Part shown: piece after piece, positions 1 through 64,000 of the stretch
How positions within the stretch are numbered: the first letter of the stretch is position 1
Layout of the letters: each line of letters begins with the position of its first letter
NCBI GenBank assembly: GCA_037974665.1
Contig: CM075783.1
Span: forward strand, 16,896,762 to 16,960,761
Length of the DNA stretch: 64,000 nucleotides
Direction of reading: 5' to 3'
Source of the DNA: Ehretia macrophylla
Lineage: Eukaryota; Streptophyta; Magnoliopsida; Boraginales; Ehretiaceae
Program-made: the position numbers and the translations under genes
The notes under the pieces: generated by a model
Told to the model about the DNA's origin: nothing
Databases searched by the model: none
What the model saw: the letters and a program-made list of their open reading frames with translations, nothing else

Positions 1-768
1 AAGTTTGATAGCCATCACACCTGTTTTTCCCTGTTTCTTTTTCATGGCATGGATCACTTCCTGGGCAAGGATAATATTGTCACTTGTGAAGTGCCCAGGT
101 ATAAAACTACTCTAACAATGAGAGATCCAGTCTTGGAGGAGAGGACGAAGTCTATTCACCACAACTTTGGAAATCAACTTCGCTACAACATTGATAAGAC
201 TAATAGGCCAAAATTGCTTGATAGATTTCGGGTTCTTAATCTTAGGAATAAGGTGGATTAGAGTGTGGTTCACACCATGAGGCAAAATTCCAGAAGAAAG
301 GGCTTCTTTTACCATATTGCAGAGGAGGTCTTTAGTTGTAGGCCAACACTTCTGAAAAAACCCCGCAGAAAAGCCATCCGAACCCAGAGCTTTAGAAGCA
401 TCCAATTGGAAAAGAGTACCCCGAATTTCATCCTCCTCAATTGGGTTACCAAGAGCAATAAAATCCAAGTGATGAATATCATTAAAACAAGCACTAAAGA
501 AAGAGAGGGGAACATGGTTAGTAGCTGTGTACAAAGATTTGAAGTAACTAAACGCCATATCTCTCAACTTGCCAGCCACCTGAACCCAATTCCCATCGTC
601 GTCTTTGAGTTTGACAATAGCATTTTTCCTCCTCCTAATAATGGTAGAAAGGTGATAGAATTTTGTATTCCTATCACTCGAAAAGATCCACTCTTTTCTA
701 GACTTTTGAAACCAAAACAGTTCTTCTTGTGCCAAGATATCCTCATACTCTTCTCTCAAGGTTTTTTA
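1..768 (-). pseudogene. LINE ORF2, reverse transcriptase part (broken)
   Basis: Reverse transcriptase N-terminal half of the LINE ORF2, used by the family for target-primed reverse transcription. Visible motifs are WFQKSRKEW followed by a D-R-N-T-K-F-Y-H stretch, KALGSDGF (family KAPGPDGF), LIPK and PISLINV...KVVVNRLRPLL. The frame is cut by an in-frame TAG at 112-114. Beyond it the same frame continues with SSFIPG...DNIILAQEV and runs off the window edge. A second in-frame stop (TAA, 766-768) separates this part from the upstream linker. The FADD catalytic box is not in the window. Confidence 0.85.
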
Positions 769-1796
769 CAATCTAAGCAACGAAGAGTTATATCTCATCT
801 GTAAACTTCTTTGAATCCCTTTAATCCGAGCAAGAAGTTTTCTTTTGTTAGCATGAATATTTCCGAAAGTTGTCTTGTTCCAAGCTTGAAGTTTAAATGA
901 GATGTCATCCAAAGCTTCTTTAATGTTACCAACATTAGCCTTCCAGTTGTTTCCTACAAAATCAAAGAAATTGACATGGGTACACCAAGCAAGTTCAAAA
1001 CGAAAGGGACGGGGGAGTAACTCCCTTGATTCAAACCACAAACATCCACCAAAATGGGAAGATGATCTAAGCAAATGCGAGGGATATGATGAACACAAGT
1101 ATTCGGAAATAAGAAGCTCCACTCAGTGCTAACATAAGCCCGATCCAAGCGCTCCATGATCCTTTAACCCGAGTCCCAAGAATCGGACCAAGTAAAACGA
1201 GGCCCGACAAAACCCAAGTCCAAGAGTTTGCAATCATTCTGCCATTTCTCAAATTGCTTCATCTTTCTAGAAAAACCTCCAACGCCACCCTGTTTGTCAT
1301 CTAGGTGAGCAACTTGATTGAAATCACCAGTTACTATCCAAGGAATGTGAAGCGTATAAGACGCTTCTCTAAGGGCATCCCACAGGCTAGTACGCAGAGC
1401 TTCATACGGACTAGCATACACTGTCGAGAGGAGCCATTTATGAATGCCATTCATCGAGACAAGAACATTAATCACTTGATTCCTTGTAGAAACCAACTCC
1501 AAATTAACAAAGTCATTATTCCATAAGATCCAAATACCTCCGGAAAAACCATTACCTTCAACTCTATAAGAGCACGACATACACAGAGACTTGATCACTT
1601 TATTAGCTCTTTTTCCACTTATTCTCGGTTCCAGAGTAATCACAATCCAAGGTTTATGCTGACACACCAAATCAATCAGAACCTGGCGAAAAGACTCTCG
1701 TACGGCTCCACGACAATTCCAAACCAAAATCTTCAGACCCATAGAAAGACATCCCAACCAGGAAGGATTACTGACAAAGTTGTGCGACATTAACAA
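766..1796 (-). pseudogene. LINE ORF2, endonuclease part and linker (broken)
   Basis: APE-type endonuclease that nicks the target in L1 elements. It starts at the ATG at 1796, a few bases from the end of ORF1. Motifs in order are ILVWNCRGA (metal-binding Asn), VITLEPR (catalytic Glu), TGDFNQV (Asp/Asn pair), FTWSD, and LDHLPIL (catalytic His region). Active-site residues therefore look mostly kept. An in-frame stop at 1164-1166 splits it just before MERLDRAYVS, and a frameshift near 1010-1030, in a C-run, moves the reading frame before the linker (SFKLQAWNKTTFGNI, a typical plant L1 EN-RT spacer). Confidence 0.85.
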
Positions 1797-3445
1797 CCAT
1801 CTTGGTAAGGGTGGTTGGAACCACCAATAGGATGCAAATCAACCTGAAGAATACTCAGTTTTATTTCATTGCCCATTTCTCGACCAGAACCAATGGCCTC
1901 CTCCATAGGACAATCCAACTGAGATGGGAGATTATCCCATTGTCTTCCATGTAATTGAGGAGAATGAACATCAGTATCCTGATCTTCAAGTGAATATGGA
2001 TGATCCTGATGCATTGGTTTAACAATAATAGAAAAGTTCTTTCCCTTGCCATCAACAATTCTACTATCACCATGAGTCACTCCAAATGATTTTCGGTCCT
2101 CAAATGAAAGATCATGCACAACCAAATGTTTACTTTCCTCATCAGATTTACTATTGCTATTTTCAGCCGCTATAGTTTTCTTTTGTTCTTTTTCCTTATT
2201 GTTATGACCTGCGGCACTAGGACCAGTGACAATTTCACAATCATTCACACAGTTAGCATTAAAAACATGTACCTTATTGGTTGTAGCTTTGTTCTTTTGA
2301 TGTCTTCTGCTTTCTCTACTTTTGTTAACAAAGGATTTGTCTGATTTACTTTTGTCTTCATTCTCGGCTGAAAACTGGAAACTTCCTTTTGTGCCCGAAT
2401 CTTCCTGATTTTCTCTACCATCTATATCCTGACTTTTGTTAAAGATATTAAATCTTGACCCTGAAGCTGCGTTTGGTAAGGAAAAGTTGTTGACTGGCTT
2501 CTTTGGAGCTTTGTTTTCTCAGTTTTGATCAGATGAGTTAGCCTTCCCTATTTCGGAATTCTTCTAACCACCTTGTCCCATTCTTCTCGTAGTCTTGTGT
2601 TGAACCATCATCCATTCTCCAAAGTCAATCATTGGATCCCAATTAACTAGGATCTCGGTAAATTGTTGCATTTTTCCTTGAGAGTTTTCCACAGTTTTCC
2701 CCTTATCTCCACTTGTACCATCTTGTTGAGGATTTGTTTTTGGGTAGTGATCTTTCTTATGACCATATAATCCACAATTAAAACAAATAAAATGGATCCC
2801 TTCATATTCAATTCGTTGATAGTAGTCATCCTTAATATGAATCCTCGACAACAGTGGTTTAGCAAGGTCAACCTAAACTGCAACTCTAGCAAATCTCCCT
2901 CTCGAGCGATCACTTGTCAATTTAAAAACTTTTAGAGTTTTTCCAATTAAATTTCCCATTTTTGTTAGAATGTTTACCTTGTAGAACTCCATCAGAACTC
3001 TCGAAAAGCGAACCCAAATTGACATTGAGGTGGTGGTGTTTGCAATTTCTGGGCGAAAATTAGGTTCCCATTGACGTATTGTCAAATAATGGTCCATAAG
3101 CATCCACGGACCGCCAGTAAAAATGTGTTCATAGTCTGAGATAGATAAGAATCTAACAACAAATAACCTAAATCCCACGTCGACCAAGCTGAACCTCCCC
3201 TGAATAGACCATAGTTTACTAAGGCGAAAGGCTAAAAAATGAAAACTTACCATTTTCCCTATCAGTTTGATGATAAGAGCGTTTCGCCATGGATTGCGCA
3301 TCTCCTTTTTTTCCTCCTGTGATAGAAAAAGGTAGGGTACTACTGCATCTTTTCCTTCATCATTGTCAGAGCATTCACCTTCACAATCCGAACCAATATC
3401 ATCAAAGTCAGGGATATCATCCACCAAACCATCCTCAGATGCCAT
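1790..3445 (-). pseudogene. LINE ORF1, DUF4283 and zinc-knuckle protein (broken)
   Basis: Nucleic-acid-binding ORF1 protein of plant L1 elements. The N-terminal acidic stretch is followed by a DUF4283 domain (about 3290-2880; GRFSLVDVGFRLFVVRF, GGPWMLMDHYLTIRQWEP, IWVRFSRV) and a CFNCGLYGHKKDHY knuckle (about 2790-2740) whose last cysteine is replaced by tyrosine. The Ser/Lys-rich C-terminal part ends at 1790. All pieces lie in one frame, interrupted by in-frame stops including 2873-2875 and 2564-2566 and further ones between 2250 and 2560. I chose the ATG at 3445 because it opens the first acidic stretch before DUF4283. Confidence 0.8.
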
Positions 3446-3485
3446 ATAATCAGATTTCTTACCAAAAATACCTTTCTAGTTCAGT

Positions 3486-3643
3486 GGATGTGGAGAAGGT
3501 CTTTCGCCGCCATGAGAGTTGATGCTATTCTCCATAGGAGTAGGTGAAGGTACTTGCTGCGTTGGCTGTGAGGATATTCCTTCGCCACTGTGGGAGTTGC
3601 TGTTGTTCTCCTTAGGCGTAGACGAAGGTACCTGTTGCGTTGG
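3486..3643. repeat. Two-unit diverged tandem repeat in LINE leader
   Basis: Two units of about 80 bp (3486-3565 and 3566-3643) align along their length, both containing TTCGCC, GAGTTG, TTCTCC(A/T)TAGG, GAAGGTAC and TGCGTTGG blocks. They lie upstream of ORF1 in LINE orientation, where L1 families often carry promoter monomers. Promoter function is inference. Confidence 0.7.
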
Positions 3644-3961
3644 AAAGATGATGGTTTTGGCCTTCTTACCTCATCTGAAATCTTTGTTACCTTCATAGTC
3701 AAGGTGAACGAGACCAACCATGGGTCCTTTAGTCAGAATTTTTGGGTCCTCCTCCATGAGAAGGGCTTGCAACGATAAAGATTAATGGCAAAAAATAAGG
3801 TTCAAGAGCTCAAGAAAGATCCTCAATGGTGGTTTTCCAATCTGATAAACCAAGGTTCTATGACTTTCTTACCATTGAGAGACAAAGCTCCAAGATAGAG
3901 AAAAGCATGTAGTCAAGCGCGGTTGTGAGCTCACTGATTTGTGAGCATTGGTTTCATTTTT

Positions 3962-4507
3962 TATTTTATTTTTTGCTAAGAAAATAAAGTATATCATTAA
4001 AGTTCAACTCAAAAGATGAATTACAAAGGTCCTAACCAAAACTATCTACTGGTAAGGTATACCTCATCCAGTTTCTATCTATTACAAAGTTCAACGCTAA
4101 TAATGCTCCTTCTGAAAGATTTACTAACACTCAATTTAAGTCTAATAGACTGCCTAATATTTTCAATAATAGATTCCTCATAAGCAAAAAAATTTCTATA
4201 GATTCTGTAGTTTTTCTCCCTCCAAATTGCATAGACAATGCCACAACAAAGTAACCTCATAATCGAAGCTTACAAATCTTCTCCCACACAAATCGAGTTC
4301 ACCCAATCACCCAAATTATCCCAATCTAGAAACATCCCAAGCAACAATGCTAGCTCCAAGCCCCAGATCCAAATTCTTCTAGTAACTCCACAATCTCGAA
4401 ATAAATGATTGCGATCCTCCGGCAAAATATTACATAATGAGCACACATCATTGTCAATTACTCCCCATGAAAGAAGACAGACTTTAGTAAGGAGTCAATT
4501 CTTGATT
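3962..4507 (-). mobile_element. 5'-truncated LINE 3' end with target-site duplication
   Basis: A separate minus-strand LINE tail. It encodes the end of ORF2: a zf-RVT zinc-binding segment (CSLCN...EDRNHLFRDC, about 4460-4400) and the IVYAIWREKNYRIYRN region (about 4250-4190), with a stop between them. The A/T-rich tail lies at 3962-3985. It is bounded by a 17-bp direct repeat GCATTGGTTTCATTTTT at 3945-3961 and 4508-4524, the length expected for L1 target-primed insertion. Only about 546 bp was copied, which is typical 5' truncation. Confidence 0.85.
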
Positions 4508-4524
4508 GCATTGGTTTCATTTTT

Positions 4525-5666
4525 TTAATGAAAAAAAGGTATATTATTTATTACATATTTTCTTTTGTGTGTTTTGTTGGAATATTATTATATTCAAGGT
4601 TAATAGATTTTTAAATAAATGAATTTTAGAACTTGTTTTTGGTTACCCTTTTTTTTAAGAAAGGAGAATTGAATAATTTTAGAAATGTGAAGAAAGGAAA
4701 AAAAAATTAGGACTAAAACTTTAAATGACTTTAAATCATTTATCGAGAATACTTTGGCGTTTGAAACCTATGTTCAGGCAATATATGACTATGTAACCTT
4801 GGTATGGACTATTGATATTTGAGGTTTGAAAAGAAACACTATGAATTGAGAGAACTCTATTGGTGGGAACTCAAAGGTGGTGCATTATTATAAGAATCAG
4901 AATTGTTTTGGGGCCTTTGGTGGTTTTGGACCTATTAAACAATGCATCAAAAGGGTGCTACCCATCTATAAGCACAACTAGATTTCTGGACTTTGTCTTC
5001 GACTTTTTCGAACTTTGAACTCGGGTGTTTGAAAAGTTGAGTGTTTAAATGCGATTAATTTTTGGAACCCTACATAAATTGCATATTACCTTGACATATG
5101 ACATTTAAAATTTTGGAAAATTTTGATTAAGATATTATTTAGCTATTTTGTTTGAAGGTCCCAAGAGTTTTTTCTCTTAGGGATTGCATCTTACTAAAAT
5201 TCGTATCTCAAATTTGTTTGAAAATATTTCGTTCCAGAAGGTGAGAAGTAGACTTTGAACTTGGCTTGGTTGTGATAGAGATTTCTAGAACTTGATATTG
5301 AGTAGAAGTAATGGATATTTTATTGTTTTAGTCTAGACTTATAAATTATTTCAGTATTTTGTTTTAAGACTTATAATCCTTTTCATATGTTGGGAGATTA
5401 TACTACATATTTATGAGTTTGGAGAATAAATTTTGCTATGTATTAATTGTTGTAGATTCTCTGTTATCGACTACTTACTAAGCATTGAATCATGGATTTA
5501 GTTATGATAGCATTAGTGCCTCGCGTATTTAGAGAAATTAATTGTTCCTTTTTAATGTGTAGCGTGTTACTCATTAAAAATATTTTACAATAAACTTGAG
5601 GCGAGACCAGATAGTAGGAGAAGACCGAGTGGTGGTATTGGCAGAAGAATGAAGATGAAGTGGGAG
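4525..5666. other. Gene-free AT-rich stretch
   Basis: I see no coding signal, RNA gene or clear repeat here. It is AT-rich with short oligo-A/T runs. The start follows directly on the LINE target duplication. Confidence 0.6.
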
Positions 5667-5713
5667 TAGAGGTGGAATTTGGGCCAGTCCGTCACAGCCC
5701 GGCCGAATTGTGG

Positions 5714-6967
5714 CACTACCACATTTTTTATTTCTTGCAACGTTCTAGCTAAACAAGTAAAAAAATCGTTGTCATAGGTAATTGTTGCAACGGTTTTTTT
5801 AAGTTGCATCAAACTATTGGAATATTTGTGATATGCAACGCTTTTTGTTAAGTGTTACTTATTCCATTCATTTTCTGTAACGGATTGTTAAATTATAACA
5901 TAGTTGCAACTTAAATAAAGACTTTTGCAACAGTTTTGTTACTATTACTTCTAAACATTTTAGAATCTAGGATATGCAACACATCATTAAGTGTTCCTTA
6001 TTTTATTTATTTATTTTTGCAATGGTAGGTAAAATTATGGGATTAAATGCAACGCACAAAAACCATTGCTTATTAGATGTTTATTTAGTGAGACGTCTTG
6101 AGATATTTTATTCACAAAGAAATTTGTGGTTGATTCATTGAAAATGAGAAACTATCAAAATCAATTATTTGAAAAGATAGAAAAAAAAAGTTGAGTGATT
6201 TAGTTCTCTTTTTTACCCCCTTATTTTTTTCATTTTTTGCCAAAATTGAGACTTTATTGCTTTTTAGTTCCGTATTACTATCGACTAGTAAAAAAATGAT
6301 TGCAAGTTTAGAAAATAGCAAAGCAAGTATAAAAAACTATTATTTATATTTTTGAAAAAAATTTACAAAAGTATTGACGATTAAAGATAATAAATGAATA
6401 AAATATATTGACTATTAAAGATAATAAATGAATAAAATAAACTTCTCACTAATAACTTTACTTTTAGATGAGATGGTTAGTAACATAATTATAGAGTTCA
6501 ATATCAAAAGGTTTTGGATTCGAGTCTCATTGCTACCTATTTAGAAAAATATATCCAAGTGCAACTCATTAAAAAAAGGAAAGAGAATCTCATGCATATA
6601 TATTATTTTTAGAAAGACAAAATTGCAACGGTAATTTTACCGTTGCTTATACTTTTAAAAACCATTGCAATAACTAGTAAAAATTGTCACAAAAAGTATT
6701 AAAAATCGTTGTTGTTTGCGCAAGAAAACCGTTGCAAATAGTAGGACATTTATCATGTAGTCTTTAAAAAAAATCGTTGCTAAAAGAATCTATTGCAATG
6801 GTTTTTTTTACTGTTACTACTTATTTGCAAAAAACCGTTGCAATAAAGAATAGACAACGAGAACAAATTCAATAGTAAGAAAACCATTGCGTAAAACCAT
6901 TTGCAACGGTTTTTTGCTTTTTGACAATGGTTTTCAAATGTTGCCTAAAATAAAAAATGTGGTAGTT
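5714..6967. mobile_element. Non-autonomous CACTA (CMC/En-Spm) transposon
   Basis: The left end is CACTACCACATTTTTTATTT (5714-5733). The right end is its inverse (6948-6967), matching except for the outermost base, where G has become T. The 3-bp target duplication TGG lies at 5711-5713 and 6968-6970. The interior carries many copies of a subterminal motif related to TTGCAACGGTTTTT in both orientations, clustered in the two flanks (5735-6060 and 6620-6940), as expected for transposase-binding repeats of CACTA elements. There is no transposase ORF, so it would need an autonomous partner. The decayed last base suggests it is no longer recent. Confidence 0.8.
6373..6440. repeat. 34-bp tandem duplication inside CACTA element
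   Basis: Two units, 6373-6406 and 6407-6440, sharing ATTGAC(G/T)ATTAAAGATAATAAATGAATAAAATA with very few differences. AT-rich, likely replication slippage. Confidence 0.7.
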
Positions 6968-7120
6968 TGGGTTGAGAAAAATGAACCCGGTTCAACACAG
7001 ATATTTAGTGGGCTGAGTTAGCCTGGGCTCATTTTTCATAATATATGACTCAATTCGGTCCACGGACCCGCTACCACGAATCACGAGCTAGGCTGGGCTA
7101 GGATGGGTCAACCTATTTTT

Positions 7121-7779
7121 TGTGATTAGTATATTCTATATATATATATGCTACTTGGATTGGATAGTTGAATTAATAATTAAAAAAATAAAAGGGTTAA
7201 TACCACTTTTAGTCTCTTATCTTTATCCTCATTGACACTTTGGTCCTTTATCTTCAAAAGTGCTACTTTTCAGTCCCTTATCTTTTAAATTTGGGACACC
7301 GTTAGTCCTATTTGCTAAATCTGTTAATTTCAGAATTGCACTTCCCACTTGTTATCTCCAGATTTTCCCATCTGGCATCTAGTTGGCAACTACCAGGTGC
7401 TACTAAGGTCTTTTAATTATTTATCTACGTGGCCAATGCAAAATACAACTAAACAATTTTTATTTTATTATGACTCATTCTCCTCCATAACCCATTTTTC
7501 TAGCTTTTGCGACAAGTTAACTTAGTGTAGAGGCAATAATTATTGCTACTTGGTATCATTTCGTGATCACGAAATGTAAGGATTCTTATCGATAGTTGAA
7601 GAAAAGTAAGATCTCGCATCACTTTGTGAACACTTAAAATTATTGGCTTATTCTCTCCCACATTTTGCATTTGGCTTTCATCTATTATATTATATTTAGG
7701 GTCATTACTCTCATAAGCTTGCATTCTCAGCATTTGAATTGCGAGAAAGGAAAACAGTGAAAATAGAGAACGAGAGAGA
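7121..7779. other. Upstream region of DC1 gene copy A
   Basis: No coding sequence. 7195-7330 holds a common plant repeat type (AGGGTTAATACCACTTTTAGTC, then TTTGGTCC and CAGTCCCTTATC). From about 7470 to 7779 lies the DC1-gene 5' flank: ACTTGGTATCA..TCG, AAGGATTCTTATCGATAG, TTATTCTCTCCCACATTTTGCATTTGGCTTTCATCTATT blocks. These recur upstream of copies B, C, D and E, so the region is a duplicated promoter/5'UTR unit. A purine-rich GAGAAAGG...GAGAGAGA leader precedes the ATG. Confidence 0.55.
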
Positions 7780-8484
7780 ATGGAGATCAATCATTTTAGC
7801 CATGAGAAGCATCCGCTTGCCCTCAAGGAATTCCAAGAAGATCATAGCGTTAATGATGTTTGTTACGGTTGCCAACAACCAGTCTTGGGGTTAACCTTTT
7901 GTTGCAGTGAATGTAAAGTCTTTCTCCATAAATCCTGTGCAGAATTACCATTAGAGATTAAGCATCCAATGCATCCAGAACACCCACTTCAACTCTTTGA
8001 CGAGTCGCCTTATTTGTCATCAGGGTGTATATGCAATATTTGTCTAAAAGAATGGAAAGGTTTCACCTATCACTGTTCCATGTGTGAGTTTGATGTAGGT
8101 GTTTTATGTGCTCCATGGACCATATTGCAACAAACTACCCCTTTCGGTACTTACAAACACACCGGCCATGTGCACCGCCTAAGACTCCAGCAAAAAAGTG
8201 CTTTATTTAAGTGTGATGCTTGCGACATTAAAGAGGAAGATCAGTCGTATTGTTGTGCTAAATGCTCATTCTGGATCCACAAGACTTGTGGATCACTTCC
8301 AAGCACCTTGGTGTACAAGGACCATCCTCACCCTCTCTTCTTAGCTTAATGTTATCCAGAAGAATACCGAAGTGACGGGAAAAAAAATTGTGATGTTTGT
8401 TGTAAAAGACTATACAAAAAGAATTGGGTTTACTATTGTGGTTCTTGTAGATACTTTGTCCATCTCAAGTGTATTAGAATATAG
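7780..8484 (+). pseudogene. DC1 / C1-like Cys-His-rich protein, copy A (internal stop, truncated)
   Basis: Plant DC1-domain protein of the C1-like zinc-finger superfamily; members usually carry several domains and are linked to stress and hormone signalling, but the exact role here is unknown. ATG at 7780 follows the purine-rich leader shared with copy E. DC1 domain 1: C28-x2-C31, C42-x2-C45, H50-x2-C53. Domain 2: C85-x2-C88, H98, C99-x2-C102, C110. Domain 3: C145-x2-C148, C159-x2-C162, H167-x2-C170. An in-frame TAA (8347-8349) ends a 189-residue product at HPLFLA. The same frame then resumes with CYPEEYRSDG and a fourth domain (CDVC, CGSC, H-x2-C) to a TAG at 8482-8484. This looks like a multi-domain gene with a premature stop and a lost C-terminus. 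A short functional 189-residue protein cannot be excluded. Confidence 0.8.
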
Positions 8485-8523
8485 CATCTATCCTTAATGA
8501 TTATAATGTAATTAGGTGCTAGT

Positions 8524-9063
8524 GTTAGAATCACTCGATCGTATCTCTCATGTGTGTAAACTTATAAGCACTAAGGTAAGTAACTTCAAGTTAGCCTATA
8601 TATATATATAAACACAACACATGTCACATCAAATACAATCAAGATGTATTTTAATTTTCTCTTTAATTTGTTCATCTCTTCTCTTTGCATCTTTTTCTAA
8701 CCCAACAACATGGTATCAGAGCTACCGTTTCGGTAACTCGACTTGCTTGCATCTCATCTTTATCATTATTTTATTCGCAGCTATCAACAAATCAAGCAAG
8801 ACATCATCCTAACCACCTCAACATTCATAATCTCTTTGTAAACACAACACATGTCACATCAAATACAATCAAGATGTATTTTAATTTTCTCTTTAATTTG
8901 TTCATCTCTTCTCTTTGCATCTTTTTCTAACCCAACAACATGGTATCAGAGCTACCGTTTCGGTAACCCGACTTGCTTGCATCTCATCTTTATCATTATT
9001 TTATTCGCAGCTATCAACAAATCAAGCAAGACATCATCCTAACCACCTCAACATTCATAATCT
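8524..9063 (+). mobile_element. Copia-type LTR, primer-site and leader remnant
   Basis: From TGTTAGAATCACTCG (8524) the sequence reads as a short LTR with a TATATATATATAAAC box (about 8599-8613) and an end CCCAACA directly abutting TGGTATCAGAGC (about 8711-8722), the tRNA-iMet primer-binding site typical of plant copia elements. Leader sequence follows. There is no downstream polyprotein; only this 5' fragment remains, and part of it is duplicated in tandem. Confidence 0.65.
8611..9063 (+). repeat. 230-bp tandem duplication across LTR/primer site
   Basis: Unit 1 is 8611-8840 and unit 2 is 8841-9063. I see about one mismatch over 223 aligned bases. Each unit contains LTR end, primer-binding site and leader, so the window shows two consecutive LTR-end/primer-site junctions. 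Near identity implies a recent local duplication. Confidence 0.9.
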
Positions 9064-9270
9064 GTTCGGCAACATTTTTGCATTGTTACATCACTGCCAC
9101 GTTACAGCAATGTTATGGAAGATTGTCCAAGCAATCCAAACAAAAAATCGGTCAATCCCAACGCACCTAAAGGATCCATACCTTCGCCTTCATATTCAGA
9201 TACTAATGGCATCATTAGACACAGTTGATCCCTTTCTCATCACTGGTAATGCTTGTTAAAAAGAAGTATG

Positions 9271-10037
9271 TGTTGGGAGGAAACCCGAAATCAAAGCACA
9301 AACAACAAATGCACAACGGAAATAACACCCTCCTAACTTGTATAAACCTATTAGGAAGCAACAAATAGAGCCAACAACAATATGCACAAATCTGAAAATT
9401 CCAGAAAATAGAGCAACACCAAGATTTTAATGTCGAAAACCTCCCCAACGTGGAGAGTAAAAACCATAGGTCCGTGGTCCACCTAAAAACACCCACTATC
9501 AACAAATAATGGGTACAAGAGAGTCTTCTTTAGCTACAACTAGAGGCATACACAATACATTCACCAAAAATAACATATTCTTGCAAACATTGTATCAACA
9601 AAATAGATTAAACCAAGAGGTAGGAGAGAAATCACCAAAAATGTTGTCATTGTTTACATCAGAAAAAGGGGCTGTAGAGAGCTCCAAATCTGATCTCCAC
9701 CGTTCAGATTGAAGACCCACGAGTTGTGAACGTGCACACAAAATTTCAGCTCGATCGGACCACAAATGACCCTCTGATCGTCGATTTGATGAAGATTGCA
9801 TAGGCTGAAATTTTTGCTCTCTTCTTCTTCTTTCTCTCTCTATTTCTATCTCTCTCTCTCGTTTTTTTCTTTCACTCTCACACACACCACATGACAAATC
9901 AGTCAACTTGACTAATCTGTCTTCACCTTTTTTTTTTGTTTATTGTTTTTCTCTTTTTTTGTTTTGTTTCCTTTTGGTCAAAAAGCAAAAGTAAAAGCAA
10001 AATCATTACCAACCCACATGGGTTGGTCTACACAACA
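9271..10037 (-). repeat. Copia C 3' LTR
   Basis: 767 bp, TGTTG...CAACA ends. Contains a CT-rich microsatellite (about 9817-9865). Adjacent on the inner side is the purine tract (10038-10055 on the plus strand as AACTCCCCCACCAACTC). Confidence 0.9.
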
Positions 10038-10052
10038 AACTCCCCCACCAAC

Positions 10053-11510
10053 TCATGTGGGTGGGTCAATCAACTTGGCAACCAAACGACATATCTCAAG
10101 CTTCTCTCTTGGTAACACTTTTGTCAACATATCGGAGCCATTGTCATTTGTATGAACTTTTTCAGGTTTCAACAACTTCAAATTCAAAACATCCCTGATC
10201 CAATGGTACCTCACATTAATATGTTTCGATCTTGAATGAAATGAAGAATTCTTAACAAGATGTATTGCACTCTGATTGTCGCAATATAATATATAATCAT
10301 CTTGTTCAAACCCAAGTTCTTCCAAAAACCTTTTCATCCATAGCAACTCCTTGCATGCTTCAGTTGTTGCGATGAACTCCGCTTCAGTAGTGGAAAGGGC
10401 AACATACTTTTGCAATCTCGATTGCCATGCCACAGCTCCCCCTGCAAAGGTAATCAAATAACCCGAAGTAGACTTACGAGTATCAACATTTCCAGCCATA
10501 TCAACATATGTGTAACCCACAAGCATAGGCTTCTTACATCCAAAGCAAAGTCTCAGTTTGGATATGCCTTGAAGATATCTCATAGTCCACTTCACTACAT
10601 TCCAGTGTTCTCTCCCAGGATTTGAGAGAAAACGGCTTACCGTACCAACTGCATGTGCTATGTCTGGTCGTGTACACACCATAGCATACATCAAACTTCC
10701 CACTGCTGAAGAATATGGAACATTCTGCATATCTTTCTTTTCTTCATCTATAGAAGGACACTGTTGAGCACTTAGCTTAAAGTGAGTAGTAAGAGGAGCA
10801 CTAACTACTTTAGATTTATCCATGTTGAACTTTTGAAGTACTTTTTCGATGTACTTCTCCTGTGACAAATACACCTTTTTGCCATTTCTGTCTCGATTGA
10901 TTCTCATGCCAAGAATCTATTTTGCTGGTCCTAAGTCTTTCATAGCAAAAGACTTATTCAATTGTTTCTTCAACCTGTCAATTCTTGAAGAATTCCTGCC
11001 AATAATCAACATATAGCAACAGGATAATAAAATCATCATCAGAGAATTTTTGAGTAAAAATACAATGGTTCGAAGAAGTTTTCATGTAGCCTTGCTCCCC
11101 CATAACAGATTCAAACTTCTTATACCATTGTCGAGGTGCTTGTTTCAAGCCATAAAGATTTTTCTTCAGTTTACACACATAGTCCTCTTTTCATTTTTCT
11201 TTGAATCCCTCCGGTTGCTCAATGTAAATTTCTTCCTCCAAATCACCGTGAAGAAAAGCAGTTTTCACATCCATCTTCTCAATCTCTAGATCAAGACTAG
11301 TAGCCAAACCCAGAACAACTCGAATGGATGACATTTTCACAACTGGAGAGAAAATCTCATCAAAATCAACACCCTTTCTCTGACTGAACCCTTTCACAAC
11401 TAGTCTTGCTTTGTATCGTGGTTGTGAAGTATTTTCTTGTTGCTTTAACTTGTAAACCCATCTGTTTTTCAAAGCTCGTTTGCCTTTAGGCAACTTCACC
11501 AACTCTATTC
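10053..11510 (-). pseudogene. Copia C reverse transcriptase and RNase H remnant
   Basis: RT segments are GKRALKNRWVYKLK, ARLVVKGFSQRKGVDFDEIFSPVVK, MDVKTAFLHGDLEEEIYIEQPEGF, CKLKKNLYGLKQAPRQWYKKF and LLLYVD. The thumb and tether (VLQKFNMD, PYSSAVGSLMYAMVCTRPDIAHAVG) and RNase H (TRKSTSGYLITFAGGAVAWQS, STTEAEFIATTEACKE, LYCDNQSAIHL, HSRSKHI) follow. Broken. Confidence 0.9.
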
Positions 11511-12250
11511 ATTCTCTCAGTAACACCATTCAATTGTGGTGTCTTTTGATGCCTGATACCTTGCTCTCTGCAATCCCTGTCAAATGGACCACAATATTCA
11601 CCTCCATTATCTGTACGGATGCATTTCAACTTTTTTCATGTTTCTCTTTCAACGGATGCTTGAAACTACTTGAATACATCCAACACTTGATCTTTAGACT
11701 TCAAGGTATAAGCCCAAGTCTTCCTAGAGTGGTCATCAATAAACGTCACAAAGTAAAGGGAACCACCAAGTGTTTTAATTTTCATCGGACCACACACATC
11801 CGAATGTACCAACTCAAGTACATTTTCCTTCCTAGAAAGTGGATGACTCTGAAAAGAAACCCTGTTTTGCTTTCCTACAAAAGAATTATCACATTTTCTC
11901 AAATGTGGATTCGTTAGTCCAGATAAAATATTCTTCTTGGATAAAACTGAAATTCCCTTCTCACTCATGTGGCCCAGTCTCTTGTGTCACAACTCTGTTA
12001 CATCTTCATTCTCCACTGCATTAACAATGCTCCTGGAAACTTTGAGTTCATCAAATACAAAGTTGAGCATTTCTTACCTCTGGCTACAACCATAGAACCC
12101 CTTGTAAGTTTCCATTGGCCATTACCGAATGTATTGAGAAAACCTTCATCATCAAGTCCACCTGTAGAGATCAAATTCAATTGCATGTCAGGAACATGTT
12201 CCACATCTTTAAGGATTAATTTGCCGCCATTTTCGGTCTCCAAACAAACA
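11511..12250 (-). pseudogene. Copia C integrase remnant
   Basis: Contains the GAG-pre-integrase/zinc region, integrase core start HSDVCGPMK with FVTFIDDHSRKTW (11666-11968) and a downstream TDNGGEY-like stretch (about 11590-11620). Broken. Confidence 0.8.
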
Positions 12251-12252
12251 TC

Positions 12253-13200
12253 TCATGTACCGACAACTTTGGAGACACCATCATTACCCATTTTCACAAC
12301 CCCATAATCACTAGCTGTATAAGACATAAAAAAGTCCTTTCGAGAAGTAGCATGAATAGAACTACCACTGTCAATCACCCAATATGTATCATATGCAAGA
12401 TTAATAACATCACTATCACACACAATGAAAGACTCATGTGTAGTGGTAGCAACTCGATCATTTCCACTATCATCATCTTTCTTCTTATCATTATCTTTGT
12501 TTTTATTTTCATTTTGCAATATTCTGCAAAATCTCTTGATATGACCCGTTTTTCCACAGTGATGACATTTGACATTACTGTACTTCCCTGTTGACTTGTT
12601 TCTACTACTTCCTCTATTTCCCGAACCCTTTTGCTTATTCTTCCCCCTAGATTCAGTAACCAAAGCATCTGACTCTGAAGAGGAATTTTGTGACTCTCTT
12701 TTAGCTTTTTCATTTAAAAGTCTACTTTTAGCTAGATTCAAAGTGATTCCACCATCTAGGGTTGAGTTACACAATGACATTCTAAATGTCTCCCATGAGT
12801 CTGGTAAAGTACCAAGAAGCAATAATCCCTTAAGTTCATCATCCAATTTAATTCCAGTGGCAGCTAACTAATTTATAATCCCAAGATATTCATTTACATG
12901 ATCAGTTATAGGGGTTTTATCTCGGTATCTCAAACCTATCAATTGTTTTATCAAAAACAACTTGTTGCTCCCACACTTTTGTGCATACAATTCTTCAAGT
13001 TTGTTCCATAATGTGCGTGCATGTGTTTCTTCACTAATGTGGTTTATCACTATATCATCTACCCATGTACTGATATAACCACACACTTGCTTGTAAAATA
13101 ACTCTCATTCTTCATCAGTTTTATTTGCAGGTTTTTCAATACTAAACACCTGTAGATAATAATCTTTCACATACAATAAGTCTTCTATTTTTCTTTTCCA
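12253..13200 (-). pseudogene. Copia C gag and protease remnant
   Basis: Gag-type helical segment (ARTLWNKLEELYAQKCGSNK, LIGLRYRDKTPITDHVNEY), nucleocapsid knuckle CHHCGKTGHIKRFC (about 12560-12520), and protease motif VIDSGSSIHAT (about 12380). Broken between pieces. Confidence 0.85.
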
Positions 13201-13301
13201 CATGGCTTAATTCAAACCATTCAAAAAATATCATTCTACTTGTATTAATTTCCATTGTTTACACAAGGCAACAATTCAATAACCAAGCTCTGAGGCCACT
13301 T

Positions 13302-14060
13302 TGTTGGGAGGAAACCCGAAATCAAAGCACAAACAATAAATGCACAGCAGAAATAACACCCTCTCACCTTGTATAAACTTGTTAGGAAGCAACAAATAGA
13401 GCCAACAACAATATGCACAAATATGAAAATTCTAGAAAATAGAGCAACACCAATATTTTAACGTGCAAAACTTCCCCAATGTGGAGAGTAAAAACCACGG
13501 GATCGTAGTCCACCCAAAAACTTCCACTATTAACAAATAATGGGTACAAGAGAGTCTTCTCTAGATACAACTAGAGGCATACACAATACATTCACCAAGA
13601 ATAACATATTCTTGCAAACATTGTATCAACAAAAAAGATTAAACCAAGAAGTAGGAGAGAAATCACCAAAAATGTTGTCACTGTTCACATCAGAAAAACG
13701 GGTTGTAGAGAGCTCCAAATCTGATCATCACCGTTCAAATTGAAGACCCACGAGTTTTGAACGTGCACACAAAATTTCAGCTCGATCGGACCACAAGTGA
13801 CCCTCCGATCATCGATTTGATGAAGATTGTGCAGGCTGAAATTTCTGCTCTCTTCTTCTTCTTCTTTCTCTCTCTATTTCTATCTCTCTCTCTCTCGTTT
13901 TTTTCTTTCACTCTCGCACATATCACATGACAGATTAGTCAACTTGACTGATCTGTCTTCACCTTTTTTTTGTTTATTGTTTTTCTCTTTTTTTTGTTTT
14001 GTTTTCTTTTGGTCAAAAAGTAAAATCATTACCAACCTACATGGGTTGGTCTACACAACA
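13302..14060 (-). repeat. Copia C 5' LTR
   Basis: 759 bp, same ends as the left LTR. The primer site lies immediately left of 13302 (plus-strand GCTCTGAGGCCA). Confidence 0.9.
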
Positions 14061-15290
14061 GTATGCAATGTGGAAATTTTGCACCGATTACTGAGTACTT
14101 AATGTCGTGATCGTTAAGGATCAATTTCCTATCCCCATGGTCAATGAATTGCTTGATGAACTACATGGTGCTCAATTCTTTTCTAAGCTTAACATTCGAT
14201 CTAGTTACCACCAAACCTGTGTGAAACCACAAGATACTCATAAAACTGCTTTTAGAACTCATGCGGCCGTTATGAGTTCTTAGTGATTTCATTCGATTAA
14301 GGAATGCTCCATCTAATTTTCAATCAATGATGAATGATACATTTATGCCTTTGCTTCAAAAGTACTCCACATCCTCCTAACACATCAATTCTCTGCCAAA
14401 TAGTCCAAGTGCACTTTCGGAAAATGTCAAATTGAATATGTGGGGCATATCATTTTCTTCAACGGATGTCGCAATGGATCCCACAAAAATTCAGGTAGTA
14501 ATTCGTTGGGAAACACCCCAAAATCTTAAGTCGAGATATCTTAAAGTACTACTTTTGTATCTCCTTGACTAAATCCGCCCACATTAGGATTACTCGTTAC
14601 TAGTTGATCAAATTTGATAGATTCGCCCTTTATTTGATTTGAGTTACACAAACAAAAGTGTTGCATTTGCAAGTGAACCGCCAATATCCATGTTGGGAAG
14701 GATGAAGTTATAAGAAATCTAAATGGTGGTTATACTATAAATGTTTTTCTAACAAGTGTGTATTTCAAAGGACTAATTCTTATTAGTAATAAGTTGCCTT
14801 TTTGAAATGACCTAGTTCTCCAAAGAACTAGCATATGTATTTTTTTCATATTTTTCTCCTTTTTTGATGAACTCATAATTATCGAAAATGGAAGAAACTA
14901 TTCTGAAAATGAAATAAAATTGAAGATCACAAATGAGCACCAAGCAAGTGTGGAGAATGAAAGAGGAATTCAACTTTTTTATGTCTTGGCCAAATAATTA
15001 AAACTGCTCAATTTTGCACTTGAATGTTATGAAATATTTTACAATACAATTGAACTATTTGTTATCAATATAACCACAGAAGCTCTGACAAATGCAATGA
15101 GAAGGATTATCCATAGCATATACACGACATAAAAGTATTCATTGATGATGAAAAGATTAAAGGGCAATATTAACGTTATTAGGAAGTTGATACGAGAAAG
15201 ACAATAAAGAATAACCATCAAGTATCCAAGAAGCATATTTGATATTTCATATAAGGAAAATAGCTATATCATATGAGTTCTTTAAGGCAA

Positions 15291-15508
15291 CAATATCTAG
15301 ATGATCAAAGAATTTTACTTAGCCAACAACTTAACACTAGATAGAAAACACAAGAGAAGAGAAATTATATATACTCCATTCAATAATTTCTTATGTACAA
15401 CAATATACAAACGATCAAAGAATATTATTTAGCCAACTACTTAACATTATATCATAAAACACAAGAAGAGAAATTATATATACTCCAATCAATAATTTCT
15501 TATGTGCA
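15291..15508. repeat. Diverged tandem repeat, about 110 bp x 2
   Basis: Units start at 15291 (CAATATCTAG) and 15401 (CAATATACAA). Both contain GATCAAAGAAT, TTAGCCAAC, ACTTAACA, AAACACAAGA and GAAATTATATATACTCCA, and end with AATAATTTCTTATGT. Confidence 0.75.
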
Positions 15509-15685
15509 TTATGAAGGTTTATTTTTTCACTCTTTTTTTTATGATGAAGATTGAATTAACCACAAGTCGTCAAATGTATTACATGTGTATTATAAAGTTA
15601 TAATTGTGTTACAATATATTTTTATTGTAAAGATCTGGCAACTATGAATTTGTCAAGAAGAAGAAAAAAATTCTAAAAGATATGT

Positions 15686-16285
15686 ACAGAATGTTTGGAA
15701 CAAATGAATTTTATAAAATTTTACGGAATTCATTTGCAAATCCAATTTTTTATGTTTGGAAGTAACACTTTGAAAAATTGAAAATCCAGGATTTGTAAAT
15801 CTTGGATTTACTCAAGTCTAACACAAATCCTTGCTCAAGAGGTAGAATTTACAAATCCACATTTTTTGAGTTAGTTCTATCTTTTGAAGACAAAATTACC
15901 CCTCTAATTTTTTTTTATACTTAAGTTTAACTTTGGCTCAAATACAAAGATAAAAAATAAAAAATATTTGAAACCCTCTCCTTAACCCTTCTTCTTTCAA
16001 TAAAACATGAAGAAAATAATTAAACAACAAATCAGGGTATCATTAGTCCATGCTAGTGCTAGTTGAATAGCTCAAAAGTTCTTGTTTATCATTCCTAAAT
16101 TTTACTAATTCTAATAGAATAAATGAGGGGTATTTGAGTAAAATATAATTTTTAATTCAAATTCCACATATGTTGCAAATTACAATTCAAAATAAGAGAA
16201 TTCATTTATAAATACAAATCCTCATGGAATTTATTTATAAATCAAATGAATTCTACAACACAAGTGCTTCCAAACACTATGGTAG
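15686..16285. mobile_element. Possible MITE with TTCCAAACA-type inverted ends
   Basis: The left end ATGTTTGGAACAAATGAATT and the right end AATTCTACAACACAAGTGCTTCCAAACACT are imperfect inverted repeats about 600 bp apart. The interior is AT-rich and non-coding. No clear target duplication, so boundaries are approximate. Confidence 0.35.
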
Positions 16286-17486
16286 TGAATGGTAGAAAAA
16301 CTAACGTATAGTAAAATTAAATAAAAGAAAAAGAAAGAGAAGATTGAAAATATTAATTAAAGGAGATAAAAAAGAAAAAATGAGGAGAGAGAAGAATTAA
16401 TAATAGAAGAGAGAGAAATAATATAAGATTAATAAATAAAGGGAGAGAAATAAAATAAGTTTATCTAGTTGGCATAACAAGTAGGCATGCCAACTTGGAT
16501 GTGATAATTAAGTGATAAAAATAGAGTGACGTTTAGAATTATTCTTTTTACAAACATTGGAGACTAATTTGCATCTTTTTAAAATAATGGGGCCTAAATT
16601 GATTTTTGGTGAAACAATTGAGACTAATGCTGCATTTTTCCCTAGTTCATAAACATCATATATTCGAAGAAAATGATGTTTATGCAAAAATCATAATATT
16701 TTCATACCTATAGTCATAAAGTTCTTGTCAAGCTAAGTTCATATGCCAATAATTCATAATGCCAAAAATTATAGTCAAACAAATACAAAAAACAAGTCAA
16801 AATAGGCAGTTGTGTCCACTAAGGTTAGCACGTTCAATTATTCTCCGTCACAGAGTCAGAAATATATGCATGGTTACAGCCACCTCTTGAACTCGTAGAA
16901 GCCATCTCTAGAAACTTGCACCGCTTGGTTGTTCTTGGGTATGTATGTCCTTGACGAGGACGTCAGATCCTTAATGAGGCGTATATGTAGGAGATAGTGT
17001 ATTTAAATCATTTAAAAGTAAATATTGTGGATATAAAGAATAATTTGGGTTTACCATTTTAGGCCTAGTGAAAACTTGAAATAGTTATTTCTTATACTTA
17101 TAACACCAGTCTTGATTATGAGTATAAAGTTTTGGGCTACGAGCGTGACAATAATCATTGAAAGAACACATATTTTTAAATTATAATGTGTACACATAAC
17201 AAATAAAAATAAGTAATAAAGTTAAAATATAATAATAAAATATTATATTATCTAAAATAGTGAGTATTGTTGGAACGAAATAGTAATAAAAAGCTTCCTA
17301 ACATAGAAACAATGCATTTTAATGGTTTGAAGTATAAAAATACCACCCTGAATAGGTAGGTATATGTAACACAAGAAAATTGGATAGGGAAATATTAGCT
17401 TAAACAGGTTATTTTTTCTTTTACAAAAGACTTATGTTGGTTTTGTTCTCTTTGTAAAGCTTCTGAAAACGAATGTATATATATAT

Positions 17487-18438
17487 GTATCACTGAGTAT
17501 AACTTAACAAATTCACAATACCTTATGCTTTACTTGGTATTCTTAACAGTTTCTACTTTATTATGACTCTATTCTTGTGTCTTACCCATTCTTCTAGCTT
17601 TAGCGGTGAGCTAACTCAAAGCGAATCAATAATTCCAAATATTAACTCAGTGATTCATCACTAGTATCATGAGGCATAAATAAGGATGGTTTTTTTCAAC
17701 TTGGGCTCCGTTTGTTTGCTGTAATAACTTGCTTGCAGAAAATATTTTCTGTGAAAAATATTTTCTTGAAAAATAAAATATTTTACAGGGCTCCGTTTGT
17801 TTGCCGTAAAATAACTTGTTGAGGAAAATATTTTTCTGGGAAATAGAATATTGGAAAATATTTTCTGGTATTTAGATGTACTGTGACTTCCGTAAAATAT
17901 TTTCTTCTCCCAAAAGAAATGGAAACATTTTCCATAATTTGTACTAGCCGCAATTATTGAGCGAAAAATATTTTACCATTGACCAACTTTCTGATGTTAA
18001 CAAACACCGTAAAATTAAGAAAACACAGCTGCAATTGTTGACCAAAAAATATTTTACCATTGACCAACTTTCCGGTGTTAACAAACACCATAAAATTAAG
18101 AAAAAATAGCTGCAATTGTTGACCAGAAAATATTTTACAGTTGACCAATTTTTCGATATTACCAAACATCGTAAAATCTAGAAAATATTTTCTGGAAAAA
18201 TATTTTACGGCAAACAAACAGAGCCTTGGTATCACTTCGTCAACACGAAAGAGTAAGGATTCTCTTTGACAGATGACGAAAAATGAGTTTTCATCACTTG
18301 ATGGACACGTAAAGTTATTTTGCATCACTTGGTGAACACGTAAAGTTATTCTCTCTGACATTTTGCATTTGGATTTCATCTATTAATTAAGGTCAATAAA
18401 TTGCGATAGGGGAAGTAGAAAATAGAATAAAAACAAAT
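17487..18438 (+). promoter_or_regulatory. 5' flank of DC1 copy B (duplicated upstream region)
   Basis: Shares with the copy A flank the blocks CATTCTTCTAGCTTT, GTTAACTC, CTTGGTATCA, GTAAGGATTCT, CACTT..TGAACACGTAAAGTTATTCTCTC and CATTTTGCATTTGG.TTTCATCTATTA. With copy D it shares a longer upstream part (TATCACTGAGTATAAC...ACTTGGTATTC). Interrupted by a 522-bp MITE (17704-18225). Regulatory function is inferred only from position before the ATG. Confidence 0.55.
17704..18225. mobile_element. MITE with GGCTCCGTTTGTTTGC ends and internal 81-bp triplication
   Basis: Terminal inverted repeats are GGCTCCGTTTGTTTGC (17704) and its inverse ending at 18225, with a 3-bp duplication TTG at 17701-17703 and 18226-18228. 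Copies A and D of the flank read ACTTGGTAT without insertion, giving a natural empty site. A 3-bp duplication suits PIF/Harbinger better than hAT, though the class is not proved. The 5' terminus occurs twice (17704 and 17789), as if a second copy or a partial duplication was stacked. Three 81-bp units (starting 17950, 18031, 18112) fill the interior, each with AATATTTTAC and TTGACCAA motifs. Non-coding. Confidence 0.8.
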
Positions 18439-18471
18439 ATGAAGATCAATCATTTTAGCTATAAGAAGTAG
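18439..18471 (+). pseudogene. DC1 copy B, start-codon stub
   Basis: ATG at 18439 begins MKINHFSYKK, clearly related to MEINHFSHEK of copy A, then meets TAG at 18469-18471. No DC1 domain follows, so copy B is only a 5' end. Confidence 0.8.
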
Positions 18472-19499
18472 TGCAATGAATTGACTTTTCTCGTTAATAA
18501 AATGTTTAAAATATGTGAGTAATTTTCTTATGATTGTGGTCCAAAAATGTATAGGTCTGAGCTGCCAAAAACACTTCTAAAATCAATACAAATTCAAAAT
18601 AGCCCTTGAAAATATAACAATTCCTCAGATGAAATGCATCACTTGATCATGTTTGTGTTAAGGTAAGCGTAACAACTACATATTCTCGAACAAAGTTAGC
18701 AGAGTACTCCACCCTCAAATAGCCCTTTAAAAGATACGATGAGGATTTTTACTACAATAAAATTGGGGCCATTATTTGAGGCATATCTATCACGAGATAA
18801 ATAAGTGTACTAATTGACTACCTAATTATGTCGTAATCCAATGCCTTGGAAGTATGACCATGGATGTTGTACCAAGCCCTCTTCATAGAGATAAGAGGAT
18901 CCAACATTCTTGAAAACCATTGTAGAATAGTCTTATGCGGCTATATTGACTGCGTTGTAATTATGTTGAATATTTGCTAGTCCTCCCTTTAATCCAAAAA
19001 ACGTAAAAGGAGATGCTAATTAAATGCTTTGGTTTTTTTCATAGAAGCATTATTTCATGTCCAATTGGGTCTTAATTGCCTTGTAACACAGAGTTGGGTC
19101 CTATATATGAGGAAACACTAATTAAAAGATAAAAATGATTTGAAGCCCTCCTTAGAACCATTAAACAATAAAATTGATAAATCTTGTATAGCACTATTTT
19201 TTCTTTTCATTTTCTAGATTAGGATATTAATTTGTTATCAGTCTTCATAAAAGAGATTATCCTATTATTTAAATTTTTTTTCTTCAATAGAGATTAGTTT
19301 TTCTTTAAAAAGAAGAGATAACTTTAAATTTCTCATCAATGTAAAAAAATTAAGCGAAATATGTACTCCTCGGTGTTTTCTCTACCTGCAATGAAAGGAA
19401 CAAGATTAATAATCTCAATAAAAGTAAATATAGGGACATCAATATTGAGAATAATATTTAAACTTCCCTTCCATATTCTTTTTGTGAATCTGTATTAGA

Positions 19500-19720
19500 A
19501 AAAGAGATGATCTTTGGTCTTCAAGCCTTGGTGACAAATGTAGTGAGCTCGGTCGTGCTGCCCCAACAAAGAAGTCGATATCTTGTTGCACGACAATCAA
19601 GGCAGGTAAGCCAAGTGATGAAGATGTACTTAGGGATGTTATCGGTGATCCAAACAAAGGAATTCCAATTATTGCAATGCATCTTATCCCGAAGATAGTC
19701 AATATAATTGCGCTCTTATA
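19500..19720 (-). mobile_element. Possible LINE ORF2 C-terminal (zf-RVT) scrap
   Basis: The minus strand, in changing frames, resembles the zf-RVT zone of plant L1 ORF2 (IFITWLACLDCRATRYRLL, then a KTKDHLFF-like stretch). Short and shifted; could be chance. Confidence 0.3.
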
Positions 19721-19889
19721 ATAGCCTGTGTGAGAAATAATAAAACACTAAAAAGATGGGATAAATTAGTGTCATGGATCTTAACAAACTAAAATTAACC
19801 CAATGAACATATAATAAAAGAAATGTTAGATATCATTTTCTTTTTATCACTTATTTATTATTGTCACGTATATGCTTGATTGACACGTC

Positions 19890-19947
19890 GAAAATAAAAA
19901 ACTAAACCAAACCAAATTAAGCCTTGCCCCATTAGGTGGGGTCAGCG
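19890..19947 (-). mobile_element. 5'-truncated SINE 3' end with 20-bp target duplication
   Basis: On the minus strand it reads CTGACCCCACCTAATGGGG, AAGGCTTAATTTGGTTTGG, then T-rich tail, like the 3' ends of Solanaceae TS/SolS SINEs. The 20-bp direct repeat ATATGCTTGATTGACACGTC flanks it at 19870-19889 and 19948-19967. The paralogous site near 34562-34590 has a single diverged copy without the insert. Only about 58 bp was inserted. Confidence 0.7.
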
Positions 19948-20154
19948 ATATGCTTGATTGACACGTCAAAAAGAGAAAAAGAAAAGAAAATTATTATTTT
20001 ACCAGGCCCAAAACAATTAAATTCCTGTTATGATGAATGTAATTGAGGAAAACTATAAGAGGTAATTAGTATCGCCAACTTTAGTGTATTAAAATTAACC
20101 CAAAAAAATATGTAAAATACATTAATGCTAGAGACTGTAATTAACCCAAAATCT

Positions 20155-21003
20155 CACTTCCCACTTGGTAGTTGGCATCTCTGTGGCAACTGCATTGCTC
20201 TAAGAAAAGACATTCTTCTATTATTGACTTCAAGTATGATTCCATTCTTGTCTCTTACACCTATTCTTCTAGCTTTTGGGGTGAGTTAACTCGGCACGAG
20301 TCAATAAATTCAGATATTAACTCTGTTAGAAGCATTTGCATGGTAATGCGTAAACTATGGTTTCTTGCTATTTGACATCATTTTGTCAACACGAAAAATA
20401 AGAATTCTCATGAAAAAGTAACATAGCATCACTACGTGCAAAAGGGAAGTTATTCTCACAGATATATTGTGTTTGGCTTTCATAGGAGTTGATAAAAACA
20501 AGTTGGTATTTTTAGATAATAAATCATAAATAAAAAAATTAGAAAGGTAATTAGTGTTACCATTTAGCATACCAAAATTAAATTAACCCAATAAATAAAT
20601 AAAATATACTAATACTATGTATCACTGAGTATAACGTAACAAATTCACAATATCTCACGTCTCACTTGGTATTCACAGTTTCTATTTTACTATATATGAT
20701 TTAATTCTTGTGTCTTACCCATTCTTATAGCTTTAGCGATGAGTTAACTTAACTCAGTGATTTCATCACAAGTACAATGAAGCGTAAATAAGGATGGTTT
20801 CTTGTGACTTGGTATACTTTGCCAACACAAAAAGTAACCATTCTTATCGATAGTTGATGAAAAGTGACCAGTTTGCATTACTTGGTGGATACGTAAAGTT
20901 ATTCTTTCTGAAATTCTGCATTTGACTTTTATCTACTAATTAGAGTCACTTGGTATGTAGACATGTAAAGTTATTCTCTCCAACATTCTGCATTTGGCTT
21001 TCT
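20155..21003 (+). other. Two more DC1 5'-flank copies (C and D), without coding sequence
   Basis: Copy C (about 20155-20480) and copy D (about 20617-21003) repeat the DC1 flank blocks: CATTCTT.TAGCTTT, GAGTTAAC, TTTCTTG..ACTTGGTAT, GAAAAGT, AAGTTATTCTC and GCATTTGGCTTTC. Neither reaches an ATG with DC1 sequence. Copy D is cut within GGCTTTC by insertion of X' (target duplication TTTCT), and its continuation ATTAATTAAGATCACTTGG resumes at 33956. Confidence 0.65.
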
Positions 21004-21218
21004 TGTGACGCTTGGGAATTTTATCACATCTTTTAAATAACTGTTGCATAACTACTTGTGCATTTTATATGCATTTCTTTTCTTGTTAAATTGTTTTATT
21101 ATTGGGTACTATTCATAAGAATTTTGCCTGTCTTAAATACTCGATTTAATATTTTTTATAAACAACGAGACTTATAAAAGGATTCAAAAACTTGTTGTTT
21201 TAGACTTTAGAGGCTGGG

Positions 21219-23729
21219 TGTAACGCCCCGATTCCTCACGGCACCGGGACTTCTATTAACCATACTAATCACAACCCAATTCCAACCCGGACTCAAAATT
21301 TTAGGGGAAAACAGACGGAGTCTCCCCTGTTTATAGGACTAAACTGGTACCTGCAAAAGACACCTATGATGCTAGATCCACAAACAGCAACTCTTACAAC
21401 CAATCCTCCAAGATTTTTATGGGCCACCCGCGATCACAAGGCCATTCGAGCCTTGGAACAACAATTACATATAACACACAAGCAAGCAAAGCATTTCTAA
21501 TTTTAACTATAGGTAGTTAGATACAACAATAGCCAAGTTCTACTTCCAAGTTTGTTAATCACACAAGCATGCAAAATAATAAGTTTACTATGGATTATTA
21601 CATGTCATTCCACTTTATATCCAACATACAAGATTACAAATTATTACATTCACCATTTATACTCAAGACCCCAAGGTCACAAAAAGGCAATCAACAACAA
21701 CTCCACGCAAGCTTCTCATTTTAAACAACCTTATCACACAAGAAGTCACCGAAATTGCTTAACTAGCACTTCTTCATCTTCTTCTATCAGCTGAGGATTC
21801 ACCTCAGCTTCACCTGAAACATATTAAATGAGGAATGAGCAACAATGTTGCCCAGCGAGGGAGGTGATGCAACATACCAACGTGCAATATGATATGCAAA
21901 CACAAGAAAACATATATAATTCACATAAACCAACAAGACAATAAGCCAAGCAATTAATCACTTTAAAAAGGATACGGTTCCACTTCCAAGTCTTCGATCA
22001 CGAGCCACGAACCACGAGCATCACGAACATGCTGGCAAACCCCAAACACCAACAATTGGGATACTCCGGATGTATCCCGATCCTACGACCCTTTCTCCCG
22101 AGGAAGGTCCATGCCCAGCAGGTGAACCACGCCTCTGGGGTAGTGGAGTATGCCTCAGCGAGAAAGGGAATAGGCACCATGGTAGTCGAGGGAGCACGGC
22201 AAGCCCGACGTCGCCCGTGTTTCTCGAAGCTACCATGTCCGATAAAGGTTGCGCAACCCAATACAAGTCACAAGCAATCAATATAATGCATAACACATAA
22301 GAGGGACGACAAAGTAGGCCGCCCTCACATATATGCACGATAAAAGTTCAAATAAGCACGATATTAACTTTAAGATACCAAAAGTAGCAATCAACACAAT
22401 TAATTCCAATAATCTACTCAAATAACTTAAATACATCCTAAATATTCAATGCAAGTCATTACTAACACACAACAAGTTTCAAATGCAACTAAAAAGGCTA
22501 AACACTACATTTCCCCTTTCTTTAACCGAGCTTTCTTTCTCCTCAGTATGGTTCGAGATTCCCAATCATACCCTAGTCTTTCTATATTCCTAATTAAGCT
22601 TAAAGGTACCTTTTAAAGTCACTAAAACTCATTTTTGAAGCAAAAGTTCGGGAAGGCCCCGAACGGGTTCGAACTATAGCCATACTAACCGAACCCCAAT
22701 TTCGCGAAACGAAAGCACCAAAGGTGCTTCCTTAACTCAAGGATACCCAAATCAATGCCCAAATTTGCCAGGATTGCTTAACGTATAAAACCCCCTTTTT
22801 AAAGTAAGCTAATTATGCAATTAAGTTCAAATTCGAGTGTTTCAACCTAACGTGGCTTTTCAACTAACTTCCCTAAGGTCTAGAGCACCTAATTGAGGCA
22901 TCAATTCAAGCCAATTTGCAAATTTTCTCAAAACCCTAGTTCTAGGCACTATTCATCATCTCTTTGATCAAATTCAACATTCAACCATTAACTTTGTTAT
23001 CAACCCTCAAAAGTTAGCTCTAGAGACATTAAATAACTCATAGGAAGCATTCATAACAAGTTTTATAGCTAATATCAACAAATCAATAAAATTCAATATA
23101 TGCACATAAACTTTAAAAACAAATAAATGCATCTCCCTCACAATTTTTGAAGATGATGAAGCTTGTAGAAGTCCCTAGGTTGCTCAAAACCCTCCCAAGA
23201 TCAATCTAGAAGCTCAAGATGCAAGGTTGTTGAAGCAAAATCTCCTCTTTTCCTTCTCCTTTGGTATTTTCGGCCTGCTACAGTAATTCCTGCACATTGT
23301 TCTTCTTTTTCTTTTTTTTTTGTGTGTTTTAATGAGCTTATGTGATTTATATAAGATTAAGTTGAGGTAGGGTCAAATTTGGGTATTTAAAAGGTCACTA
23401 GAATGCGCGTTATTAACTTAAAAACGAGCCTAAGATGAAAAGTAATGTTAGTTATTTAAATCTCTAAGTTTGTTACGTAACACTATTCACTTAACTACTA
23501 AAAACATTTTCTAAACGAGCTCTCCTATCGCCTCTAGCTCAATTGCACATTTTTCCCACTCCTCTAACAATTAATGTGATTTAATAAAAATGCTAATTCA
23601 CTAATATAATATAGTTTGAAAATGGGATGAATAGTAGCTAAAGAAGCCAATTAATAAGGCACAGAAAGAAATGCGCAAACAATAGATGCAACAGTAAATA
23701 AATGTACGGCTAAAATCTCGGGCGTCACA
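21219..23729 (-). mobile_element. Y: solo LTR of family X, antisense inside X'
   Basis: 2511 bp. On the minus strand it starts TGTGACGCCCGAGATTTTAG and ends ATCGGGGCGTTACA, the same ends as the X LTRs. Target duplication CTGGG lies at 21214-21218 and 23730-23734. No primer site or internal region. It keeps the family's GC-rich island (about 22010-22330). Confidence 0.9.
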
Positions 23730-24994
23730 CTGGGAACATGCATTTGAAAAATGATTTGTACATCGCTTGAATAGTATTACGTAAGTGTAACGTAGTTATT
23801 TAGTAGTCTTTTAAATTGAGTTGATAACTTGGTTGGACAAAGTTTTTGCTAGCATTTTGACTTACAGTACAATACCTACTTATACTATAAACATCATGCA
23901 TCACATATACAAGCAAATTAGCTAAAAAACAATTGAAAAAATTCTCATTTTGTCCCCCCCATACCCGACGGCAACAAGAAGGAAAAGGAGGAGAAAAATC
24001 AATCCTTGCATCTTGGCCTCCTAGATTGACTTTGGAAGATTTTTGGAGCACCTAGGAGTATCACCACCTTGCCTACACCTATAATTTGTGAGGGAATTGC
24101 ATATATTGTTGTTTAAAGTTTATGCTCACATTATAACTTTTCTTGAATTGATGTTGTTAGCTTCTATAATGTTCATATATTGCTGTATATTGCTTATTTA
24201 TGCTATCAAGACTTAGAATGTAGAACTTGTTGGCTTGTTCCATGGTTGAAGCTTGAGATTGCATGAAAGGGAAGATGAATAGTGACAAAAATTAGGGTTT
24301 TGATATATCTTGCTATTTAGAGTGAATTGATGTTTCCTTTAGGTTCCCTAGACGTTATTAGAACTAATTGAAAGCTCATGTGAGGTGAATTGCTCGAATT
24401 TGTGTTAAAATGCTAAATTGGCAAACTTTAAAAAGGGGGTTTTTCACGAAATGAAATCCGGGCACGTTTGGACCTTAGATTAGGTATTCTTAGGGCATGG
24501 AATCACTTTTGGTGCTTTCGTTGCATAAAATTGGGGTCCGGATAGGGTAGGTATAGTTAAAACCCACTCGGGGCCTTCCCGAGCTTTTGTCTCCAAAGTA
24601 GGGTTAGGGCCTAGGTAGGTGTCTTTTGGCCTTCCTAGGAATGTAGAATGTTTAGCTTGTGAATTTGGTATCTTGAATCTTGCGTGGAATAAGAAATTGC
24701 ATGGTTAACAAAGGGGAAAATGTGAAAATAGATGCTTTGGTGTTTGTAAGAACTTGTAGATGCTTGTTGGGTGTTTATATTCATGGAAAAGATATGTTTA
24801 AGCTATTTATAGAGTTTTGTGGGAAATCATGATATTTGTCTCTTTTGTGACTATATAGTTGTTTCGTGTATATTTGGCTTATATTATGAATAATTGTAAG
24901 GGCGGCCTACTTTGTCGTCCATCTTATGTGTTATTTGGTGATCTTGGTTCTTGCGGACTTGTTTCGGGGTTCCGCAACCTTTTCGGATATGGTA

Positions 24995-27487
24995 TGTCAC
25001 GCCCCAACATGACCCCTCCTATGATCAGTCAGGACGCAACGGAATTTCGGCAGTATAACGACAGTAAATAGGACACCGAGGTTCCAAACCAACCTCATTA
25101 AACATCATACATCCAGCAACTCCTTAATTCAAACAACAACATACAACACAATCATATTATACAATAAACCATCCTCGTTATACGCCTCCGTTCCAACATA
25201 ACATACAATACCTCAACCTTATCATACATTTCAAAAATAAGTTGAGACACATTTACAACTTAACCATAAACAAAAGAAAACCGCTAAGTTAACATCATTT
25301 GGATCATCATCTTTTCAATATCTATTACATTAAGAACCACAAAGCATATAAAAGTCTATTAAGCTAATATACATGACATTAAACAACATATAATCATGGA
25401 TAAGACTCGGGAACATATGACTCGTCCACGTAAAGCACATTTTCCACATTCTCCTCTTCAGGAGGCACATACCCGTAATCCGGCTCTGCAACACCTGTAA
25501 GCATGCATTAATAGAGAGTGAGCTTATATACATAAGCCCAGTGAGGATCCGATAGATCTCAACAGTATTCACTACGCTCCTTGGATTTGGTCCTTTGAGC
25601 AAGTAAACACACAACAACATAAATAAAGCTATCATCACATAACAACATAAATAATGCTATCATCACATAACAACATAAATAATGCTATCATCACATAACT
25701 ATATAACCAATCAATAAGGATACTCTATTTGGTGTAGCTCCAAACGCCATCACGATCTCAACCGTTCTTCTTATAACTCTCCATTACTCACGCACCCGAG
25801 GTACCTCACTATCCCCTTCCCTCCATGACATCTCCGTCATGCGAGCTGGGGGTAGCCTATGGCAGTCATGCCGGTTTCAACCCGACAGCCCGACGCTGCC
25901 CGAGAGGTGGCACACACATACCAAGGCTCCATATTCATCAATCATCATGCAAGCATAAATCGATCAATCAATTGGGAGATCAGCAACAAGAGTGCCCGAT
26001 TCCCGCATTCAATAATAATCAATCAATAACATCAATATAACATCAATATAACATCAATATTAAATTAAACATCAAACAACGTAGTTAGATGACAAAGTAG
26101 GCCATCTAACCGGACATGCATAATATTCATAATTAAACTCTAAATTACTCAACAACAACTCACCATTCATCACTCGAACACTACCCAACCATCTAAGGCA
26201 TCGTTCAAGAAATTAAAGAATAACAACCTAAACTTCTAAAATTCATAACTTACAATCTACTAATCCAAACATTGCCAAATCAGTTCCTATCACTCACCCA
26301 TTCAACCTACTACATTAGCCCTCTCGGAAATCCACCATAACACCTCCAAAACATGCCCGATAACCCTAAAACCCTATGACGTCATGGCTGGATTTTCTGG
26401 ATTTTCACACGAACAATGTAATCGAAAATTCGGCATTACAACAGCGCTAACACGTAATTATCAAGTATTTAGAAATTGACGGCAATCGATTTCGAGCAAC
26501 GCAACTCAATTAAATCAACTTTGAACATTTTAATCAAAATTAAATACCCGGAAAATAAAAATTATGCTATATCCGACAGAAACTCGTAGTATTAGTATAT
26601 AATGATCCCTAGCATGCAAGGAGCAATAATCTAACATCAGATTTCAATTCTAACGGTTCAATCTTCATTTATACGCAAAAACACAAAAATGACATTTTGA
26701 GATCTAGAATTTTTCTCTCACCTTTGATGTGTTTTGATGCAAGAAATGTGTAGAATGGATGCCAAACAATCAATTTCAAGCTTTGAATCACTCAATTCGG
26801 CTTTGAAACGCAAAATCTGTGAGAAAAATGCTTTGAAAATGCCTTATCTTTCTCCTCCAAGGAGCCACGGTTTTGTGTGTGTTTGTGGAGTGTGTTTTGT
26901 GTTGTGTGAGTGTGTGTTGATGACATTATATAATAAAAAGCTTGGTCAATTAAAAAAATGCAAAGTCAAAGTTAGTTTTAATAGGTATTTTTGTGTTTTT
27001 AATGACTTTAATTGCATTTTAGTGCTCACCAAGTTAAAAATAATTATGCAACCCCCAAAATATCACAAGTGGATTATTTTTAGGTGACAAGAAGTTTTAC
27101 ATTCAAAGAATTCCACCCGAGTCGGCTTAAAACTCGATTTTCGCAAAAGTCGGTGTAAAAACCCTAATAAATTCTTAAGCCGATTTTAAAACCGTTTTCA
27201 TCAAACACAGGTCTATTAAAGTCCGTGGACTAGGTCTAGAAGGGTTAAAAAGACCAGTTTCAAAATTATAGCGGACGTGTTTCGAAAACACTATTCACTG
27301 AAAATCGACGATAAAATTTTTGACTCCGTTTTTGATGAAAATTTCATGAATGCACATTTAGCACGTATTAGGAGTATTGAAATCAAAATTATAACTTTCT
27401 AGGTCCTATAGCACATAAACAGGTCATATGCACGCAAAACGAGACAAAGCACGTAAAACGAGATAAGCAGAAAAGTGGGGTTTCACA
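24995..27487 (-). repeat. Z1 3' LTR
   Basis: 2493 bp, on the minus strand TGTGAAACCCCACTTTTC...GGGGCGTGACA. Holds the stem-loop with the GCCTACTTTGT loop at 26084-26110 and a GC-rich island at about 25790-25925. Confidence 0.95.
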
Positions 27488-30271
27488 TTCTCCCCTCCTT
27501 AAAACAATTGCGTCCGCGCAATTCTCGAACTGATAGACAATTAAATCCTCAATCGTTACGCATAACAATACTTCTCTTAGTTCCCATTTATCTCTTAGGA
27601 TAATACCTAACCAAAGACCTCAAAAGAACAAACTCTGTTGACTGCAAGTTGATGATCATAATTCCAAGACAATCTCCAATTCATAATTCTCTCCTACCTA
27701 ATATCATATTGCATATGAAAGAAATTGCAACTCCAAGTCTTAGCGTGACACCACTAATTATCAATCATCTCATACTACACAAAAGAGCTCTATGAATACC
27801 CCGAGGGTTTAAAAATTCATTCACGATAACATGAATGATTATTGATCAAGGAAATATCTCAAAAGTGACATTTGTCAGAATATGGCTCTTATGAAATTTA
27901 CAAGGAAATACGAATATGAAAAATCATATTCGAGCCAACAATCAAGTGAACAGGAGGTCAAACAGGTTAGAGAATCAAGAGGTTAAAAGTTTAATAAGGA
28001 AGCATGATAACTAAGATAAGAAATGTCTCAGCACCTTTTAGTTAAATAAGTACGAACAAAGGATAATGGCGAGTCAAAACAGTACTGAGTATGTTGAACA
28101 AAAATTCCTGAACAAGTAGATATTTCAATTCTCGATGATTGTTCAAGGAACCCACAAGTAAGTTGTGCTTGAGGTGAAATAAAATTAAGAGATAAGAGAT
28201 GATTAATTCAATAGAAAATATGAGTGTCAAGATAATGAGTATCTTAGCACGCAATAACCAAAGAAGTATTAATAAGAAGGACAATGTCGAGTATATTGAA
28301 TGAGCAATTACAAGCAAAGTAATGACTCAAGATTTAATAATGAAACAATAGGATTAACAAGGATCAACAAGAATGACAATGATGTACTTAGGTAGGGAGT
28401 ACATCAAACAAGTGAAATCGAATAAGTAAAATGGTATACCAAAGGTGAAATTACTTCCAAATAAATAGTAATAGAATGAAATGAAATATTGAAACGAATG
28501 GCTAAAGATATAGAATGAAATATAGAAGTCTCAAACCTTAACTCCAATAAGCGACATTGCTATAAGAAGCAAATATGAATGTTAAGAATGGAAACAATGT
28601 CAAATGAGTATAGGATCCATTAATCCAATAAGCAAAACTTTCAAGAAACAATTGATAGGCTAGAAAAGTGTAACTCTCTCTCAAATAAGTGAGAATAGAG
28701 TAAAAGATAATAATAAGACCGATAGAATTATGGAGTACAAGAAGGGTGTCCCATCTACACACTTAAACACCAACAAGTCAAATCCTACAATCTATCTTCC
28801 TCCAAAACAAGACACTAAGGAGATCTAAAGAACCTAATGAGTCATAACAATCACCCGACAAGATAAATCACTCCAAAATTTTTCATTCCGTACCAGACCA
28901 ATCACTAAACAAGATAAATCACCGATTACCCAACAAGATTCACTAATGAATACTCCAAAATCTGATAACACAATACATATTCATATTAACCCATTATAAC
29001 ATAAGAGAATCCCCAATCAAAAATTTAGAAAGTCATACCACCTAGAACTCAAAAGCTTGATGTAGGCAAGTAAATGTTCAGTCACCAAAATGCATTCTTA
29101 TTTCCTCAAATAATTCTATCTCCGAACAATTACATCTTCGAATAGAGTAACTTTAGTCAGGAATCACTCCAATTGTCTCCAAGGCTTAAAGATCAAAACT
29201 CCAAAATATCCATTAATAATATAGCAATCCCAAATAGTAGAAATATTCACATGTTATACCACACTTCATTCCATTCACAAATATACATCACTAATTCCTC
29301 AAATAAATTCATTCTAAAATAACCTCAAGAAAGTATAATCTGAGTTGAGACTCCAAAAGTGTCTAATCACAACCTCACAGAAACCTCAACTTATGATTCA
29401 TCTCCAAGTAATAATAAGTTAAACATGGCAACAAAAGTGATTATAATCATCAAGATACGTTGCTATTTCCCCGAACAATTTCATTCTCGCTAAAGGAACA
29501 TCAAGATCAATCCACTAAGCCGAAACTAAAATCCATAAACATAACAATTAAAATCTAACTGATAAACTTCTAGAATAATAATAATTCAAAATCATGGCCT
29601 ATCTCTATTTCTGAAAACTCTTACAACCACCCTAGACATTAAAAGGTCACTCACGAGTTAAAACATGTATGCAACTATATCATATGAAAGACAAGTACAA
29701 CGTAATGCGCAATTATCATACAATGCAACATTATCACATAACACACAATTCAACATATAAGAAGCCAACATCACATAAACAGGTTATATCACAGAAGTAA
29801 GTTATAAACAATTAAAGTCACATAAGCAACAAACTTCACATAAGACAAGTTGATCACGTAACTCACATTGGTCACTTAAAGTATATTGACCACCTAAAGC
29901 ACGTTGTTTCACATAAGCTAGTTATAAACAATTAAAACCACATAAACAACTAACTTCACACAAGGCACAAAATCACATAAAACACAATTGTCACATAATA
30001 CACATTAATCACATAATGCACATTAATTACAACACATTGAGTACGTATAGCACGTTATCACATAAAACATATTGACCACATTAGTTCACTTAACACACAA
30101 GGCATACTGGTCACATAGAAAGTTAGACACATAAGTAAATTAATCACATAAACATATTAACATATGTTTCACTTTTCTTTCACTTAATACATACTTGCAT
30201 GCTTAGACCACTACCCACATTCCGAGGATACCCCGGCTGACAGCTAACATGCGCTCTGATACCACTTAAAC
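27488..30271 (-). other. Z1 internal region, no protein genes recognised
   Basis: Primer-site side (29690-30180) is a degenerate run of TCACATAA/CACATTAATCACATAA-like motifs. The rest is AT-rich without retroviral-type domains. The end next to the 3' LTR carries GCGCGGACGCAATTGTTTTAAGG (minus strand), a block also seen in Z2 and, slightly changed, in X. Z2 has a colinear copy of nearly equal length (about 2.78 kb). Confidence 0.85.
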
Positions 30272-32764
30272 TGTCACGCCCCAACACGACCCCTCCTATG
30301 ATCAGTCAGGACGCAACGGAATTTCGGCAGTATAACGACAGTAAATAGGACACCGAGGTTCCAAACCAACCTCATTAAACATCATACATCCAGCAACTCC
30401 TTAATTCAAACAACAACATACAACACAATCATATTATACAATAAACCATCCTCGTTATACGCCTCCGTTCCAACATAACATACAATACCTCAACCTTATC
30501 ATACATTTCAAAAATAAGTTGAGACACATTTACAACTTAACCATAAACAAAAGAAAACCGCTAAGTTAACATCATTTGGATCATCATCTTTTCAATATCT
30601 ATTACATTAAGAACCACAAAGCATATAAAAGTCTATTAAGCTAATATACATGACATTAAACAACATATAATCATGGATAAGACTCGGGAACATATGACTC
30701 GTCCACGTAAAGCACATTTTCCACATTCTCCTCTTCAGGAGGCACATACCCGTAATCCGGCTCTGCAACACCTGTAAGCATGCATTAATAGAGAGTGAGC
30801 TTATATACATAAGCCCAGTGAGGATCCGATAGATCTCGACAGTATTCACTACGCTCCTTGGATTTGGTCCTTTGAGCAAGTAAACACACAACAACATAAA
30901 TAAAGCTATCATCACATAACAACATAAATAATGCTATCATCACATAACAACATAAATAATGCTATCATCACATAACTATATAACCAATCAATAAGGATAC
31001 TCTATTTGGTGTAGCTCCAAACGCCATCACGATCTCAACCGTTCTTCTTATAACTCCCCATTACTCACGCACCCGAGGTACCTCACTATCCCCTTCCCTC
31101 CATGACATCTCCGTCATGCGAGCTGGGGGTAGCCTATGGCAGTCATGCCGGTTTCAACCCGACAGCCCGACGCTGCCCGAGAGGTGGCACACACATACCA
31201 AGGCTCCATATTCATCAATCATCATGCAAGCATAAATCGATCAATCAATTGGGAGATCAGCAACAAGAGTGCCCGATTCCCGCATTCAATAATAATCAAT
31301 CAATAACATCAATATAACATCAATATAACATCAATATTAAATTAAACATCAAACAACGTAGTTAGATGACAAAGTAGGCCATCTAACCGGACATGCATAA
31401 TATTCATAATTAAACTCTAAATTACTCAACAACAACTCACCATTCATCACTCGAACACTACCCAACCATCTAAGGCATCGTTCAAGAAATTAAAGAATAA
31501 CAACCTAAACTTCTAAAATTCATAACTTACAATCTACTAATCCAAACATTGCCAAATCAGTTCCTATCACTCACCCATTCAACCTACTACATTAGCCCTC
31601 TCGGAAATCCACCATAACACCTCCAAAACATGCCCGATAACCCTAAAACCCTATGACGTCATGGCTGGATTTTCCGGATTTTCACACGAACAATGTAATC
31701 GAAAATTCGGCATTACAACAGCGCTAACACGTAATTATCAAGTATTTAGAAATCGACGGCAATCGATTTCGAGCAACGCAACTCAATTAAATCAACTTTG
31801 AACATTTTAATCAAAATTAAATACCCGGAAAATAAAAATTATGCTATATCCGACAGAAACTCGTAGTATTAGTATATAATGATCCCTAGCATGCAAGGAG
31901 CAATAATCTAACATCAGATTTCAATTCTAACGGTTCAATCTTCATTTATACGCAAAAACACAAAAATGACATTTTGAGATCTAGAATTTTTCTCTCACCT
32001 TTGATGTGTTTTGATGCAAGAAATGTGTAGAATGGATGCCAAACAATCAATTTCAAGCTTTGAATCACTCAATTCGGCTTTGAAACGCAAAATCTGTGAG
32101 AAAAATGCTTTGAAAATGCCTTATCTTTCTCCTCCAAGGAGCCACGGTTTTGTGTGTGTTTGTGGAGTATGTTTTGTGTTGTGTGAGTGTGTGTTGATGA
32201 CATTATATAATAAAAAGCTTGGTCAATTAAAAAAATGCAAAGTCAAAGTTAGTTTTAATAGGTATTTTTGTGTTTTTAATGACTTTAATTGCATTTAATT
32301 GCTCACCAAGTTAAAAATAATTATGCAACCCCCAAAATATCACAAGTGGATTATTTTTAGGTGACAAGAAGTTTTACATTCAAAGAATTCCACCCGAGTC
32401 GGCTTAAAACTCGATTTTCGCAAAAGTCGGTGTAAAAACCCTAATAAATTCTTAAGCCGATTTTAAAACCGTTTTCATCAAACACAGGTCTATTAAAGTC
32501 CGTGGACTAGGTCTAGAAGGGTTAAAAAGACCAGTTTCAAAATTATAGCGGACGTGTTTCGAAAACACTATTCACTGAAAATCGACGATAAAATTTCTGA
32601 CTCCGTTTTTGATGAAAATTTCATGAATGCACATTTAGCACGTATTAGGAGTATTGAAATCAAAATTATAACTTTCTAGGTCCTATAGCACATAAACAGG
32701 TCATATGCACGCAAAACGAGACAAAGCACGTAAAACGAGATAAGCAGAAAAGTGGGGTTTCACA
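30272..32764 (-). repeat. Z1 5' LTR
   Basis: 2493 bp, same length as its partner. Stem-loop at 31361-31387. Confidence 0.95.
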
Positions 32765-33125
32765 TGGTAGCTTCGAGAAACACGGGTGGCATCGGGCTTG
32801 CCATGCTCTCTCGACTACCATAGTGCCAATTCCCTTCCTCTCGTTGAGTATACTCCACTACCCCAGAGACGTGGTTCACCTCATTGGGGCATATGGACCT
32901 ACCTTAGAAGAAAGGGTCGTAGGATCGGGGTACATTCGGAATACCCCATTTTGAAAGGACATGGGTTTAGCCGGTATTTGCTTGAAAATCTTGGCTCATG
33001 GCACTTGATTGAAGACAAGTGGAACTGTATTCTTTTTATATGTGGTTAAATACTTATCTTTCTAGTTTTGTTACTTTGAGTTGTATATGTGTTATCTTTG
33101 TTGCATATCATGTTGCACGCCCTGG

Positions 33126-33333
33126 TGTGGCGCTCCCACATCGAAAAATTAGGAAGTGGTACAGCTGAATATAAGGGGGCGACTCCTTGTATTAGCCAAG
33201 GCGCCTTTTGAGGAGAGATCCTCGAGAGGACAAAACCGTGAGAGTATTGGTTCCCTTCGGGGCTTGCTCAAAGCGGACAATACCTTGGTAGTGACGGACT
33301 CGTGCCCGTGATAAACCGTGGCGGGTCGTTACA
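33126..33333 (+). mobile_element. TRIM-like solo LTR inside X'
   Basis: 208 bp with TG...CA ends (TGTGGCGCTCCCACATCG to GGGTCGTTACA) and target duplication CCTGG at 33121-33125 and 33334-33338. The X LTRs are uninterrupted at the same place (GCACGTTGGCATGTTGCATC), giving an empty site. Sequence style (TCCCACATCG, AAGGCGCCTTTTGAGGAGAG) resembles plant terminal-repeat-in-miniature elements. No interior, so solo. Confidence 0.8.
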
Positions 33334-33955
33334 CCTGGTATGTTGCATCACCTCCCTCGCTAGGCAACATTGTTGCTCACTCCTTATTTAACATGTTTGA
33401 GGAGAAGCTGAGGTGAACCCTCATCTAGTAGCAGTAGAGGAAGAAGATGAAGTGTAAGTAGAACAACTTTCGTGACTTTCTTGTGTGTTAAGGTTGGCTG
33501 ATATATGTGGCTTGTATGGCAGATGTTGGTTGTTGTTCATTTTGAGACCTTATGGTCTTGTATGTATTTGGTGGTTGTAACTAATGTGTAATCTTGTATG
33601 TTGGATAGCAAAGTAGATGGCATGTAATAAATGATAATAGACTTACTGCTTGCATGCTTGTGTGAACTTAGTTTATAAGTATAGCTTACTACTTATAACT
33701 TGGAGTTTGGAGAAATACCTTGCATGCTTGTATGATATATACATTTTGTTGTTCCAAGGCTCGGATGGCCTTGAGGAGCTGGTTGGCTTTGTGAATCTTG
33801 AAGCTAGGTTGTATGAATGTTTGATTGTGGTTCAGGAATTGTATGTGACTATTTGCAGGTACCAGTTTAGTCCATGGTATAAAGAAGACTTTATCCGTGT
33901 GACGAGTTCGGACTTGACTTATAATGTGGGGTTGAGTTCGGAACGTTACATTTCT

Positions 33956-35030
33956 TATATTAATTAAGATCACTTGGTGGACATGTAATGTTAGTTAACT
34001 GATTTTTCCCGCAAATCAAAGGTATAAAAATTGTGAGTAATTTTCTTATGTTTGTGATCCAAAAGATATAGGTCTGACCTGCCAAAAACACTTCTGAAAA
34101 ATCAACATAAATTCAAAATGCGCTTATAGACTATCAAAATAGGGTCAAATACACCCAACTTTTTTTTTCAATATGTGGATGTTAAAATAGGTAATTTTTT
34201 CATCACAAAATGAGGAAGAAAAAAAAAGATGAAACACCTTAACTAACTAATTTTGTAAGAGAAAAAGATTAAGAAAGCTAGGTGTGTAATTTTGTGATGA
34301 AAAACAAGAAAATAAGATAAGGTGATGACAAATCCATGATGAAATATGAAAATTTACCGAGGCAGTGACATCCTCTCTTTTTCTAAGTTATTTCTCTTAT
34401 TTTTCTTCTTTAATTTTAAAAGTTCAAAACACTCAAACCATACCTATTATCTACTATCCAGAGATTCTTTAGGCCTAAAATTAACCCAATGAATAAATAA
34501 AAATGAAATGTTATATATCTTTATTTTTCTATCTTTTATTTATTACTCTCATGTATAATATATGCTAGATTGGCACATCAAAAAGAGTAAAAGAGAAATA
34601 GAAAAATATTATTTTAGTATGGCCAAAAGAATTAGGCTCCTGTTATGATGATTGTTATTGTGGAAAAATATAAGAGGTAATTAGTATAACCAACATTAGA
34701 GAAACAAGACTGGTATATCAATAATTAAAGATATCAACTCGGTTATGGGCAGACCATGCTGAGGCATAAAGGATGGTTGTCTTGCTACTTGGAATCACTT
34801 TGTCAACACGAAAAGTAATTAAGGATTCTCACCAACAGTTGACGAAAAAGTAACAATATGGCATCATTTGGTGCAAAAGGAAAGTTATTCTCACCGATTT
34901 GTATTTGGCTTTCATCTATTTATTTATTAGGGTCATTAATTACTCTCAGTATCTATCCTGCATTCCCAGTAATATTTGAGTCGTGGGAGATCTAGAAAAA
35001 GAGTGAAAAAGAAAGAGAGAAATTACAGTG
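33956..35030 (+). other. DC1 copy D downstream flank and copy E upstream flank
   Basis: No gene of its own. 33956-34700 is the continuation of the copy D unit, matching 18480-20100. 34700-35030 is the copy E 5' flank (GGATGGTT.TCTTG, ACTTGGAATCACTTTGTCAAC, AAGTTATTCTCAC, TTTGGCTTTCATCTATT, then GAAAGAGAGAAATTACAGTG before the ATG). 34160-34330 contains A/T-rich sequence of unknown origin absent from copy B. Confidence 0.55.
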
Positions 35031-35064
35031 ATGGAGATCATCAATCATTTTAGCCATAAGAAGC

Positions 35065-35240
35065 TGAAAACAAGAATGATAAAAACTGACTTGTTGTAAT
35101 TAACTTGACTGATCAAATACAATGTATATATAGACTAGAATCCCCAATTAGTTCCCTAGAAATCTGCTGATACAATAGTCAAAGTGCATTGAGCAGTGTG
35201 AAAGCATAGAATCTTTATACAATTGTTGACTATCTCAACA
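35065..35240 (-). repeat. Copia A 3' LTR
   Basis: 176 bp, minus strand TGTTGAGATAGTCAACAATTG to TTTTCA. The right LTR carries an extra short internal duplication (GCATTGAGCGGTGTGT, 46753-46788). Confidence 0.9.
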
Positions 35241-35247
35241 CTTTCCC

Positions 35248-36900
35248 TCAAGTTGGTGCATAGATGTCACATATGCCCAACTTGTCAAAGAACTTTGAGA
35301 GCACCTGATTAGATACTCCTTTGGTAAGAATATCAGCTAACTGATCTTTAGATCGAATCTTTGGTAGTTCCACAGCCTTTTCATCTAGTTTCTCTTTAAT
35401 GAAGAACCTATCTACTTCGACATACTTTGTACGGTCATGTTGAATTGGATTATGGGCTATATCACATGCTGCTTTGTTGTCATAATATAACTGAATTGGT
35501 TGTTTTAGGAAGTAGCCTAGGTCCTGTAAGAGAAATTTTATCCACAGTGCTTCACAAATTCTTAAGGTCATTCCTCTGTACTCAACTTCTCTACTAGATC
35601 GTGCAACAACATTTTATTTTTTTCTTCTCCATGTAACTAAGTTCCTACCTACAAAGGTAAAGTATCCCGAAGTTGACCGCCTATCGTCAACTGCTCCAGC
35701 CCAATCAACATCTGTATATACCTCGATATTTTACTTGTTTGAGTCTTTAAAGAATAGAATTCATTTTCCTGGAACAGCCTTTAGATGCCTTAAAATGCAC
35801 GTGACTGCATTCATATGTTGCTCACCAAGATTATGCATGAACTAACTAATGATACCCAGAGCATAAGCGAGATCTGGTCTTGTGTGAGCTAAGTACATCA
35901 ATTTTCCAACAAGTCTCTGGTATCTCCCCATGTCCACCGGTAGCTGGCTTGTATCAATACATAACTTAAGACCATCTTCCACTTGAGTGTTAATTGGTTG
36001 GTAGGCTGACATACCAGTTTCATGTAGTAGATCTAAAGCATACTTTCTTTGAGATAGGAAAATTCCTTTATTTGATCGAGATACTTCAATTCCCAGAAAG
36101 TATTTTAAAGGGCCTAAGTCTTTCATTTCAAATTCCTTGGACAAGTACTCCTGCAACACTCTCATTTATTATGGATCATTACCTGTGACGATCATGTCAT
36201 CCACATATATAATTAGTGCAGTAATGTTCCCATGCCACCTTTTTAGAAATAATGTATGATCTGAATTACTTTGTTTGTAACCAAAGGTTGTCATGGATTT
36301 GGTAAATTGTCTGAACCAGGCTCTAGGGAATTGTTTTAATCCATATAGTGATTTCTTCAACATACACACCTTTTGATTTTGTATTTCTGTTACCATGCAC
36401 CCTGGTGGAAGATCCATGTAGACTTCTTCAGATAGTTCGCCATGTAAAAATGCATTCTTCACATCAAACTGTTGTAACGGCCAATGAAAATTTGTAGCTA
36501 ATGATAACAAGACCCAAACTGTGTTGATTTTGGCTACAACTGCAAATATTTCAGTGTAGTCAATTCTATAAGTTTGGTTTATCCTTTTGCCACAATCTCG
36601 CCTTACAACGTTTAATCATACCATCAGCTTTGTATTTTATAGTAAAGATCCATCGACACCCAACTGGTGTTTTTCCTGTGGGTCGGTCGACGAGTTCCCA
36701 AGTTTGGTTCTTCTGTAAATAGGCCATTTCTTCATTAATCGCAGCTTTCTATCTTGGATCAACTAAGGCTTCCTGCACACTATTAGGTATAGATACAATA
36801 GATAATTGATTGACAAATGACTGATTTATTTTTGACAAGCGATGTGTAGACGTATAATGGCTCATGGGATATCTTACTTTACTAGACAATTGAGGTTCAT
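35248..36900 (-). pseudogene. Copia A reverse transcriptase and RNase H remnant
   Basis: RT pieces: FDVKNAFLHGELSEEVYMDLPPG, CMLKKSLYGLKQFPRAWF, ALIIYVDDMIVTGND (36169-36510), then LSKEFEMKDLGPLKYFLGIEV and YQRLVGKLMYLAHTRPDLAYALG (35842-36165). RNase H end: IQLYYDNKAACDIAHNP, HDRTKYVEVDRFFIKE (35248-35571). Broken. Confidence 0.9.
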
Positions 36901-36940
36901 ATGTAGGTTTTAGAATACCTCTAGTGAGACGTTATGGAAA

Positions 36941-38320
36941 CTATCTCCTGGATGACTCTGGCACTGTATGAGGAATATCCTCAAACAATGATTGGTTTGG
37001 TATATCAATTGGGAGAGACTCAGGCTCGGTTTCAGAAGTTTCTCGATTTTCTGGATGTTCATTCTCACTTAGATCCAAGTTTTGACCACTAGATTCCAAC
37101 TCATCCACTTCTATGCTTACGTTGTTTAGGGTATTATTACTCACATCCAAATTTTGACCACTAGGGTCCAAATCACCTACATTTTGATTAGATACTTCCA
37201 CTACATCTTCCCCTAGTATGTAAACAAGAGTTTGAATTTTCTCAAGATACTCCCCTTGAAAGTCAAACTTTGAGAAATACATAATATCTTCATGAAAGAC
37301 AACATCCATAGTAATAAACATTCATTTAGTAGGGGGTGATAGTATATGTACCCTTTTTGATGAATAGCATATCCAACAAAGACACATATCAAGGCTCGAG
37401 GCATTAACTTACTGCGTTGTTGTTTGTGAATATGAACATAGGCAACACATCCGAAGACATGAGGCGGTAGGTTTGGGACTGTGGGAGCAACAACAGCTTC
37501 TGCAAGTGTCTGGAAAGGTGTTCTGAAGTTGAGAGAACGAGATGGAACATGGTTGATGAGATATACGGCTGAGAGAATAGCTTCGCCCTAATAGCATAAG
37601 GGTATGTGAGTCGCGATCAAGGAAGCGCGAACAACCTCAATAAGTGTCTATTCTAGACAACTAGTTTGATGAATTGACCCATGAGAGTCCAAATATTTTT
37701 GAAGTTCAGAACTATGGTATTCCCATCCATTATCACTCTATAACACTTGTATTCGAGCTTTGTATTGTGTACAAATAGTACTATAGAACTTTTGAAAAAA
37801 CAATTTAACCTCTGATTTGGATTGTATCAAACACAACCAAGTCATTCGAGTACAATCATCTATAAGGGTAACAAACCAACGCGACCCCCTCAATGTAGGA
37901 ACTTTGGATGGTCCCCAAACATTAGAGTGAATAACCATAAAAGAAACTAGACTTTTATTTAACAAGGAATGAAATGATGTACGATGGCTTTTTGCAAGTT
38001 CACCGACATCACATTTGAAAACAGAAATATCCAAATTCTTAAATAAACTAGGAAACAACTTTTTTAAATAACCAAATGAGGCATGTCCCAAACGTCTATG
38101 CCAGAGACATATCATAGTTATCTTCTTTGGTGAACTAGTGCCCTCTACTGCTAAAGCTTGTTGTAATATGCTGGAAGTTTGTGACTCCAAGTCCAAGTAA
38201 TACAACTGCCCTCTCTTAACACCATAACAAATCGTTTGTCGAGTCTCAATATCCTTAAACACACAATAATCAGGCCAAAAAATAATAACACAAGATAAGG
38301 TAGTAGTGATTTGAGAGACT
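36941..38320 (-). pseudogene. Copia A integrase and C-terminal extension remnant
   Basis: Contains the zinc region (WHRRLGHASFGYLKKLFP), core (SNVWGPSKVPTLRGSRWFVTLIDDCTRMTW) and, nearer 37400, the CVFVGYAIHQKGY and DVVFHEDIMYF tail typical of copia integrases, followed by an acidic linker (36950-37250). Broken. Confidence 0.85.
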
Positions 38321-39540
38321 GACAAAAGGTTATAATTTAAGGAGGGAACAACTAACACAGAATCAAGATGTAAAGTATTAGTAAGATGTGATGACCCTTC
38401 CCCAATAACCGGGGTGGTATTACAGTTGGCCATGGAGACACAATTTTGGTAGGATGGGTTGAGGTTTGATAATTGTCTAACATCAAATGTCATATGATCA
38501 GTAGCATCAGAATCAATTATCCACGCACTATTCAAAACAGGTGTAGAATTGTTGAAGAACATACCTCCAGTATTTATGGTGGTTACCAATGTTGATGATG
38601 TAGGAGCGCCATCGACTTCGTTTGTTTGAGAAACTACTGCAGTAAATAGCCGCTTAGAATTCTGATGTCTTGTTGGGTCCCACCAATCTGGATACCCAAT
38701 AAGTTCAAAGCAATGACTTTTTGAATGACCTATTTGATTGCAATGAGTGCATTTGTATGTAGGTTTGTCTGAACTATGGGAATTCTTTGGGTTGGTAGAT
38801 TTTGACTAGTCTTGCAGCGTGTGACTAGGTCGATGGCGGGAAATCATAGCGGAAGCTTCAGGTTTTTCAATGTCCTCAGTCAAAGTAGTAGATCGTATAG
38901 CCTCACGATGGACTAAGGAATAACATTCTTCCAGATTTATGAGTGGGTCGTGACGTAAAATTTCCCATCGTAGTTGATCAAAAATTTTATCTAATCCAGC
39001 AAGGAATATGTGTACTCGGGTTCACGCAATGGACTGCTGGTATGCTGGAACATCTTCAGAATCCTTCATGACCACTTTATCACGGTGATCTAGTTCTAAA
39101 AAGATGGTTGTTAACTCTCCATAGTGTACCGAGAGTGTTTTAGTACCTTGTTTGGCTGAGAAGGCTTTCTGATGTAAAGAATAAACATACATCTCATCAT
39201 TACCATCATAAAAAGCTTTGGAAAGAGAATTCCAGATTTCACGGGCAGTGGGTATACAGAGATAACACTTCATGATGTCAGCAGACATAGACATCAGAAG
39301 CCAGTGTTTTACCTTCTGATTTTTAGCATACCATTTTTCATATCCTTTGTCTGACACAACAGGTGGATCGGTTTTGCCCATAATATAAGAGAGTTTTTCT
39401 CATTATGCAATATCCATCCCTATCAATTGAGACCACATATCGTAATTGTTTCAATAAGTAGAATGCCTGCATTAAAGGGATCCTTTGACTGAACAAGAAT
39501 TGGAATAGATTTGGTTCTTGATGATTCAACTTGGTCACTC
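38321..39540 (-). pseudogene. Copia A gag and protease remnant
   Basis: Gag segment with KWYAKNQKVKHWLLMSMS and AREIWNSLSKAFYDGND (39022-39381), CTHCNQIGHSKSHC knuckle (about 38750-38710), and protease region WIIDSDATDHMTFD (about 38520). Upstream, 39541-40246 is a T/A-rich leader before the primer site. Broken. Confidence 0.85.
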
Positions 39541-40325
39541 ATTTTTTTTTTTTGAAACAAAGCAATCCTTTTTTTTTCCAGAAAATAAACACTTCTCGTG
39601 CACCACAACTTTCTTTCTATTTTTTTCATTAAACTTCATGTGAACATTGTGTGGTTTTGTTCTGTGTTTTGTTTTGTTTTGTTTTTTAAAGAAAAAATAA
39701 TTATGATTTGTTTTTAAAAGAAACAAAAAAAAAAAAAGATAGTAGTAGGCCTTGGTCTTTGTTTGTTTGGTATAAAAAAGAACCAAGTTTTAAGAAAGTT
39801 GGTAAAAAGTATTAATAAGAAAAAATAAACAAAAAATTGAAAAGATTAACCAAAAAACAAAAAACTGTTGTAGTTGGTCAAAAAGCAAAAAATAAAATAA
39901 AATAATGATTCAAGATAATAATGTATATGCCCTACAATTTTTTTTATTATACGTTTGCTTTCAAAAAAAATTTGCAGTAAACAAAGACATCACTTTTCTC
40001 TTGTTAACCTTCTGCATCTTTATTTTTTCTTCACGAGAATTCTATTGAGCTTGCGAACAAACGTTAATTTGTAGATCACTTCTTCTGGTAAGTAACCCTT
40101 TTTTGTGAAATGGGAATTTTTTTTTGTTTGGGACTTTTTTTTTCTTTTTTTATGGAAGATGCAGATGATAGTATTTGGTTTGGGTGTCTGGATTTTTTTT
40201 TTTTTTGTATGGGATAAATTTGGGTTTACAGAACCGTAGTTGGTTATGATACCATTAAAACAAGAATGATAAAAACTGATTTGTTGTAAGTAACTTGACT
40301 AGTCAAATATAATGTATATATAGAC

Positions 40326-41100
40326 TATTAGACGTCTTAGGGATTGATGTATCACTGAAAAATAATAAGTTGCATATTAGAAGCCGAAAATCAATGCAAT
40401 AAGAAATCTAAAATATATTTAAAATCTAGAGCATATATACAACTTGAAAATAAGAATTTCCTGCAATAAAATAAGTTAAATAAATAGAATATATCCAAAA
40501 TTTAAGATTATAATGGAGATGACAAACCAAATATAAAATGAGATCGAGGCTTGAGTTGTACTCACTTTCCTTAAGATTTTAACGTTATGCTACGGTGCTG
40601 ACAGTTGATAACGTAAGCCTCCCAGGATATAATGATCTTAACTTCTTGTAATAGGAGCACACCAAATTACAAGAACCGGTGAACACAAAAATATATAACT
40701 CTCTCTAATATGCATATGATGCAAAAATGAAAGCATGAAACTTTCTTTCTAACATCTTCTACGTTTATGTTTCTGCTTCTTTTCCTCTTATGTATCTCTT
40801 CTATATATTTTGTATCTAAGCTCGCTTCTCTTCTCTCTGCTCTTTTGCTTCAACTGAGCAGGTCTTTATATAGCAAATGAAAACACAAAAAAAGTTGACT
40901 TTTCAACTTCAACTTTGCCTCAAAATTCAGCCATAGCTTCCCACGCATAGACCATTCAAGCTGCAAAAATTTGACTTCACAAGCTGCTATTTCTATAGCT
41001 CTCAAGCATTCAGCTCAGTTACAAAATCTACAGATCAGCTATAAAATCTACAGAGAATCTGAGAAGCTTCCTTTGATTATTTTCATTCATATTTTCAACA
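40326..41100 (-). repeat. Copia B 3' LTR
   Basis: 775 bp. Shares TTAGACGTCTTAGGGATTG, ACAAGAACCGG, TTTCTTTCTAACAT and CAGGTCTTTATATAGCAAATG with 45923-46697. The TTTATATAG box may be the TATA of a plus-strand transcript, or simply AT-rich. Confidence 0.9.
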
Positions 41101-41864
41101 ATCTTCTACATGAATGGAAATGAACTAAACACAATGCAAAATGTAGAATGTAGACACTTTAGAGAGAGTTCAAAAAGAAAGATACTGCATCGAGATAGGT
41201 AGCTTTTGGCCATGAACCTTCTCTAGTAAGAACTATTGGATTTACTCGCTAACCAATAAACGCGATGTCTTGAACTATTAAACTTTTGTGTAAACCAAGT
41301 CAATAGAACTCACACAGTATCCCTCTAGACATTTCAGGGTTCTCACTGTTGTGTTCATTTTGGCCCTGAACAACTTCCGGATTCATGAGTACTCTAGAGA
41401 ATTCATCCTTAGAAATTCTTGTAGGAACGGCCCACTCCCTACTCATATAAGTGATCACTTATTAAGAGTATCCCTGCAATACCCCACTTGGATTTTCCAA
41501 TATATAAGTTTCATTAAAAGCATAGCTTCGCCTAAACCACATGCAGGCAGCACTATCTGCTTGTCATAAGAATAGGTATGAGTATTACCCCTACAGTGCT
41601 CTCACTGAGTTGTACATAATTCAGTTTTTCCCTTTGAACCTAGATCCAGAGACCTCCTGTCAACAAGGTAGGGTTTGCCATTATGACAACTTTTTAGAAT
41701 TAGGCTTTGAGACCCATTCCTCTCAACGAATTATACTTGCTCTATATTTAAACCTTTCAAGCGGATTCGCAATGTTATCTTTTGACTGTACATAGTCAAT
41801 AGAGATAACCTCATTAGAGAGCAATCTTCTTACGATTTTATATCTAAGACATATATGTCTAGAC

Positions 41865-43413
41865 TTACCATTTATACATAACACTTTGTGCCTTTCCAAT
41901 CAATGATTGACTATTGCAATATTTGTAAATAGTTGGCACAAGTTTTGGCCAATCAAGAATATCCTTTAAGAAATTATGAAACCACTCGGCTTCTTTTGTA
42001 TCCATAAACTCAGATTCCACCATGAATCTAACTATACAAAATTTGCTTAAAGGAATTCCATTGAGATAGCTGCACCCCAAAGATAAAGACATATTCCTTA
42101 ATGGATTTGAGTCTTTTGAATCAGATAGCCACTTAGTATCATTGTATCCTCCTAATACAGTTAGATATCCTGCAACATGCAGCCCATAGTTCAAAGTGTA
42201 TATTGGATACCTTAAAAATTTTGTAATAGTTGTCCACTGGACTGTCTCACAATTTATGATAGACTACCATAAATATATGAATACTCTAACCGAGAAATTC
42301 CTTCACTAGATGTATATTTACATCTGTAGGTGTTTTCACTGGACTATCTTCTTCAATACAATGAAATAAAGACTCGATTAGTTCATCAGATATTTTGGTA
42401 ATGTTAATTTTCAAAATACCATTTACCACACCTAAATGTTTCACATTAGGATTACTGATCAACATAGTCTTAATGACATCATTATCGCTTCCAATGACTA
42501 GTATGTCATTTATACAATGACATCTTCTTGAGTAGAAATATATTTGTCATATTCCTAAGATATCATGTCATTGTTGTGTAGCTTGTTTTAATCCACGGTG
42601 ATTTTATAAGCTTACACACCTTCTTTTTATGGAACCATTGACCCCTCGGGTTGTTCTAAATAAATCTCTTCATTTGAGTCATTAGATGTAACTCATAATT
42701 ATTCATAGCTGCAATAGCTATCAACATCTAAATAGATGTTAGTCTCGTAATTGGTGAACATGTGTTCAAGTAATAGTGACTTTGCTTGCAATTCTTGATT
42801 ATAAGTCTAGTCTTGTACTTGTCAATAGATTTACCAAATTTATCTTCCTTTAGAAAATTCGTTTACACCTTAAAGGTTAATTTTTGGAAGAATGACCACC
42901 AGTTTCCATAAAGGAATTAATCCACTAATAACAACCTTTTCCCAAAAAAGAACTTCAATATTTGCCTTTATTTCCTTGATCGTACAAGCTCATTGAGACC
43001 AAAAGACTTAGGCATCATAGTTCTCTTGCTATGTCTTGGCTCATCTTTATTGCCATTTGATATAGCTCTTTCACTATATCACTTTCATGACTACTACTCA
43101 CAGTATCATGAAGAACCGAAATCTTACAAGGATAGAATTTCTCAAAAATTCTACATCCTTAACTTTAAACAACTTTGACATACATGTCCTCAATTCTTTG
43201 AATTTGTGCACAAGAAATCTTGTATACCACAATAAAGATGTAATCAATAGTCTTATGGTCCAACCTCGACCATTCTAGGAGTAAGAACTCATATTTTACC
43301 AATATACCCCCACATTTTGAGCATTCAGAAAGGTGGTCAACATTTCCAACCTTACATATGGGTATCTTGTAAAATACTTGTGGGTTGCTTGTCAAAATAG
43401 CCTTGCCCCTCAA
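41865..43413 (-). pseudogene. Copia B RNase H, RT and integrase scraps
   Basis: RNase H-like segment (VLGGYNDTKWLSDSKDSNPL, MVESEFMDTKEAEWFHNFLKDI, YCNSQSLIGKAQS) at 41865-42194; a degenerate RT zone at 42250-42950; and an integrase-tail-like piece (RLDHKTIDYIFI) at 43165-43413. Very decayed, many breaks. Confidence 0.75.
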
Positions 43414-43449
43414 GTACTAAAGTTTCCTTTAACCAACAAAGCCTTTAAC

Positions 43450-45922
43450 GCCACTTTGTTGAAGTGAACAAGGAACCACAATTAATGAACAATACCGTGT
43501 TCAATATAGTATTATGGATATAAACATTGCCTCTACTATTTAACACGTTTATGTTGATTCACAATCTCATTTATATATTGTTTAAATACTTTCAAAACCT
43601 CGTGTTTGAAATTTTGTAAATAAACGTCATAAACTCTTTTGCAAATATTAAAAAAGTAATAGAATACTTTTTTCGCCTCTAACTTGCACAAACTTTAATT
43701 CACAAATACCGTAGTGAATTTGTTCTTAACTTTGAACTCCTCAATAAGTTCCAAAGTCCCCGAACTCTTCAAAGAGTTTTAATGATTTGTATCTTTGCAT
43801 ACTTTGCTATGCAAATAATCAATATTCATTTCTTCTACTTTATCACATCAAAAATTAGGAGGCTCCAATAGAAGTATTGAAAAATTCTTTGTTTTTACAA
43901 CATTTGATACAAAGGTTTTTAAAACTCAATTTTAATAAACCATCACATAAGTACCTTCAAAGCATGTATAAACACATATATACATATATCATATCCATAA
44001 GAGCACAATGCAATTTGGTATGTAGTTATTTAAACAAATAACTTCTATACTATTAGAATCATAGTATAAAAATATATGCTCATGAAAATACATATCATAA
44101 TCACATTTATGAATTGTTTTTCATATTTTATCAATCCTCAAAAAGGTTCACCCAAAATATTATATTTTCAACTATCATATTTTTCTGCCCAATTCTTTGA
44201 TCCTAGTAATATTGGCCTAAAGGCCAGATTCGAGCAAATATTAGAATGAAAAAAATATAATTTAACTCATTCATAAGTACAAATCAAATTTTATTTCAAT
44301 CATAAACAAAACATGACATAAGATCTCATTTTGCCTATTAAAAGACAATATCCAACCACATGAGAGTATTGTATAAGATGCAAATATCTTCTCATTTGCA
44401 TTTATCAAATTAACCACATATTTGCATGTTATATAACCAAGGATTTTGATTTGTACTAGAATATACACATTCTCCAAATATTTAAAAGAAATTATATTTC
44501 TTCTAGAAACACAATCTAGGAAATATAATAGGCATGAGAGAATAAAATACCATATGTGAGCTATAAGTATTTAAACTGCTACCTCACTAATAATTAGTAA
44601 TCCACGCATTTAAAAGACCAATAGAAGACATTAACTTAGTGGTCATACAACTTTTCAACTACTTGGAAGTCTCATGTTCAAAACATGGTAGCCACAATTA
44701 CAAATTATTTTTTGTTTCTCAAAACCCATATGGGCCCATGCTGCACATGATTCTCAATAATTGTGTCTGCCATCTATCAAAAGTCATGGTAGTCACAAAT
44801 TGACTTTTGTCTTCAAAACATCAGTGGGCCCAGTCTGCACATGACACTTAATAAACAAATTTAGCAATCCTCAAATCAAGTATGCTATCACGTGAATTTT
44901 GCATGATTTATATATTTCACCACTTATCATGTGCCACTTGTCACACGTTCATTGGATGTCAAAGATAGCAAATAAAACGATGTAGTTTTTGGTTATCTTC
45001 TTCTTCATAGTCATGCGAATAATTTTTTTAGATTATAAAAAAATCTTTAAAAATTCATAACTCTTTTATCTTTAGTCTAAATCATACGAACTTTGAACCA
45101 TTAGGTTCCTAAAATTGAGTAGAATATAATACACAAATTAATATTCCATTCAAGATACATCACATAACCCATCAAGCACGGGAATCATGTATTTATACAA
45201 ACAAATACATAATGTTTAATAGGAAATCATTTAGGAACACCAAATAATCATAAACAAGCCTATATTATTTTCTAATATCTCAACAATTATAATATAATAG
45301 GCTCTCAACAACAAAGTTTCACTCTTACAGTTAAAATTTATGTCCCGCATATTAGGATGTAAGAATATATGCTCCAATAAAATAAATAGACGTAGAATAG
45401 GCAAACTGATTGCTTATTTAACACTAGTAAATATGTTATTCTCACAGATTAGTTTACTAACCTATGCATTATAATATGAACAAAATTTTTACAACTTTAA
45501 TAATATGAATATATTATAATTATAGGCTTAAGTCATCTATTACAGCATAGATGTAACTATACTGATGCATATCACATTATAATATAAAAACCACAAGCAA
45601 TCATCAATACAGATCCGTAATCATCATGTAATAATAAAATATATCAAATATATGTGTTCTAATTCAAGCAACAAGCAAATTATATAATATAATATAATAT
45701 CATAACTATAGCTACTGTTAAATTAATAAAAAACACATATTTTATTCATGCTTCATGGAGTAAGTTAAACTTTGGAAACAAGGATAATAGATGCATACAA
45801 GATGACCCTATAGACCTAATGCACTTGAGATTTCAGAATATCGAAATTGAATTTCTTATAACATAAATTTCAGTAACGCAAATCAAGACATAAGAAAAAT
45901 TGTACCACTAAAGTCTTAAGAT
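43450..45922. other. Copia B interior without recognisable coding
   Basis: About 2.5 kb between the integrase scrap and the 5' LTR, where gag and protease would be expected, shows no recognisable domain. Contains a diverged tandem repeat of about 101 bp (starting 44684 and 44785; CATGGTAG.CACAA, TGGGCCCA.TCTGCACATGA blocks). The rest is AT-rich. Confidence 0.6.
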
Positions 45923-46697
45923 TGTTAGACGTCTTAGGGATTGATGTATCACTAAAAAATAATAAATTACATATTAGAAGCCGAAAATCAAAGCAATAAG
46001 AAATCTAAAATATATTTAAAATCTGGAGCATATATACAACTTGAAAATAAGAATTTCTTACAATAAAATAAGTTAAATAAACAGAATATAACTGAAATTT
46101 AAGATTATAATGGAGAGGACAAATCAAATATAAAATGAGATCGAGGCCTAAGTTGGACTTAGTTTCCTTAAGAGTTTAACACTCTACTACGGTGCCGAAA
46201 ATTCATAGCGTAAGTCTCCCAAAATACAACGATATTAATTTCTTGTAATAGGAGCACACCAAATTACAAGAACCGGCGAATCCAAAAATGTAGAACTTTC
46301 TCTAATATGCATATGATGCAAAAAATGAAAGCATGAAACTTTCTTTCTAACATATTCTACGTTTATCTTTCGGCTTCTTTTCCTCTTCTGTATCTCTTCT
46401 ATACTTTTCGTATCTAAGCTCACTTCTCTTCTCTCTGCTATTTTGCTTCAACTGAGCAGGTCTTTATATAGCAAATGAAAGCACAACAAAGTTGACTTTC
46501 CAACTTCAACTTTGCCTCAAAATTCAGCCATAGCTTCCCACACATAGACCATTCAAGCTGCAAAAATTTGACTTCACAAGCTACTATTTCTATAGCTCTC
46601 AAGCATTCATCTTAGCTGCAAAATCTACAGATTAGCTGCAAAATCTATAGAGAATCTGAGAAGCTTCCTTTGATTATTTTCATTAACATTTCCAATA
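45923..46697 (-). repeat. Copia B 5' LTR
   Basis: 775 bp, TGTTAGACGTC at the left, partner of 40326-41100. Confidence 0.9.
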
Positions 46698-47009
46698 TAG
46701 ACTAGAATCCCCAATTAGTTCCCTAGAAATCTGCTGATACAATAGTCAAAGTGCATTGAGCGGTGTGTTTGCATTGAGCGGTGTGTGAGTATAAAATCTT
46801 TACACAATTGTTGACTATCTCAACAGAAGCATCCATTTATCCTCAAGGAATTGAAAGAAGAAGACAACAAGGAATTAGTTGTCTGTTACGGTTGTGAAAA
46901 ATCAGTCTTAGTGTCAACATATTGTTGTAGCGTATGTGAAGTCTTCCTTCACAAATCTTGTGCAAAGCTACTGAAGAATTTTAAAACTAAATTCAGTATC
47001 TTCATGCAC

Positions 47010-47347
47010 TGTTTAATGTCATAAAAGAAAACTAACCTTTTATGTACTGTAATAGATTTGATCGTTGAATGTGCTTGTTTCACTGCGTGTGTCGTAAATC
47101 CAAGTGCACAATAAAGTCTTGTGCTTTGTTAATTCATAGCCTAAATAACTTTTTTGATGTATATGCTTTTAAGAGAGTTTTCTTAAATAACTTTCTGTTT
47201 CTTGTATCTGATACTAATAGAACGTACGTCGTTCTATTAGTATATTGGACTTAAATACCCAGTGATGGGAAGTTACCCAACTTCCCACACTTGGGTCTAA
47301 TGGGTCGGGTCTGCCCATCTAGGGCGACCCAGAATCTAAATCCAACA
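47010..47347 (-). repeat. Copia D 3' LTR
   Basis: 338 bp, minus strand TGTTGGATTTAGATTCTGGG to TAAACA, with GGGTATTTAAG as a TATA-like box at about 47255-47265. Contains a perfect 14-bp inverted repeat at 47211-47243. The left end is assigned from TG...CA ends and loss of DC1 similarity. Confidence 0.7.
47211..47243. repeat. Perfect inverted repeat (14-bp arms, 5-base loop)
   Basis: ATACTAATAGAACG (47211-47224), loop TACGT, CGTTCTATTAGTAT (47230-47243). It lies in the Copia D LTR just downstream of its TATA-like box in the element's direction, so it would sit near the start of a transcript. Confidence 0.9.
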
Positions 47348-48563
47348 TCTCCCACTCACACAAGATGGGCAGAACAATATCCACCATTATCTCTCAAGAA
47401 ACTGATTTCAAAGCATAATCAAACTCCATATAGGTAAATAGGTCGTGCGACTCGCGAGCACACAACAAGTAGAGGCTCAAAGACCATGCACCTATTAAGG
47501 ATGACATGGGAGCCACTATCTTCAAAAGAATATAGAGTCTCGCTATACCCTAAACCAAATTAAGTTCACATCAGTCAGTGCATACCTAATCCCTCTTAGA
47601 CTATGCATGACCTATAAAATCTCAATCACGTATTCATAGTTATATTTGATCACAAAGATCGTTCAATCACATAGATTCTATAACTGGTCAACCAATGAAC
47701 ACATGTAGTGCTAGAAGTGAATAGTCTTCCTTTCGCTCAATACCCTTCTAAATCAAGTTAACTGATTTCCCGGACATGTCCCATATGATCGAATCTTACG
47801 TGATCTTTAGGCAACATACCAAAGAAGCTAACATTAAACTTGATTTATCAGAATATGAGTGTAGGTCTCAAAGGGTATATTCAAAGAAGCATATTTTGCT
47901 TCAAGGTCTCACACAGTGATGAAGTATGGATTCATTCATCAACTTCTTTAAATAGTCGCTAGAGTACACACGGTATGAAACGTGTGTTACGGTGTAACTT
48001 CCTTTAGAAAAAGGGAGTACATCTTTATTTAATTCTAACACCGTACAGATTCTGATTTAGTTATCACTCAAATAACTAACCTGAATCCTCGAACTTAATA
48101 CTCACAGTAATCGAGGTTTCATATCTGACTATATACAGGTTGTATGGATTGTGGGAATCCATATCGACCTCACATTAGTCTTAATTATCACACATACAAT
48201 ATGAGGTCTCATCTTAATAATTGTCGTTGGAACTAATCCCTAACCAATTTTCAAGGCGACACTTATATAAGTATAGTATTTTCAACAAATACTAACTAAC
48301 TTATATTGTCTCATCTCTATATGCTCCCACTGTGTCAGAGACGATTACTCGTATGAGATAGCCAATCTCACTAACATGTCGACGTACAATTCGATGTCAA
48401 TTGTATGTGCTAACATACTCATACACATTCTAATTTACATATATCGCAAAGATTTAACACTACTTAAGTGCATCAAAATATTTCATTTATTTATTTATTT
48501 GACATCTGAAATATACAATTGTATGAGTACAAAAGTGATCATTTCACAACATATGAACATACA
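47348..48563 (-). other. Copia D non-coding spacer between polyprotein and 3' LTR
   Basis: About 1.2 kb without domains between the end of RNase H and the purine tract. Unusually long for a copia 3' untranslated region. I see no second gene in it on either strand. Confidence 0.6.
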
Positions 48564-49980
48564 TTAAATTCTACGCAATCCTAGAGATTTTACATGAGAC
48601 AAATATATATCTCTAGGAATTGGCTTAGTGAGTGGGTCGGCTACCATCTCATGCGTAGAGATATATTCAATAATCACTTCTTTCTTTGACACCATATCTC
48701 TTACAAAATTATACTTTTTGTCTATGTGTTTAGTCTTGCCATGGTATTTAGGATCCTTAGTGTAGGCAATGGCTGCTTGACTATCACAATAGAATGTCAC
48801 CGGTTTATCAGTATTTGTGAATACTCTTAAATCTAAAATGATCCTTTTAAGCCACACCGCTTCTTGTACAACCGCTGAGCAAGCCACAAACTCTGCTTCC
48901 ATGGTAAATAATGCTATGCAGGTTTGCTTCTTGCTACACCAAGAAATATCCCTACTATTCAGCAAGAAGGCATACCCAGAAGTTGATTTATGCTCATCTG
49001 GATCACCACCCCAGTCAGCGTCTGTAAATCCCTTTAGATTTAGGTCAACTCCTTGGTAGCATAAGCAATAATCCAAAGTGCCCTTCAAATATCTCAGAAT
49101 CCTCTTACAACTTGCCAATGAGCTCGTCCAGGGTTGGATTGATAACGACTTACCAATCCAATGGCAAAACATATATCTGGCCTCGTACATAACATGGCAT
49201 ACATCAACCTACCTACAGCACTCGCATAAGGAACAACATTCATGTCTTCTATTTCTTCTGGAGTTTTGGGACACATCCCTTGGTTCAGGCTTTCACCTTT
49301 GGCTATAGGAGTGTCAATAGGTTTGCAGTTATGCATTTGGAATCGTTCAAGAACTTTCTTGATGTAAGATTCTTGCGACAAAGCAAGGAGTCTTTTTGAT
49401 CGATCCCTCTGAATCTTGACTCCAAGTACATATGCTACCTCACCCATATCTTTCATCTCAAAAGTTGAAGATAACCACTTTTTTACGGTGATTATATAAT
49501 CCTTACTATTCCCAGCCAACAAAATATCGTCAACATACAGAGATAGAATTACATATCTATTATGAGACCTCTTGACATATACACAGTGGTCTTCTTGAAC
49601 CATAACAAAACCATACGAAATGATTTCTTGATGGAACCTTAGATACCACTGTCTGGATGATTGTTTCAACCCGTAAATAGATCTTTGGAGCTTGCATACT
49701 TTGCTCTCTTGACCTTTTTCTATGAACCCTACAGGTTGTTCTATGTAGATCTCTTCAGCTAGTTCTCCATTGAGAAATGCCATTTTTACATCCATCTGAT
49801 GTAATTCCAGGTCTTGATGAGCGACTATGGCTAAAATTAGTCGAATTGAGGCAAACCTTACCACCGGAGAGAAGGTTTCCTCATAATCTATATCTTCCAT
49901 CTGGGTATAGCCCTTACCCACTAGGCGAGCTTTGTATCTTTCAATGGATCCATCTGCTTTTCATTTAATTTTGAGAATCT
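48564..49980 (-). pseudogene. Copia D reverse transcriptase and RNase H
   Basis: RT: ARLVGKGYTQMEDIDYEETFSP-like start, MDVKMAFLNGELAEEIYIEQPVGF, CKLQRSIYGLKQSSRQWYLRF, LSLYVDDILLAGNS, FEMKDMGEVAYVLGVKI and PYASAVGRLMYAMLCTRPDI. RNase H: GFTDADWGGDPDEHKSTSGY, TMEAEFVACSAVVQEAVWLK, YCDSQAAIAYTKDP, YHGKTKHIDKKY and ending KSLGLRRI. Long parts are open, but the whole is broken. Confidence 0.9.
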
Positions 49981-51466
49981 ACTTGTTCCCAATAGCTCTC
50001 CTTATAGGTGGAAGATCAACCAGTACCCAGACTTGGTTTTTCTTCATGGAATCCATTTCTTCTTCCATTGCTTTAATCCAACTTTCTCGTGCAGAGGATG
50101 AGAGTGTTTCAGACACATTTTTTGGCTCATCATCATCTTGAGTAGTAACCATTAAAGATTCCCCTTCAATCTTAAAACGACGTCGAGGAATACTTTGGCG
50201 GTTACTTTTCCGTGTAGGGGTATGGAGTGAGCTAGATCCACTAACCGGTTCTGAAAATGATTCAGATTCAATATGACTAACCAATGTATTTCTCCCACTT
50301 GAATAAGGGAACGGAAGCACTACCTCTATTCCAACTGATGAGGTGGAAATATTAGGATTGTCAGGGTTATTCAATTCAATTAACTGAACATCCTTATCTA
50401 CTTCACCCCTATGTAGAAATTCTGTTTCCAAGAATGTTACGTCACGTGATTCAATTTCGATTACACTCTCATATGCTTGTTCTCCAATGAAAACATATCC
50501 CTTTGAGTGTTCACTATACCGAATGAAAATACACTTTTTTCCTCTCGGTCCCAATTTTCTATTCTTATGGAAATTGTTATAAACATAAGCAGTTGTGCCC
50601 CAGGGCCATAAGTTATAAAGATCAGGTCGTCTACCTGTCCATAACTCGTAAGGAGTGGAATTGACAGACTTTGTGGGCACACGGTTAAGTACATATGTGG
50701 CTGTTAGTAGTGCATCACCCCAATACGAAATAGGAAGATTAGCTTGAACCATCATAGACCTAACCATGTCTAGTAAGGTTCTATTCTTTCTTTCTGCAAC
50801 ACCATTCTGTTGCGGAGTTCCAGGGATAGTAAGCTATCTAACTATACATTTTTCATCACATATACTTCTGAACTGATCAGAGAGATATTCATGACCACGG
50901 TCGGTGTGGAATGATTTTACTTTCTTGTCTAACTGATTTTCCACCAAACTCACATATTTTTTAAAACAATCTAATGCATCAGATTTATGTGATATCAGAT
51001 AGACATGACCATATTTAGTAACATCATCTATAAAAGTGATGAAGTAAGAGGCTCCATGCCTCGCCCTAACATTCATTGGACCACATATGTCAGAATGGAT
51101 TAACTGTAATGGAAATTCTGCTCGTAAGCCTTTGCCAAATGGTTTTATAGTGGATTTACCGGCAAAACAACTTTCACAAACAGGCAAGTTGACTTTTGCT
51201 AGTGATCCCAAAAGACCTTCTCTAGCCAGTCGGTTCATACGATCTTGCCCAATATGCCCTAACCTGTTATGCCATACATTCACATCTACATCTATAGTGC
51301 TAGAAGATGTATAATATGAAAAGCATTCATCATTAAGACCATAACTAATATGTTCAATATCCAAAACTAAAAAACCATCCAACAAATATCCATGACCAAA
51401 AGAAACAGAATTAAAAAGTAGTTCAATAGAAACGCCAGACATGTAAATATGAAAACCCAAACGCAA
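49979..51466 (-). pseudogene. Copia D integrase
   Basis: Zinc region VWHNRLGHIGQDRMNRLA and CESCFAGKSTIKPF, core HSDICGPMNVRARHGASYFITFIDD and FHTDRGHEYLSDQF (50834-51466), then AYVLNRVPTKSVNSTPYELWTGRRP and the ESRDVTFLETEF tail (49979-50767). Broken. Confidence 0.9.
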
Positions 51467-51471
51467 AAGGA

Positions 51472-51853
51472 CTAATGCAAAGACCAGATTCCGTCTAAAA
51501 TCCAGAGCATAGAGGACATCGTGGAGAAAGAGGGTTCGGCCACCACGCAGCTAAAGTTTGCAAGTGCTAAAGCCCTTAACTTCGACTCTAGCGTTATTGC
51601 CAACGTATATCCATCGGGACTCAGTCGGAACACGTCGGTACTATACATACGCACCTCTATCTCTAGCTATATGGTTGGTCGCTCCTGAGTCAAGTGTCTA
51701 CATAGGTAAAGATTCGGTCAGTAACGCACAACTAGAAACATATGCATTACAAGAAAGTTTGATAAAACGCATTACCTGGGTCTTGGGCTCAGGCCAATCC
51801 CGAGCGTAGTGACCCTTCTTTCGGCAATTATAGCACTTAACTTTTGTAATGTT
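51472..51853 (-). pseudogene. Copia D protease and gag nucleocapsid knuckle
   Basis: Minus strand: knuckle CYNCRKKGHYARDW just right of 51770 (about 51842-51795), then a protease stretch LDSGATNH...RDRGAYVS (about 51705-51650). The rest of gag is displaced by Z2 at 51854. Confidence 0.75.
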
Positions 51854-54237
51854 TGTGAAACCCCACTTTTCTTCCTTATCTCGTTTTACGTGTTATACCT
51901 CGTTTTGCGTGCATATGACCTGTTTATGTGCTATAGGTCCTAGAAAGTTATAATTTTGATGTCAATACTCCTAATACGTGCTAAATGTGCATTCATGAAA
52001 TTTTCATAAAAAACGGGATCAAAAATTTTATCGTCGTCTTTTAGTGAATAGTATTTTGGACGCACGTCCGCTAAAATTTTGAAACTGGTCTTTTTAACCC
52101 TTCTAGACCTAGTCCATAGACTTTAATAGACATGTGATTGATAAAAATAGATTTCAAATCGGCTTAGGAATTTATTAGGGTTTTTACACAACTTTTTGCG
52201 AAAAACCGAGTTTTAAGCCGACTCGGGTGGAATTCTTTGAATGTAAAACTTCTTGTCACCTAAAAATAATCCACTTGAGATATCTTAGGAGTTGCATTTT
52301 TATTTTGAGCCTTGGTGAGCAATAAAATGAGTTTAAAGTCAATAAAACACAAAAATTAATTAGTTTTTATAACTTAAACTATTTTATATATTAACTATTT
52401 ATGCTCACACTAGTTACACACACTCATATAACACAAAAACACATCCAATTTCACACACAAGGCCGAGAGAAAGAGGAGGAGAAAAAGAAAGAGAATTTCA
52501 AGCTTTTTTAATCAATTTTTCAAAGAAAAACTTGGTTTTTGTCCGTAAAACTTCGCACCGACTTGGATTCCGCTTGTTGGGCACGCACTTCACGCATCCC
52601 TAGGCTTTTATCGCATCAAAGGTGAGAGAAAAATTCTAGATCTCAAAATGCCATTTTTGTCTTTTTGCGTATAAATGAAGATTGAACCGTTAGAATTGAA
52701 ATCTGATGTTAGATTATTGTTCCTTGCATGCTAGGGATCGTTTAATGGTAATACTACGAATTTCTGTCGGATATAGCATAATTTTTATTTTTCGGGTATT
52801 TAATTTAGATTAAATTGTTCAAAGTTGATTTAATTGAGTTGCGTTGCTCGAAATCGATTGCCGTCAATTTCTAAATACTTGATAATTACGTGTTAGCGCT
52901 ATTGTAATGCCGAATTTTCAATTACATTGCTCGTGGGAAAGTCCAAAAAATCCAGACAAGACATCCTAGGGTTTTAGGGTTATCGGGCATGATTTGGAGG
53001 TATTATGATGGATTTCCGTGAGGGCTAATGTAGTAGGTTGAATGGGTGAGTGATAGAAACTGATTTGGCAATGTTTGGGTTAGTAGAATGTAAGTTATGA
53101 ATTTTTGAAGTTTAGGTTGTCATTCTTTAATTTCTTGAACGATGCCTTTAGATGATTAGGTGGTGTTTGAGTGTTGCATGGTGAGTTGTTGATGAGTAAT
53201 TTAGGGTTTAATTGTGTATATAATGCATGTCCGGTTAGATGGCCTACTTTGTCATCTAACTAAGTTATTGTTGTTTAAATGTTAATTGATGCTATCAATG
53301 ATGAATAAATGATGATTGATTGATGATTGATGATGATTATAGAGTCTTGGTATGTGTGTGCCACCTCTCGGGCAGCGTTGGGCTGTCGGGTTGATAACGG
53401 CATGACTGCCAGAGACTACCCCCAGCTCGCATGACGGAGGTGTCATAGAGGGAGGGGCTAGTGAGGTACCTCGGGTGCGTGAGTAATGGGAGTTATAAGA
53501 AGAACGGTTGAGATCGTGATGGCATTTGGAGCTACACCAACTAGAGAGAGTATCCTTTATTGAATGGTCATATAGTTATGTGATGATAGTATTATCTATG
53601 TTATTGTGTGTTTACTGACTCAAAGGATTATTCCAAGGAGTTTAGTAGACCTTGCTCGAGATCTATCGGATCCTCACTGGGCTTATTTATATAAGCTCAC
53701 TCTCTATTATTGCATGCATACAGGTGTTCTTTGGCAGGATTACGGGTACGTGCCTCCTAAAGAGGAGAATGTGGAAAAAATGTGCCTTACGTGGAAAAGT
53801 CTTATGTCCCTGAGTCTTATCAGTGATGCTATGTTGTTTACTATCATGTATATTAGGTTAGTAGACTTTTATCTGTTTTGAAATTCCTATTGTATAAGAT
53901 GCTGAAAACATCATGAGTTAGTTTATACTATCTTAGTAGTTATTCTTTTGCTCTTGTTTAGATTGCTAGGTTGGTATTAATATGGTTGTATTGTATATCA
54001 AAGTTTAAAAGTTATGTTGGAATGGAGGCATATAACGATGAATGTTTATTGTATATTATGGGTATGATGTATGTTGTTATGTTATTGAGGAGTTGTTGTT
54101 GTATGGTTTATGGAGTTGATGTATGAGGTCCTATTGAGGTTGGTTTAGAGCCTCGGTATCCTATTTACTGTCATTATACTGCCGAAATTCTGTTGCGTCC
54201 TGACTGATTATAGGAGGGGTCGAGTTGGGGCGTGACA
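51854..54237 (+). repeat. Z2 5' LTR
   Basis: 2384 bp, TGTGAAACCCCACTTTTC to GGGGCGTGACA. Stem-loop at 53234-53260, GC-rich island about 53350-53500, conserved GGTGAGAGAAAAATTCTAG at 52621 and CATGCATACAG at 53713-53723. Confidence 0.95.
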
Positions 54238-57200
54238 TTTAAGTGGTATCAGAGCTTGATTAGCTGTCAGCCGGGGTATCCTCGGAATGTGGGTAGTGGT
54301 CTAAGCATGCAAGTATGTATTAAGTGAAAAAAAGTGAAACATATGTTAATATGTTTATGTGATTAATTTACTTATGTGTCTAACTTTCTATGTGATCAAT
54401 ATGCTTTATGTGTTAAGTGAACTAATGTGGTCAATATGTTCTATGTGATAACGTGTATTATGTACTTAATGTGTTTTAATTAATGTGCATTGTGATTAAT
54501 GTGCATTATGTGATCAATGTGTATTATGTGACAATTGTGTTTTATGTGATTTTGTGCCTTGTGTGAAGTTAGTTGTTTATGTGGTTTTAATTGTTTATAA
54601 CTAGCTTATGTAAAACAACGTGCTTTAGGTGCTCAATGTACTTTAAGTGACCAATTTGAGTTACGTGATGAACTTGTCTTATGTGAAGTTTGTTACTTAT
54701 GTGACTTTAATTGTTTATAACTTACTTCTGTGATATAACCTGTTTATGTGATGTTGGCTTCTTATATGCTAATTGTGTGTTATGTGATAATGTTGTAATA
54801 TATGATAATTATATAATATGTTGGTACTTGTTTTCATGAGATATAATTGTATATATTATATAACTGTGGGTGATTCTTTTAGGTGAAGTAAGGTTGACTG
54901 CAAGAGTTTTTGGAAATAGAGGTAGGCCATGATTTTGAATTATTATTATTCTAGAAGTTTATCAGTTAGATTTTAATTGTTATGTTTATGGATTTTAGTC
55001 TCGGCTTAGTGGATTGATCTTGATATTCCTTTAGCGAGAATGCAATTGTTCGAGGAAATAGCAATGTATCTTGATGATTATAATTACTTTTGTTGCCATG
55101 TTTAACTTGTTATTACTTGGAGATGAATTATAAGTTGAGGTTTCCATGAGGTTGTGATTAGACACTTTTGGAGTCTCAACTCAGATTATACTTTCTTGAG
55201 GTTATTTTAGAATGAATTTATTTGAGGAATTAGTGATGTATATTTGTGAATGGAATGAAGTGTAGTATAACATGTGAGTATTTCTACTATTTGGGATTGC
55301 TATATTATTAATAGATATTTTGGAGTTTTGATCTTTAAACCTTGGAGACAATTGGAGTGATTCCTGACTAAAGTTACTTTATTCGAAGATGTAATTGTTG
55401 GGAGATAGAATTATTTGAGGAAATAAGAATGCATTTTGGTGACTGAACATTTACTTGCCTACATCGAGCTTTTGAGTTCTAGGTGGTATGACTTTCTAAA
55501 TTGTTGATTGGGGATTCTCTTATATTATAATGGGTTAATATGAATCTGTATTGTGTTATCAGATTTTGGAGTCTTCATTAGTGAATCTTGTTGGGTAATC
55601 AGTGATTTATCTTGTTTAGTGATTGGTCTGGTACGGAATGAAAAATTTTGGAGTGATTTATCTTGTTTGGTGATTGTTATGACTCCTTAGGTTCTCTAGA
55701 TCTCCTTAGTGTCTTGTTTTGGTAGGAGATAAATTGTAGGATTTGACTTGTTGGTGTTTAAGTGTGTAAGTAGAACACCCTTCTTGTACTCCATAATTCT
55801 ATCGGTCTTATTATTATATTTTACTCTATTCTCACTTACTTGAGAGAGAGTTACACTTTGTAGCATATCAATTGTTTCTTGAAAGTTTTGCTTATTGGAT
55901 TATTGGATCCTATACTCATTTGACATTGCTTCTGTGACACCCGAGAATTTCACCATAAATTTATTTATAACCGTTGCATACCTATGTGTGCATTTTCACG
56001 TGCATCATCTTTTTTGCTTAATTATTTTTATTAGGGGTTACTATTCATAATATTTTTGACTGTTTCAAAAGTTTGATATTAAATTTTTCCTAGGTCACCT
56101 GACATTTAAAAGGAATCAAGAAATTTTCGTTTTGAACTTTCGAGCTTAGGAGTGTGCGTTTGGAAAATATTTTCCGTGATAATTGAATAGTGTTACGTAA
56201 GAATAGTACTAGTTGCAACTAAAAAAATAATTGAAATTGCATTTTGGCCTAGTTTGACTAAGTTTTTAATGGAATTTGACCCCATTTAATAACACATACA
56301 CATACATAAAACAAGCTTAACATCACATAACATTTTAGTCATCAAAAACAAAACAAAAAATGACCTCCAAGTCCCTCCATTTGGCCGACCAGCTATAGGA
56401 GAGAAAAGATGAGATTTTGCTTCAACATCCTTGCATTTTGAGCTCTTAGATTGATCTTGGGAGGGTTTTGAGCAACATAGAGACTTCAACAAGCTTCTTC
56501 ATCTTCAAAATTGTGAGGGAGTCTCATTTTATTGAGTTTAAAGTTTATGTGCATATGTTTAATTTTCTTGATTTGTCAATTATAGCTATATATCTTGTTA
56601 TGAATGCTTCCTATGAGTTATTTAAAGTCTCTAGAGCTAACTTTTGAGGTTTGATAACATAGTTAATGGTTGAATGTTGAATTTGATCAAAGAGATGATG
56701 AATAGTGCTTAGAACTAGGGTTTTGAGAAAAATTGCAAATTGGCTTGAATTGATGCCTCAATTAGGTGCTCTAGACCTTAGGGAAGATAGTTGAAAAGCC
56801 ACGTTAGGTTGAAACACTCGAATTTGAATTTAATTGCATAATAAGCTTACTTTAAAAAGGGGGTTTTATACGTTAAGCAATCCGGGCAAATTTGGGCATC
56901 GATTTGGGTATCCTTGAGCTAAGGAAGCACCTTTGGTGCTTTCGTTTCGTGAAATTGGGGTTCGGTTAGTATGGCTATAGTTCAAACCCGTTCGGGGCCT
57001 TCCCGAACTTTTGCTTCAAAAATGAGTTTTAGTGACTTTAAAGGGTACCTTTGAGCTTAATTAGGAATATAGAAAGACTAGGGTATAATTGGGAATCTCG
57101 AACCATGCTTAGGAGAAATAAAGCTCGGTTAAAGAAAGGGGAAAAGTAGTTTTTAGCCTTTTTAGTTGCAATTGGAACTTGTTGTGTGTTAGTAATGCCT

Positions 57201-57329
57201 TGCATTGAATATTTAGGATGTATTTAAGTTATTTGAGTAGATTATTGGAAGAAATTATGTTGATTGCTTCTTTTGGCATCTATTAGTTAATATCGTGCTT
57301 TTATGAACTTTTATCGTGCATATATGTGT

Positions 57330-57355
57330 GAGGGCGGCCTACTTTGTCGTCCCTC
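57330..57355 (+). other. Conserved stem-loop with GCCTACTTTGT loop (X example)
   Basis: GAGGGCG (57330-57336), loop GCCTACTTTGT (57337-57347), CGTCCCTC (57348-57355): seven pairs with one bulged T. Same element at 60402-60427 (X 3' LTR), 22301-22326 (Y, minus), around 24897-24927 (X'), 26084-26110 and 31361-31387 (Z1, minus), 53234-53260 and 63948-63974 (Z2). In Z the arms are GTTAGATG and CATCTAAC, different from X but still complementary. Confidence 0.8.
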
Positions 57356-57418
57356 TTACGTGTTATGTGATATATTGATTGTTTGTGGCTTGTTTTGGGT
57401 TGCGCAACCTATATCGGA

Positions 57419-57478
57419 CATGGTAGCGTCGAGAAACACGGGCGGCATCGGGCTTGCCGTGCTCCCTCGACTACCATG
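57419..57478 (+). other. Long hairpin in X LTR GC-rich island
   Basis: CATGGTAG-CG-TCGAG (57419-57433) pairs with CTCGACTACCATG (57466-57478), with an inner CACGG..GCCGTG pairing. Also in the X 3' LTR (60491-60550), Y and, in changed form, X'. Confidence 0.7.
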
Positions 57479-58415
57479 GTGCCTATTCCCTTCTCGCTGA
57501 GGCATACTCCACTACCCCAGAGGCGTGGTTCACCTGCTGGGCATGGACCTACCTCGGGAGAAAGGGTCGTAGGATCGGGATAAATTCGGAGTATCCCAAT
57601 TGTTGGTGTTTGGGGTTTGCTGGCATGTTCGTGATGCTCGTGGTTCGTGGCTCGTGAATGAAGACTTGGAAGTGGAACCGTATCCTTTTTAAAGTGATTA
57701 ATTGCTTGGCTTATTGTCTTGTTGGTTTATGTGGATTATATATGTTTTCTTGTGTTCGCATATCATATTGCACGTTGGCATGTTGCATCACCTCCCTCAC
57801 TGGGCAACATTGTTGCTCATTCCTCATTTAATATGTTTCAGGTGAAGTTGAGGTGAATCCTCAGCTGATAGAAGGAGAGGAAGTTCACGTAGATCAGAAT
57901 CCGTGACTTTGTGTGCTGAGGTGGATTTTATGTGCTTCTTGCGTGGAGTTCTTGTTAATATTGTATTTTGAGACCATGGGGTCTTGTGTATATGTCTAGT
58001 AGCTGTGGACTAGAATGTTAAAGAAAGTTGTTGGATTGTAATAATGAATTCTAGACTTTAATTTCTCTTGCATGCTTGGAGTGTTTGTTGATCTTCATAT
58101 GGAACTTAGAATTTTATTGTATTTAACTACTTATGGCTAAACCAACTATCTCGCATGCTTGTGTGCTTAAGTAGAATGTTGTTGCTCCAAGGCTCGGATG
58201 GCCTTGTGATTGTGTTTTAGCTTTGGAGACATTAGTAGATAAGTTGTTGTTATAGTTCAAAAGTCTTGAGTGGCTATTTGCAGGTAACAGTTTTGTCCTA
58301 TAAACAGGGGAGACTCCGTCCCTTTTTCCCTAAATTTCGTGCCCGGGGTTTGGATTTGGGTGAGAATAGCATGATAAATAGGTGTCCCGGTCTCATGAGG
58401 GATCGGGGCGTTACA

Positions 58416-59004
58416 GAAGTGGTATCAGAGCTTAGCTAGTTAGCTAGGCGCAAGCCGGGATAGGGTCTTCGGCTTGTGGGGTAGTGGCCTTAGTGTCAAT
58501 GTGTTTAGAAAGTATATGTGCATGTCTTATGTGATAAGAGAGTTAATGTGATCAATGTGCTTATGTGATCAATATGTTTTATTTGTTGAGTGAACTAGTT
58601 GTGGTTTATGTGCTTGTGTGATAAGTGGAATGGATGTGGTTAACGTGCTTGATGTGTTTATATGTTCAATGTGTTTATGTGATTAATGCGAGCTATGTGA
58701 TTAACGTGCCTTGTGTGAATTATGTGCTTTGTGTACTTGAGTGCTTGATATGCTTTATATGACTAATGTGAATATGTGATTAACTTGTTTTATGTGAAGT
58801 TGTTGTTTAAATAACTTAGTAGTTTATAATTGGTGTATGTGAACTTGTTGCTTATGTGACTTTACTTGTTATATATTGCTAACGTGATCAATGTGTTTTA
58901 TGTGTTAAGCATGCTTACGTGAAACAATGTGTTTTATGTATGAGGGTAACTCGCTTGTATGTGTAAGAAATTGCGAGGACGCAATTTTTGTAAGGAGGGG
59001 AGGG
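58416..59004 (+). other. X internal region (589 bp)
   Basis: Primer site at the left end; 58540-58930 is a degenerate TATGTGA/CAATGTG run like that of Z2; then GCGAGGACGCAATTTTTGTAAGG leading into the purine tract. No coding capacity. Confidence 0.9.
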
Positions 59005-61487
59005 TGTGACACCCGAGAATTTCACCATAAATTTATTTATAACCGTTGCATACCTATGTGTGCATTTTCACGTGCATCATCTTTCTTGCTTAATTATTTT
59101 TATTAGGGGTTACTATTCATAATATTTTTGACTGTTTCAAAAGTTTGATATTAAATTTTTCCTAGGTCACCTGACATTTAAAAGGAATCAAGAAATTTTC
59201 ATTTTGAACTTTCGAGCTTAGGAGTGTGCGTTTGGAAAATGTTTTCCGTGATAATTGAATAATGTTACGTAAGAATAGTACTAGTTGCAACTAAAAAAAT
59301 AATTGAAATTGCATTTTGGCCTAGTTTGACTAAGTTTTTAATGGAATTTGACCTCATTTAATAACACATACACATACATAAAACAAGCTTAACATCACAT
59401 AACATTTTAGTCATCAAAAACAAAACAAAAAATGACCTCCAAGTCCCTCCATTTGGCCGACCAGCTATAGGAGAGAAAAGATGAGATTTTGCTTCAACAT
59501 CCTTGCATTTTGAGCTCTTAGATTGATCTTGGGAGGGTTTTGAGCAACATAGAGACTTCAACAAGCTTCTTCATCTTCAAAATTGTGAGGGAGTCTCATT
59601 TTATTGAGTTTAAAGTTTATGTGCATATGTTTAATTTTCTTGATTTGTCAATTATAGCTATATATCTTGTTATGAATGCCTCCTATGAGTTATTTAAAGT
59701 CTCTATAGCTAACTTTTGAGGTTTGATAACATAGTTAATGGTTGAATGTTGAATTTGATCAAAGAGATGATGAATAGTGCTTAGAACTAGGGTTTTGAGA
59801 AAAATTGCAAATTGGCTTGAATTGATGCCTCAATTAGGTGCTCTAGACCTTAGGGAAGATAGTTGAAAAGCCACGTTAGGTTGAAACACTCGAATTTGAA
59901 TTTAATTGCATAATAAGCTTACTTTAAAAAGGGGGTTTTATACGTTAAGCAATCCAGGAAAATTTGGGCATCGATTTGGGTATCCTTGAGCTAAGGAAGC
60001 ACCTTTGGTACTTTCGTTTCGCGAAATTGGGGTTCGGTTAGTATGGCTATAGTTCAAACCCGTTCGGGGCCTTCCCGAACTTTTGCTTCAAAAATGAGTT
60101 TTAGTGACTTTAAAGGGTACCTTTGAGCTTAATTAGGAATATAGAAAGACTAGGGTATGATTGGGAATCTCGAACCATGCTTAGGAGAAATAAAGCTCGG
60201 TTAAAGAAAGGGGAAAAGTAGTTTTTAGCCTTTTTAGTTGCAATTGGAACTTGTTGTGTGTTAGTAATGCCTTGCATTGAATATTTAGGATGTATTTAAG
60301 TTATTTGAGTAGATTATTGGAAGAAATTATGTTGATTGCTTCTTTTGGCATCTATTAGTTAATATCGTGCTTTTATGAACTTTTATCGTGCATATATGTG
60401 TGAGGGCGGCCTACTTTGTCGTCCCTCTTACGTGTTATGTGATATATTGATTGTTTGTGGCTTGTTTTGGGTTGCACAACCTATATCGGACATGGTAGCG
60501 TCGAGAAACACGGGCGGCATCGGGCTTGCCGTGCTCCCTCGACTACCATGGTGCTTATTCCCTTCTCGCTGAGGCATACTCCACTACCCCAGAGGCGTGG
60601 TTCACCTGCTGGGCATGGACCTACCTCGGGAGAAAGGGTCGTAGGATCGGGATACATCCGGAGTATCCCAATTGTTGGTGTTTGGGGTTTGCTGGCATGT
60701 TCGTGATGCTCGTGGTTCGTGGCTCGTGAATGAAGACTTGGAAGTGGAACCGTATCCTTTTTAAAGTGATTAATTGCTTGGCTTATTGTCTTGTTGGTTT
60801 ATGTGGATTATATATGTTTTCTTGTGTTCGCATATCATATTGCACGTTGGCATGTTGCATCACCTCCCTCGCTGGGCAACATTGTTGCTCATTCCTCATT
60901 TAATATGTTTCAGGTGAAGTTGAGGTGAATCCTCAGCTGATAGAAGGAGAGGAAGTTCACGTAGATCAGAATCCGTGACTTTGTGTGCTGAGGTGGATTT
61001 TATGTGCTTCTTGCGTGGAGTTCTTGTTAATATTGTATTTTGAGACCATGGGGTCTTGTGTATATGTCTAGTAGCTGTGGACTAGAATGTTAAAGAAAGT
61101 TGTTGGATTGTAATAATGAATTCTAGACTTTAATTTCTCTTGCATGCTTGGAGTGTTTGTTGATCTTCATATGGAACTTAGAATTTTATTGTATTTAACT
61201 ACTTATGGCTAAACCAACTATCTCGCATGCTTGTGTGCTTAAGTAGAATGTTGTTGCTCCAAGGCTCGGATGGCCTTGTGATTGTGTTTTAGCTTTGGAG
61301 ACATTAGTAGATAAGTTGTTGTTATAGTTCAAAAGTCTTGAGTGGCTATTTGCAGGTAACAGTTTTGTCCTATAAACAGGGGAGACTCCGTCCGTTTTCC
61401 CCTAAATTTCGTGCCCGGGGTTTGGATTTGGGTGAGAATAGCATGATAAATAGGAGTCCCGGTCTCGTGAGGGATCGGGGCGTTACA
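59005..61487 (+). repeat. X 3' LTR
   Basis: 2483 bp, same length as the 5' LTR. Confidence 0.95.
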
Positions 61488-62567
61488 GCTTCTATTCTTA
61501 ACATTCATATTTGCTTCTTATAGCAATGTCGCTTATTGGAGTTAAGGTTTGAGACTTCTATATTTCATTTTATATCTCCTGCCATTAGTTTCAATATTTC
61601 ATTTCATTCTATTACTATTTATTTGGAAGTAATTTCACCTTTGGTATACCATTTTATTTATTCGATTTAACTTGCTTGATGTACTCCCTACCTAAGTACA
61701 TCATTGTCATTCTTGTTGATCATTGTTAATCCTATTGTTTCATTATTAAATCCTGAGCCATTACTTTGCTTGTAATTGCTCATTTAATATACTCAGCATT
61801 GTCCTTTCTTATTTATACTTCTTTGGTTATTGCGTGCTGAGATACTCCTTATCTTGACACTCATGTTTTCTATTGAATTAATCATCTCTTATCTCTTAAT
61901 TTCATTTCACCTTCAGTACAACTTACTTGTTGGTCCCTTGAACAATCATCAAGAATTGAAATGTTTACTTGTTCAAGAATGTTTGTTCAACATACTCAGC
62001 ACTGTTTTGACTCGTCATCATCCTTTGTTCGTACTTATTTAACTGATAGGTGCTGAGACATTTCTTATCTTAGTTATCATGCTTCCTTATTAAACTATTA
62101 ACCTTTTGATTCACTAACTTGTTTGACCTCTTGATCACTTGATTGTTGGCTCGAATATGATTTTTCATATTCGTATTTCCTTGTAAATTTCATAAGAGCC
62201 ATATTCTGACCAATGTCACTTTTGAGATATTTCCTTGATCAGTAATCATTCATGTTATCGTGATTGAGTTATTAAACCATCGGGGTGTTCATACAGCTCT
62301 TTTGTGGAGTAGGGGATGATTGATAATTAGTGGTGTCATGCTAAGACTTTGGAGTTACGATTTCTTTCATATGAATTGAAGATTGTCTTGGAATTATGAT
62401 CATCAACTTGCAGTCAACAAAGTTAGTTCTTTTGAGGTCTTTGGTTAGGTGTCATCCTAAGAGATAAATAAGAACTAAGAGAAGTATTGTTAAGTGTGAT
62501 GATTGAGGATTTAATTGACTGTCAGTTCGAGAATTGCGCGGACGCAATTGTTTTAAGGGGGGAAGAA

Positions 62568-64000
62568 TGTGAAACCCCACTTTTCTTCATTATCTCGTTT
62601 TACGTGTTATACCTCGTTTTGCGTGCATATGACCTGTTTATGTGCTATAGGTCCTAGAATGTTATAATTTTGATGTCAATACTCCTAATACGTGCTAAAT
62701 GTTCATTCATGAAATTTTCATAAAAAACGGGATCAAAAATTTTATCATCGTCTTTTAGTGAATAGTGTTTTGGACGCACGTCCGCTAAAATTTTGAAATT
62801 GGTCTTTTTAACTCTTCTAGACCTAGTCCATAGACTTTAATAGACCTGTGATTGATAAAAATAGATTTCAAATCGGCTTAGGAATTTATTAGGGTTTTTA
62901 CACAACTTTTTGCGAAAAACCGAGTTTTAAGCCGACTCGGGTGGAATTCTTTGAATGTAAAACTTCTTGTCACCTAAAAATAATCCACTTGAGATATCTT
63001 AGGAGTTGCATTTTTATTTTGAGCCTTGGTGAGCAATAAAATGAGTTTAAAGTCAATAAAACACAAAAATTAATTAGTTTTTATAACTTAAACTATTTTA
63101 TATATTAACTATTTATGCTCACACTAGTTACACACACTCATATAACACAAAAACACATCCAATTTCACACACAAGGCCGAGAGAAAGAGGAGGAGAAAAA
63201 GAAAGAGAATTTCAAGCTTTTTCAATCAAATTTTCAAAGAAAAACTTGGTTTTTGTCCGTAAAACTTCGCACCGACTTGGATTCCTCTTGTTGGGCACGC
63301 ACTTCACGCATCCGTAGGCTTTTATCGCATCAAAGGTGAGAGAAAAATTCTAGATCTCAAAATGCCATTTTTGTCTTTTTGCGTATAAATGAAGATTGAA
63401 CCGTTAGAATTGAAATCTGATGTTAGATTATTGTTCCTTGCATGCTAGGGATCGTTTAATGGTAATACTACGAATTTCTGTCGGATATAGCATAATTTTT
63501 ATTTTCCGGATATTTAATTTAGATTAAATTGTTCAAAGTTGATTTAATTGAGTTGCGTTGCTCGAAATCGATTGCCGTCAATTTCTAAATACTTGATAAT
63601 TACGTGTTAGCGCTGTTGTAATGCCGAATTTTCGATTACATTGCTCGTGGGAAAGTCCAAAAAATCCAGACAAGACATCCTAGGGTTTTAGGGTTATCGG
63701 GCATGATTTGGAGGTGTTATGATGGATTTCCGTGAGGGCTAATGTAGTAGGTTGAATGGGTGAGTGATAGAAACTGATTTGGCAATGTTTGGGTTAGTAG
63801 AATGTAAGTTATGAATTTTTGAAGTTTAGGTTGTCATTCTTTATTTTCTTGAACGATGCCTTTAGATGATTGGGTGGTGTTTGAATGTTGAATGGTGAGT
63901 TGTTGATGAGTAATTTAGGGTTTAATTGTATATATAATGCATGTCTGGTTAGATGGCCTACTTTGTCATCTAACTAAGTTATTGTTGTTTAAATGTTAAT
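62568..64000 (+). repeat. Z2 3' LTR (partial, continues past window)
   Basis: First 1433 bp, colinear with 51854 onward; stem-loop at 63948-63974 near the window end. Confidence 0.95.

What the first reader, a model, noticed from the sequence alone, without database searches (positions are those of the whole stretch)
53234..57355. Stem-loop with invariant 11-base loop and covarying arms shared by two LTR families
Seen directly: every X- and Z-family LTR in the window long enough to show it carries GCCTACTTTGT flanked by short complementary arms (X: GAGGGCG / CGtCCCTC; Z: GTTAGATG / CATCTAAC; X': TAAGGGCG / CGtCCatCTTA). There are eight instances: 57330, 60402, 22301, about 24897, 26084, 31361, 53234, 63948. 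The arms differ between families yet remain paired, while the loop does not change, although the rest of the LTRs hardly align. That pattern points to selection on a folded RNA or cruciform, for instance a packaging, dimerisation, RNA-stability or host-factor site. I know of no named motif of this kind, but cannot search.
Basis: partly seen in the sequence, partly recalled or inferred. Interest (0 to 1): 0.78.

Follow-up and report, generated by a model that had tools for sequence, protein, structure and literature searches.

The report
Conserved RNA hairpin in retrotransposon LTRs
Two plant retrotransposon families whose long terminal repeats otherwise hardly resemble each other share one small RNA hairpin at the same place, with an unchanging loop on differing but still paired stems, which suggests a signal in the element's RNA that some protein must recognise.

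Summary
GCCTACTTTGT occurs 8 times exactly, once in each of the 8 X/Z LTR copies that span the point. These are 5 insertions in two lineages. The invariant block is 13 bases (GGCCTACTTTGTC); its outer bases pair (G-C, G·U, C-G), leaving a 7-base loop CUACUUU on a stem that varies and stays paired. It lies 1385-1410 bases into the LTR in both families and is the only colinear exact word of 11 or more between X1 and Z1 or Z2. Stems beat flank shuffles in X1, X2, Z1 and Z2, less so in X'. Covariation proper is weak: one family split, all five core changes transitions. The invariant G·U makes sense RNA fold better than antisense in 6 of 6 contexts folded, arguing for RNA over a cruciform. X and Z show no coding capacity, so shared parts are probably signals read by a helper's or the host's machinery; another hairpin follows in both. 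Best reading: a cis-acting RNA signal in the LTR transcript, most likely for packaging or export. Function is untested and no plant genome could be searched. New member of a known kind.

The parts
53234..53260 (+). hairpin, Z1 5' LTR (10 pairs, loop CUACUUU)
63948..63974 (+). hairpin, Z1 3' LTR
26084..26110 (-). hairpin, Z2 LTR (3' copy)
31361..31387 (-). hairpin, Z2 LTR (5' copy)
57329..57355 (+). hairpin, X1 5' LTR
60401..60427 (+). hairpin, X1 3' LTR
22301..22327 (-). hairpin, X2 solo LTR
24897..24923 (+). hairpin, old X' LTR (weaker, two arm differences from X)
53342..53420 (+). second, long hairpin downstream (79 nt), Z1 5' LTR
   Evidence: fold -30.4 kcal/mol, z -1.67
25851..25929 (-). 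second hairpin, Z2 3' LTR copy
   Evidence: fold -32.5, z -1.56
31128..31206 (-). second hairpin, Z2 5' LTR copy, identical to the other copy
57420..57477 (+). second hairpin (58 nt), X1 5' LTR
   Evidence: fold -25.7, z -3.03
60492..60549 (+). second hairpin, X1 3' LTR
22179..22236 (-). second hairpin, X2
   Evidence: fold -22.3, z -2.24
32764..32821 (+). second hairpin, X' (first base shared with the end of Z2)
   Evidence: fold -24.3, z -3.84
51854..54237 (+). Z1 5' LTR (2384 bp)
62568..64000 (+). Z1 3' LTR, runs off the window
24995..27487 (-). Z2 3' LTR (2493 bp)
   Evidence: target duplication TGGTA
30272..32764 (-). Z2 5' LTR
55933..58415 (+). X1 5' LTR (2483 bp); element nested in Z1, target duplication GCTTC
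59005..61487 (+). X1 3' LTR, 99.2% identical to the 5' LTR
21219..23729 (-). X2 solo LTR, target duplication CCCAG
21004..33950 (+). X' solo LTR, target duplication TTTCT, interrupted by X2, Z2 and a small insertion
54244..54255 (+). Z1 primer binding site TGGTATCAGAGC
58420..58431 (+). X1 primer binding site TGGTATCAGAGC
30253..30264 (-). Z2 primer binding site TGGTATCAGAGC

Best explanation
The site is a sense-strand RNA stem-loop: an invariant tip GGC-CUACUUU-GUC on a family-specific stem, in the middle of the LTRs of two families of non-coding, gypsy-type (Del/Tekay-like) plant retrotransposons. It works as a cis-acting signal in the element's own transcript: a protein supplied in trans reads the loop and its three closing pairs, while the outer stem need only stay paired. 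Because X and Z show no coding capacity, the most likely reader is the Gag or another particle protein of an autonomous helper, and the step is choosing the parasite's RNA for packaging (or bringing it to the particle). Shown here: the hairpin fold (predicted), its common place, its fixed tip and varied stem, the sense-strand preference. Inferred: that the region is transcribed, that selection acts on it, who reads it, and the packaging step. My odds: an RNA hairpin kept by selection about 0.8; a signal for the element's own replication cycle about 0.5; packaging itself about 0.3.
For: Same place in both families (loop offsets 1404, 1410, 1388, 1385 in X1, X2, Z1, Z2; 1385 in X') and the only colinear exact word of 11 or more in X1-Z1 and X1-Z2; 1 of 3000 shuffled X1-Z1 pairs had such a word with 7 pairs in both. 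Flank shuffles reach the stem score in 57 (X1), 46 (X2), 16 (Z1) and 9 (Z2) of 200000. The hairpin window ranks 1st of 151, 3rd of 123, 1st of 130 and 1st of 135 by fold z-score in X1, X2, Z1, Z2. Invariant G.U and sense RNA more stable than antisense in 6 of 6 contexts. Elements without ORFs of 150 aa; X and Z otherwise share LTR ends, PBS with leader, and PPT region, the parts a helper's machinery reads. Precedent: the parasite BARE2 is said to keep packaging and dimerisation signals (PMC3735527, passage); LARDs and TRIMs are said to have well-conserved RNA secondary structures (PMC7215508, passage).
Against: Only two lineages, so covariation is weak: pairs changed on both sides reached by 123 of 500 shuffles and further pair types by 465 of 500, core changes all transitions. 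X' has lost pairs in the bulged register and its stem score is reached by 5497 of 200000 shuffles. Within the X family other stretches are as well kept: 29/30 at offset 1573, 28/30 at 1515 and 1857, against 28/30 at the hairpin; in Z1-Z2 207 of 2508 windows are as identical. No start site, transcript or protein is known; no helper element was seen. The hairpin lies some 1000 bases before the PBS, whereas the yeast Ty1 and Ty3 signals lie in the first few hundred bases of the RNA (PMC4974528, passages).
Confidence: 0.4

Rival explanations
1. The hairpin is a leader or R-region structure read by host proteins that raises export, stability or expression of the transcript, like R-region stem-loops of retroviruses; no helper Gag is involved.
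For: R-region stem-loops are said to enhance gene expression in many retroviruses (PMC3651342, passage) and to underlie residual conservation in long R regions (PMC3601003, passage). TATA-like boxes far upstream (offsets 376 in X2, 531 in Z1, 555 in Z2) would put the hairpin in the transcript.
Against: No start or poly(A) site is mapped; X1 has no strict TATA match there. Nothing here singles out a host factor.
Confidence: 0.27
2. A DNA-level feature: an initiator or other protein site near a TATA box, or a cruciform.
For: Z1 has TATATAA about 25 bases before the loop, and the loop would lie near the expected start site; BARE uses two promoters (PMC3735527 and PMC12786077, passages).
Against: X1, X2, X' and Z2 have no strict TATA match there. 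A DNA site does not need differing paired arms. The invariant G.U is C.A on the other strand, and single-strand DNA folds are weak (-2.5 to -6.0 and -1.1 to -5.1 kcal/mol).
Confidence: 0.1
3. A remnant of common ancestry or of exchange between families, kept by chance, with arms that pair by chance.
For: Colinear words of 13 or more arise in 15 of 3000 shuffled pairs; core changes are transitions only.
Against: Good stems in both families by flank shuffle, joint event in 1 of 3000, and LTRs otherwise unalignable between X and Z.
Confidence: 0.12
4. The hairpin is a source or target of host small RNAs.
For: A maize study reports that miRNA-like structures in genes and transposons correlate with small RNAs (PMC10760457, title and abstract start in the listing).
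Against: The stem is about 10 pairs, short for a plant miRNA precursor (general knowledge), and the element would not be expected to keep it for that.
Confidence: 0.04

Closest known systems
Packaging and dimerisation signals kept by BARE2, and conserved RNA structures of LARD and TRIM elements
   Same: Non-coding or defective plant LTR elements that keep RNA features needed for mobilisation by a helper (PMC3735527 and PMC7215508, passages).
   Different: BARE is copia and its signals were not compared here; this hairpin is inside the LTR and its reader is unknown.
R-region stem-loops of retroviruses
   Same: Stem-loop in the LTR transcript with a short loop (PMC3651342, PMC3601003, passages).
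   Different: Different hosts and sequence; here R is not mapped.
Conserved LTR motifs of Sireviruses
   Same: Short conserved motifs in otherwise divergent plant LTRs, some palindromic (PMC2829016, passages).
   Different: Those are repeated CGG-CCG DNA boxes above a TATA box in copia elements; this is a single hairpin with a fixed loop.
Retrozymes and Cassandra
   Same: Functional RNA inside the LTR of a non-autonomous element (PMC9695139 abstract; PMC7215508 passages).
   Different: No hammerhead, 5S or other Rfam family reaches threshold in the window.
Del/Tekay LTR landmarks
   Same: LTR length and U5 end GGG at -8 to -10 in X1, X2, Z1 and Z2 (PMC4029996, sections 14 and 19 read; ends seen).
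   Different: That study names att sites and CpG islands; the words hairpin, stem and palindrom- do not occur in its text.

Membership tests
Del/Tekay gypsy lineage | U5 att type A, GGG at positions -8 to -10 | tested here: met
   GGGGCGTTACA (X1, X2) and GGGGCGTGACA (Z1 5', Z2); not so in old X' (GGAACGTTACA); rule from PMC4029996 section 14
Del/Tekay gypsy lineage | LTR length in the reported range 1143-4831 bp | tested here: met
   2384-2511 bp in Z1 5', Z2, X1, X2; range from a passage of PMC4029996
Del/Tekay gypsy lineage | Pol with chromodomain integrase | not testable with these tools
   no coding region in X or Z: 0 of 14 ORFs of 150 aa or more lie in them; no helper in the window was identified
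Del/Tekay gypsy lineage | no CpG island in eudicot members | tested here: inconclusive
   GC block 53% GC, CpG observed/expected 0.92 over 249 bases in X1 and 55%, 0.72 over 200 bases in Z1 (stretches chosen by hand); host not known to be a eudicot
LARD / non-autonomous LTR retrotransposon | paired LTRs, PBS, PPT, no coding capacity | tested here: met
   X1 internal 589 bp, Z2 internal 2784 bp; PBS, PPT region; no ORF of 150 aa or more; 8 of the shorter ORFs scanned, none above a Pfam cut-off
Retroviral-type dimerisation loop (self-kissing) | palindromic loop of about 6 bases (recalled) | tested here: not met
   loop CUACUUU and the 13-base block contain no such palindrome (seen directly)
Packaging signal | bound by Gag and needed for packaging | not testable with these tools
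   needs an experiment
Known RNA family | Rfam match at gathering score | tested here: not met
   0 matches in 64 kb
Covarying RNA structure | significant covariation over many independent sequences | tested here: inconclusive
   6 distinct rows, two lineages; covariation score reached by 1 of 500 shuffles, pairs changed on both sides by 123 of 500, further pair types by 465 of 500

The most novel reading that the evidence does not exclude
The CUACUUU hairpin and the long hairpin behind it form a two-part genome-selection signal of Del/Tekay-type plant retrotransposons. It lies in a leader intron within the LTR, so that only unspliced RNA carries it, and unrelated non-coding parasites that depend on the same helper Gag keep its tip unchanged.
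Probability: 0.15. Interest if true: 0.7.

Novelty: new member of a known kind. Interest (0 to 1): 0.45.

Why it matters
How plant LTR retrotransposons, and the non-coding elements that live off them, choose the RNA they package is hardly known. A short fixed tip with exchangeable stems would be a concrete, testable candidate, and a marker for linking parasites to their helpers.

Tried and rejected
Outside relatives. IMG/VR: an LTR-end plus PBS pattern gave 0 stretches; the hairpin pattern gave 4, of which three show the same sequence around the site and none looks like an LTR; a 15-base PBS pattern gave 62, none of which carries the loop; the window's copia reverse transcriptase found no relative. 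Genome contigs: the hairpin pattern (16 fixed bases) gave 108 stretches, where about 120 are expected by hand count in 257 billion bases, both strands, equal base use. The seven LTR stretches cut from the window (X' not among them) were compared with all 174 loci held: no match at E 1e-3. So these collections gave no relatives; that says nothing about plants. No host genome is held.

Literature. Motif letters in open full text: 27 papers that also hold 'LTR' (all listed) and 45 papers for six spellings of the longer motif (40 listed). I judged these by title and opened the passages in two on plant transposons or insertions; both are primers matching by chance. Topic searches (367 papers found and 25 listed; 30 and 20; 35 and 20; 54 and 15; 293 and 15) showed no paper on this motif among the listed titles and abstract starts. 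Most subscription papers are not covered.

Rejected: cruciform, self-kissing dimer (sequence), known Rfam RNA. A model of the eight sites finds only these eight in the window (54-61 bits; next 13.2 bits, E 0.17), so no degenerate ninth copy. A scan of X-family windows for compensatory pairs is led by poorly aligned AT-rich windows and is not used as evidence, except for one well-aligned hairpin listed under noticed. The likeness of X and Z at the apex of the second hairpin (CGGGC.GC.T.GGGCT, by eye) was not tested for significance. Splice-like patterns are common (4-7 donor-like and 1-3 acceptor-like hits per LTR), so the leader intron is only a suggestion.
Full report
What is there. The window is plant-type DNA rich in retroelements: copia pol (RVT_2, rve, gag_pre-integrs), an endonuclease-domain ORF and a C1-domain ORF. 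No host genome is held. The finding concerns five LTR insertions. X1 (+): LTRs 55933-58415 and 59005-61487, internal part 589 bp, target duplication GCTTC, nested in Z1. X2 (-): solo LTR 21219-23729, duplication CCCAG. X' (+): an old solo LTR 21004-33950, duplication TTTCT, interrupted by X2 and Z2. Z1 (+): LTR 51854-54237 and 62568 to beyond the window. Z2 (-): LTRs 24995-27487 and 30272-32764, duplication TGGTA. X1, Z1 and Z2 have TGGTATCAGAGC just after the 5' LTR (an initiator-Met primer site, recalled). None of the 14 ORFs of 150 aa or more lies in X or Z elements. Eight shorter ORFs were scanned, all from the 51854-62600 stretch: none reaches a Pfam cut-off, two sub-threshold hits in one; shorter ORFs of Z2 were not scanned. 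The LTR ends of X1, X2, Z1 (5') and Z2 fit the Del-lineage type A U5 site of PMC4029996 (section read); the old X' end does not.

The observation. GCCTACTTTGT occurs exactly 8 times; nothing else comes within one mismatch; expected 1.17 with one mismatch, 0 of 100 shuffles reach 8. All 8 LTR copies that span the point carry it.

Anatomy. MAFFT of the 8 sites is gapless over 39 columns with 13 consecutive invariant columns, GGCCTACTTTGTC. Folded singly, 8 of 8 form a hairpin with loop CUACUUU closed by C-G, G.U and G-C, all invariant. Outside that, Z pairs AGAU/AUCU and on to GUU/AAC; X pairs GGGC/GUCC without a bulge, or GAGGG/CCCUC with a one-base bulge. For a 10-pair structure 90% of cells pair (0 of 500 shuffles as high); 4 pairs never vary, 3 change on both sides, 1 on one side, 2 are unpaired in the X family; covariation score reached by 1, pairs changed on both sides by 123, further pair types by 465 of 500 shuffles; the structure beats all six slid versions on cells paired and on covariation score. 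RNAalifold predicts the inner 7 pairs, 2 of them changed on both sides. A model of the eight finds no ninth site.

Is it more than chance? Shuffling the two 14-base flanks reaches the stem score (Watson-Crick, one bulge allowed) in 57, 46, 16 and 9 of 200000 for X1, X2, Z1 and Z2, but 5497 for X'. In X1-Z1 and X1-Z2 the hairpin block is the only exact word of 11 or more within 30 bases of the same offset; of 3000 shuffled X1-Z1 pairs 210 had such a word, 15 one of 13 or more, and 1 also had 7 pairs in both. Sensitive blastn between X1 and the Z1 LTR gives the hairpin as the top hit, at a weak E of 0.26, with no other convincing LTR match. By 60-base fold z-scores the hairpin window is 1st of 151 (X1), 3rd of 123 (X2), 1st of 130 (Z1), 1st of 135 (Z2). 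Against: the five core changes between X and Z are all transitions; random transition sets keep all four pairs in 66774 of 200000 cases, substitutions of any kind in 3558 of 200000. The strength lies less in covariation than in two different good stems around one fixed tip at one place.

RNA or DNA. The second closing pair is G.U in every copy, and bulge-free X has another. On the opposite strand these are C.A. Sense RNA is more stable than antisense in 6 of 6 contexts (the other two sites have identical 39-base contexts) at flanks of 10, 14 and 20 bases, for example -13.3 against -8.1 in Z1 and -10.0 against -2.7 in X'; single-strand DNA folds are weak on both strands. This favours RNA of the element's own sense.

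Surroundings. TATA-like boxes lie at offsets 376 (X2), 531 (Z1) and 555 (Z2); X1 has none there; Z1 alone has TATATAA about 25 bases before the loop. Donor-like AAGGTGAGA (Z1 765, Z2 763) and acceptor-like CAGGTG (Z1 1863, Z2 1986) bracket the hairpin, but such patterns are frequent. Transcription and a leader intron are thus plausible, not shown. From loop start to the start of a second, long hairpin there are 83 bases in X1 and X2, 100 in Z1 and 173 in Z2. It is 58 nt in X (z -3.03, -2.24, -3.84 in X1, X2, X') and 79 nt in Z (z -1.67 and -1.56). Its antisense folds slightly better in X and worse in Z. The six Z1/Z2 differences in it are one compensated pair (T-A to C-G) and four unpaired positions. 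X and Z further share the LTR ends, the PBS and leader after it, and the PPT region with a small hairpin.

Conservation within families. X1, X2 and X' agree at 28 of 30 columns over the hairpin, against 48% overall; windows of 29/30 and 28/30 occur elsewhere (offsets 1573, 1515, 1857). In Z1-Z2 the hairpin is 30/30, as are 207 of 2508 windows. So within a family the hairpin is among the best-kept stretches, not alone; between families it is.

Mechanism. X and Z show no coding capacity, so what both retain should be what a helper's machinery or the host must recognise. LTR ends, PBS and PPT serve integration and priming. A fixed tip on an exchangeable stem in the sense RNA is how many protein-read RNA signals look (general knowledge). 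The parasite BARE2 is reported to keep packaging and dimerisation signals (PMC3735527, passage), and LARDs and TRIMs to have conserved RNA structures (PMC7215508, passage). I commit to a cis-acting RNA signal read in trans, packaging first, host export or stability second. Shown: predicted fold, position, fixed tip, varied stem, sense bias. Inferred: transcription, selection, reader, packaging.

Known or new. The kind is known: R-region stem-loops (PMC3601003, PMC3651342, passages), Sirevirus LTR motifs (PMC2829016, passages), retrozymes (PMC9695139, abstract) and Cassandra (PMC7215508, passages). This motif matches no Rfam family, and text searches with their limits showed no paper on it. The Del LTR study does not use the words hairpin, stem or palindrom-. 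Hence a new member of a known kind, of moderate interest.

Noticed in passing
58968-58987 (+), 62532-62549 (+), 27506-27523 (-): A perfect 7-8 bp hairpin (AATTGCG-NGGA-CGCAATT) just before the PPT in X1, Z1 and Z2; recalls the inverted repeat at the PPT of Sireviruses (PMC2829016, passages). Folds.
   Followed up: partly
56990-57008 (+), and the same place in X2 and X': X-family hairpin GUUCGGG-GCCUU-CCCGAAC with unchanged loop and one compensated pair (U-A to C-G) in X'.
   Followed up: partly
58440-59000 (+), 54300-54850 (+): Internal parts of X1 and Z1 share runs of TATGTGAT/AATGTG-like words after the PBS, giving many overlapping blastn matches.
   Followed up: no
33126-33333: A 208-bp stretch TGTGGCGC...CGTTACA inside X', flanked by CCTGG on both sides: looks like a small solo LTR.
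   Followed up: partly
8600-9059: Tandem 230-base duplication, each copy with TGGTATCAGAGC.
   Followed up: no
17946-18188: Three head-to-tail copies of an 81-base unit, 79-89% alike to the first.
   Followed up: no
57398-57409 (+): 12-base perfect palindrome GGTTGCGCAACC in X1 5' LTR and in X2; changed in X' and in the X1 3' LTR.
   Followed up: no
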